Part shown: positions 1 to 64,000 of the stretch, piece after piece
Numbering within the stretch: the stretch's first letter is position 1
How the letters are laid out: every line of letters starts with the position of its first letter
From: Ianthella basta
Lineage: Eukaryota > Porifera > Demospongiae > Verongiida > Ianthellidae
Reading direction: 5' to 3'
DNA: 64,000 nt
Assembly (NCBI GenBank): GCA_964019415.1
Contig: OZ025870.1
Coordinates: 8,709,915-8,773,914, forward strand
Program-made: the position numbers and the translations under genes
The notes under the pieces: model-generated
Told to the model about the DNA's origin: nothing
The model's input: the letters and a program-made list of their open reading frames with translations, nothing else
Databases searched by the model: none

Positions 1-1457
1 GTTGCTAATTCTGTTTGAAGTTTTGTAGCTACCAGTCTCTCTCTTGTTCCCTCCCTCCATCTATGTGTATGGTGCACTCATGGCCTCTCATACCCCTCTC
101 AGACTGGAGGTGCCACCATATGTTGTCACAATTAAGTTCATGATCTAATGGCTGATCTTCTCGCCAATGTCTGCCATGACGTCAATGTGGAGCCCCGCTT
201 GCAACCCCTTTCCAGTGAAATATTTTTCACCTGTAGCACAGCAACAGAAGACAACTCAAGGCTAGACATTGCAGCAAGTGGATTCTGCTGTGGAAGATTG
301 AGAGAGCATCTTTCAACGTAAGGGTAATTAACCTTTTTGTCCCCTCAAACCAAACACCACAGATGACCTCTTGCTACCGACGCCTCAAGCATAAGAAGAG
401 GCAGAAGTACGATCAGTGAGTTTGAGAAGTTGAACACGCATCCTTTGTCCCACTGGTGATGTCCTGCACTGGAGGAGCAAGTCCCAGTGCAACTGTATTT
501 CTCAAATGGCTCAACGTACTGTCGTCAGAGAAGAACCCTATCAACTACAGCACGGTCATAGAACTCTTGAGATTCTACCTCAGCCTCGCACTACTGCGTA
601 TCTCGATCATGTGTTTCCACAGTAGCAGATCATCTGCATGCCACCCAAAATGACTTGAACTAGGGATTGCAGATCTGGCCATGACAGAGGGCCAGATCAG
701 ACGATGCTAACTATCTAAACTGTCTTCACAAGCATTCGCCATTATCAATATTTACTGTTATTGTTATAATTGTGTATGTTGTTGCAATGGATTCTTTATT
801 TTGGTTTACTTGTTGCCTATGTGTGTATTATATAAATATTTGATTGTTTGCATGATTTGATTGTAAACATCTGATTGTTTTAATGATCATCGCAATATGT
901 ATATTATATGAAGTCCATGCCATGTGACAGAATTTCAATTTTAAAGTGTATAATAATATGTGACATCTCCATGTCCATACACATAGAAGATTTTCCCATC
1001 ATATTCAAATTCTATGACAGCTATCAAGTAGGCCTGCCTGATTGAATGCAAATGCAAATGGCAGAACATGCTACATTACAAACGCGTATTTCGCCAAAAG
1101 TTTAGCGCGCAGCAGAACAGGCTCTGTATCACCTAGTTCTACACTCCCTTGGCTATCACACAAGACATAGCTCACTGGCGGGAAAACCCGCAGAACTACG
1201 CTACGAGCCATTTAATAACGCGACGATTAGTCGATATTTTCACACTGGGAAAGAGTAAGCCACAAGTTTGAATGCAAATACCGCTTACATTTGGTCACCT
1301 CTATCCATGCAAAGGGTTTCACTTTCCTTGCATGAGTTTTCGTGCAGTAAAGGGGAGAGATTCCTTTGCATAGCTTTCCTCGAGAAAAACTCGTGCGCCC
1401 TTCTGGTTTCCAAACCAAACCTAAGCTGCCGCCATTTATATATGCGAAACAGCCGTG
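1..1457. mobile_element. Right portion of an identical TIR element (left part outside window)
   Basis: It is identical to 7347-8803. It ends in CGAAACAGCCGTG followed by the target copy AGTA at 1458-1461, then the normal cassette intron sequence. Confidence 0.75.
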
Positions 1458-2154
1458 AGTATATGGCAAAGCAATCTTGTGTCTTCTTGGCTTTGGTCTT
1501 TGTAGCTGCTAGATCATGCTTGTATCCTGTGCATCATTGGAAATAGAACACTTTCTGTGTGGACTTTGAAGTGCATATACCTGTGATGGAATGTGTGTTT
1601 GACATGTGTTGTACAATACGTATTGACTGGCATTTATATATCACCAATGTGTTATTTTAACTGTGCAATCTGTAAAGGTAGCCTGGTGACTTGTGCAACT
1701 TGCACTTCCTCGTTCATCCTTCCAATGACTCTAGCTACATATATTTCTAGAATTTCCTACAAACCCCTCTGCATTCTCACATCACTAGCAATTGTCTCAA
1801 CCAGATTACTGATCGCATCTACCTGCTTTATTGAATGATCGTCTAATTTTGTTCACACTTCTCTTATTGTCTTGGCACTCTCAGGATTTCAGTCATTTTC
1901 CATTCCACTTTCTACTCCAGACTCCAAAGTGTTTAAGTTATTACCAAGCATTCATAGACTGCATGCTCTGAAGCACCTCTGCTGAATCTGCCATTACTAC
2001 CTCATTCTGCACTCTATGCTACAAGTAGCATGGGATGCAGATACGGCCTTCCTATCTCAGATGTTCTCTTCCGTGGTAAATTTAATGGAACGTCGTACCC
2101 TGCACATGTAGTCAGTTGATTGAGTGTTAGTCTTATTCCTTTTTGTCTCTGCAG

Positions 2155-2906
2155 AATGGCTGCAATGCCTTTCACTTGTGTGCTGATGGTGGCAATGTTC
2201 CTATTGCTCAGTTCCTTGCCCCCATAATGGAGGACCACTTATTTGATTTGAGTGATGGTGGCTACACAGCCTTGCATTGGGCAGCTCAATCTGGTCAACT
2301 GTCCATGGTGGAGTACTTGGTGAAATCTTGTGGATTTGACTTGAAAGCAAAGGACAAGGTTGGCCTACATTAAATATTTCCTTTGTGTCTGGTCTGTTTT
2401 CTACCTCTCCTGTTTGCTACCTCTGGGCCTTCTGTTTCTGCATGGACGTGGCATAAACGAAGGATGTGATCCTTGATTGTGCTTTAGTTTTGTTTATGTA
2501 TTGCAAGGTCATTGTGTGATTATAGGACTAATTATCACATGTAATACTGCAGAGGCTCGTAGTTAGTTCGTATTTGTGACAACAATGTCTTTCAAGTTCA
2601 AGCGAGCTGAATTTTGACCATTCACTGACAGTAACTGTTGCGTTCCTGCTCATTACATGATTGCCAATGTGTAAATTGCACATGTACCGAGTAGAATACA
2701 ATCTCGAGTATTGACAGACCTGTTGTTGTAATGTTGCACCTTTATACATGTCACACACTATAAGGCATCACCTGGTATCATATTCCATTGCTTCCTTTAA
2801 TGAACAGTGGGGCAAGACGCCCCTTTTGACAGCAGTGCTCAGTGGTCATACTGATGTAGCTTGCTTCTTACTGGAGAGTGGCAGTGATGTCCATGAACAG
2901 GACAAT
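2155..2906 (+). CDS. Ankyrin cassette 1 (type a): exons 2155-2358 and 2808-2906
   Basis: Exon A (204 nt, 68 aa) opens NGCNAFHLCADGGNVPIAQF after gtctctgcag and ends KAKDK before gttggc. Exon B (99 nt, 33 aa) is exactly one ankyrin repeat, WGKTPLLTAVLSGHTDVACF..., between tgaacag and gtgagta. Both exons are phase 0 at both ends. The exons match cassette 4, and the only exon change in cassette 7 is one D-to-H substitution. Confidence 0.8.
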
Positions 2907-5900
2907 GTGAGTATTTGGTAAAGCAATCTTATGGCCTCTTGGTATTGGTCTTTGCAGTTGCTAGATCATGCTTGTATCCTGTGCATCATTGGAAATAGAA
3001 CACTTTCTGTGTGGACTTTGAAGTGTATATACCTGTGATGGAATGTGTGTTTGACATGTGTTGTACAATACGTATTGACTGGCATTTATATGTCACCATC
3101 ATGTTATTTTAACCGTGCAATCTGTAAAGGTAGCCTGGTGACTTGCGCAACTGGCACTGCCTCGTTCATCCTTCCAGTGACTCTAGCTACGTATATTTCT
3201 AGAATTTCCTAGGAACCCCTGTACATTCTCACATCACTAGCAATTGTCTCAACCAGATTACTGATCGCATCTACCTGCTTTATTGAAAGATCGTCTAATT
3301 TAGTTCACACTCCTCTTATTGTCTTGGCACTCTCAGGATTTCAATCATTTTCCATTCCACTTTCTGCTCCAGACTCCAAAGTGTTTAAGTTATTACCAAA
3401 CATTCATAGACTGCATGCTCTGGAGCACCTCTGCTGAATCTGCCATTTATACCTCATTCTGCACTCTATGCTACAAGTAGCATGGGATGCAGATACGGCC
3501 TTCCTATCTCAAATGTTCTCCTCCGTGGTAAATTTAATGGAACGTCCTGCCCTGCACATGTAGTCAGTTGATAGAGTGTTAGTCTTATTCCTTTTTGTCT
3601 CTGCAGAATGGCTGCAATGCCTTTCACTTGTGTGCTGATGGTGGCAATGTTGCCATTGCTCAGTTTCTTGCCCCCATGATGGAGGACCACCTATTTGATT
3701 TGAGTGATGGTGGCTACACAGCCTTCCACTGGGCAGCTCAATCTGGTCAACTGTCCATGGTGGAGTACTTGGTGAAATCTTGTGGATTTGACTTGAAAGC
3801 AAAGGACAAGGTTGGCCTACTTTAAATATTTCCTTGTTGTCTGGTCTGTTTTCTACCTCTCCTGTTTTCTACCTCTCTGGGCCTTCTGTTTCTGCATGGA
3901 CGTGGCATAAACGAAGGATGTGATACTTGATTGTGCTTTAGTTTTGTTTATGTATTGCAAGTTCATTGTGTGATTATATGACTAATTATCACATGTAATA
4001 CTGCAGAGGCTCATAGTTAGTTCGTATTTGTGACAACAATGTCTTTCAAGTTTAAGCAAGCTGAATTTTGACCATTCACTGACAGTAACTGTTGTGTTCC
4101 TGCTCAGTACATGATTGCCAATGTGTAAATTGCACATGTACCGAGTAGAATACAGTCTTGGGTATTGACAGACCTGTGGTTGTAATGGTGCACCTTTATA
4201 CATGTCACACACTGTAAGGCATCACCTGGTGTCATATTCCATTGCTTCCCTTAATGAACAGTGGGGCAGGACTCCTTTTTTGAGAGCAGTGCTCAGTGGT
4301 CATGCTGATGTAGCTCGCTTCTTACTGGAGAGTGGCAGTGATGTCCATGAACAGGACAATGTGAGTATGGTAGAGCAACCTTGTGTCTTCTTGGTTTTGG
4401 TCTTTGTAGTTGCTAGATCATGCTTGTATCCTCTGCATCATTGGAAATAGAACACATTCTTTGTGGACTTTGAAGTGTATATACCTGTGATGAAATGTGT
4501 GTTTGACATGTGTTGTACAATACGTATCGACTGGCATTTATATGTCACCAATGTGTTATTTTAACTGTGCAATCTGTAAAGGTAGCCTGGTGACTTGTGC
4601 AACTTGCACTTCCTCGTTCATCCTTCCAGTGACTCTAGCTACGTATATTTCTAGAATTTCCTACGAACCCCTCTGCATTCTCACATTATTAGCAATTGTC
4701 TCAACCAGATTCCTTATTGCATGTACCTGCTTTATTGAATGATCGTCTAATTTAGTTCACACTCCCCTTATTGTCCTGGCACTCTCAGGATTTTAGTCAT
4801 TTTCCATTCCACTTTCTGCTCCAAACTCCAAAGTGTTTAAGTTATTAGAGAGTTTAGGATTCCCGTATACGCCTAACCTCAAACGTCCGTGTGACGTCAC
4901 CACGTTACACGTTCACGTACACATAGGCGTGGAAGAAAAGTAACTTTAGATTGTCATGTAAAGAAGTACGTACGTACGACGAGATTACAGGATCTAAATG
5001 TTATAATGGAGGCAAAACTCAGATTTGTTTAGCCGTAAACTGCACTGGTAGAAGCGGCACACATTCGTCTTTCCATTCCAAGGAAGTCTGGAAGCCGAGA
5101 CCACATACGAAAATAGCAGCCCCGACTCTTGAGTCAACAGCGACGAAAACGACTTGAACGTTTTGCTGGTCAATTAGCAACGTCTTGCCAAGGCACTGGC
5201 TACCTGATTGGAGGCATCCAGCGTGAAATCCTGCAAGAAAAAGGCTAGGAACAATGTAGTTAGGGCAAGACTTACCATCTCTCATATAACGCAGTTGTAC
5301 TCTGCGAAAGACTTAGGATCCCACGTAAATGGCATTCGAATAGCTGCACAAGATGTTATTCTACACAATTCAACTCACAAAACGGCAAACAAGCAAAGAA
5401 GAGCGAAAAGCGCAGCAACCAAAATCCTAACGGCTAGCAAGGGGTCTAGCCGTTAAAAACGTTGCAGGCATACGTGAGAGCTAATGTGAACGTGGGATCA
5501 CGTGATATTTTAGTGACGTTTCATGACGTTTTCACGTTTGACGTTAGGCGTAAACGGCAATCTTAAACTCTCTATTACCAAACATTCATAGACTGCATGC
5601 TCTGAAGCACCTCTGCTGAATCTGCCATTACTACCTCATTCTGCACTCTATGCTACAAGTAGCATGGGATGCAGATACGGCCTTCCTATCTCATATGTTC
5701 TCTACCATGGCAATTTTAATGGAATGTCCTGCCCTGCACATGTAGTCAGTTGATAGAGGGTTAGTCTTATTCTTTTTTGTCTCTGCAGAATGGCTGCAAT
5801 GCCTTTCACTTGTGTGCTGGTGGTGGCAATGTTGCCATTGCTCAGTTTCTTGCCCCCATGATGAAGGACCACCTATTTGATTTGAGTGATGGTGGCTACA

Positions 5901-8900
5901 CAGCCTTGCATTGGGCAGCTCAATCTGGTCAACTGTCCATGGTGGAGTACTTGGTTGAAATCTTGTGGATTTGACTTGAAAGCAAAGGATAAGGTTGGCC
6001 TACTTTAGATATTTCCTCGTTCTCTGGTCTGTTTTCTACCTCTCCTGTATGCTACCTCTCCGGACCTTCTGTTTCTGCATGGACGTGGCATAAACGAAAG
6101 ATATGATACGTACTTGATTGTGCTTTAGTTTTGTTCATGTATTGCAAGTTCATTGTGTGGTTTTAGGACTAATTATCAAATGTAATACTGCCGAGGCGCA
6201 TAGTTAGTTCGTATTTGTGACAACAATGTCTTTCAAGTTTAAGCAAGCTGAATTTTGACCATTCACTGACAGTAACTGTTACGTTCCTGCTCAGTTCATG
6301 ATTGCCAATGTGTAAATTGCGAAAATACTAAGTAAAATACAGTCTCGAGTATTGACAGACCTGTGGTTGTAATGTTGCGCCTTTATACATGTCACACACT
6401 GTAAGGCATCACCTGGTGTCATATTCCATTGCTTCCCTTAATGAACAGTGGGGCAGGACTCCTTTTTTGAGAGCAGTGCTCAGTGGTCATGCTGATGTAG
6501 CTCGCTTCTTACTGGAGAGTGGCAGTGATGTCCATGAACAGGACAATGTGAGTACACGGCTGTTTCGAGGCGGCAACTTAGTTTTCCGAAATGGAAAATT
6601 GGGAATGGGAATGGGTATACGTGTACAACGACTGTCGTCGATGTCGGCCAGTTACTGCCTTTCCCCCAGGCCATCTTCGCTGCCAAGGAGGCCGGAACTC
6701 TGCATCTGGTTAGATCTGACCAAGTAAAGGTGAGCTGTGCTTTAAAAATTGTGGAACATGGCTTTACGTTACGAAACTAGCCAGTTTCCCCGCAAAGGTT
6801 AAAATGGCTCGTAGCGTAGTTCTGCGGGTTTTCCCGCCAGTGAGCTATGTCTTGTGTGATAGCCAAGGGAGTGTAGAGCTAGGCGATACAGAGCCTGTTC
6901 TGCTGCGCGCTAAACTTTTGGCGAAATACGCGTTTGTAATGTAGCATGTTCTGCCATTTGCATTTGCCTTGCGCAATTATCATATTAGCTATGCACACTA
7001 ACTTTCTCACATTTCCACAGTCAACTCCATGAAATTTACATTAATCTGTACATGTGCAGATCAAGTTTGCTCTTCATGTATATGTAGCCACATGTTTAGC
7101 TGTGCAGCAGCCAGTACAGCAGTTAGCTATGTGTGTAGCTGCCGTTGCTTCTTGAAATCAAAGATGGCATAGCTAAGCAACTGAGCTAGCTAATTTTTGT
7201 TTGTAAATGCTGACAGCATGACATATGTAAATGACACAATCAGGCAATCAGCATGTAACTGTGGAAAATGCAGATGTTCAAAATACATGAGTATTAATGA
7301 ATACAGCTATGTTTCATAGTAGGGTAGTCAGTTCTAAAATACATAAGTTGCTAATTCTGTTTGAAGTTTTGTAGCTACCAGTCTCTCTCTTGTTCCCTCC
7401 CTCCATCTATGTGTATGGTGCACTCATGGCCTCTCATACCCCTCTCAGACTGGAGGTGCCACCATATGTTGTCACAATTAAGTTCATGATCTAATGGCTG
7501 ATCTTCTCGCCAATGTCTGCCATGACGTCAATGTGGAGCCCCGCTTGCAACCCCTTTCCAGTGAAATATTTTTCACCTGTAGCACAGCAACAGAAGACAA
7601 CTCAAGGCTAGACATTGCAGCAAGTGGATTCTGCTGTGGAAGATTGAGAGAGCATCTTTCAACGTAAGGGTAATTAACCTTTTTGTCCCCTCAAACCAAA
7701 CACCACAGATGACCTCTTGCTACCGACGCCTCAAGCATAAGAAGAGGCAGAAGTACGATCAGTGAGTTTGAGAAGTTGAACACGCATCCTTTGTCCCACT
7801 GGTGATGTCCTGCACTGGAGGAGCAAGTCCCAGTGCAACTGTATTTCTCAAATGGCTCAACGTACTGTCGTCAGAGAAGAACCCTATCAACTACAGCACG
7901 GTCATAGAACTCTTGAGATTCTACCTCAGCCTCGCACTACTGCGTATCTCGATCATGTGTTTCCACAGTAGCAGATCATCTGCATGCCACCCAAAATGAC
8001 TTGAACTAGGGATTGCAGATCTGGCCATGACAGAGGGCCAGATCAGACGATGCTAACTATCTAAACTGTCTTCACAAGCATTCGCCATTATCAATATTTA
8101 CTGTTATTGTTATAATTGTGTATGTTGTTGCAATGGATTCTTTATTTTGGTTTACTTGTTGCCTATGTGTGTATTATATAAATATTTGATTGTTTGCATG
8201 ATTTGATTGTAAACATCTGATTGTTTTAATGATCATCGCAATATGTATATTATATGAAGTCCATGCCATGTGACAGAATTTCAATTTTAAAGTGTATAAT
8301 AATATGTGACATCTCCATGTCCATACACATAGAAGATTTTCCCATCATATTCAAATTCTATGACAGCTATCAAGTAGGCCTGCCTGATTGAATGCAAATG
8401 CAAATGGCAGAACATGCTACATTACAAACGCGTATTTCGCCAAAAGTTTAGCGCGCAGCAGAACAGGCTCTGTATCACCTAGTTCTACACTCCCTTGGCT
8501 ATCACACAAGACATAGCTCACTGGCGGGAAAACCCGCAGAACTACGCTACGAGCCATTTAATAACGCGACGATTAGTCGATATTTTCACACTGGGAAAGA
8601 GTAAGCCACAAGTTTGAATGCAAATACCGCTTACATTTGGTCACCTCTATCCATGCAAAGGGTTTCACTTTCCTTGCATGAGTTTTCGTGCAGTAAAGGG
8701 GAGAGATTCCTTTGCATAGCTTTCCTCGAGAAAAACTCGTGCGCCCTTCTGGTTTCCAAACCAAACCTAAGCTGCCGCCATTTATATATGCGAAACAGCC
8801 GTGAGTATATGGCAAAGCAATCTTGTGTCTTCTTGGCTTTGGTCTTTGTAGCTGCTAGATCATGCTTGTATCCTGTGCATCATTGGAAATAGAACACTTT

Positions 8901-11900
8901 CTGTGTGGACTTTGAAGTGCATATACCTGTGATGGAATGTGTGTTTGACATGTGTTGTACAATACGTATTGACTGGCATTTATATATCACCAATGTGTTA
9001 TTTTAACTGTGCAATCTGTAAAGGTAGCCTGGTGACTTGTGCAACTTGCACTTCCTCGTTCATCCTTCCAATGACTCTAGCTACATATATTTCTAGAATT
9101 TCCTACAAACCCCTCTGCATTCTCACATCACTAGCAATTGTCTCAACCAGATTACTGATCGCATCTACCTGCTTTATTGAATGATCGTCTAATTTTGTTC
9201 ACACTTCTCTTATTGTCTTGGCACTCTCAGGATTTCAGTCATTTTCCATTCCACTTTCTACTCCAGACTCCAAAGTGTTTAAGTTATTACCAAGCATTCA
9301 TAGACTGCATGCTCTGAAGCACCTCTGCTGAATCTGCCATTACTACCTCATTCTGCACTCTATGCTACAAGTAGCATGGGATGCAGATACGGCCTTCCTA
9401 TCTCAGATGTTCTCTTCCGTGGTAAATTTAATGGAACGTCGTACCCTGCACATGTAGTCAGTTGATTGAGTGTTAGTCTTATTCCTTTTTGTCTCTGCAG
9501 AATGGCTGCAATGCCTTTCACTTGTGTGCTGATGGTGGCAATGTTCCTATTGCTCAGTTCCTTGCCCCCATAATGGAGGACCACTTATTTGATTTGAGTG
9601 ATGGTGGCTACACAGCCTTGCATTGGGCAGCTCAATCTGGTCAACTGTCCATGGTGGAGTACTTGGTGAAATCTTGTGGATTTGACTTGAAAGCAAAGGA
9701 CAAGGTTGGCCTACATTAAATATTTCCTTTGTGTCTGGTCTGTTTTCTACCTCTCCTGTTTGCTACCTCTGGGCCTTCTGTTTCTGCATGGACGTGGCAT
9801 AAACGAAGGATGTGATCCTTGATTGTGCTTTAGTTTTGTTTATGTATTGCAAGGTCATTGTGTGATTATAGGACTAATTATCACATGTAATACTGCAGAG
9901 GCTCGTAGTTAGTTCGTATTTGTGACAACAATGTCTTTCAAGTTCAAGCGAGCTGAATTTTGACCATTCACTGACAGTAACTGTTGCGTTCCTGCTCATT
10001 ACATGATTGCCAATGTGTAAATTGCACATGTACCGAGTAGAATACAATCTCGAGTATTGACAGACCTGTTGTTGTAATGTTGCACCTTTATACATGTCAC
10101 ACACTATAAGGCATCACCTGGTATCATATTCCATTGCTTCCTTTAATGAACAGTGGGGCAAGACGCCCCTTTTGACAGCAGTGCTCAGTGGTCATACTGA
10201 TGTAGCTTGCTTCTTACTGGAGAGTGGCAGTGATGTCCATGAACAGGACAATGTGAGTATTTGGTAAAGCAATCTTATGGCCTCTTGGTATTGGTCTTTG
10301 CAGTTGCTAGATCATGCTTGTATCCTGTGCATCATTGGAAATAGAACACTTTCTGTGTGGACTTTGAAGTGTATATACCTGTGATGGAATGTGTGTTTGA
10401 CATGTGTTGTACAATACGTATTGACTGGCATTTATATGTCACCATCATGTTATTTTAACCGTGCAATCTGTAAAGGTAGCCTGGTGACTTGCGCAACTGG
10501 CACTGCCTCGTTCATCCTTCCAGTGACTCTAGCTACGTATATTTCTAGAATTTCCTAGGAACCCCTGTACATTCTCACATCACTAGCAATTGTCTCAACC
10601 AGATTACTGATCGCATCTACCTGCTTTATTGAAAGATCGTCTAATTTAGTTCACACTCCTCTTATTGTCTTGGCACTCTCAGGATTTCAATCATTTTCCA
10701 TTCCACTTTCTGCTCCAGACTCCAAAGTGTTTAAGTTATTACCAAACATTCATAGACTGCATGCTCTGGAGCACCTCTGCTGAATCTGCCATTTATACCT
10801 CATTCTGCACTCTATGCTACAAGTAGCATGGGATGCAGATACGGCCTTCCTATCTCAAATGTTCTCCTCCGTGGTAAATTTAATGGAACGTCCTGCCCTG
10901 CACATGTAGTCAGTTGATAGAGTGTTAGTCTTATTCCTTTTTGTCTCTGCAGAATGGCTGCAATGCCTTTCACTTGTGTGCTGATGGTGGCAATGTTGCC
11001 ATTGCTCAGTTTCTTGCCCCCATGATGGAGGACCACCTATTTGATTTGAGTGATGGTGGCTACACAGCCTTCCACTGGGCAGCTCAATCTGGTCAACTGT
11101 CCATGGTGGAGTACTTGGTGAAATCTTGTGGATTTGACTTGAAAGCAAAGGACAAGGTTGGCCTACTTTAAATATTTCCTTGTTGTCTGGTCTGTTTTCT
11201 ACCTCTCCTGTTTTCTACCTCTCTGGGCCTTCTGTTTCTGCATGGACGTGGCATAAACGAAGGATGTGATACTTGATTGTGCTTTAGTTTTGTTTATGTA
11301 TTGCAAGTTCATTGTGTGATTATATGACTAATTATCACATGTAATACTGCAGAGGCTCATAGTTAGTTCGTATTTGTGACAACAATGTCTTTCAAGTTTA
11401 AGCAAGCTGAATTTTGACCATTCACTGACAGTAACTGTTGTGTTCCTGCTCAGTACATGATTGCCAATGTGTAAATTGCACATGTACCGAGTAGAATACA
11501 GTCTTGGGTATTGACAGACCTGTGGTTGTAATGGTGCACCTTTATACATGTCACACACTGTAAGGCATCACCTGGTGTCATATTCCATTGCTTCCCTTAA
11601 TGAACAGTGGGGCAGGACTCCTTTTTTGAGAGCAGTGCTCAGTGGTCATGCTGATGTAGCTCGCTTCTTACTGGAGAGTGGCAGTGATGTCCATGAACAG
11701 GACAATGTGAGTATGGTAGAGCAACCTTGTGTCTTCTTGGTTTTGGTCTTTGTAGTTGCTAGATCATGCTTGTATCCTCTGCATCATTGGAAATAGAACA
11801 CATTCTTTGTGGACTTTGAAGTGTATATACCTGTGATGAAATGTGTGTTTGACATGTGTTGTACAATACGTATCGACTGGCATTTATATGTCACCAATGT

Positions 11901-14900
11901 GTTATTTTAACTGTGCAATCTGTAAAGGTAGCCTGGTGACTTGTGCAACTTGCACTTCCTCGTTCATCCTTCCAGTGACTCTAGCTACGTATATTTCTAG
12001 AATTTCCTACGAACCCCTCTGCATTCTCACATTATTAGCAATTGTCTCAACCAGATTCCTTATTGCATGTACCTGCTTTATTGAATGATCGTCTAATTTA
12101 GTTCACACTCCCCTTATTGTCCTGGCACTCTCAGGATTTTAGTCATTTTCCATTCCACTTTCTGCTCCAAACTCCAAAGTGTTTAAGTTATTAGAGAGTT
12201 TAGGATTCCCGTATACGCCTAACCTCAAACGTCCGTGTGACGTCACCACGTTACACGTTCACGTACACATAGGCGTGGAAGAAAAGTAACTTTAGATTGT
12301 CATGTAAAGAAGTACGTACGTACGACGAGATTACAGGATCTAAATGTTATAATGGAGGCAAAACTCAGATTTGTTTAGCCGTAAACTGCACTGGTAGAAG
12401 CGGCACACATTCGTCTTTCCATTCCAAGGAAGTCTGGAAGCCGAGACCACATACGAAAATAGCAGCCCCGACTCTTGAGTCAACAGCGACGAAAACGACT
12501 TGAACGTTTTGCTGGTCAATTAGCAACGTCTTGCCAAGGCACTGGCTACCTGATTGGAGGCATCCAGCGTGAAATCCTGCAAGAAAAAGGCTAGGAACAA
12601 TGTAGTTAGGGCAAGACTTACCATCTCTCATATAACGCAGTTGTACTCTGCGAAAGACTTAGGATCCCACGTAAATGGCATTCGAATAGCTGCACAAGAT
12701 GTTATTCTACACAATTCAACTCACAAAACGGCAAACAAGCAAAGAAGAGCGAAAAGCGCAGCAACCAAAATCCTAACGGCTAGCAAGGGGTCTAGCCGTT
12801 AAAAACGTTGCAGGCATACGTGAGAGCTAATGTGAACGTGGGATCACGTGATATTTTAGTGACGTTTCATGACGTTTTCACGTTTGACGTTAGGCGTAAA
12901 CGGCAATCTTAAACTCTCTATTACCAAACATTCATAGACTGCATGCTCTGAAGCACCTCTGCTGAATCTGCCATTACTACCTCATTCTGCACTCTATGCT
13001 ACAAGTAGCATGGGATGCAGATACGGCCTTCCTATCTCATATGTTCTCTACCATGGCAATTTTAATGGAATGTCCTGCCCTGCACATGTAGTCAGTTGAT
13101 AGAGGGTTAGTCTTATTCTTTTTTGTCTCTGCAGAATGGCTGCAATGCCTTTCACTTGTGTGCTGGTGGTGGCAATGTTGCCATTGCTCAGTTTCTTGCC
13201 CCCATGATGAAGGACCACCTATTTGATTTGAGTGATGGTGGCTACACAGCCTTGCATTGGGCAGCTCAATCTGGTCAACTGTCCATGGTGGAGTACTTGG
13301 TGAAATCTTGTGGATTTGACTTGAAAGCAAAGGATAAGGTTGGCCTACTTTAGATATTTCCTCGTTCTCTGGTCTGTTTTCTACCTCTCCTGTATGCTAC
13401 CTCTCCGGACCTTCTGTTTCTGCATGGACGTGGCATAAACGAAAGATATGATACGTACTTGATTGTGCTTTAGTTTTGTTCATGTATTGCAAGTTCATTG
13501 TGTGGTTTTAGGACTAATTATCAAATGTAATACTGCCGAGGCGCATAGTTAGTTCGTATTTGTGACAACAATGTCTTTCAAGTTTAAGCAAGCTGAATTT
13601 TGACCATTCACTGACAGTAACTGTTACGTTCCTGCTCAGTTCATGATTGCCAATGTGTAAATTGCGAAAATACTAAGTAAAATACAGTCTCGAGTATTGA
13701 CAGACCTGTGGTTGTAATGTTGCGCCTTTATACATGTCACACACTGTAAGGCATCACCTGGTGTCATATTCCATTGCTTCCCTTAATGAACAGTGGGGCA
13801 GGACTCCTTTTTTGAGAGCAGTGCTCAGTGGTCATGCTGATGTAGCTCGCTTCTTACTGGAGAGTGGCAGTGATGTCCATGAACAGGACAATGTGAGTAT
13901 ATGGCAAAGCAATCTTGTGTCTTCTTGGCTTTGGTCTTTGTAGCTGCTAGATCATGCTTGTATCCTGTGCATCATTGGAAATAGAACACTTTCTGTGTGG
14001 ACTTTGAAGTGCATATACCTGTGATGGAAGGTGTGTTTGACATGTGTTGTACAATACGTATTGACTGGCATGTATATATCACCAATGTGTTATTTTAACT
14101 GTGCAATCTGTAAAGGTAGCCTGGTGACTTGTGCAACTTGCACTTCCTCGTTCATCCTTCCAATGACTCTAGCTACGTATATTTCTAGAATTTCCTACAA
14201 ACCCCTCTGCATTCTCACATCACTAGCAATTGTCTCAACCAGATTACTGATCGCATCTACCTGCTTTATTGAATGATCGTCTAATTTTGTTCACACTCCT
14301 CTTATTGTCTTGGCACTCTCAGGATTTCAGTCATTTTCCATTCCACTTTCTACTCCAGACTCCAAAGTGTTTAAGTTATTACCAAGCATTCATAGACTGC
14401 ATGCTCTGAAGCACCTCTGCTGAATCTGCCATTACTACCTCATTCTGCACTCTATGCTACAAGTAGCATGGGATGCAGATACGGCCTTCCTATCTCAGAT
14501 GTTCTCTTCCGTGGTAAATTTAATGGAACATCGTACCCTGCACATGTAGTCAGTTGATTGAGTGTTAGTCTTATTCCTTTTTGTCTCTGCAGAATGGCTG
14601 CAATGCCTTTCACTTGTGTGCTGATGGTGGCAATGTTCCTATTGCTCAGTTCCTTGCCCCCATAATGGAGGACCACTTATTTGATTTGAGTGATGGTGGC
14701 TACACAGCCTTGCATTGGGCAGCTCAATCTGGTCAACTGTCCATGGTGGAGTACTTGGTGAAATCTTGTGGATTTGACTTGAAAGCAAAGCACAAGGTTG
14801 GCCTACATTAAATATTTCCTTTGTGTCTGGTCTGTTTTCTACCTCTCCTGTTTGCTACCTCTGGGCCTTCTGTTTCTGCATGGACGTGGCATAAACGAAG

Positions 14901-17900
14901 GATGTGATCCTTGATTGTGCTTTAGTTTTGTTTATGTATTGCAAGGTCATTGTGTGATTATAGGACTAATTATCACATGTAATACTGCAGAGGCTCGTAG
15001 TTAGTTCGTATTTGTGACAACAATGTCTTTCAAGTTCAAGCGAGCTGAATTTTGACCATTCACTGACAGTAACTGTTGTGTTCCTGCTCATTACATGATT
15101 GCCAATGTGTAAATTGCACATGTACCGAGTAGAATACAATCTCGAGTATTGACAGACCTGTTGTTGTAATGTTGCACCTTTATACATGTCACACACTATA
15201 AGGCATCACCTGGTATCATATTCCATTGCTTCTTTTAATGAACAGTGGGGCAAGACGCCCCTTTTGACAGCAGTGCTCAGTGGTCATACTGATGTAGCTT
15301 GCTTCTTACTGGAGAGTGGCAGTGATGTCCATGAACAGGACAATGTGAGTATTTGGTAAAGCAATCTTATGGCCTCTTGGTATTGGTCTTTGTAGTTGCT
15401 AGATCATGCTCGTATCCTGTGCATCATTAGAAATAGAACACTTTCTGTGTGGACTTTGAAGTGTATATACCTGTGATGGAATGTGTGTTTGACATGTGTT
15501 GTACAATACGTATTGACTGGCATTTATATGTCACCATTGTGTTATTTTAATTGTGCAAGCTGTAAAGGTAGCCTGGTGACTTGCGCAATTTGCACTTCCT
15601 CGTTCATCCTTCCAGTGACTCTAGCTACGTATATTTCTAGAATTTCCTAGGAACCCCTGTACATTCTCACATCACTAGTAATTGTCTCAACCAGATTACT
15701 GATCGCATCTACCTGCTTTATTGAATGATTGTCTAATTTATTTCACACTCCCCTTATTGTCTTGGCACTCTCAGGATTTCAGTCATTTTCCATTCCACTT
15801 TCTACTCCAGACTCCAAAGTGTTTAAGTTATTACCAAACATTCATAGACTGCATGCTCTGAAGCACCTCTGTTGAATCTGCCATTAATACATCATTCTGC
15901 ACTCTATGCTACAAGTAGCATGGGATGCAGATACCGCCTTCCTATCTCAAATGTTCTCTTCTGTGGTAATTTTAATGGAATGTCCTGCGCTGCACATGTA
16001 GTCAGTTGATAGAGTGTTAGTCTTATTCCTTTTTGTCTCTGCAGAATGGCTGCAATGCCTTTCACTTGTGTGCTGATGGTGGCAATGTTGCCATTGCTCA
16101 GTTCCTTGCCCCCATGATGGAGGACCACCTATTTGATTTGAGTGATGGTGGCTACACAGCCTTGCATTGGGCAGCTCAATCTGGTCAACTGTCCATGGTG
16201 GAGCATTTGGTGAAATCTTATGGATTTGATTTGAAAGCAAAGGACAAGGTTGGCCTACTTTAAATGTTTTCTCATTGTCTGGTCCATTTTCTACCTCTCC
16301 GGGCCTTCTGTTTCTGCATGGACATGTCATAAACAAAAGATGTGATACTTGATTGTTCTTGTAGTTCTATGTATTGCAAGTTCATCGTGTGATCTAAATG
16401 GCACATGTAACACTGCACAGGCTCATAGTTTGTCCATATTTATAACCTGTTAAGTCTCTCAATTGTCAATAGTTCCAAATTATCATCGTGTAAATTATAT
16501 ATGTATGTACCAAGTAGAATGTAGGCTTGTGTATTGCCAGACCTGTGGTTGTAATGTTGCACCTTTATACATGTCACACACTGTAAAGCATCAGCTGGTA
16601 TCATGTTCAATGCTTCCCTTAATCAACAGTGGGGCTATACACCCCTTTTGAGGGCAGTGGCCGGGGGTCATGCTGATGTTGTTCGATTCTTACTGGATTG
16701 TGGCACTGATGTCCTTGGACAGACTAATGTGAGTGCGTCAGAGCAACGCTGTGTCTTGCATTGCATGTTGTCTGCATTTAGTCCTGTATTGTTGTGATTT
16801 CCTTGTGACCTGTGCCCATTGATAATAGAATAATTCTTCTAATGTGGACTTGAAAGTGTATCTATATAATGTCTATGTAATGTGTGTATATGTAATATGA
16901 CAACTGTATCATGTCACCAAGCAACAGCCCAGGTTAATATATGCACCTCGGTCCCAAATATTGCCTATTTAACTCTCTACCATACTCTACATAAAATTAA
17001 TGTAGTGTAGTGATTGTGTGGTGGTATGTACCTTCTTTAGTAATGGAGAGCACAGGCTGAAGTTCCACTTGAGAGAGGTGGCCATTTGCATTAGACAAGA
17101 GCCTAATGCAAATGGCCACCAAGCAACTTGAGGCCTAAGGCGCAAAGCACCCAAGGACAAGAGCTGCCTATGCATCATATCGCACACTAAGAAGACTATA
17201 CCTGTTATATTCCCTTTACTATGGCTTCCCTGGCCTTTCTGGTGGGTCACGGGCTCCTTTAAGCACCTTCTCTTCTGGTGGGAGACCATAGCTAGCTGCT
17301 GCGAGGATGGGCTCCATCAATCTCGGTTGCTTTTGCCTATGTCGTGGCGATTTTATTGACTACTCTTTCCTCGACGTTGACAAGCGCTCTAAATGTCGTA
17401 GCAAGTACAGAAAGGAAGAACATGCCTCCAAAGGGCAAAAAGAAGCTAACTCTTGGGGACATTGGAAATTCCAGCCACTTCCAGTTTGTTTCTAAGAAAG
17501 ATGCTGAAGCATCACAGCAGAGGTATGTTCTGCCAAATACTGAGAAATCGACAAAGTGAGCCATGAAGGTTTTGGCTGACTGGAGCAGACGCAGCAGCTC
17601 GTGGGTGAAGTATGCTGCCCAGAACATTTGCTCAAACAAGCAGACCCTAGCCATCTGTCCAAGTGGTTGTCTCTGCTCGCTGTTGAAGCCAGGCAGGCCA
17701 GTGGCCATTTCTATTACGTAGCTAGCAGAAAGTCTTGGCTATGCTATGGAGGGTCCTCCAGAAATAACAACACAGACAGAGTTTGACCAACTTCTGGAGG
17801 ACTCTCCATAGGATAGCTAAGATATTCTGCTAGTTCTAGTAACTGCTATAACAAACTTTTACTAAAGCAATGTTTGTACCTTTTGCTATTTTACTGCATG

Positions 17901-20073
17901 TGGACTTGTTGCGTATAATGAAATTCATGACATTATGATGGCATTTTTGTGGTTTGACATGTGCGGAATATGACCCTTGACCTGTGCTGACCCCTCATAT
18001 ATGCACAGGTCAAGTCAGCAGCCCTGGGCTCTTAACGTATAATTATGAAAATTATCACGGTACCATTGCCATAGTAATGGGAATATTACAACTATCTGAA
18101 TATCTGCTGATGTATTAATTCACATGATTACATAATCACCATTCTATCTATTTCTTGAGTGCTATATAAATTACATCTCACACTTGAATTGGATATATTC
18201 ATTGCACACATTAATATTAAGTGGCACATATCCACTGTCATTCTTCACCCTCACTTATGCATGGCACTGTTATTACTGAAAGATGTAGCATCTCTGCTGT
18301 TACCCTTGTTGCTCTACATGCCACACTGTATGGTTTGCTAGTTTGTATTGACATTCTGAAGGAAGCTACTGATTGGAATGTGTACACATATTGCACCTGG
18401 TAGCTTCAAGCAACAACACACCCCTAGTGATCAGTGACTGCATGCTTGTGTCTTTCTTCATGCGTTGTTCTATTCTAGTTCTTTTACTATCCTTCTCTTC
18501 TCCTGGACCATTGTTTGAATAGCTTTGTGCATTGATTTGGAAAAATCCCTGAGTATAGCGTGTGTTCATTTCACTTTGTGAAATCGGATATATTTTCCTG
18601 TCAATTTAACCATGTATTTGTGTAAGTATAAGGGGTGCATGTTTAAATGTGTCTATTTCTGTCTAATAATTCTTGTTTCCCGGCTACATAATGGGACTTC
18701 TCGTTTTAAGTTGATTGCAGGTGGAATTTGACAGTCAAGTACCTAAGGGGGCTTTCTACATCTCACACAACATTTTTTTTAGATTTTGCTATAGTTCTAC
18801 AGCTAATGCTCCACTCCACTCATACTTTTCCCTTTCTGTCGGAATTGCACCAAAATAGGTTTAATCACCTATCCTATGTCAGATATACCTGTACCCAATC
18901 CAATCTGATAATCCAATGTTCCTGCATCCTAATGCACTTTAGATTGTTACACAGAGGGTATTTGTCAAAACTAGAGCCAAGTGCATGTGCTTCCTTCAGA
19001 GATATATATCCTGTGCACAGAGGTTCCATGCTGTTTGATAAAGTTGCAGCCTACTGTGCCATACATTTTTGTTGCAAATCCTTGTGCATTTTACTGCACT
19101 TGTTCCTCAGTCTCTGAATAACGTGATTATAATGCAACATTACAATTTATCATGTATTTTATGTGAATGCTCAATAGTATCAGCAATAGAACCAGATCTG
19201 AAGCTGACATACTCTCAAAACGTGCATCTATTCTGCCATGCTCATCTTGGAAAATTTGCCCATGATTGATTAGTGCTGAGCAACAGTACTTAAGCATCTC
19301 TTGTATCATGTACTATCATTACTGAACTGAGAATCGTCTCTATATTAGTTGTGGATTGAATTTAGTGGCGTTGTTTGTTTTCAATGTGTGATGATTGAAA
19401 TGACACTTTCTTCCTGAATGACAAGGCAATGCTACAGAAGTGCACACATTTCCTGCTTTCTAGCATCACATCTCCTCCAGATCTATTTTTACGATTCTAA
19501 GCCATTTTCCCTCTTCTGTCTGCCTGTACAGCAAGGGGAATATGCCCTCCAGATAGCTGTCAGGAAAGGGCACCTAGACATGGTCAAAATGCTCGTTCAA
19601 GTGTACCGAGAATTAAACTTGGACCACACTGTTGGCCAGTACCACATGGACCTTGCTGAAGATCACCATCATGAACATTTGGTGGAATACCTCTCAAGTG
19701 AATTCCCTATGCTGAAGAGAAAGGTGGGCTATGATATGCACATTTTTACTGTGTCAAATCAGCATGCCTATCTAGCTGTATAGGTGTACGTTAGGACTGA
19801 CCATTTGCTAGTTATCGTGCAACACTGTTTATAATGTTTACATTATGTAATTGTGTCGTTTCACCCCTATATCTGTGTGCTGTGACAAATATACATGCCA
19901 ATCTAGCTATAAAGGTGTTTGGATTGACCATGTGCTAGCTGTTGTGCAACACTGTTTTCGTTACATAATAATGTCATGTTCACCTCTATATCTGTGTTCA
20001 GGTACAAGTGCCACAACCGACTATGTATCTCGATGTGTGGTCTATATCTGGTGATCAGGACTACTGGCACTAA
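2155..20073 (+). CDS. Ankyrin-repeat protein, 3' part of gene (18 exons visible, 5' end outside window)
   Basis: The visible coding sequence is eight tandem exon pairs (2155-16728), then exons 19532-19723 and 20002-20073. Every exon begins and ends in phase 0. Each pair encodes about 101 residues, or three ankyrin repeats, with signatures such as GGYTALHWAAQSGQLSMVEY and WGRTPFLRAVLSGHADVARF. Exon boundaries fall at the D-N/G or D-K/G junction between repeats, so each exon is a whole repeat module. Acceptors are strong (tttttgtctctgcag). First-exon donors are the weak gttggc and second-exon donors are gtgagta. The protein would be a long ankyrin solenoid, presumably a protein-binding region. 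The N-terminal domains lie upstream of the window; by analogy with the gene at 43.7 kb they may be CARDs (inference). One cassette (5789-5993) carries a frameshift, so the gene as read is interrupted unless that exon is skipped. Confidence 0.75.
3607..4360 (+). CDS. Ankyrin cassette 2 (type b): exons 3607-3810 and 4262-4360
   Basis: This has the same design as cassette 1, 1452 bp downstream. Exon A reads NVAIAQFLAPMMEDH and GGYTAFHWAAQ (a leucine-to-phenylalanine change at the TALH motif). Exon B reads WGRTPFLRAVLSGHADVARF. Donors are gttggc and gtgagta. A 725-bp MITE lies in the following intron. Confidence 0.8.
4848..5572. mobile_element. 725-bp MITE, copy 1
   Basis: The ends are inverted: gagagtttaggattcccgta at the left and gagagtttaagattgccgtt on the complement of the right end, with about 38 bp of imperfect TIR. 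It is flanked by TATTA at 4843-4847 and 5573-5577. Removing 730 bp restores the 1452-bp cassette spacing. It has no transposase ORF. It contains a perfect internal hairpin taacggctag/ctagccgtta (about 5428-5455). Confidence 0.8.
5789..6547 (+). pseudogene. Ankyrin cassette 3 (type c): exon A frameshifted; exons 5789-5993 and 6449-6547
   Basis: Exon A is 205 nt instead of 204. One extra T near 5955 (tacttggttgaaatc versus tacttggtgaaatc in cassette 6) shifts the frame and produces a TGA about six codons later. Splice sites and exon B (6449-6547) are intact. Because exon A is phase 0-0, skipping it would restore the frame. A consensus error is possible, since cassette 6 is otherwise identical. 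Confidence 0.75.
6555..8803. mobile_element. 2.25-kb TIR DNA element inserted in ankyrin-gene intron
   Basis: The ends are the inverted 13-mer CACGGCTGTTTCG / CGAAACAGCCGTG, flanked by a 4-bp target duplication AGTA (6551-6554, 8804-8807). The intron after cassette 6 (gtgagtatatggc) is the uninterrupted site. A 166-bp inner inverted repeat (6802-6967 versus 8394-8559, 2 mismatches) contains TTTTCCCGCC. The approximately 245-bp outer arms have little similarity beyond their ends. Inside, 7405-8000 encodes broken remnants of a protein domain (separate entry). It appears non-autonomous. Confidence 0.75.
7405..8000 (+). pseudogene. Decayed retroelement-type C-terminal domain inside the TIR element
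   Basis: Three frames together give HDLMADLLANVCHDVNVEP, RLDIAASGF, SCYRRLKHKKRQKYDQ and EHASFVPLVMSCTGGA in order, with frameshifts and stops between. From memory this resembles the C-terminal part of a common metazoan transposon-associated protein (GG..IRHNE..DL, EDxARLDIAAxGF, YRRHExEK, EVEHxSFTPLVFSxTGG). The same remnant occurs at 59-654. The homology is recalled and not tested. Confidence 0.5.
9501..10252 (+). CDS. Ankyrin cassette 4 (type a): exons 9501-9704 and 10154-10252
   Basis: This is a copy of cassette 1 exactly 7346 bp downstream, with no difference in the encoded protein. Splice signals are the same and all boundaries are phase 0. It follows the 2.25-kb TIR element at 6555-8803. 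Confidence 0.8.
10953..11706 (+). CDS. Ankyrin cassette 5 (type b): exons 10953-11156 and 11608-11706
   Basis: This is a copy of cassette 2 exactly 7346 bp downstream, with the same encoded residues including TAFHWAAQ. It is followed by the second copy of the MITE (12194-12918). Confidence 0.8.
12194..12918. mobile_element. 725-bp MITE, copy 2
   Basis: This is the same element and same insertion site as 4848-5572, displaced by 7346 bp. It was therefore copied by the block duplication and not by transposition. Confidence 0.8.
13135..13892 (+). CDS. Ankyrin cassette 6 (type c): exons 13135-13338 and 13794-13892
   Basis: This is the intact 204-nt counterpart of the frameshifted cassette 3. Exon A reads HLCAGGGNVAIAQF and MMKDHLFDL. 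Exon B is identical to the type b exon B. The following intron begins gtgagtatatggc without the TIR element, so it is the empty site for the insertion at 6555. Confidence 0.8.
14593..15344 (+). CDS. Ankyrin cassette 7 (type a): exons 14593-14796 and 15246-15344
   Basis: It is very similar to cassettes 1 and 4. The main protein change is KAKHK for KAKDK at the end of exon A. Splice sites and phases are conserved. It shows that the a-b-c order continues past the two large blocks. Confidence 0.8.
16045..16728 (+). CDS. Ankyrin cassette 8 (type b-like, most diverged): exons 16045-16248 and 16630-16728
   Basis: Exon A is close to type b (MVEHLVKSYGFDLKAKDK). Exon B is clearly diverged: WGYTPLLRAVAGGHADVVRF then LLDCGTDVLGQTN. 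The intron between A and B is shorter and lower in similarity. This cassette looks like the oldest, outside the recent homogenisation. Confidence 0.78.
17422..17715 (+). pseudogene. Crypton/KIAA1958-like recombinase N-terminal fragment (decayed)
   Basis: Starting at ATG, the frame reads MPPKGKKKLTLGDI... then VLPNTEKSTK, a TGA where tryptophan is expected, and AMKVLADW. A shifted frame gives DPSHLSKWLSLLAVEARQAS. The order NTxKxTxWAxxVxxxW followed by Lxx(F/W)Lxx(F)xxEARxxxG recalls the N-terminal region of DUF3504/crypton-derived proteins. A stop and a frameshift disable it. The assignment is from memory. Confidence 0.4.
17721..17834. repeat. Palindrome with about 40-bp arms
   Basis: The left arm ctatggagggtcctccagaa (17744-17763) and right arm ttctggaggactctccatag (17792-17811) pair with few mismatches. 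Pairing extends outward to 17721 and 17834. The loop is 28 bp. It abuts the crypton-like fragment and may be a transposon end or a small foldback. Confidence 0.6.
19532..19723 (+). CDS. Penultimate ankyrin exon
   Basis: After the acceptor ctgcctgtacag the 64-codon exon reads GEYALQIAVRKGHLDMVKML and ends PMLKRK before gtgggc. The A-hxxA-xxxGHLDMVxxLL pattern is a diverged ankyrin repeat, unlike the cassette sequence. It is phase 0 at both ends. It lies 2.8 kb after cassette 8, across an intron holding a crypton-like fragment. Confidence 0.7.
20002..20073 (+). CDS. Probable terminal exon with stop codon
   Basis: A pyrimidine-rich acceptor (cacctctatatctgtgttcag) is followed in phase 0 by 23 codons beginning VQVPQPTMYLDVW and ending DYWH-TAA. 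The continuity of phase with the preceding exon and the stop just before LINE sequence favour a real last exon. I see no homology and no canonical AATAAA directly downstream. Confidence 0.45.
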   Translation, partial: VQVPQPTMYLDVWSISGDQDYWH

Positions 20074-20254
20074 TGTCATGTTGCATGTACTGTACATGTA
20101 TTGTAGAGGATGATGATGTACATTATTGCATGAATGGATCCAGTCAAAAACTTTATGCATTTTGAAACTGAGTTATCTCGAGCTCGAACTCGATATTAAT
20201 TTTGGTGCAGTTCTCAAGGTATAATACTACATAAACGATCATGAGATCCCTAAG

Positions 20255-21197
20255 ATGGCGGCAACCAAGAATTCGAAGAGTCAATCAAATAGATTGGAGA
20301 ATCAGCTGATGGAGACAAGCAAGATTACTAGAAAGAATACCCGATCGGTCAAAAAGAAGTCCGAAGTGATTGGTGAGAAGAAGGACGGGAGTTGTGAGGT
20401 GCCCCCTTCCGAAGAGAGTGAACGCGGTAGCGCCGGTGAGGTGCCATGTTTCTGTAACGACAACAGGGAGGCAGGTGAGATGGTGCAATGCGAGATGTGT
20501 ACAGGATGGTTCCATTTGGAGTGCTTAAGAATGAAAGAAGTTGTACATGTTGGTGTGCTGGATGGAAGGGCGTTTGTCTGTTGCTTCTGCCTGTCGGCGA
20601 AAGTGTTAGAGTTGACTAAGTTGGTAGGTGAGCTACGAGGGGAGATGATCGAGTTGAGAGAGTCTGTAGAGGTGTTGAGTAAAGAGAACAACGATCTGGT
20701 GGAGAGGGTGATGGTTGCGGAGGGTGAATGGAAGCGGGTAGAATGTAGGGGAAGATTGGAGGAGATGAGAAAGAAGCCTGTCTCTGCTGTCTCTGCTGCA
20801 TGCCCAGGGGGGGAGAAGGAATGAACAGGGGGATAGAGCAGATAGTGAAACGTTGCAGGGTGGTAAGAGTAGGTTGGGAGAGTCGCCATTATTGCCAGTA
20901 AAGAAGAACAAGCATGGGGAGTATGTTGGAGTAAGGAAACTGGGGGGGGGGACAAGGAAGAAAGTGTCAGTGGAGGAGGTCAAAGACTGTTTGGGGGAGA
21001 AATTTGATGAGGCAGAGAAAGTTGAGGTGGTCAGAGTGTGCAAGGAAGACAGTGGTAGGACACGGTGGTGGTTTTGGCTGAGAGGCGAGGAAGATGTGTT
21101 GGGAAGATTGGATAGAGTTGTGATCAATGATGTCTGGAAGGTGGAAAAGAAGTCTCCTTTTTTAGGGGTTGCATCAGTGAGGGTGCTCAGCCGCTGA
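20255..21197 (+). pseudogene. LINE 1 ORF1: PHD finger plus coiled coil (frameshifted)
   Basis: ATG follows gatccctaag. Residues 60-115 contain a PHD-type zinc finger: C-x-C (PCFCNDN), CEMCTGWFHLECL, then CCFC. A coiled-coil segment ELTKLVGELRGEMIELRESV follows. The frame shifts near 20815 in a G-rich run, and the rest (20853-21197) continues in another frame with basic residues. PHD fingers are known in ORF1 of some CR1/L2-type LINEs, where ORF1 is thought to bind RNA or chromatin. Confidence 0.7.
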
Positions 21198-21299
21198 AGT
21201 GGCAAAAGGGGATGGGTGATGAGGGCATGATGATGGAAGTTGGATCTAGTGTGGGTAGTGACGATACTTGTGGTGAGCTGGGTGTTGATTTTGATGTAA

Positions 21300-22165
21300 A
21301 TCTGAAGGTCATGTGCTGGAATGTATGTGGCTGGTCTAATATGAATGTTTGTCAATTTGGTACAGGCGTTGATCATACTGATATTAGATCTTTAGTTCTG
21401 AACCATTACAAGCCTGATGTGATCCTTCAAGCAACAAACCTAGCCTTTGCAGGGGCCTAACTGCAAGAGTCACTTTTGAACAAGCCTGATGTGATCGGTG
21501 TTGTTGAAAGCTGGTTACGTGGAGACGAGGAAGCCTCATTTGAGGGTTATAAGTGGTTTGGGAACAATAGGAAATCTATCCACAAGAGAGCAGTCCGTGG
21601 TTCTGGTGGGGTTGGAGTGCTTGTGAGAGAACCATTGTTAAGGTTTTGGTCGTGTGAGGTGTTGGACTGTGATGTTGAAGACATTGTGGGTGAAGCTCTC
21701 TAATGTGGCTAGTGGTTTAGACGTGGTGCTTGCAGTGTGTTACATCCCTCCCATGTCGTCTGGGAGAGAAGTATGCTTGGAGGGGAGGTTACAGTGCTTA
21801 TCTGAGCAAGTGAGTAAGTATGCTAGTCTTGGTACAGTACTTCTAGGTGGGGATTTTAATGCAAGGTGTGGCTGTGTAGAAGAGGTGGAAGGTTTAGGTG
21901 ATAGACAGTCAGAAGATCAGGTGACTAACGAGCAAGGCAGAGTGTTGCTAGATTTCACAAGGTCATTGGGGCTTTGTGTGGCCAATGGCAGAGCTGGGAG
22001 TGGTGACTTCACCTGCATTTCTTCTAAAGGGTGTTCAGTGGTGGACTATTGCTTGTTGTTCAAGTATGACCTCGGGGTTGTGTCAAACTTTAAGGTGGTA
22101 TCTTTGACTGGTTTGTCGAGGCATTCCATGCCGATGGTATTGTTGAACGAATTCCAGACCATTCT
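21300..22165 (+). pseudogene. LINE 1 apurinic-like endonuclease domain (broken)
   Basis: Motifs appear in order: LKVMCWNVCGW, PDVIGVVESWL (catalytic Glu), GGDFNARCG, VVDYCLL and SRHSMP (expected SDHxxI). The changed last motif, two frame changes and the internal insertion near 21425-21495 indicate loss of function. Confidence 0.7.
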
Positions 22166-22168
22166 GCT

Positions 22169-24824
22169 TTGGTATGGGATATAGTGTTAGATAGTGATGT
22201 TGGATGCCAAGGCAGTGAACCTGAGGACACCTCAGGTGAATGTTCTGGTAATGAGTTCAGATATGTGGTCCCGGATGACTACCTATGTGATAAGAAGAGG
22301 GATATTGAGAGCATTGTGGAGAATTTGCATAGTTTTGATGGTGACCAGAATCATTTGGATAGTTTGTATGATCAGTTGATTGGGTTGATGTTCAGTGGGC
22401 TGCATAAAGTTAAGTGTTCTCTGAGCACTTCTAGACAGAAACATAGGTGGTTTACAAAGGATTTGATGAATATGAGGAAGACATTTCATCAATCTGAACG
22501 CGTGTGGCTGAGAACTAAAGATAAAGAGGAAAGGAAGTACAAGAGAATGGATTATGTTGCTAGTCAAAGAGCTTATGCCAAAGCTGTTAGAAGTTCCAAA
22601 ATGAAGTTATTTCGGTCTCAGCAGTTAAGGCTGGAGAAGCTTTTGGGTAACCCCAAGAGATGGTGGAGGAAAGTTAAGAAGCTGGGCATTGTTAAGATGA
22701 AAAGTATCAGATGCTTATCTTGACAAAGTTCTTGACAACAATGGTGTGATCCAATCCGGTGAAGAGGCTGTAAAAGTCTGGAGTGCACACTTCAGGGAAG
22801 TGTTGCAGGGGAGTAAGGAGCCACTGGTGGGGAAGTCCGGACGTAGTGTTTGCAGTGAGGCACTTCAGGGTGAGCAGGGCAGCGATAATCTAGAGTTGTA
22901 AGGTGAAATTACTCGAGAAGAGGTGATGTGGGCATTGAGTAAGGCAAAGAAGAGAAAGTCGACAGGTAGAGATGGTATTTCTCTTGAGATGATGGAAGTG
23001 GAGATTTTAAGGGATGTGTGGGTGCATTTGTTTAATGCTTGCTGGAGGTTTGGAGTTGTCCCCTCCTTCTGGAAACGTTCTATCATTGTGCCAATTCCTA
23101 AGGGGAGGGTGAAGGGAGCGTGTGACACCAGTAACTTCAGAGGTATCTCCCTGACATCCTTGGTTGGAAAGATCATGTGTATGGTCTTGAACAACCGGCT
23201 GGCTGACTTCTTAGAAGCTAAAGAGCTATTGGCTGATGAGCAAGGTGGCTTTCGTAGGGGCAGAGGTTGCAGGGACCAAATTCTATCTCTATTGTTGATT
23301 GGACAGTCTATGGTTGCCAAGAAGTCTACATAGTGGGATGGTAGCTGCTTTCATTGACTTCAGGAAAGCCTACGATAGGGTGGACAGGATGAAGTTGTGG
23401 GACTGCTTAAGTCAGTATGGCATTGGTGGGCACTTTCTCATGTTTTTGAAAGGGTTGTACGATGGCAGTATGTCTCAGGTGAGAATTAACAACCGTCTAG
23501 GCAAGGAATTTGCAGTATCCAGAGGCCTGCGCCAAGGATGTGTTCTGTCCTCACTCCTGTTTTCTCTGTACATAAACAGTCTAGTATCAGAGTTGAAGCG
23601 CAGAGATTGTGGGGTGCTATGTGGTGGAATGCTGGTATCTAGTCTCCTGTTTGCAGATGACACAGTCTTGTTGGCTAAGAATGCAGAAGATATGAGGAGG
23701 AGCCTGCAGTGTCTACAAACTTGGTGTGAGGAATGGTCTGTGGAGATAAATGTGGAGAAGAGTGCTATGATGCACATGAGGAAGAAGAGAGTGGATAGAT
23801 GTGCAGCTACCTTCAAGATTGGTATGAATGAAATCCCTTGGGTTTCCTCCTATAAGTACTTAGGATGTGTGATAGATGAGTTCCTAGACTGTTCTGAGAT
23901 GGTAGAGCATAGGGTGAAGCTAGGTTCACAGGCTTTGGGCGCTTGGCTGTGGAACTGCCGTGAGTCAGTTGGTGAGGTGAATGGCAGATCCTTTCTACAG
24001 TTGTTGCAGTCTTTGGTGGAATCTGTGTTAATGTATGGAGTTGAGGTTTGGGGCTGCCACCACAAGTTAGAGGGATTGAGCCAGATCCAGCTACGAGCTT
24101 TGCGCATCTTTTTTGGTGTTGGACTACGTCACCCTAAGGCATCATTGCTGATGGAAGCAGATGCTATGCCAGTTGCTTGGTTAGCTAGGGTCAGATGTGC
24201 TGCATTCTGGTTTAGAATACTGTCTAACCCCTTGTATGATGGCAGGATATTAAGAGTAGCTGCAGTAGAAGCTATGGTGTGTGGAGGGTCATGGATGATG
24301 AAACTACAGGATTGTCTTAAGTCATTTTGGTGGGATGGTGTTGGAGCTGAGGAGGTACGAGGTCTATCCAGTGCAGAAATCAAAGTTATGTTAGAAACTT
24401 GTGCAAAGAGGTCAATTGAGGATGAATGGACAATGTGAGCTTAGTATATACCTAACCTAAGTTGGCAACATTGCGGCTACTAAAAGAAAAGGGTAGTGAA
24501 TCGCGATGCTTGGAAGTAGCTAGTAAGTCTCTGAGACGGATGATGATGATGTTGAGAGGTGGGACAGCCCCCCTTATGATTGAAAGTGGACGATGGCGAG
24601 GGCTGCCGAGAGAGGAGACAAGGTGTCGGGAGTGTCAATCAGGGAAGATTGAGGATGTGCCCCATTGGTTGTTGGAGTGTCATGCATGGGGCACAGAACG
24701 ACAAGCTCTCCTGCAGTGCATGAGGCAAGTAGTCAATGATTTTGACAATCTTGAGGAGGATGACAAGTTGGTCTGCGTTTTGGACAGGGGATGCAAGCAC
24801 GCATCAATATTGAAGCCATTATGA
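22169..24824 (+). pseudogene. LINE 1 reverse transcriptase and C-terminal zinc knuckle
   Basis: RT motifs include STGRDGISLEMM, FIDFRKAYDRVDR, LRQGCVLSSLLFSLYIN and the catalytic LLFADDTVLL (about 23647). They are followed by SYKYLGCVID and the thumb region ESVLMYGVEVWG. The last part (24462-24824) has CRECQSGKIEDVPHWLLEC, a CCHC-type motif. Frameshifts lie near 22720 and 23330, and the frame breaks at 24438. The YADD-equivalent active site is intact in sequence. Confidence 0.8.
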
Positions 24825-25139
24825 AGATGTGGAGTGCCCGATTCTATTAGCTAATGCCCCCTTTCAAGTACCTGTCCAGACTGATTGCTGTTGAACTGAT
24901 TAATTGACTATACTGACATGACTTTAATTATGCTTATTATGATGTTTACTTCGCTGCTTCTTTTGGCCTCACAGGGCAGTTTGGCCCTAGTGCCTGAGGG
25001 CATGTGGCATAATAATAATAATAATAATAATAATAATATATAATATAGTTTCTGCATCATGCATGCAATTGACATAATTAAATCTGTCAATACATGAAGT
25101 ACAATCAATCAAACATGCAGTTTATATCGCTATATATAA

Positions 25140-28100
25140 GTTGCACAAAGTTGAATGAAAACTCTATTTCAATTAATTATTATTATTTTGAATCAATTGA
25201 TTAAAACATAGTAAAGTAGTTCAATGCAAATTAAAGATTGAAACAAACTAAAATCCTAACAATAAATCATGCATGACATTAATTAAACAATTATACTGAT
25301 CAATTAAATCAAATGAAATCAATCAAATCAACTCAATTAAATCAATCAATCAATCAATGCTTAGGGAGCTAGTCCCCAAGACAGAAGCTGCGTTGCCCCT
25401 TTGGACGGCCACAGATAGCCTCTGGAGGAGGTAGGCAAACGAACTCTCCTCAGCCGTCGCTTGTCTGAGGCGGTTGCCAAGGTCCCTCAGGAACTCCAGG
25501 GTCAGCGGGCCACAAGCACCTGAGGTCTCGATGGCAACTGGGGTGAAGAAGTAAGCTGGGCCCAGACAGCTGTACTTGGACTTCTTCTTGCTCTCTGCTG
25601 CTGCTGCCACTGCTCCTGCTTCATTGGTGGCACTTAAGAGATACGAAGGGGCAAAGGTGTCTGGGCTGGTGGCATCCCAAACCAGATGCTTCCCACTCTT
25701 CCAAGGGACCACAGTGACCCCATCAGGATGTTTTCCGTCTGCCCGTTCCAAGCCTGATGGCTCAAGTCGCGAGGGGACATTAGCCGCAGACAGTGATCTG
25801 TGTATAACATCATTTAATGCTGCATGGCGGTAGTGACGTCCCTGGCTTCTTCGACAGCTGAGGCCGTGCGTTGACAGGGCATCGACCTCTGCACCACAGT
25901 GAAGGCAAGTGTGGGGGCTGCACAAAGGGGTTTCCAGGCGTAGACCAATTGCAATCCTGACTGTCTGGTCTTCCATGCATAGGCCAAGGGGAGAGATTGG
26001 CAAAGCTTCCAACCAGGCTCCTGACTCTCTAGTTGAACATGCAAGCAAGCGGGCTCGGGCAGTGGGGCTGGGTGCTGTCTGCAGGAGGCTGTCAGCAACT
26101 GAAGCCACTACGATGCTGTCCCATGACCTCTGATGTAGCCTGGCTTCTCCTTCTGGTGGTGGAAGGCTGTGACCCTTTGACCAGCAGGCCTCAGCTTCAC
26201 CCTGGTTGGAGAGGGGTGCATCATGAAGATGGGGAGGCACAATACGGCGCACCAGATCAGAGGAGGCGGCTGTTGAGGCCAGATAAGCTGATGGCGCCAG
26301 CTGCACTGCTCTTCTGATGCCTAGTCCCCCTAACCTCACTGGGAGTGTGGCCTGGCTCCAGCTGGTGCTGTCATCCGGAAAACGGATGTTGGTGATATCA
26401 CTTACGATGGACTTCAGGAGCTCATCATAATCTTGGAGTCTGGAAGACAAGAAGCAGGGTGCTGTCCTCAAGCAGTGCATCAGCTTAGGCAGGGCAAAAG
26501 AATGCTTGAGGAGGACAATGGCATCGTGGGTGGATAGATGTGCAAGTCTGTCCCCCATGGTCTTCAGGGCGTTGCATTTGTCGGCAAGGGTGCTGGAGAT
26601 GGAGGAGACCTCACCTATGGGAGATCCCAAAAGAGTGGCCTCTTGGGGTTCCACGACCAGAGCTCCTGGGATGGAGAGCAGCAAAGGGTCAATAGTGTCA
26701 CGATTACAGGAATTACAGATAATTTCAGACTTCACTTCATTCAATTCCAGGCCAATTTCTGCTCCCACTCTCACCACCTCCTCTAAATCATGTCTGAGAT
26801 CATCGGCAGTACCCCCCAGGGTGCCATCATCCAGGTAGAACATTTGGAATTCAGAGATCAATTTGGGCCCCAGCTGATGGATTGTTAGGCAAAAGAGCAA
26901 GGGTCCTAAAGGATCTCCCTGCTGTACCCCTTCCGCTGACTGGATGGTCTGATCTCCCCAAAACAGAGTGGATGGGGAGGAGTAGGCAGAGTGAACAAAG
27001 CGAAACAGTCTGGGGGCTAGCTCCAGGACCGCTCTAAACATCTTGTCTCTACGGATGGAGTTGAAGGCGTTGCTAAAGTCCAACTTGAGGAGGGCCTTGG
27101 TGGAGTCAAGGTTGTGCAGGTAGAGCCTTGCAGCATGCACTGCTGCTTCGGCTCCCTTCCGAACCCCATAACCCAACTGCCAAGGCGCTAGGAGCTCCCT
27201 CATCTCTTCCTTCAACTCACCTCCCATCACCTTGGCCGCTAGGCGACGTAGGGTGCAACCAATGGCAATCGGCCTGATGCTGCCACTCTTCTTCTGTAGT
27301 GCTGTGAGGTTAGCCCCAAAGAAGAAAGGCCTCCAAAGTGGAGGGGTTCTGCCTTCCAACACCAGTTCCACGAAATGACCAAGGGTAGGGAGGAGGCCAC
27401 AACAGCTGACAGAGGGACCAATCATGTCCTTCAGGTGTTGAGGCTTGAGGCCATCGGGCCCACCTGCAGAACCGTTTGGGAAGGAACGAATGGCCCTTAA
27501 GATGCTCTTATCTGACACAGAAATGGGGTGTGGCCAAACATCCTCCTGCAGAAGGGGGTAGACTGAGTCAGGGTGGGGTGGGGGGTGCTTGTCCTGGAGA
27601 GCAGCAAAGGTGGTGTTATCTAGGGGTGCTAGTGTCTCCTCTGAGCTAGCGATTCTGACCGCTCCTATGAAATCCCCCTCCTCTAGTTTCGCTGAGACTC
27701 GGGCTGCCAAGGACCTAAGCGGATCCTTAGAAAGGTACTGGCCTCTGTTAGGTCGGGGGTCGCCTGTGGCATCTGGTGGGTCTGTCTCCGCTTCGATCTG
27801 CCTGTTAACAAGAGTAGCTAACGAGCTGCCTTGGGCTCCCCTTCGTGGCAACCTTAAACAACGAGAACTGAAGCGGGATAAACGATCCCACGAGGTGTGA
27901 TCGTTTCTGGCTACAACCGCTTCGAGGATGGACGCCAACTTCCTGCCCGCCGGCAGCCTTGAGGCCTTGGGAATCCTCTTGAGGATCTTCATGGCAGGTC
28001 TGGGAATATAGACTGCTGGGGATGTAACTTGGGTGGCCGTGGGAGACTCTGGATGGGCGGTGGGCGCCACGGCCGAAGGTGGGTTAGGAACGTGGCTAGC

Positions 28101-28270
28101 TGGCGGATGGCGAGATCCTGGGCAACGTGCTCGCACCGGGCCATGCTGTCTGATCAATCCAGCTGAGGTGACTGAGATTGGGCGAAGGCAGATAGAACAG
28201 GATGACCTAGGAACCGCATCCAAGCTCGCGCCAATCACCCGCGCGGCCATCTTGTTCAGAATTGAGTGAG
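25140..28270 (-). mobile_element. LINE 2 element with (GATT)n-rich 3' end
   Basis: The minus-strand element runs from just upstream of ATG 28250 to an AT-rich 3' region dominated by ATTG/GATT repeats (25280-25362). A similar solo 3' end (attaattgaacaatcatact...aatcaatcaatcaat) recurs at 28441-28515, next to the 5' end. The exact 3' limit is uncertain. Confidence 0.7.
25350..28250 (-). CDS. LINE 2: reverse transcriptase with C-terminal restriction-like endonuclease, intact ORF (966 aa)
   Basis: The likely start is MAARVIGASL at 28250. The frame extends further upstream only through an (ATT)n run. Domains in order: an N-terminal zinc finger CSICLRPI...IRQHGPVRARC (C18, C21, H36, C43); RT about 255-560 with LKLDFSNAFNSIRRDKM (D391), GVQQGDPLGPLLF and FYLDDGTLGG (YLDD 472-475). 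Then come a CLHCGAE...HGLSC zinc motif and a PD-(D/E)XK-type endonuclease, DGKHPDGVTVVPWKSGKHLV then WDATSPDTF. One ORF with C-terminal endonuclease marks the R2/R4/NeSL-type superfamily; the exact clade is undetermined. The ORF is uninterrupted, unlike its neighbours. The stop codon is formed by the (ATTG)n tail. Confidence 0.85.
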   Translation of the reverse strand: MAARVIGASLDAVPRSSCSICLRPISVTSAGLIRQHGPVRARCPGSRHPPASHVPNPPSAVAPTAHPESPTATQVTSPAVYIPRPAMKILKRIPKASRLPAGRKLASILEAVVARNDHTSWDRLSRFSSRCLRLPRRGAQGSSLATLVNRQIEAETDPPDATGDPRPNRGQYLSKDPLRSLAARVSAKLEEGDFIGAVRIASSEETLAPLDNTTFAALQDKHPPPHPDSVYPLLQEDVWPHPISVSDKSILRAIRSFPNGSAGGPDGLKPQHLKDMIGPSVSCCGLLPTLGHFVELVLEGRTPPLWRPFFFGANLTALQKKSGSIRPIAIGCTLRRLAAKVMGGELKEEMRELLAPWQLGYGVRKGAEAAVHAARLYLHNLDSTKALLKLDFSNAFNSIRRDKMFRAVLELAPRLFRFVHSAYSSPSTLFWGDQTIQSAEGVQQGDPLGPLLFCLTIHQLGPKLISEFQMFYLDDGTLGGTADDLRHDLEEVVRVGAEIGLELNEVKSEIICNSCNRDTIDPLLLSIPGALVVEPQEATLLGSPIGEVSSISSTLADKCNALKTMGDRLAHLSTHDAIVLLKHSFALPKLMHCLRTAPCFLSSRLQDYDELLKSIVSDITNIRFPDDSTSWSQATLPVRLGGLGIRRAVQLAPSAYLASTAASSDLVRRIVPPHLHDAPLSNQGEAEACWSKGHSLPPPEGEARLHQRSWDSIVVASVADSLLQTAPSPTARARLLACSTRESGAWLEALPISPLGLCMEDQTVRIAIGLRLETPLCSPHTCLHCGAEVDALSTHGLSCRRSQGRHYRHAALNDVIHRSLSAANVPSRLEPSGLERADGKHPDGVTVVPWKSGKHLVWDATSPDTFAPSYLLSATNEAGAVAAAAESKKKSKYSCLGPAYFFTPVAIETSGACGPLTLEFLRDLGNRLRQATAEESSFAYLLQRLSVAVQRGNAASVLGTSSLSID

Positions 28271-28284
28271 AATGAATGGGAATA

Positions 28285-28297
28285 ATTATTATTATTA

Positions 28298-28330
<33 letters not shown>
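28285..28330. repeat. (ATT)n microsatellite
   Basis: This is an interrupted ATT run directly upstream of the LINE 2 start. It creates a spurious upstream extension of the reading frame. Confidence 0.9.
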
Positions 28331-28331
<1 letters not shown>

Positions 28332-28679
28332 CAATACAGTAGTGATAAAACATAATGTGTGAAGGGTCACTTTATTCTAATAGTAATAATAAATGATAAT
28401 AATGAGAATTGTTATTATAAGACAAAGAGACACAGATACGCATTACATTAATTGAACAATCATACTGATAAATTAAATCAAATAAAATCAATTAAATCAA
28501 TCAATCAATCAATAGACTGGAGTCCTGGCAGCTCCAAAGTGCTCTGCACAGAGGCAGAGTTCCCATCTGGATAGCCATTATTATTATTATTATAATACAC
28601 AGTACACATCACATTAATAACTAATTACACAATTAATAGGTAATAATGGTAAGAGTGTACGTAAGTGCTTTACATTGTA

Positions 28680-29907
28680 ATAAAATACAATAATAGATTA
28701 ACCACAATAATAATACCACATGTACAGATTTTGACACACAGTGCTTAAACACTAAATAATGCTAAAAGTACAGTACACCCTAAATAAGCATGCATGCAAA
28801 ATGCTAAAACAGAATCGTCAGAGATCAAAACTGATTAAAACGAATTATTATTATTGTACAATAATAACCCAAGGCGGAGACCCACTGCCACCCGGACAGT
28901 GTCATCATTCATCCTCATACATACATACATACATACGTCGGCCTATTACAGCACCGGGGCTACATACAAGAAGCTATAGTGTACACATGTCCAATGAAAG
29001 TTGTGCAATATCAGTAAGTTGGTAGTTGCATGGCCTATGTAGCTAGTTGATTCGCTTCCTCCATTCGTCTCTGTCAGCAGCACATCTTGAGATTTCTGCA
29101 GCAGTCATATGTCCTCCCAGATCACTAATGATTGTTTTGAGGAATGTCCTTCTGTTTCCCTGCCCCCTTCGCATAGGACCTGAGCCCTGCCAGAATACTA
29201 GGTCTGCCACTGGTTGGTATCTGTCTTTGATGCAGCGAGCAGCATGCCCAACAAAATGTAGGCGCCGGTCTCGTATGATGTCATCTGCTCGTGGTAGGTC
29301 TCCGTACAGCTCTACATTAGTGATGCGATCTCTCCAGTGCACGTTCAGGGCTTTGCGCAGCAAGTTAGAGTAGGTGCCACAGATTCTCGATGTCAGCTGC
29401 TCAGTCAAGGTCCAGGTTTCTGCTCCATAAAGCAGAACACTCTCTACTGTGGCTTTGAATACTCTGATCCACACCCTCCACAATTTGTTTGCTGCTTCGT
29501 ATGCACATGCACGACGTACCACAAAGTCCTTGTTTGATGACATAATCCAGCTGCCAAGGTACCTGAAATCGGCTACCTCAGCAATTTCCCCACCACTCAG
29601 TCTCAGTGTAGGGTGAGTGTCGCCAGAAAAGTCACCTATTCTGATGTACTCGGTCTTCTTCATGTTGATGTGCAAGCCAACAGCAGCCGCATTCTCCTCA
29701 ACTGCTGTGAGTAGGGTCTGTGCGTTGGCCATGGTGCCAGACAGGAGGGGAGGAGGGGAGGGGATCCATCCTCAGTCCCAGTGATGAGACTGGAAGGGTG
29801 TTCAGCCATGCTCCGGACTCTTTGTTAGCAGCTGCTAACAGTCGTGCTCGGGATTGGATGTCGGGTGCAGCCTCCAGTAGAGATGCAGAGGTCTCTAGAA
29901 CTTTGGG
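28680..29907 (-). mobile_element. 5'-truncated REL-type LINE fragment interrupted by an RTE-like insertion
   Basis: 28687-28845 matches the 3' UTR at 33060-33205. 28868-28917 and 29767-29907 match the reverse complement of LINE 3 coding sequence around 32192-32385. A deletion of roughly 670 bp separates the 3' UTR from the coding part. The break at 28917/29767 is filled by a second element. Confidence 0.75.
28918..29766 (-). mobile_element. RTE-like LINE fragment nested in the REL-type fragment
   Basis: A 229-residue frame (29043-29732) has the RT 3' region and tail signatures GLHINMKKTEYI, FRYLGSWI, ESVLLYGAETWTLTEQL and RRLHFVGHAARCI. The tail is (ATGT)n on the minus strand (28915-28936). 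It is flanked by CATCCTCA at 28910-28917 and 29767-29774, a likely target duplication. It is 5'-truncated. Confidence 0.75.
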
Positions 29908-29919
29908 AACATGGGAAAA

Positions 29920-32900
29920 AATGGTGAAAAAATGGCGGACTGATCGAAGTTATCGGGCAAGTTCGAGCGTCTCTCCCCCCAGCGATTGTGGAGCCTAAAG
30001 TGATTGTCAACACATTTTGAAGATGTCCATTGATGATGGTAGATTGGAGCTGGGGAGCAGAGTAGATCAGCAACAAGAGGAAACCAACACCCTGTTGGAC
30101 CCCTCCCGCACTCCTTGTGCCGTGTGCAAACGATTAATGCCTGTAACAAGAACTGGATTGATTCGTGTCCATGGCCCTTTGGACAATCGATGCGACGGTT
30201 TTTGGGTACCCCCTGGAAGTCTGCCGAGTGACAGTGACTGCGGAAACAGCCAAATCCTGCCCCCTTTAGTTTCAGACACCCACCCCGTCTCCCCAAGGCG
30301 CGCTCTCTCCTCCCAAACTAGCAGCGCGGATGATCAAGAAGATACCACTTGCTGCGCGAGAACTGGCAGCGAAGAAATTGGCTGGGATTCTGGGACAGGT
30401 AGTTGCTAGCAGCGACCTGGCCTCATGGGACCGACTCCTGCACTTTGGCAGTCGCTGCCACCGTGTCCTTCCCAGAGGTGGTAGCAATTACAACACAGTC
30501 AAGGCATTCAAGAAGCAGATAGAAGATGAACTCGACCCTGCCCCACCCCATCCAGGTAGACAATAAGGTAGGAAAGCACAGAAGCGCAGTGCAGTGGAAT
30601 CGCTGGCTGCTTGGGTGACTGCCAAGCTTGAGGAAGGAGACTTCACCGGTGCCATCCGGCTGGTATTTTCTGAGGACACCATAGCAGACAGAAGCGAGGC
30701 AACCCTCAATGCTTTGTGAGGGAAACACCCAGCCCCTCATCCAGATACCCAGATCTGCCCGGCACCCCTGGAGACAAGTTGTACCCTTTCCGTGTCTGAG
30801 GAAGAAGTGTTCCAAGCGGTTCGCTCTTTCCCCAATGGATCAGCTGGTGGGCCTGATGGTCTGAGACCCCAACACCTGAGGAACCTGACTGGACCGTCAG
30901 CGGGGGTGGGAGGGCCACTTTTGCTCAGAGCTCTTACACGTTTCACCAACCTAATTTTAGCAGGCAAGACCCCTGAGACAGTCCGTCCACTCTTCTTTGG
31001 TGCAAATTTGGTAGCCCTGGAGAAGAAGGGGGGCGGAGTCAGACCCATTGCCGTGGGCTGTACACTCCGTCGTCTGGCTGCTAAAGCTGCTGCAGCGCGT
31101 GTCAAGAGCCCAATGAGGTCACTCCTTGCCCCGCGTCAGTTGGGATATGGGACCCCTCGGGAGCAGAGGTCGCAGTGCATGCTGCTCGCACCTACCTTGA
31201 CAACCTCCCTCTGGATCATTACTTCTCAAGTTGGACTTCTCAAATGCCTTTAACAGTGTCCGCCGAGACAAGATGTTAATCCAGGTCAGTGAATTTGCTC
31301 CAGAGCTTCTTCCTTTTGTGCACTCTGCATACTCTGCACCATCCACCCTCCTTTGGGGGGAAACCCCCTTACAGTCTTCTGAAAGAATGCAGCAAGGGGA
31401 CCCACTAGGCCCACTTTTGTTCTGTCTTGCTATCCATCCACTAATAGAAAAGCTCACTTCTGAGTTCATTGTTTTCTATCTGGATGATGGCTCACTTGGT
31501 GGCAGAGTTGGGGAGGTCCTTCAGGATCTCCAGACAGTGGAGGGTGCAGCGGAGGTGCTGAGGCTCCAGTTGAACAGAGAAAAGTCAGAGGTCATTGAAC
31601 ACAACTCTGCCTTCCTGGAACCCTTACTGGCTGCAGCCCCAGAGCTGAAAGTAACCAGCCCAGAGCAAGCTACCCTCCTCGGCTCTGCTGTGGGGAATGT
31701 GGAGTCTGTATCCAGAACCATACAGGAGAAGACTGAGATGCTTGGGGTCATGGGGAACAGACTGCAGTACCTCCATGCCCATGATGCCATCTTCCTCCTT
31801 CGCCACGCCTTAGCTATTCCTAAGCTGCTTTACACCCTTCGCACTTCTCCTTGTTTTGCCTCTCCGGAGCTTGTGGCCTATGACAACATGCTAAGGGCCA
31901 TCACTAGCAGTGTCACCAACACCCACTTTGGAGAACAGGATTCATCCTGGACACAGGCCTCCCTTCCGGTGAAGCACGGCGGCCTGGGCATCCGGAGCGC
32001 AGTGCAGCTTGCACCTTTCGCCTTCTTGGCTTCTGCAGCTGCCTCCTCTAATCTTGTTTGCCAAATCCTTCCAGACCGCCTGGCAGGCACCCTGGACACT
32101 GCTAGGGAGGAGGCCCTGGCTGCCTGGAGACAGGGTTCAGACGTCACCCCTCCATCAGAACCTGCTTCCCATCATCAAAGGAACTGGGACCTCCCCAAAG
32201 TTCTAGAGACCTCTGCGTCTCTACTGGAGGCTGCACCCGACATCCAATCCTGAGCACGACTGTTAGCAGCTGCTAACAAAGAGTCCGGAGCATGGCTGAA
32301 CACCCTTCCAGTCTCATCACTGGGACTGAGGATGGATGATGACACTGTCCGGGTGGCAGTGGGTCTCCGCCTTGGGATTCCCCTGTGCCGGCCGCATCAA
32401 TGCAGCCTGTGTGGGGCTGAAGTTGACAACCTAGCCACCCACGGCCTCAGCTGCAGACGAAGTGAGGGACGCCACCCTCGACACGCAGCCCTGAATGAAA
32501 TCATCCATTGTTCACTGTCCTCAGCACACATCCCTTCTCGTCTTGAACCTTCTGGAGTCTATCGCACAGATGGGAAACGACCTGATGGCATTTCAATGGT
32601 GCCGTGGAGGCATGGGAGGGTCTTGGTCTGGGATGCAACATGCCCAGATACCTTTGCCCCCTCCCATGTCTCAAGTGCTGCAACATCCTCTGGTGCGGTA
32701 GCAAAGCAGGCAGAACAGGCGAAGAAGGCCAAGTATGCCCACCTGGATGCGAGCCACTACTTCATCCCGTTGGTGGTCAAGACATCGGGAGTCCTAGGCC
32801 CAGAGGCTCTCCTATTTCTGCGGGACCTGGGACATCGGCTCAAGGAGGCAACAGGAGAACCAAGATCCCACCAGTTTCTGCTGCAGCGATTGTCAGTGGC

Positions 32901-33060
32901 AGTGCAGTGGGGAAATGCCGCGGCGATGCAGGGAACCCTGAAGGGATCAATGGACTCGGGGTGGGATGGGTATTGACTCTCCTTCTTTGTTTATTTGTTT
33001 GTTTGTTTGACTGTATGCTGTTATTAATTTACTTTAGTTTTCTGTGATTGTATTAATGTT
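29920..33060 (+). mobile_element. LINE 3: REL-type non-LTR element, decayed relative of LINE 2
   Basis: The order matches LINE 2: zinc finger CAVCKRLM...IRVHGPLDNRC, RT and REL endonuclease. The 5' region contains aaaatggcggac, and the 3' end passes into a T/G-rich tail (ctttgtttatttgtttgtttgtttg). LINE 2 and LINE 3 face opposite directions. Confidence 0.8.
30023..32976 (+). pseudogene. LINE 3 reverse transcriptase / endonuclease ORF, frameshifted
   Basis: The pieces are 30023-30310 (zinc finger), 30330-30566, 30792-31230 (FPNGSAGGPDGLRPQHLRNL), 31231-32253 (DFSNAFNSVRRDKM, QQGDPLGPLLF, FYLDDGSLGG) and 32332-32976 (CSLCGAEVDNLATHGLSC, DGKRPDGISMVPW, VWDATCPDTF). A TGA at 32251 replaces the expected codon before ARLLAAANKESGAW, and at least three frameshifts precede it. 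The catalytic YLDD and RPD..D residues remain. Confidence 0.8.
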
Positions 33061-33665
33061 ATATTAGATTAACCACAATAATAATATCACATATACAGAT
33101 TCTGACACACAGTGCTTAAACACTAAATAGTGCTAAAAGTACAGTACACCCTAAATAAGCATGCATGCAAAATGCTAAAACAGAATCGTCAGAGATCAAA
33201 ACTGATGTCAACATTAGCACTGTCAGGGAGGGATGCAATCACCGATGCTGCATTTCCGACCTGAATGGCAATGGAGATTCTCTGCAGTAGAAAGGTACAT
33301 GACCGTGCTTCCCCAGTAACCATCTTGAGCCGCTGGCCAAGCTCCCTCAGAAAATCCCTGGACTTTGGACCAATGGTACCACAAGTCTCCAGAGCAACTG
33401 GCTGGAAAAGATACATGCTGTCCAGGTGAGCATACTTCTTGGCCTTCTCTTCTTCAGCATGTGCCGCTGCTCCTCCTGGCTCTGTGGCTGCTCTTCGACG
33501 GTGCGACTGACAAAACGTATCGACACATGTGGCATCCCATACTAGATACTTTCCTTGTTCCCAGGGAACCATGGTCATCCCATCAGGACGCTTCCCATCT
33601 GCCCGGTGCAACCCTGAAGGCTCTAGCCGAGAGGGGATTTTCGCAGCTGTGAGAGCGTGTTGGAT
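33061..33665 (-). mobile_element. 5'-truncated REL-type LINE copy (endonuclease domain and 3' UTR)
   Basis: The minus-strand frame reads AAKIPSRLEPSGLHRADGKR, PDGMTMVPWEQGKYLVWDAT, LRELGQRLKMVTGEARS and FLLQRISIAIQVGNAASV, ending at 33206. It is followed by the 3' UTR shared with 28687-28845. It covers only the last part of the protein and lies tail-to-tail with LINE 3. Confidence 0.8.
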
Positions 33666-33758
33666 GAATGTTATTATTGTTATTATATTTAATGCCTTTA
33701 TGTATGACAAATTTATATTATACTGTTATGTTACAGTATTTTACTGTATGTCTATATT

Positions 33759-34600
33759 ATATGGCATGATGTTTTTGTGAATGATAATTCTAATATTATT
33801 GTGCATATTTATTCAATACCGAGTGTACATATTCTTAATATATTGGATAATACTCTTGTCATCTTTATATTAATGAGTTATTATTGTACAATACAGTAAT
33901 GTTATTATAATCATACCAGTATTTATAGTGCTACATCATGCATGTATAATTATAATGAGATTATATTAGCTTAATACCAGGGTTCTCCCTTGGATACAAA
34001 TATTATAATTATTATATATATTGGGGGGAAGACCGTTTTAATATAAGGAGAGCATGAGAGCTAAGGGGTCTGGGGCATGCTCCCCCCCGGGAAATTTAGT
34101 TTTTATCCTCTGAAATAGATTCGGACATAATCTGAGAGGCGAAATGAAGCAAGAACTTTATCTATGAAAATTTTCATATGCAACTGGGTACATTTTGTGG
34201 GGGGGGGGGGGGGGGGGGAGAGCCAGAATGTTTGAGGGAGAAGTCCCCCCAGGAAATTGAAACCTGTATATACATATATTAATACTAGAAGAAAACTCAA
34301 ATTTCCTGGAGCTGTTTTGTTGAAGGAAAAGTACAGTACATACCACATTTCAGACAAATTTTCTGAGCCAGGAAAGTTCCACATTTCCTGTATTTAACTT
34401 CCTGATACAGCACAGGGCACAATTTACTCTATAATTATAAAATTTCCTGTGCGTGTACAGGACAGCTGACATGTCCTGCATTTTCCCTGTGGTGCATTTC
34501 ACATGGAATCTCCCTGCACATTTCCTGCATTAAAACTGTACTACTTAAAATCATACAATTTAACTTTCCAAATTTGCTGCAGCTTGCAAATAGAGGTGAA
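33759..34600. repeat. Interspersed AT-rich repeat, long copy
   Basis: 33759-34031 is nearly identical to 35289-35560, and 34501-34596 to 35579-35676. The intervening 470 bp (with a 20-base G run at 34199-34218) is absent from the second copy. It has no coding potential. Confidence 0.75.
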
Positions 34601-35288
34601 AATTACATTTGTAATGGGAATAAATGTGTTATTAGAAGTTATAAGAGTAAAAAGGGTCAGTTGTCAGTTGCTTGCTCCTCGGTCAGCGTGTGTGTTCCTA
34701 TTCTACCTTTACATGGCACTGTGTAAAGGCATTACAGAATCCACAGAATCTGCACGAGAGCATATTATGAACAATTTCAATACATGCACGTGATGATGGA
34801 AGTGGAGAATTAAGACAATGAGTCCTTAGCATAAATACAATCTGCAGTTTGTATTTCACTTGCCACTGTCCTATTTAAATTTGTGTATATACATGCAACA
34901 TGACACTGAGTAAACATTTATGAAATGTATATAATATATACATTGCAAGTGGTGGCAAGATTCATGAACAACAGCACAATTATTGCTTGCACACTACTTC
35001 TGACTACAATCACTATCAATTGTCCCCATGGTAACCATTGCTATAGTGACATTTTGAAGTACTCTCCTAGTAAATAATGATGAACTAACAGTTAGTGTGA
35101 CAAACTGAAAGGTGTGTTGGCTGTGTATAGCTACTGTCGCTCTCACTACATGCCACTGTGTTAATTCCACGCTGCACACCAAGCTCACCTTTATCCCACT
35201 GGCTTGCCGCTGGTAGAGAGCAGGCCCCTTCAGCTGTAGGCCTGGGGTCGTAGCTTGAGGTGGGGTCAACTGGCAGTGAAGCTCTCTA

Positions 35289-35676
35289 TATGGCATGATG
35301 TTTTTGTGAATGATAATTCTAATATTATTGTGCATATTTATTCAATACCGAGTGTACATATTCTTAATATATTGGATAATACTCTTGTCATCTTTATATT
35401 AATGAGTTATTATTGTACAATACAGTAATGTTATTATAATCATACCAGTATTTATAGTGCTACATCATGCATGTATAATTATAATGAGATTATATTAGCT
35501 TAATACCAGGGTTCTCCCTTGGATACAAATATTATAATTATTATATATATTGGGGGGAAGACCCCCTCTCTGCATTTCACATGGAATCTCCCTGCACATT
35601 TCCTGCATTAAAACTGTACTACTTAAAATCATACAATTTAACTTTCCAAATTTGCTGCAGCTTGCAAATAGAGGTA
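35289..35676. repeat. Interspersed AT-rich repeat, internally deleted copy
   Basis: It lacks the central 470 bp of the 33759-34600 copy. It is inserted inside a segment whose paralogue (37500-37540) lacks it. Confidence 0.7.
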
Positions 35677-36134
35677 GTAACAATAGTAACAATGCTCCTT
35701 TCCAATGGAGAGTTGTCGTTATGCACATCTCTCCATCACAGCTCCCTTGCACCCACTGCAGTCAATGTATAATGTGTATTAATGCACCAACTGAAACACC
35801 ACCTGTAGTGATGAGTACTGCTTGCACCACATCAGTATCACATGTACACACTCTACAGGATGCATATCTGCTGCATGCATTGAATTGCATGCTACCATGT
35901 GATCATGCCATCTGAGGCTGACATTGTAAAATATATATACTCAGGTTTATCATGTTCATTGGCTGGACCAGTCCCTTCAGCAGGAGGCCCAGGGGTCATG
36001 AGTAGAAGAAGTACCATCAGGTTCACTGCATATATGCACCACCAGCAGTAGGTGGGTGGACAGCCTCAGGTGCAGTGGGCAGGACAATGGAGCAGTCCTA
36101 TGGAATGTTAGATGTACAAAAATTAGAACAGCAA

Positions 36135-36260
<126 letters not shown>

Positions 36261-36726
36261 TAGAGTAGAAAGAAATGAGAAAACCAAATGGTTGCACTTC
36301 AGTCCCCAAACACAAGTTGCTCCTTTCCAATGGAGAGTTGTCGTTATGCACATCTCTCCATCACAGCTCACCTCACATTTGTTCTGAACTACAAAGTTCA
36401 TGTCCATGGTTGTGGCAGCTTGTCCCCGCTAATAATGCTCCCTTGGACCTCTTCTTCATGCACATGGTAGTAGTGTGGTCGACCTGTTGAGGAGGGAGGG
36501 AAGGACACCTCTCACACCTCACACAAGAGCAGTGTACACACACATGCATGCAGACACTACAGGCAGTGAGTAACACTTGCACGGAGTGCGGTGTTTAGTT
36601 TGACACACAGGATCCAGTGTCCTACAGGAAATCTTCCACTGACCCACAACACATTTATACAACCACCTGTGGTGGAGGCACAAGGTGATTGGATCACTCT
36701 CACAGCACCACACACAGTGTGCACAC

Positions 36727-36974
36727 TCTGCAATACTCACACATCAGACTTCTCAGAGAAGAATAGGTTGGTCAGTGCTTCTGGAGCCATCAGTGATATA
36801 AGGCAGCTTGGTGTAGCAATGGAAGACATAAAGCTCTTTTGCTTCACAACAGAGGCCAAAGTTGGTTATCTTTAGGTACTTGTCAACTGCCATATGGACA
36901 TTCCTGCTATCCAGGTCATGATGCACAACACCCAGCAGTGCTAGCCACATGAAGAAGGCAGAGCCAACCTTCAT
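36727..36974 (-). pseudogene. Protein tyrosine kinase catalytic fragment (decayed)
   Basis: Reading the minus strand gives LALLGVVHHDLDSRNVHMAV (catalytic loop, HRDLAARN in active kinases), KYLKITNFGL (DFG changed to NFG) and YTKLP. After a one-base frame change comes LMAPEALTNLFFSEKSDV, which ends at gtgagt, a possible old splice donor. The HRD arginine and the metal-binding DFG aspartate are both replaced, so catalysis is not expected. It probably derives from a receptor tyrosine kinase, a family known to be expanded in sponges. Confidence 0.65.
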
Positions 36975-37925
36975 CTAACCTTCAGCTAACCTTCATCTAT
37001 ATCTGTAGCTATGTAGGAGGGAGCTCGAGGAGGCTGAGGATTGGTGATGGAGGGTGTGCATGCGTGTGCAGTGATTTGGAAGTGAGGGTGAAAGGTGGAT
37101 TTTTACTATTTGTGTATAAAATATATAGATGCAACATGACACTGAGGAAATACGCATGAACTGTATATATAATACATTGCAAGTGGTGGCAAGATTCATG
37201 AACAACAGCATACTATTATTACTGCTTGCACACTACTTCTGACTACAATACCATCATACTGTTCTCATGGTAACCATTGCTATAGTAACATTCTGAAGTA
37301 CTCTCATAGTAAATAATGATCGAACTAACAGTTAGTGTGACAAACTGAAAGGTGTGCTGGCTGTATATAGCTACTGTTGCTCTCACTACATGCCAGTGTT
37401 ACCACGCTGCACACCATGCTCACCTCCATCCCACTGGCCTGCTACTGGTAGAGAGCAGGCCCCTTTAGTAGTAGGCTTGGGGTCGTAGCTTGAGGTGGGG
37501 TCAACTGGCTGTCAGGCTCTCTCACATACACTCACTGCAGTCAATGTATAACGTATATTAATGCACCAACTGAAGCACCACCTGTAGTGATGGGTACTGC
37601 TTGCACCACATCAGTACCACATGTGCACACTGTACTGGATGCTATGTCTGCTGCATGCATTGAATTGCATGCTGCCATCTGATCATGAGGCAAACACTGT
37701 AAAATATGCTGACACTCACATTCATCTTGCATGTTCACTGGCTGGACAAGTCCTTTCAGCATTAGGCCCTGGGTTGTCGGTAGAAGAAGTATACCATCTG
37801 GCATTGCAAGATCACTGTGTATATGCACCAGCAGCAGTAGGTGGATGGATAGCCTCAGGTGCAGTGGGCAAGACAATGGAGCAGTCTTCTGGAATGGTAG
37901 AAGTACATAAATTAGATCAGCATAT

Positions 37926-37930
37926 TGTGT

Positions 37931-38003
<73 letters not shown>
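37926..38003. repeat. (GT)n microsatellite, left of insert
   Basis: This is a 78-bp GT run, corresponding to the left half of the tract at 36137-36256 in the paralogous segment. Confidence 0.95.
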
Positions 38004-38004
<1 letters not shown>

Positions 38005-38469
38005 CGTCATCAAGATGGCGGCAAGGAGACCACGCGGTCGCTGAAGGAGACCACAGTAACACCCTGTTCGCGCGGAGGTGGTACGTTTTACTCTGCTGGA
38101 TGATGTTCCCGACCACTGGAAGTGTGAGCTTTGCGGGTCTTCGCCAGTGGAGAGTACCACTTCACAGCGCAGCAGTGGCCGACCAACGAAGCTTCAGCGA
38201 GCGAACAGTGTGTTCTTTGACCCCGCCAGCGGCACCAACTGTTCACCGCACCCCCTGGGCCTGTCGGCTCGGCTAATGGACGGGTGACCAACACGGCCAT
38301 CGACGGCCAGGCGCCCCGGCAGCCCCCCTCAGCCCAGGGTAGTCCAGCGTGAGACTAGCCCCCTCACCTGTGAAAGGAAAGGAAGTTGGCTACGAAGACA
38401 GGTCCCAGGCTTACGCCTGAAACCTGCCCTACGTTCCCCAGCGGACAAGGAGAACAGAAGAAGAAGAAG

Positions 38470-38471
<2 letters not shown>
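38004..38471 (+). mobile_element. GC-rich 468-bp insert inside a (GT)n tract (possible (TG)n-tailed retroelement)
   Basis: It starts acgtCATCAAGATGGcGgcaagg and ends ggacaaggagaacagaagaagaag, with GT repeats on both sides (37926-38003, 38472-38500). The flanks beyond the repeats match 36100-36380, where the GT tract is uninterrupted. A related insert lies at 54736-55178. It has no intact ORF. Confidence 0.6.
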
Positions 38472-38500
<29 letters not shown>

Positions 38501-38503
<3 letters not shown>

Positions 38504-41094
38504 ATAAAGTAGAGTAGAAGGAAACGAGAATACCAAATCATTGCACTTCAGGCCCCAAACACAAGCCACTCCTTGCTGATGGAGAGCTCTTGTCGTGCAG
38601 CTTGCCCCCACTAGTAAAGGACCTTTTCTTTGTGCACATGCATGTGTGTTGGGTACAAGGTGTCTGCATAAATTCTTTACATCTGCAGTAACTGTCCATG
38701 GCCCATAATGCATGTGCACTAAGACTGAGCAACTGTGTGAGGCCTATATATATTGACTGGTACGTATTTGTTACACAGTGTATTGCAGCTCATGTCATGT
38801 TCTGTGTCCACCTTTCTTGCCATTGCAGTATTTTAGAAAGAGTGGAGTCTGCACAGTCCCTGTATACTGCAGCAAGTGGAACTTGCAGATGGAGGAACTG
38901 ATTCTGGAACACTTCATAATGGTTGGCAGAGAATTAAGCCACATATGATGAGATGGTGACCAAAAAGTCTTTACGTCTACCAGACATACTGCAAGCTTTG
39001 CAGAGAGGCACACCCACTGGTGAGTGGGTGTAACTAAGCGGTGTGTCCTACTGTGGGCAGGGCAACTGTCATCTGACAAATTTGCATAGCAATGATCAAA
39101 GATATTATACATATATATACCAACTGCATCATTACTCGATACTTTTAATGTTATTGTACTCTATTGCTCAGCCATCACAACCACCACCATATGCATGTGC
39201 ACCTGTTACTGTGATCCTACATGCTGAGCACAGTCACAGTGCAGGTTAATGTGTATTATCACTCAGAGAATTGATATGTTCATGCTAGCACTGTCTGCAC
39301 TGGTAGCTGGTGCAACTTCATCAACTCATCATGCAATTATTTAAGATGGCCAACTGACCTAATTGGGAGGGCACATACTATACACTACATTGCACATATC
39401 TGTATGACCACAGTGTGTCTCTCCTGTGAACTACCCGCCAACTTTGCAACTGCTCCGCTCACACCTCATTGCTATCTCTTAAGCAATTTTAGTCGAACCC
39501 ATGTCTCCCTTCAACCACAAGGGGCAATGATGCATGCACATTTACATTAATTGTGCGAGGGCGAGCTATGCACCTAAACGTAACTCAGCATCATAATCTC
39601 TCACTTAGCACACTGCACTACACTATATTACATCAACCCACCACACCACGCTGCACAATCACAGAACACTATACACTATGGTAACACCAGCAGCCAACCT
39701 TCTTCTAACCTTCAACTAACCTTCATCTATGTAGCTATGTAGGAGGGAGCTCGAGGAGGCTGAGGGTTGGTGATGGAGAGTACACATGCATGTGCAGTGA
39801 TTTGGAAATAAGGGTGGAAGGTGGGGGAGAAATGAGAATGGAATTGAGGGGATTATGGTTGGGTTGAGTGCTCTAGCGAGAGGGGAGTGTATGGGAGTGA
39901 GTAGGGAATAAAGGAATAATGTGGAAGGAGGGGAATGTTCAAATGCCATGGCTTCAGCATTAAGACATAGGACAATTAATAGTGAATCATCAATGTGTCC
40001 TTCCTTGGTGTCCTTCATCTACATCAGAGCACATGCAATTGTGCCAATTAGCATTACTTGCTACTGCATGTTCCCTCATGCAGTTGAAGCATACAGTAAC
40101 TACATGCCAACTGCAAAGTAACCATAATCTTTTTGTCTCTTTTAGCCAGCTCTTCCTCCATGTAGCCTACCATTAAAGCCTAGTTTCATAGTGACAGCTG
40201 TGCATGCATGAGGTTGGAGGTATGCGCGTAACATATATACTCTACCAGTCTGTAACTGACCCTCACTGCAGCTGCATGCATGGAGACAGTACATTGGGCT
40301 AGATGGGCCAGTTTAGTCAGGCAGTGTATGGAGTGGTCCAGGCATGGATGGCTTTGACATGCTGCCCATGTTCATGTGTACATCCGGCAATGCTCTTAAG
40401 AGTCAAGAAGGGACGATGCAATGTAGACAGGTGTTGTATATTGTGAATCAGCATGCAGGGATAAAAAAGTTCTGAGTGAATGTAACTAGCATGGCACAAA
40501 TTCCATGATTTTCCCCATAAGACGATACATTTAATTGTGTGTGCTTTGGAGTGTACCTTGTGGGTACAGAAAACAATATCCATATGTATATTGACTACAA
40601 GTATAATACACCATTAAAGCAGTGTTTGCTCTAGAGCTGCTGCTGAGTGTGCAACATGTCCAGTGGACATAACAGGACAGTGCTGCAGACCACACTCACA
40701 GCACATGCACATAATGGACCACGCCAAACTTAAAGACCACACTTATAGAATCAGACCAAACTTAATTTTAAAGGCCCCACCCACAGAGCAATGAAATTTA
40801 TCACACCCACAGCATCCAACTGCTCCACTATATGAACAACTTCTGACTGCTCTAGAACACACCATATGCAATATGGGAAGGAAGGTATGTAGAACAATGC
40901 TATTTACATGCATGCAGTAGTAGCATGGCATATTCCTCAGACACAAAACTAAAATAATGTACGTAGCTAGCTGTAGCTACGTACAATAGCTAGCTACGTA
41001 GCTACTTTAGGTAGGTGTGTTTGCATGGAGGAATCTATTATTATGGCAGAATAAGTTGACATAATAGTAGCATACATGCAGCAGTGTAAAGCTG
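38501..41094. other. 2.6-kb stretch without recognisable gene
   Basis: 39708-39830 repeats 36977-37100 (ctaaccttcatctat...gctcgaggaggctgag). A short open stretch ending in gtgagtggg near 39020 could be an exon relic but shows no homology I recognise. 40960-41000 is rich in TAGC/ACGT. Confidence 0.6.
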
Positions 41095-41819
41095 GAGACA
41101 TGCTGACAAAGGACCGACAAGATAATGGCAGTCATGGTGCAGTGGCCATTTTGAAACAACTTGATAGCAGTGTAAATGATGTTTGTGCCGCCAATGATGG
41201 TCAAGGAGACAATGGCAGAACTGATGTTGTGAAATGCAAGGTGTCTATCCTTGCACACTGTAACACATGATCCTTGGCCATTGCAGGCTGTGGAACTGCT
41301 CAGTAAGAGATTTGGAGGCTACATGAACTAGACCTACTGAAGATGGCTTACTGCAGTGCACTGAAACTAGACCATACAACCAAGGTGTGCACCTCACAGC
41401 TTATGAGCTAGTGGTGGAGGACATCTCAGGGACGCTCATTGCTGACTTGATGGTTGTGGCAATATGCAGAGCAAGACTATATTGATGCAGTGGTGGTGGG
41501 AGCGGACAGAGTGGTAAGAAATGGCAATGTGCACATGGCCAAGAAGATTGGCTAACTGCAGAGTACTTCAAGGTACCATACTATGTAGCAGCCCCAACCA
41601 CTTCATTTGACCTGGAGACAGAGAGTGGAAGTGGCACTGTCATTGAGGAGCGTCCTGAGCATGAGCTGGTTGCAGTGAATGGTGTGCGTATAGCTGCCCC
41701 TGGGATTGGCACTTGGAATCCTGCCATTGACATGACTCCTGGTAGACTGGTGACTGGTGGGATTATCACAGAGAATGGGGTTGTCATGCCAGAGGAGGTT
41801 GGCAAACTTCAGCTGTGAT
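41095..41819 (+). pseudogene. MRI1: Methylthioribose-1-phosphate isomerase (MRI1/MtnA) pseudogene, C-terminal half
   Basis: Continuous intronless similarity: DMLTKDRQDNGSHGAVAIL, VSILAHCNT, then a stop, LAIAGCGTA, a frameshift, [20 protein letters not shown], further frameshifts, and finally [40 protein letters not shown] and [17 protein letters not shown] with a terminal TGA at 41817. In the family, the isomerase converts methylthioribose-1-phosphate to methylthioribulose-1-phosphate in methionine salvage. The active-site cysteine of the A-C-T-E-T-R-P segment is lost. The missing introns favour a processed copy. Confidence 0.8.
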
Positions 41820-43620
41820 TTCATTATTTCATAATTTCTAAGCTGTATACTTCATTGCTTGTATTTATATTGATTGGTAGAGTTAAAATAACTGATGAAA
41901 TTTGAGCAACTAGGTTTGATGCCAAACAGAATACATAATTCAATTTTTATTATTCAAGAACCATTCATATCACATTGATATCAGGATAGCAATTATGACC
42001 CCATACACGTGTTCATGTATTATTTTATTGATGTCGTCATGCTATACATTCTAAAGGAGATGTCTTCATTGAACATGCAGTGGCATGCACTGTATGTGCT
42101 ATAGCTAGCTATAGCATGGGTAAAATCTCCTGCTTAGATTGTTCATTGAGACAGGCATCAATCATGCACTCTGAGAATAGCCCAAGTCAGCAAATTTCAT
42201 CAAACATTATATTAGTTTGTGGGTGCGTGATCATGAGTGCAGCGTCAGTGACACTCGGATCCCAATGAAGATTAATCAACTGATCAAGCTAGTGTCATAC
42301 ATGGTAGCCGTGTTGGCACACCATATAAAACTGGGGTATATAATACATTGCATGCAGCTGGGGCTTTAGGGAGAAGGCAAGGTGGAGAGTCACTAGGAAT
42401 AATTACTAGCAAGATATGTGTGATGGAAGGTGGTCCAGTTCACTCTGGCCTCCCTCCCTTGCATGATGGTACAACAGGAAGTGCTAACTCCTGATTGACT
42501 GTGCGAGACCATTTCATTCCTTCGAATTCCCTGAGCTCCAGTTGTGTGCAAACCACACACTTCACTGCATGCCTGCATGCATAACAGTATATTTCGAGTT
42601 CAAAACTCTTGTGGGTTGCCTGCACCCATTAAACATGAAACATTTGCTAGCAATCTCCTGGTCCCATTCAATAGAGTTCAGATGGTTGGAGATACCACAT
42701 AATGGCCTCAAAGGCAGTTTGTGGATCTAGTTTGCAAGAGTTTCAAGTCTACATACTTTATAGCAATTATCCAGTGAAAGTGCTAGCACATCTACATATA
42801 GTTAGCTATCAAAATACTTTGCTTGCAAAAAACTACAGCTTTTCTGATTGGCATAACATTCTAAACAATGTTCATGCTACTTTGTGCCCGGACGAGGAAT
42901 CTGGAATCTGTAGCTATATACGTATGTACAAGCATGGTCACGGACATAATATTATTACATAGTTTCCTGATAGTTCAGCTTCAAAACCTGGAATAGGTTA
43001 GCTACTCCATGCATGGCCACCATTCTTACAGAGCTATAGCTAGCTAGCTGTGGGAATGGTGGAGGGAATTTTCTCATCAACACTGCAGCTTTGATTCCAT
43101 GACAAAGTCAAGGTAGTTCATTATGAGAGACTCCTCACATAATGTTTAGGCTATCTATCTAGCTATTCAGCTAGTCATATAGCTAGGTGACAGTTGCAGT
43201 GGCATCTACGTAAGTACATCTGTAACAGTATTTAATTTCTTTTTATCAAAGTCAAGTATAGACCAGTCTGCTCAGACAGCAATGCATGCATGACCGTGCC
43301 AGCGTACAACTCGCCGCGCCAATGCTATAATCATACTTGCCTCCCAACTGGGAAATTGCTCAGCCACCCCTGCTACTGTACAGGAAGACCCATCTGACAG
43401 CTTCCCCATTTGCAATTTATAGCTATGTTCTAGGAGTAGAGTACACAGTTTAGAAGACTTGCATAAGAAAAAAGCCAGCTAGCTAACTAGCTAGCTAGCT
43501 CTATTGCTAGCTAGCTAATCCTTAAAACAGCCTGCTTAGTTATGACTCCATGACTACAATACTTTTAGGGCAAGGGAAACTTTCCTCTTGTGTTGGCTAT
43601 AGTAACTCGCCAGTTGTAAT
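41820..43620. other. 1.8-kb intergenic stretch, no gene seen
   Basis: It is AT-rich. It contains short GCTA/TAGC runs (for example 43473-43520) and no ORF with recognisable similarity. It separates the MRI1 relic from the promoter of the CARD gene. Confidence 0.6.
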
Positions 43621-43710
43621 GGACGCTGAGACGTGAAGGAAGTAGCTACAACGCACGATTGGTATTGCGCAATCGCAAGACCCCATCTTGTCCGCCCCGC
43701 CCATACAGAA
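43620..43710 (+). promoter_or_regulatory. Probable promoter of the CARD-ankyrin gene
   Basis: A local GC-rich island precedes ATG 43711. It holds GGAAGT (ETS-like, 43638), ATTGG (reverse CCAAT, 43658), the perfect palindrome ATTGCGCAAT (C/EBP consensus, 43664-43673) and CCGCCCCGCCC (GC box, near 43692). There is no clear TATA box. The start site is not determined. Confidence 0.5.
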
Positions 43711-59814
<16,104 letters not shown>

Positions 59815-61130
59815 GTGAAGTGTTATGGTGGTTGGTGTTTTGATGAACTCATGTTATTCTCCTTCAAGCAACTTATTGCCCTGTGCATGTGTCCAGAAAT
59901 GGTAAACTGTGTTGTGCAATGTTTTCTACTGCTCATGAGGAAGCAATTAATATTCCACATTAATTACTAATGTGTGTAGACTTGCAGGTGTACCTATTCA
60001 ATATGTAATGTTTATAACATGGCCATGAGGCTCATTTATGGCAAATTTATTTACAGAGGAAGCGCCCAAGGGCTATAAAGGGGTAAGCACACAAGTGGCC
60101 ATGTCGATTCTGGCTTATACGAAATTTTTGAGCAAGACACAACTGGTAATGATAAATCAAATGCACGCCATTTCAACCCGGAGGTCTTTGTCAACTGCAT
60201 ACGGGATAAGGGGGTGAGGTGAGAGGTGGCTATTTATGACATTAGGGGCAATAACAACAAAGACTCTCCAGTACACAAAATACTGTAATCTGATTGGTTA
60301 CAAAACCTGGGACTGGAGATAACTGTAGGTAGTCGATTGGCTGTTTACAATGACTGTAATGACGTAATGACAGGTGATGTCCTAATGTGGCCATATGTGG
60401 GATGGATGTGTTACAGTTAATGAGTAAAGTTACATAATAATATGTGAGCGGATTTGAGAAAAGGTCCAAATTTGCGCAATATGTAAGCAATAGCTACAGG
60501 CAAAAACAGTTGCATGGGTGACATTTCAGCGAAATTCAGCTTTTGGCACCATTTATATCTATGGTACAGTCCCTACCTTCTGGCCAACTTTGAAGCCTGT
60601 AGTCCGTCTCTGAAGCTCAAACGAAGACTGCAAAGTTACACGGCTATACGTATACTAATTTATCTTTTTCGACGAACTTAGAGACCTTATTGTGCTGAAG
60701 ACGAGGCAGACACACTTCCCACGATGACCAACCCAACATATCCGCCATTTTGGCTATAACCAAAAGTAAGTGTTTAAATGCCGTTTTCCCTATTCCACAC
60801 TGAACGTAATAATTATTTTGTACTTCAGGCAAACATATCTAGGGAACGGGAGCAGATATTGAAGCACAACAAAGAGCAGTAAATAGCTCAACCAATCTGC
60901 TTTAACAAGGTGTCACTTACTCAAAATCGATCAACTGCACAAAATTGGACCTTTTCTCAAATCCACTCACACATACAAACAAGCAAGTAAATTAAAGAGC
61001 AAAGGATGGATGGATGGTGGGGGTAATATTACATTTGGTCCAATACAGTATATCATGTAGCAGAAATGCAATAATTCAGATTGTTTCAACCATATATATA
61101 GGCTTTCATCAGCTGATAAACTGAAGACTA
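59815..61130. other. Non-coding stretch after the last visible ankyrin exon
   Basis: It contains hammerhead-like motifs on the minus strand near 60168-60215 (decayed) and 61083-61112 (CTGATGA...GAAAC). A possible micro-exon (ttacag|AGGAAGCGCCCAAGGGCTATAAAG, 60056) is too short to support. The gene either continues beyond the window or its end is unrecognised. Confidence 0.5.
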
Positions 61131-62160
61131 TACAGAAAGTCAACATGCCCAAGTGCTTGTCCCTTGCCATTCAGGCATCAACTGGCAAGCCCTGCAACCC
61201 AGAGCTCACCCTTACAAGAGAAACCATCCCCTACATCAGTGACTCGACCTTCCATTTCCTTTGAGCTCCCATCTCTATCCACAACACCATGCACAAGCTA
61301 TACAGAGAAGACTTGTTTGAGAAGCTAGAGTCACTTCCAAAGAAGGTGGATGCTAACCTTGTCACGAGGGTCAGCGGACACCAGTCAGTTGCACCTCCCC
61401 AAAGTTAATGACGATCTACACCTCCCAGCGCTGACCACAGTCTATAAGAAGTTTCATGCAGCTACAGCTGCCTCCTACCTGTACTCAAGGACCGAACTAT
61501 CAGAATTGTTGCCACCTGTGTGACCACTAATAAGCCTACTTTGCAAAGGCTGTCCTTTTGGCTACTTCACGAGGTTATATGCAAGTTTCATGAAAGAAGA
61601 CCCTGGTGCCACCAGAAAGAAGGCCATCACCAGTCAAGGCAAGAGTACAAGCAACTGACAAGGAAGCACACCTGTCACACTAGTACTGCACCAGCCTCGT
61701 CAAGCAAGTCCAGATTATTCAAAGCTTTCAGGGAAGAGAGGCTGAAATCTGGTCCAATGCCATCCAGACCCTGCCAGAAGCCATCTTCAAGATCTCCATA
61801 AATGCAGTATCTGACACCCTCCCACACAACAAGAACATATTGTTGTGGGAGAAATTGCCCTCACTTCAATATCAGCTCTGCAGCAATTAAGAAGCAAACG
61901 CTATCCCACATCCTCAACAGTTGCAGTAAAGCACTAGAGTTGAGACACTGCAGTGGCAGACTTGACAGTGTCCTTGAACATGTCAACTCATTTCTCCTAG
62001 GCCACTTGCCCCCTGGCTAGAACATCATAGCAGATCTTTTGGAATACAGCTATATGTATATCCCAGAACGTTGCAACCACTAATGAGCAGCCAGACATTA
62101 ACCTGTGGACTCCTACTACAAAACACCTAAACGAACTCACCATCCCCTTGGAGACTGCAA
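61130..62160 (+). pseudogene. Decayed reverse-transcriptase-type element, C-terminal part
   Basis: Scattered frames give PKCLSLAIQASTGKPCNPEL, RETIPYISDSTFHFLGAPIS-like text (one stop), HKLYREDLFEKLESLPKKVD, DTLPHNKNILLWEKLPSLQY and HILNSCSKALE. The last pair resembles the (D)TLPxPxNLxxW...HILxxCxxAL motif of a metazoan RT family I know only from memory. Many stops are present. Confidence 0.4.
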
Positions 62161-62199
62161 TTGAGGATGCTGTGTCAAAAAAAAACAAACCTTGTGCTA

Positions 62200-62345
62200 C
62201 AGTGATTTCACGATTTCTAGTCTCGATTGACATTTGCACATTGCACTTGATCACGTGAGTATAGTATAGGAACTATAGGCTCACATGTGCATGATTGAGT
62301 GCAATGGGCAAATATCAATCGGGACTAGAAATTGTGAAACCACTG
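62200..62345. mobile_element. 146-bp palindromic MITE with TA target site
   Basis: CAGTGATTTCACGATTTCTA at the left pairs with the complement of the right end (CAGTGGTTTCACAATTTCTA), with about 65-bp arms and a short loop. TA dinucleotides flank it at 62198-62199 and 62346-62347. The CAGTG ends and TA target suggest a pogo/Tigger-type MITE. Confidence 0.75.
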
Positions 62346-62689
62346 TACCTAACAAACTACAATTGCATGGCTGCATGACTGTAACAGTGAGATACGTAAA
62401 TGTAGCATTTTTATTTTTTCTGTTTTCTCTCGAGGCTCCAGCTGTAGCTGTGCAGCTTCCTCTTCCAAGCATTTGGTAGTTTTGGGCCCCCTCCCCCAAC
62501 TGTCCCATTAATGAACGCAAATACTAGTCCTGCAAGCCAGATTATTGTGCAACAGTCAGGCTCCTGATACTATGCAATTACATGAATTTGTACCGGCTTT
62601 GCAATGATAATGATAACAAGTGTTCTGATAAAAGCTGTTTTAGATAGGGTTTGGAGCAGTGACTTTATAAGGATGCCACATCCTCTGTT

Positions 62690-62900
62690 GTGAACCCACC
62701 ATTAAGGTTGAGAAGAAGATCAACAGCTCCTCAAAAGCCATTCACCAAGATGGACACATCTCCAGCAAGCTCTACAGCCAGCTTACCCCCAAATATACAG
62801 ATTTCCTACAAGTGTGGTCTTCCCAAGGTCCATAAGGGAGTACCCATGAGATCTACCATTAATGCCACTCGCTAAAGAATTAGCCAGAATCCTAACCATC
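62690..62900 (+). pseudogene. Penelope-like reverse transcriptase fragment
   Basis: Two frames give SSKLYSQLTPKYTDFLQVW and KCGLPKVHKGVPMRSTI, matching the L..L.P......YGLPKVHKxxxPLRPI block of Penelope-like RTs. Stops follow immediately. Confidence 0.5.
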
Positions 62901-63467
62901 ATTTGTAAGGGCCTGAGTGGCTAGGAAACTCATCGTGGCTTTGTGCACACTGGCCAATGGGTTAAACAGCAATTCAGATGATTTGGTGTATCTACAGACC
63001 CATTCATCAGTGATGATCAATTGAGTTGGTTGTACATGTTTGTTGGTGGTAGGCTTCAAGCAACAACCAACCCAAAGGAATCCATATTTAATAGCTAATA
63101 GTATAGTAAGTTTTGGCAACCTCACTTCTAAGAAATCTGTTTCTTCTCTGCCGAAAGACGTTTAACATGCTGTACTAGTCAAGTGTCGCTTGACCCAGTC
63201 AGGCGATGCCTAGCTAATCCTTTACAGTACCTCTGTCACAGCCTTAACCAATGTTAGAACTAGTTAACCTTATTTAGTGTTGGTTGTGTGTACGAACCTT
63301 GTCAGAGATAACATCTATCGGATCCAGCGAGCATCATTTTGACATTTGAACAGTCATTTTGTCCCTCTTTATTTGGGTTGTGCAAGCAGTGGTCTCATTT
63401 CCCCTTTTCCAGGGAAAGAAGAAAGGATCTGGCCCCTACGTGCTATGACTACATGTCGTCTAGTCCT
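62900..63467. other. No gene seen
   Basis: Low-similarity sequence between the Penelope-like fragment and the transposase relic. There are no repeats or ORFs of note. Confidence 0.5.
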
Positions 63468-63800
63468 CTAGTTTGAGCAGAAAATAATCTCTTCCTCAAT
63501 GCCAGTTAAAGACTGGATGTAAGCCCTCGCTGTCTCCATTGCATCAAGGAATTGCTTAAAGCTGGGGACAAACACTGCTACAGATTCATCACTGTCTTCT
63601 GCAATTGTAGTTTCCAGCTCTTTTCCACCTAGGATGGACTGTACAATGTCTTCGTCTGGACACTCTTCTGAGGTTGGAGTCTGAGCTTCTTCTCTTGACA
63701 GCTGGTCAATATCCTCAATAGCAATGCCCAGTGCTTCACATTCTTCTTCAATTCCTGGCAATTCACTATCTACAGTGTTGCTCTCCGCTGGGCAAGGAGA
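63468..63800 (-). pseudogene. Tigger/pogo-like transposase C-terminal fragment
   Basis: The minus strand reads IEEECEALGIAIEDIDQLSR, CPDEDIVQSILGG, EDSDESVAVFVPSFKQFLDA and METARAYIQSL. The pattern DEDIVQxxL, an acidic stretch, then a single amphipathic helix is typical of the C-terminus after the DDE domain of Tigger/CENP-B-like transposases. The catalytic core is absent upstream, replaced by GGCGGAAATGGC-type repeats (63780-63840). Confidence 0.45.
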
Positions 63801-64000
63801 AACGGCGGAATGGCGGAAATGGCAGAAACAGCGGAAATTGCAGAAATAACAGAAACACTCAAAAATGAAGTCCCCTTCATAATCATAATAAACCCCACCC
63901 ACATAATAAGCCCCACCCACTTAGTAAACCCCACTGAATAAGTTCACCCTACAGCAAAGAATAAACTGAACTTCACACACAATGCGAGAGCTGGATTCGA

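Follow-up and report, generated by a model that had tools for sequence, protein, structure and literature searches.

A 64-kb stretch of the Ianthella basta genome (the window, C3:8709915-8773914) contains an ankyrin cassette array that, in our judgement, has an even chance of being the sensor part of one gene in a tandem family of ~1 Mb, the fullest members of which would encode a CARD, a second CARD, an orphan domain and an ankyrin solenoid that evolves by cassettes. Duplication has copied single cassettes whole as well as blocks of two or three; exon form is conserved, with amino-acid change concentrated at target-contact positions; and the family's CARD-like exons have relatives in the genome that lie directly upstream of NACHT exons. 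The best reading of these data is a non-NLR, CARD-linked family of putative recognition proteins in which duplication and exchange of cassettes, together with substitution, change the length and surface of the solenoid. The exons named here (CARD, orphan N-terminal domain or NTD, ankyrin, cassettes and C-terminal) are presumed from the genomic sequence to be joined in one transcript.

The eight cassettes proposed in the initial annotation were all found where they had been placed, each consisting of a 204-nt and a 99-nt exon with AG acceptor and GT donor sites (Table 1), and the exon boundaries are indeed in phase 0 and lie between ankyrin repeats (the 204-nt exon encodes two repeats in 68 aa and the 99-nt exon one repeat in 33 aa). 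The window truncates the array, which starts upstream: with 50 kb of upstream DNA added, the whole array comprises 14 cassettes from -9557 to 16728 (26 kb, window coordinates). A cassette including its two introns spans ~1,452 bp and encodes exactly three ankyrin repeats, and identity among the 14 cassettes is 83.5-100% when the two exons are compared together with the intervening intron. The three sub-types described earlier were confirmed by identity (99.6-100% within and 92.7-95.5% between types, gaps not counted): type a at 2155, 9501 and 14593, type b at -3739, 3607 and 10953, and type c at -1557, 5789 and 13135. The eighth cassette in the window (16045) is not a further b but a separate terminal type, with 83.5-86.6% identity to the 13 others. 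The array runs from a first cassette through an older two-cassette repeat, which overlaps the first b, to three successive b-c-a blocks and the terminal type. Homologues of the cassettes carry Ank domains, the exons show the repeat period and the C-terminal exon matches Ank families; the best named ankyrin match is from Oscarella lobularis at 33%. No RNA families or tRNAs were found within the 64-kb window.

Table 1. Features of the window, in window coordinates.
Feature	Position	Strand	Remarks
7,346-bp block copy	1455..8800	.	phase arbitrary; next copy from 8801, without transposon and without frameshift
Cassette a copy 1, 204-nt exon, two ankyrin repeats	2155..2358	+	AG/GT, phase 0
Cassette a copy 1, 99-nt exon, one ankyrin repeat	2808..2906	+	
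Cassette b, 204-nt exon	3607..3810	+	
Cassette b, 99-nt exon	4262..4360	+	
MITE-like element, 725 bp	4848..5572	.	in the intron preceding cassette c; terminal inverted repeats of 39 bp, each end with TATTA
Cassette c, 205-nt exon	5789..5993	+	one extra T, runs into stops
Cassette c, 99-nt exon	6449..6547	+	open
Dispersed DNA transposon, 2,246 bp	6555..8800	.	intron behind cassette c
Cassette a copy 2, 204-nt exon	9501..9704	+	
Cassette a copy 2, 99-nt exon	10154..10252	+	
Cassette b next copy, 204-nt exon	10953..11156	+	
Cassette b next copy, 99-nt exon	11608..11706	+	
Cassette c, intact 204-nt exon	13135..13338	+	
Cassette c (intact copy), 99-nt exon	13794..13892	+	
Cassette a copy 3, 204-nt exon	14593..14796	+	
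Cassette a copy 3, 99-nt exon	15246..15344	+	
Terminal-type cassette, 204-nt exon	16045..16248	+	
Terminal-type cassette, 99-nt exon	16630..16728	+	
C-terminal ankyrin-like exon behind array	19535..19723	+	limits by homology; also follows the paralogue arrays
CARD-like stretch CARDa, downstream paralogue	43711..44091	+	limits by homology
CARD-like stretch CARDb, downstream paralogue	47119..47442	+	limits by homology
Orphan N-terminal domain (NTD), downstream paralogue	51317..52180	+	
First ankyrin exon, downstream paralogue	58693..58800	+	limits by homology
Second ankyrin exon, downstream paralogue	59716..59814	+	limits by homology

Because the cassettes are tandem copies of each other, chance is no concern for this pattern, but neither do the phase-0 boundaries count as independent observations. 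More telling than the boundaries within one array is that the exon form is kept across the family: 127 of 136 cluster 204-nt exons examined and all 53 of the 99-nt exons examined have an open frame flanked by AG and GT as expected, in a set that was found by similarity and that badly decayed exons would escape.

Growth by three-cassette blocks, as the initial annotation had proposed, is borne out by the latest unit of growth, a block of 7,346 bp present in three b-c-a copies. Blocks 2 and 3 are distinguished by one inserted base, with no substitutions over 5,099 aligned bases, and by one transposon. Between blocks 1 and 2, 83 columns differ over the first 1.5 kb, a part in which block 1 is an older cassette, and 4 columns over the remaining ~5.85 kb. 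Older growth of the focal array is seen in a two-cassette repeat (-9564 to -5405 against -6654 to -2499, 94%), and the neighbour's array has its own two-cassette block of ~4.86 kb, as judged from spacing and identical exon sequences. The 12 intact cassettes of the focal array encode 10 distinct proteins, and the newest block copies are protein-identical or one residue apart; recent growth has therefore lengthened the solenoid and left its chemistry unaltered.

The MITE-like element, whose end repeats were read by eye, is present in all three block copies. The 2,246-bp transposon is carried by blocks 1 and 2 and is missing from block 3; it begins after the seventh intron base, following GTGAGTA, so that the donor site is kept. 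It has CGGCTGTTTCG ends and an imperfect 8-base target repeat (both by eye), and by these ends we take it to be hAT-like. At least 153 matching pieces were found in the genome, with 40 of 257 candidates scored. The possibility of a separate gene for each cassette block was ruled out by the phase-0 boundaries and matching splice sites, the extra 2.2 kb between blocks being this dispersed transposon.

Searches of the genome (209 Mb, 96 contigs) located 18 NTD exons and 21 C-terminal exons at C3 7.93-8.99 Mb, corresponding to a family of 18 NTD-headed genes in tandem over ~1 Mb. In the focal gene, an NTD stretch (-21122 to -20259) and then two ankyrin exons precede the array, as placed by homology. 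The downstream paralogue, ordered likewise by homology, has two CARD-like exons, the NTD, counterparts of the focal gene's two ankyrin exons, nine cassettes and a C-terminal exon; the nine cassettes lie beyond the window end, and six of them are three copies of the ~4.86-kb pair. Cassette number, which had been proposed as a source of variation, does differ between paralogues: NTD-headed genes have 2-15 204-nt exons each, the focal gene having 14, and these counts are lower bounds drawn from 150 scored of 2,889 candidates. For 55 of 127 204-nt exons the closest relative belongs to the same gene, against 10.6 expected with shuffled labels, and for the other 72 it belongs to another gene.

A CARD-like match was found between the previous C-terminal exon and the NTD in 14 of the 18 genes. 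Both kinds, CARDa and CARDb, are present in 10 of 18 (fragments included), CARDa alone in four, and neither in four including the focal gene, where no CARD exon was found from the NTD back to the last exon of the previous gene (-36049 to -21122). The N-terminal CARDs previously attributed to the neighbouring paralogue are thus represented there by two CARD-like exons, but none was found for the focal gene or three others of the 18. The CARDa and CARDb exons themselves fall below Pfam cut-offs (CARD_2, E 7.7e-4; CARD, E 0.0094), and the 110 Pfam CARD matches listed for the genome (150 of 367 candidates scored) all lie outside this cluster. The best PDB match of CARDb is the APAF1 CARD (E 0.0085); APAF1 is also the second PDB match of CARDa, at a non-significant E of 0.13. 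A single-sequence model of CARDb is helical, with a mean pLDDT of only 50.8. Relatives of both exons elsewhere in the genome overlap Pfam CARD matches above cut-off (e.g. C8:4185235 and C4:12125485 for CARDb; C18:6686443 and C3:2040474 for CARDa), and a CARDb relative lies within 5 kb upstream on the same strand of 17 of 102 NACHT matches and within 5 kb downstream of none of the 102. From these similarities we regard CARDa and CARDb as probable CARDs, with good but not complete confidence.

Among the 102 NACHT matches obtained by scoring 102 of 469 candidates, none falls within C3:7.93-8.99 Mb. In this set no NACHT domain was found between CARD and ankyrin repeats, the place in which it characterizes NLRs. 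For the NTD that occupies this place, no Pfam family above cut-off and no PDB match with a 15-sequence profile were found, and the single-sequence fold is poor (pLDDT 39.3). Relatives of the NTD occur in 127 public proteins, mostly from ENA, of which the 120 listed are 49-84% identical, indicating that the domain is not private to this genome. No protein combining CARD and NTD was found among proteins of about 550-1750 residues.

The focal gene is not intact throughout. Cassette c of blocks 1 and 2 (-1557 and 5789) has an extra T in its 204-nt exon that leads to in-frame stops, and the full-length frame, as read from the DNA alone, breaks at cassette six of the 14 unless the frameshifted exon is skipped. 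Together with the lack of a CARDa or CARDb match between -36049 and -21122, this defect would fit a focal gene that is a null or decaying member, whose full-length protein is not made and whose recent block copies are neutral passengers. We consider this unlikely, though it deserves to be taken seriously. Against it, an open frame is kept by 12 of 14 204-nt exons in the whole array (7 of 8 in the window), by every one of the 14 99-nt exons, by the NTD and by the C-terminal stretch, and an intact c exists in block 3 at 13135. Skipping of the frameshifted c exon would moreover preserve both frame and repeat register, because both flanking boundaries are phase 0 and fall at repeat edges. In the earlier claim that any cassette can be duplicated, lost or skipped without changing frame, "any" is wrong for the two of 14 that are frameshifted.

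To examine selection, 136 204-nt exons were assembled, comprising 133 of 150 genome matches and 3 from additional cluster DNA; the set excludes 7 matches on the plus strand and the 10 that lie on the minus strand or on C4 and C5. Nine of the 136 were dropped from the tests (the two copies with the extra T, one exon with another frameshift, four with no GT where it was expected, one that has lost 9 bases in frame and one that touches masked bases), and duplicate removal left 111 unique 204-nt exons, alongside 39 unique 99-nt exons. Positions 2, 3, 5, 13, 14, 26 and 33, which we take to be the contact positions of the DARPin convention, were mapped onto the exons, with 3/5/13/14 as the core. By parsimony, dN/dS was 0.89 at contact positions and 0.29 elsewhere in the 204-nt exons (label permutation p 5e-5), and 2.29 and 0.48 in the 99-nt exons (p 0.008). 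A codon model gave omega of 1.08 at contact, 1.43 at core and 0.36 at other positions of the 204-nt exons, the remainder being far below 1, and 3.0, 3.2 and 0.585 in the 99-nt exons. Omega above 1 at the contact classes was not significant (p 0.06-0.20, 2 df). Because the contact classes were fixed after hot spots had been noticed, the test was repeated on 68 unique exons fetched later, in which omega was 1.20 at contact and 1.53 at core positions against 0.37 (permutation p = 5e-5), again not significantly above 1 (p 0.27 and 0.15, 2 df), and the five most variable sites were all contact positions. Recombination between cassettes can inflate omega and dN/dS, and the comparison was made within this exon family alone. 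In the focal array, silent divergence among the seven distinct non-terminal cassettes is 0.066-0.125 in exons, not lower than in introns (0.054-0.060).

In codon-based tests of the kind suggested in the initial annotation, variation is concentrated at the ankyrin target-contact positions. The suggestion of a rapidly changing binding surface fared less well: it has the excess at contact positions in its favor, but the newest copies are identical or one residue apart and omega is not significantly above 1. Contact positions are variable in ankyrin families generally, and without significance for omega above 1, relaxed constraint suffices. These observations leave room for ordinary repeat-protein evolution with no immune role, in which ankyrin scaffolds duplicate by unequal exchange and contact positions are merely unconstrained. 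Multi-domain duplication is indeed known for ankyrins, nebulin and others (PMC1553488), and near-identity of the newest copies is what such a process would yield. We nonetheless hold this explanation to be doubtful, since CARD-like exons that are kin of exons just upstream of NACHT lie near 14 of 18 paralogues, and the 18 tandem genes differ strongly in 204-nt exon number. An assembly error, with a wrong copy number or haplotypes strung together, might account for 7.3-kb copies as alike as blocks 2 and 3 but is improbable, given a 13.4-Mb contig without N in the window and the 50 kb upstream, three copies told apart by transposon, frameshift and a few substitutions, and other duplications in the array that are older and diverged.

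Taken together, the data suggest how a CARD-linked recognition family might diversify. Unequal exchange between ~94% identical cassettes would lengthen or shorten the solenoid with the frame unbroken, the copying process being presumably unequal exchange or ectopic conversion, while substitution of contact residues, spread between copies, would alter what the solenoid binds. The proteins are expected to be cytosolic, with CARD-bearing members signaling upon binding, and CARD-less members such as the focal gene may act as decoys, regulators or partners, or may be decaying. More tentatively, and with the balance of probability against it, the family could represent a non-NLR class of animal immune receptor with a CARD-orphan domain-ankyrin arrangement, whose solenoid is rebuilt in the germ line by frame-neutral cassette exchange within and between the ~18 tandem genes, and perhaps diversified still more where single exons are skipped, so that individuals differ in sensor length and surface. 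Of the initial interpretation, which presents the array as part of a putative immune-type receptor, block growth, the CARD-like exons of the neighbor and variation at contact positions are supported; the broken cassettes and the focal gene, for which no CARD exon was found, weaken it. With many natural length variants (2-15 204-nt exons per gene, as lower bounds) and contact-face variants in one genome, the family makes the link between solenoid length, surface and binding directly testable.

A word search of the open-access literature did not find the CARD-orphan domain-ankyrin cassette arrangement, although this does not prove its absence. Among sponge systems, 20 CARD-NACHT-LRR genes are described for one genome (PMC12909245); like the family studied here, these NLRs show a large expansion, and an N-terminal CARD or CARD-like domain is found in most paralogues. 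Here, by comparison, no NACHT was found (102 of 469 candidates scored), an orphan domain takes its place and the sensor is ankyrin. Two sponges are described as up-regulating ankyrin- and CARD-bearing genes after exposure to microbial patterns (PMC6208332). In nebulin (PMC1553488), several exons and repeats are likewise copied together as a higher-order unit, but exon borders lie inside domains, whereas the cassette borders here are phase 0 and at repeat edges. In gene structure the closest analogue is human LPA kringle IV type 2 (KIV-2), a 5.5-kb two-exon cassette with 1 to over 40 copies among people (PMC4378929). In both, a single gene holds a tandem array of multi-kb cassettes, each with exactly two exons and two introns; LPA encodes a kringle and varies in copy number among people, whereas the present array encodes ankyrin repeats and was read from one genome.

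The closest working analogue would be the fungal NLRs with highly internally conserved ANK, TPR or WD repeats, including Podospora het-d/het-e and ANK NLRs, for which repeat-number polymorphism and selection on the concave face of ANK repeats are described (PMC4986451, PMC12222747). Near-identical units differing in number, similarity that is common within and between genes, and variation on the predicted ligand face are shared with the sponge family. Protein identity is at least 85.1% among the 11 intact non-terminal cassettes and 78.2-86.1% for the terminal type, so that the over-85% identity of such repeats is reached with the cassette as the unit; single repeats within a cassette are less alike than cassettes. 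Unlike the fungal NLRs, this is an animal gene in a cluster where NACHT was not found (102 of 469 candidates scored), with CARD-like rather than fungal effector domains, and its repeating unit, a pair of exons with introns, encodes three repeats. The fungal genes are described as positively selected and polymorphic in repeat number (PMC4986451, PMC12222747), whereas the present family is known from one genome and its omega is not significantly above 1. If our reading is correct, an animal lineage would have reached the strategy of fungal allorecognition receptors, in which near-identical repeats are freely exchanged and diversity is confined to the contact face, with an intron-bounded, frame-neutral exon pair as the unit of exchange, making recombination in introns harmless to the reading frame.

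The orphan N-terminal domain (NTD) that heads 18 tandem ankyrin genes had 110 matches across the same genome in a genome-wide search, many of them distant from the ankyrin cluster. In public records, 127 relatives are present, with no Pfam family assigned. The NTD represents a large, unnamed domain family.

Among the cassette matches listed (150 of 2,889 candidates scored), two family members at C3:8.236-8.275 Mb and C3:8.555-8.590 Mb (C3, contig OZ025870.1) carry parallel series of matches whose scores and spacing are equal or similar. This correspondence suggests that a segment of about 35 kb was duplicated. Related cassettes among the matches listed were also grouped on the minus strand at C3:6.976-7.011 Mb, ~1.7 Mb from the window.

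Four LINE-type reverse-transcriptase frames are placed between the focal and downstream ankyrin genes. GC skew is strongly positive (0.389) at 20001-24000, where the frame starting at 23299 begins, and ranges from -0.08 to 0.19 in the remaining 4-kb windows. A 277-bp repeat is present in two copies 1.5 kb apart (identity 100%). The initiation factor 2B-family stretch, just 5' of the CARD-bearing paralogue, is apparently an unrelated gene.

Additional features in the window
Feature	Position	Strand	Support
Reverse-transcriptase reading frame, LINE-type element	23299-24438	+	RVT_1 above cut-off
Reverse-transcriptase reading frame, LINE-type element	25350-28376	-	RVT_1 above cut-off
Reverse-transcriptase reading frame, LINE-type element	31201-32253	+	RVT_1 above cut-off
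277-bp repeat, first copy	33758-34034		
277-bp repeat, second copy	35287-35563		
Open stretch, initiation factor 2B-family match	41486-41815	+	E 1.6e-17
Reverse-transcriptase reading frame, LINE-type element	53076-53687	+	RVT_1 above cut-off
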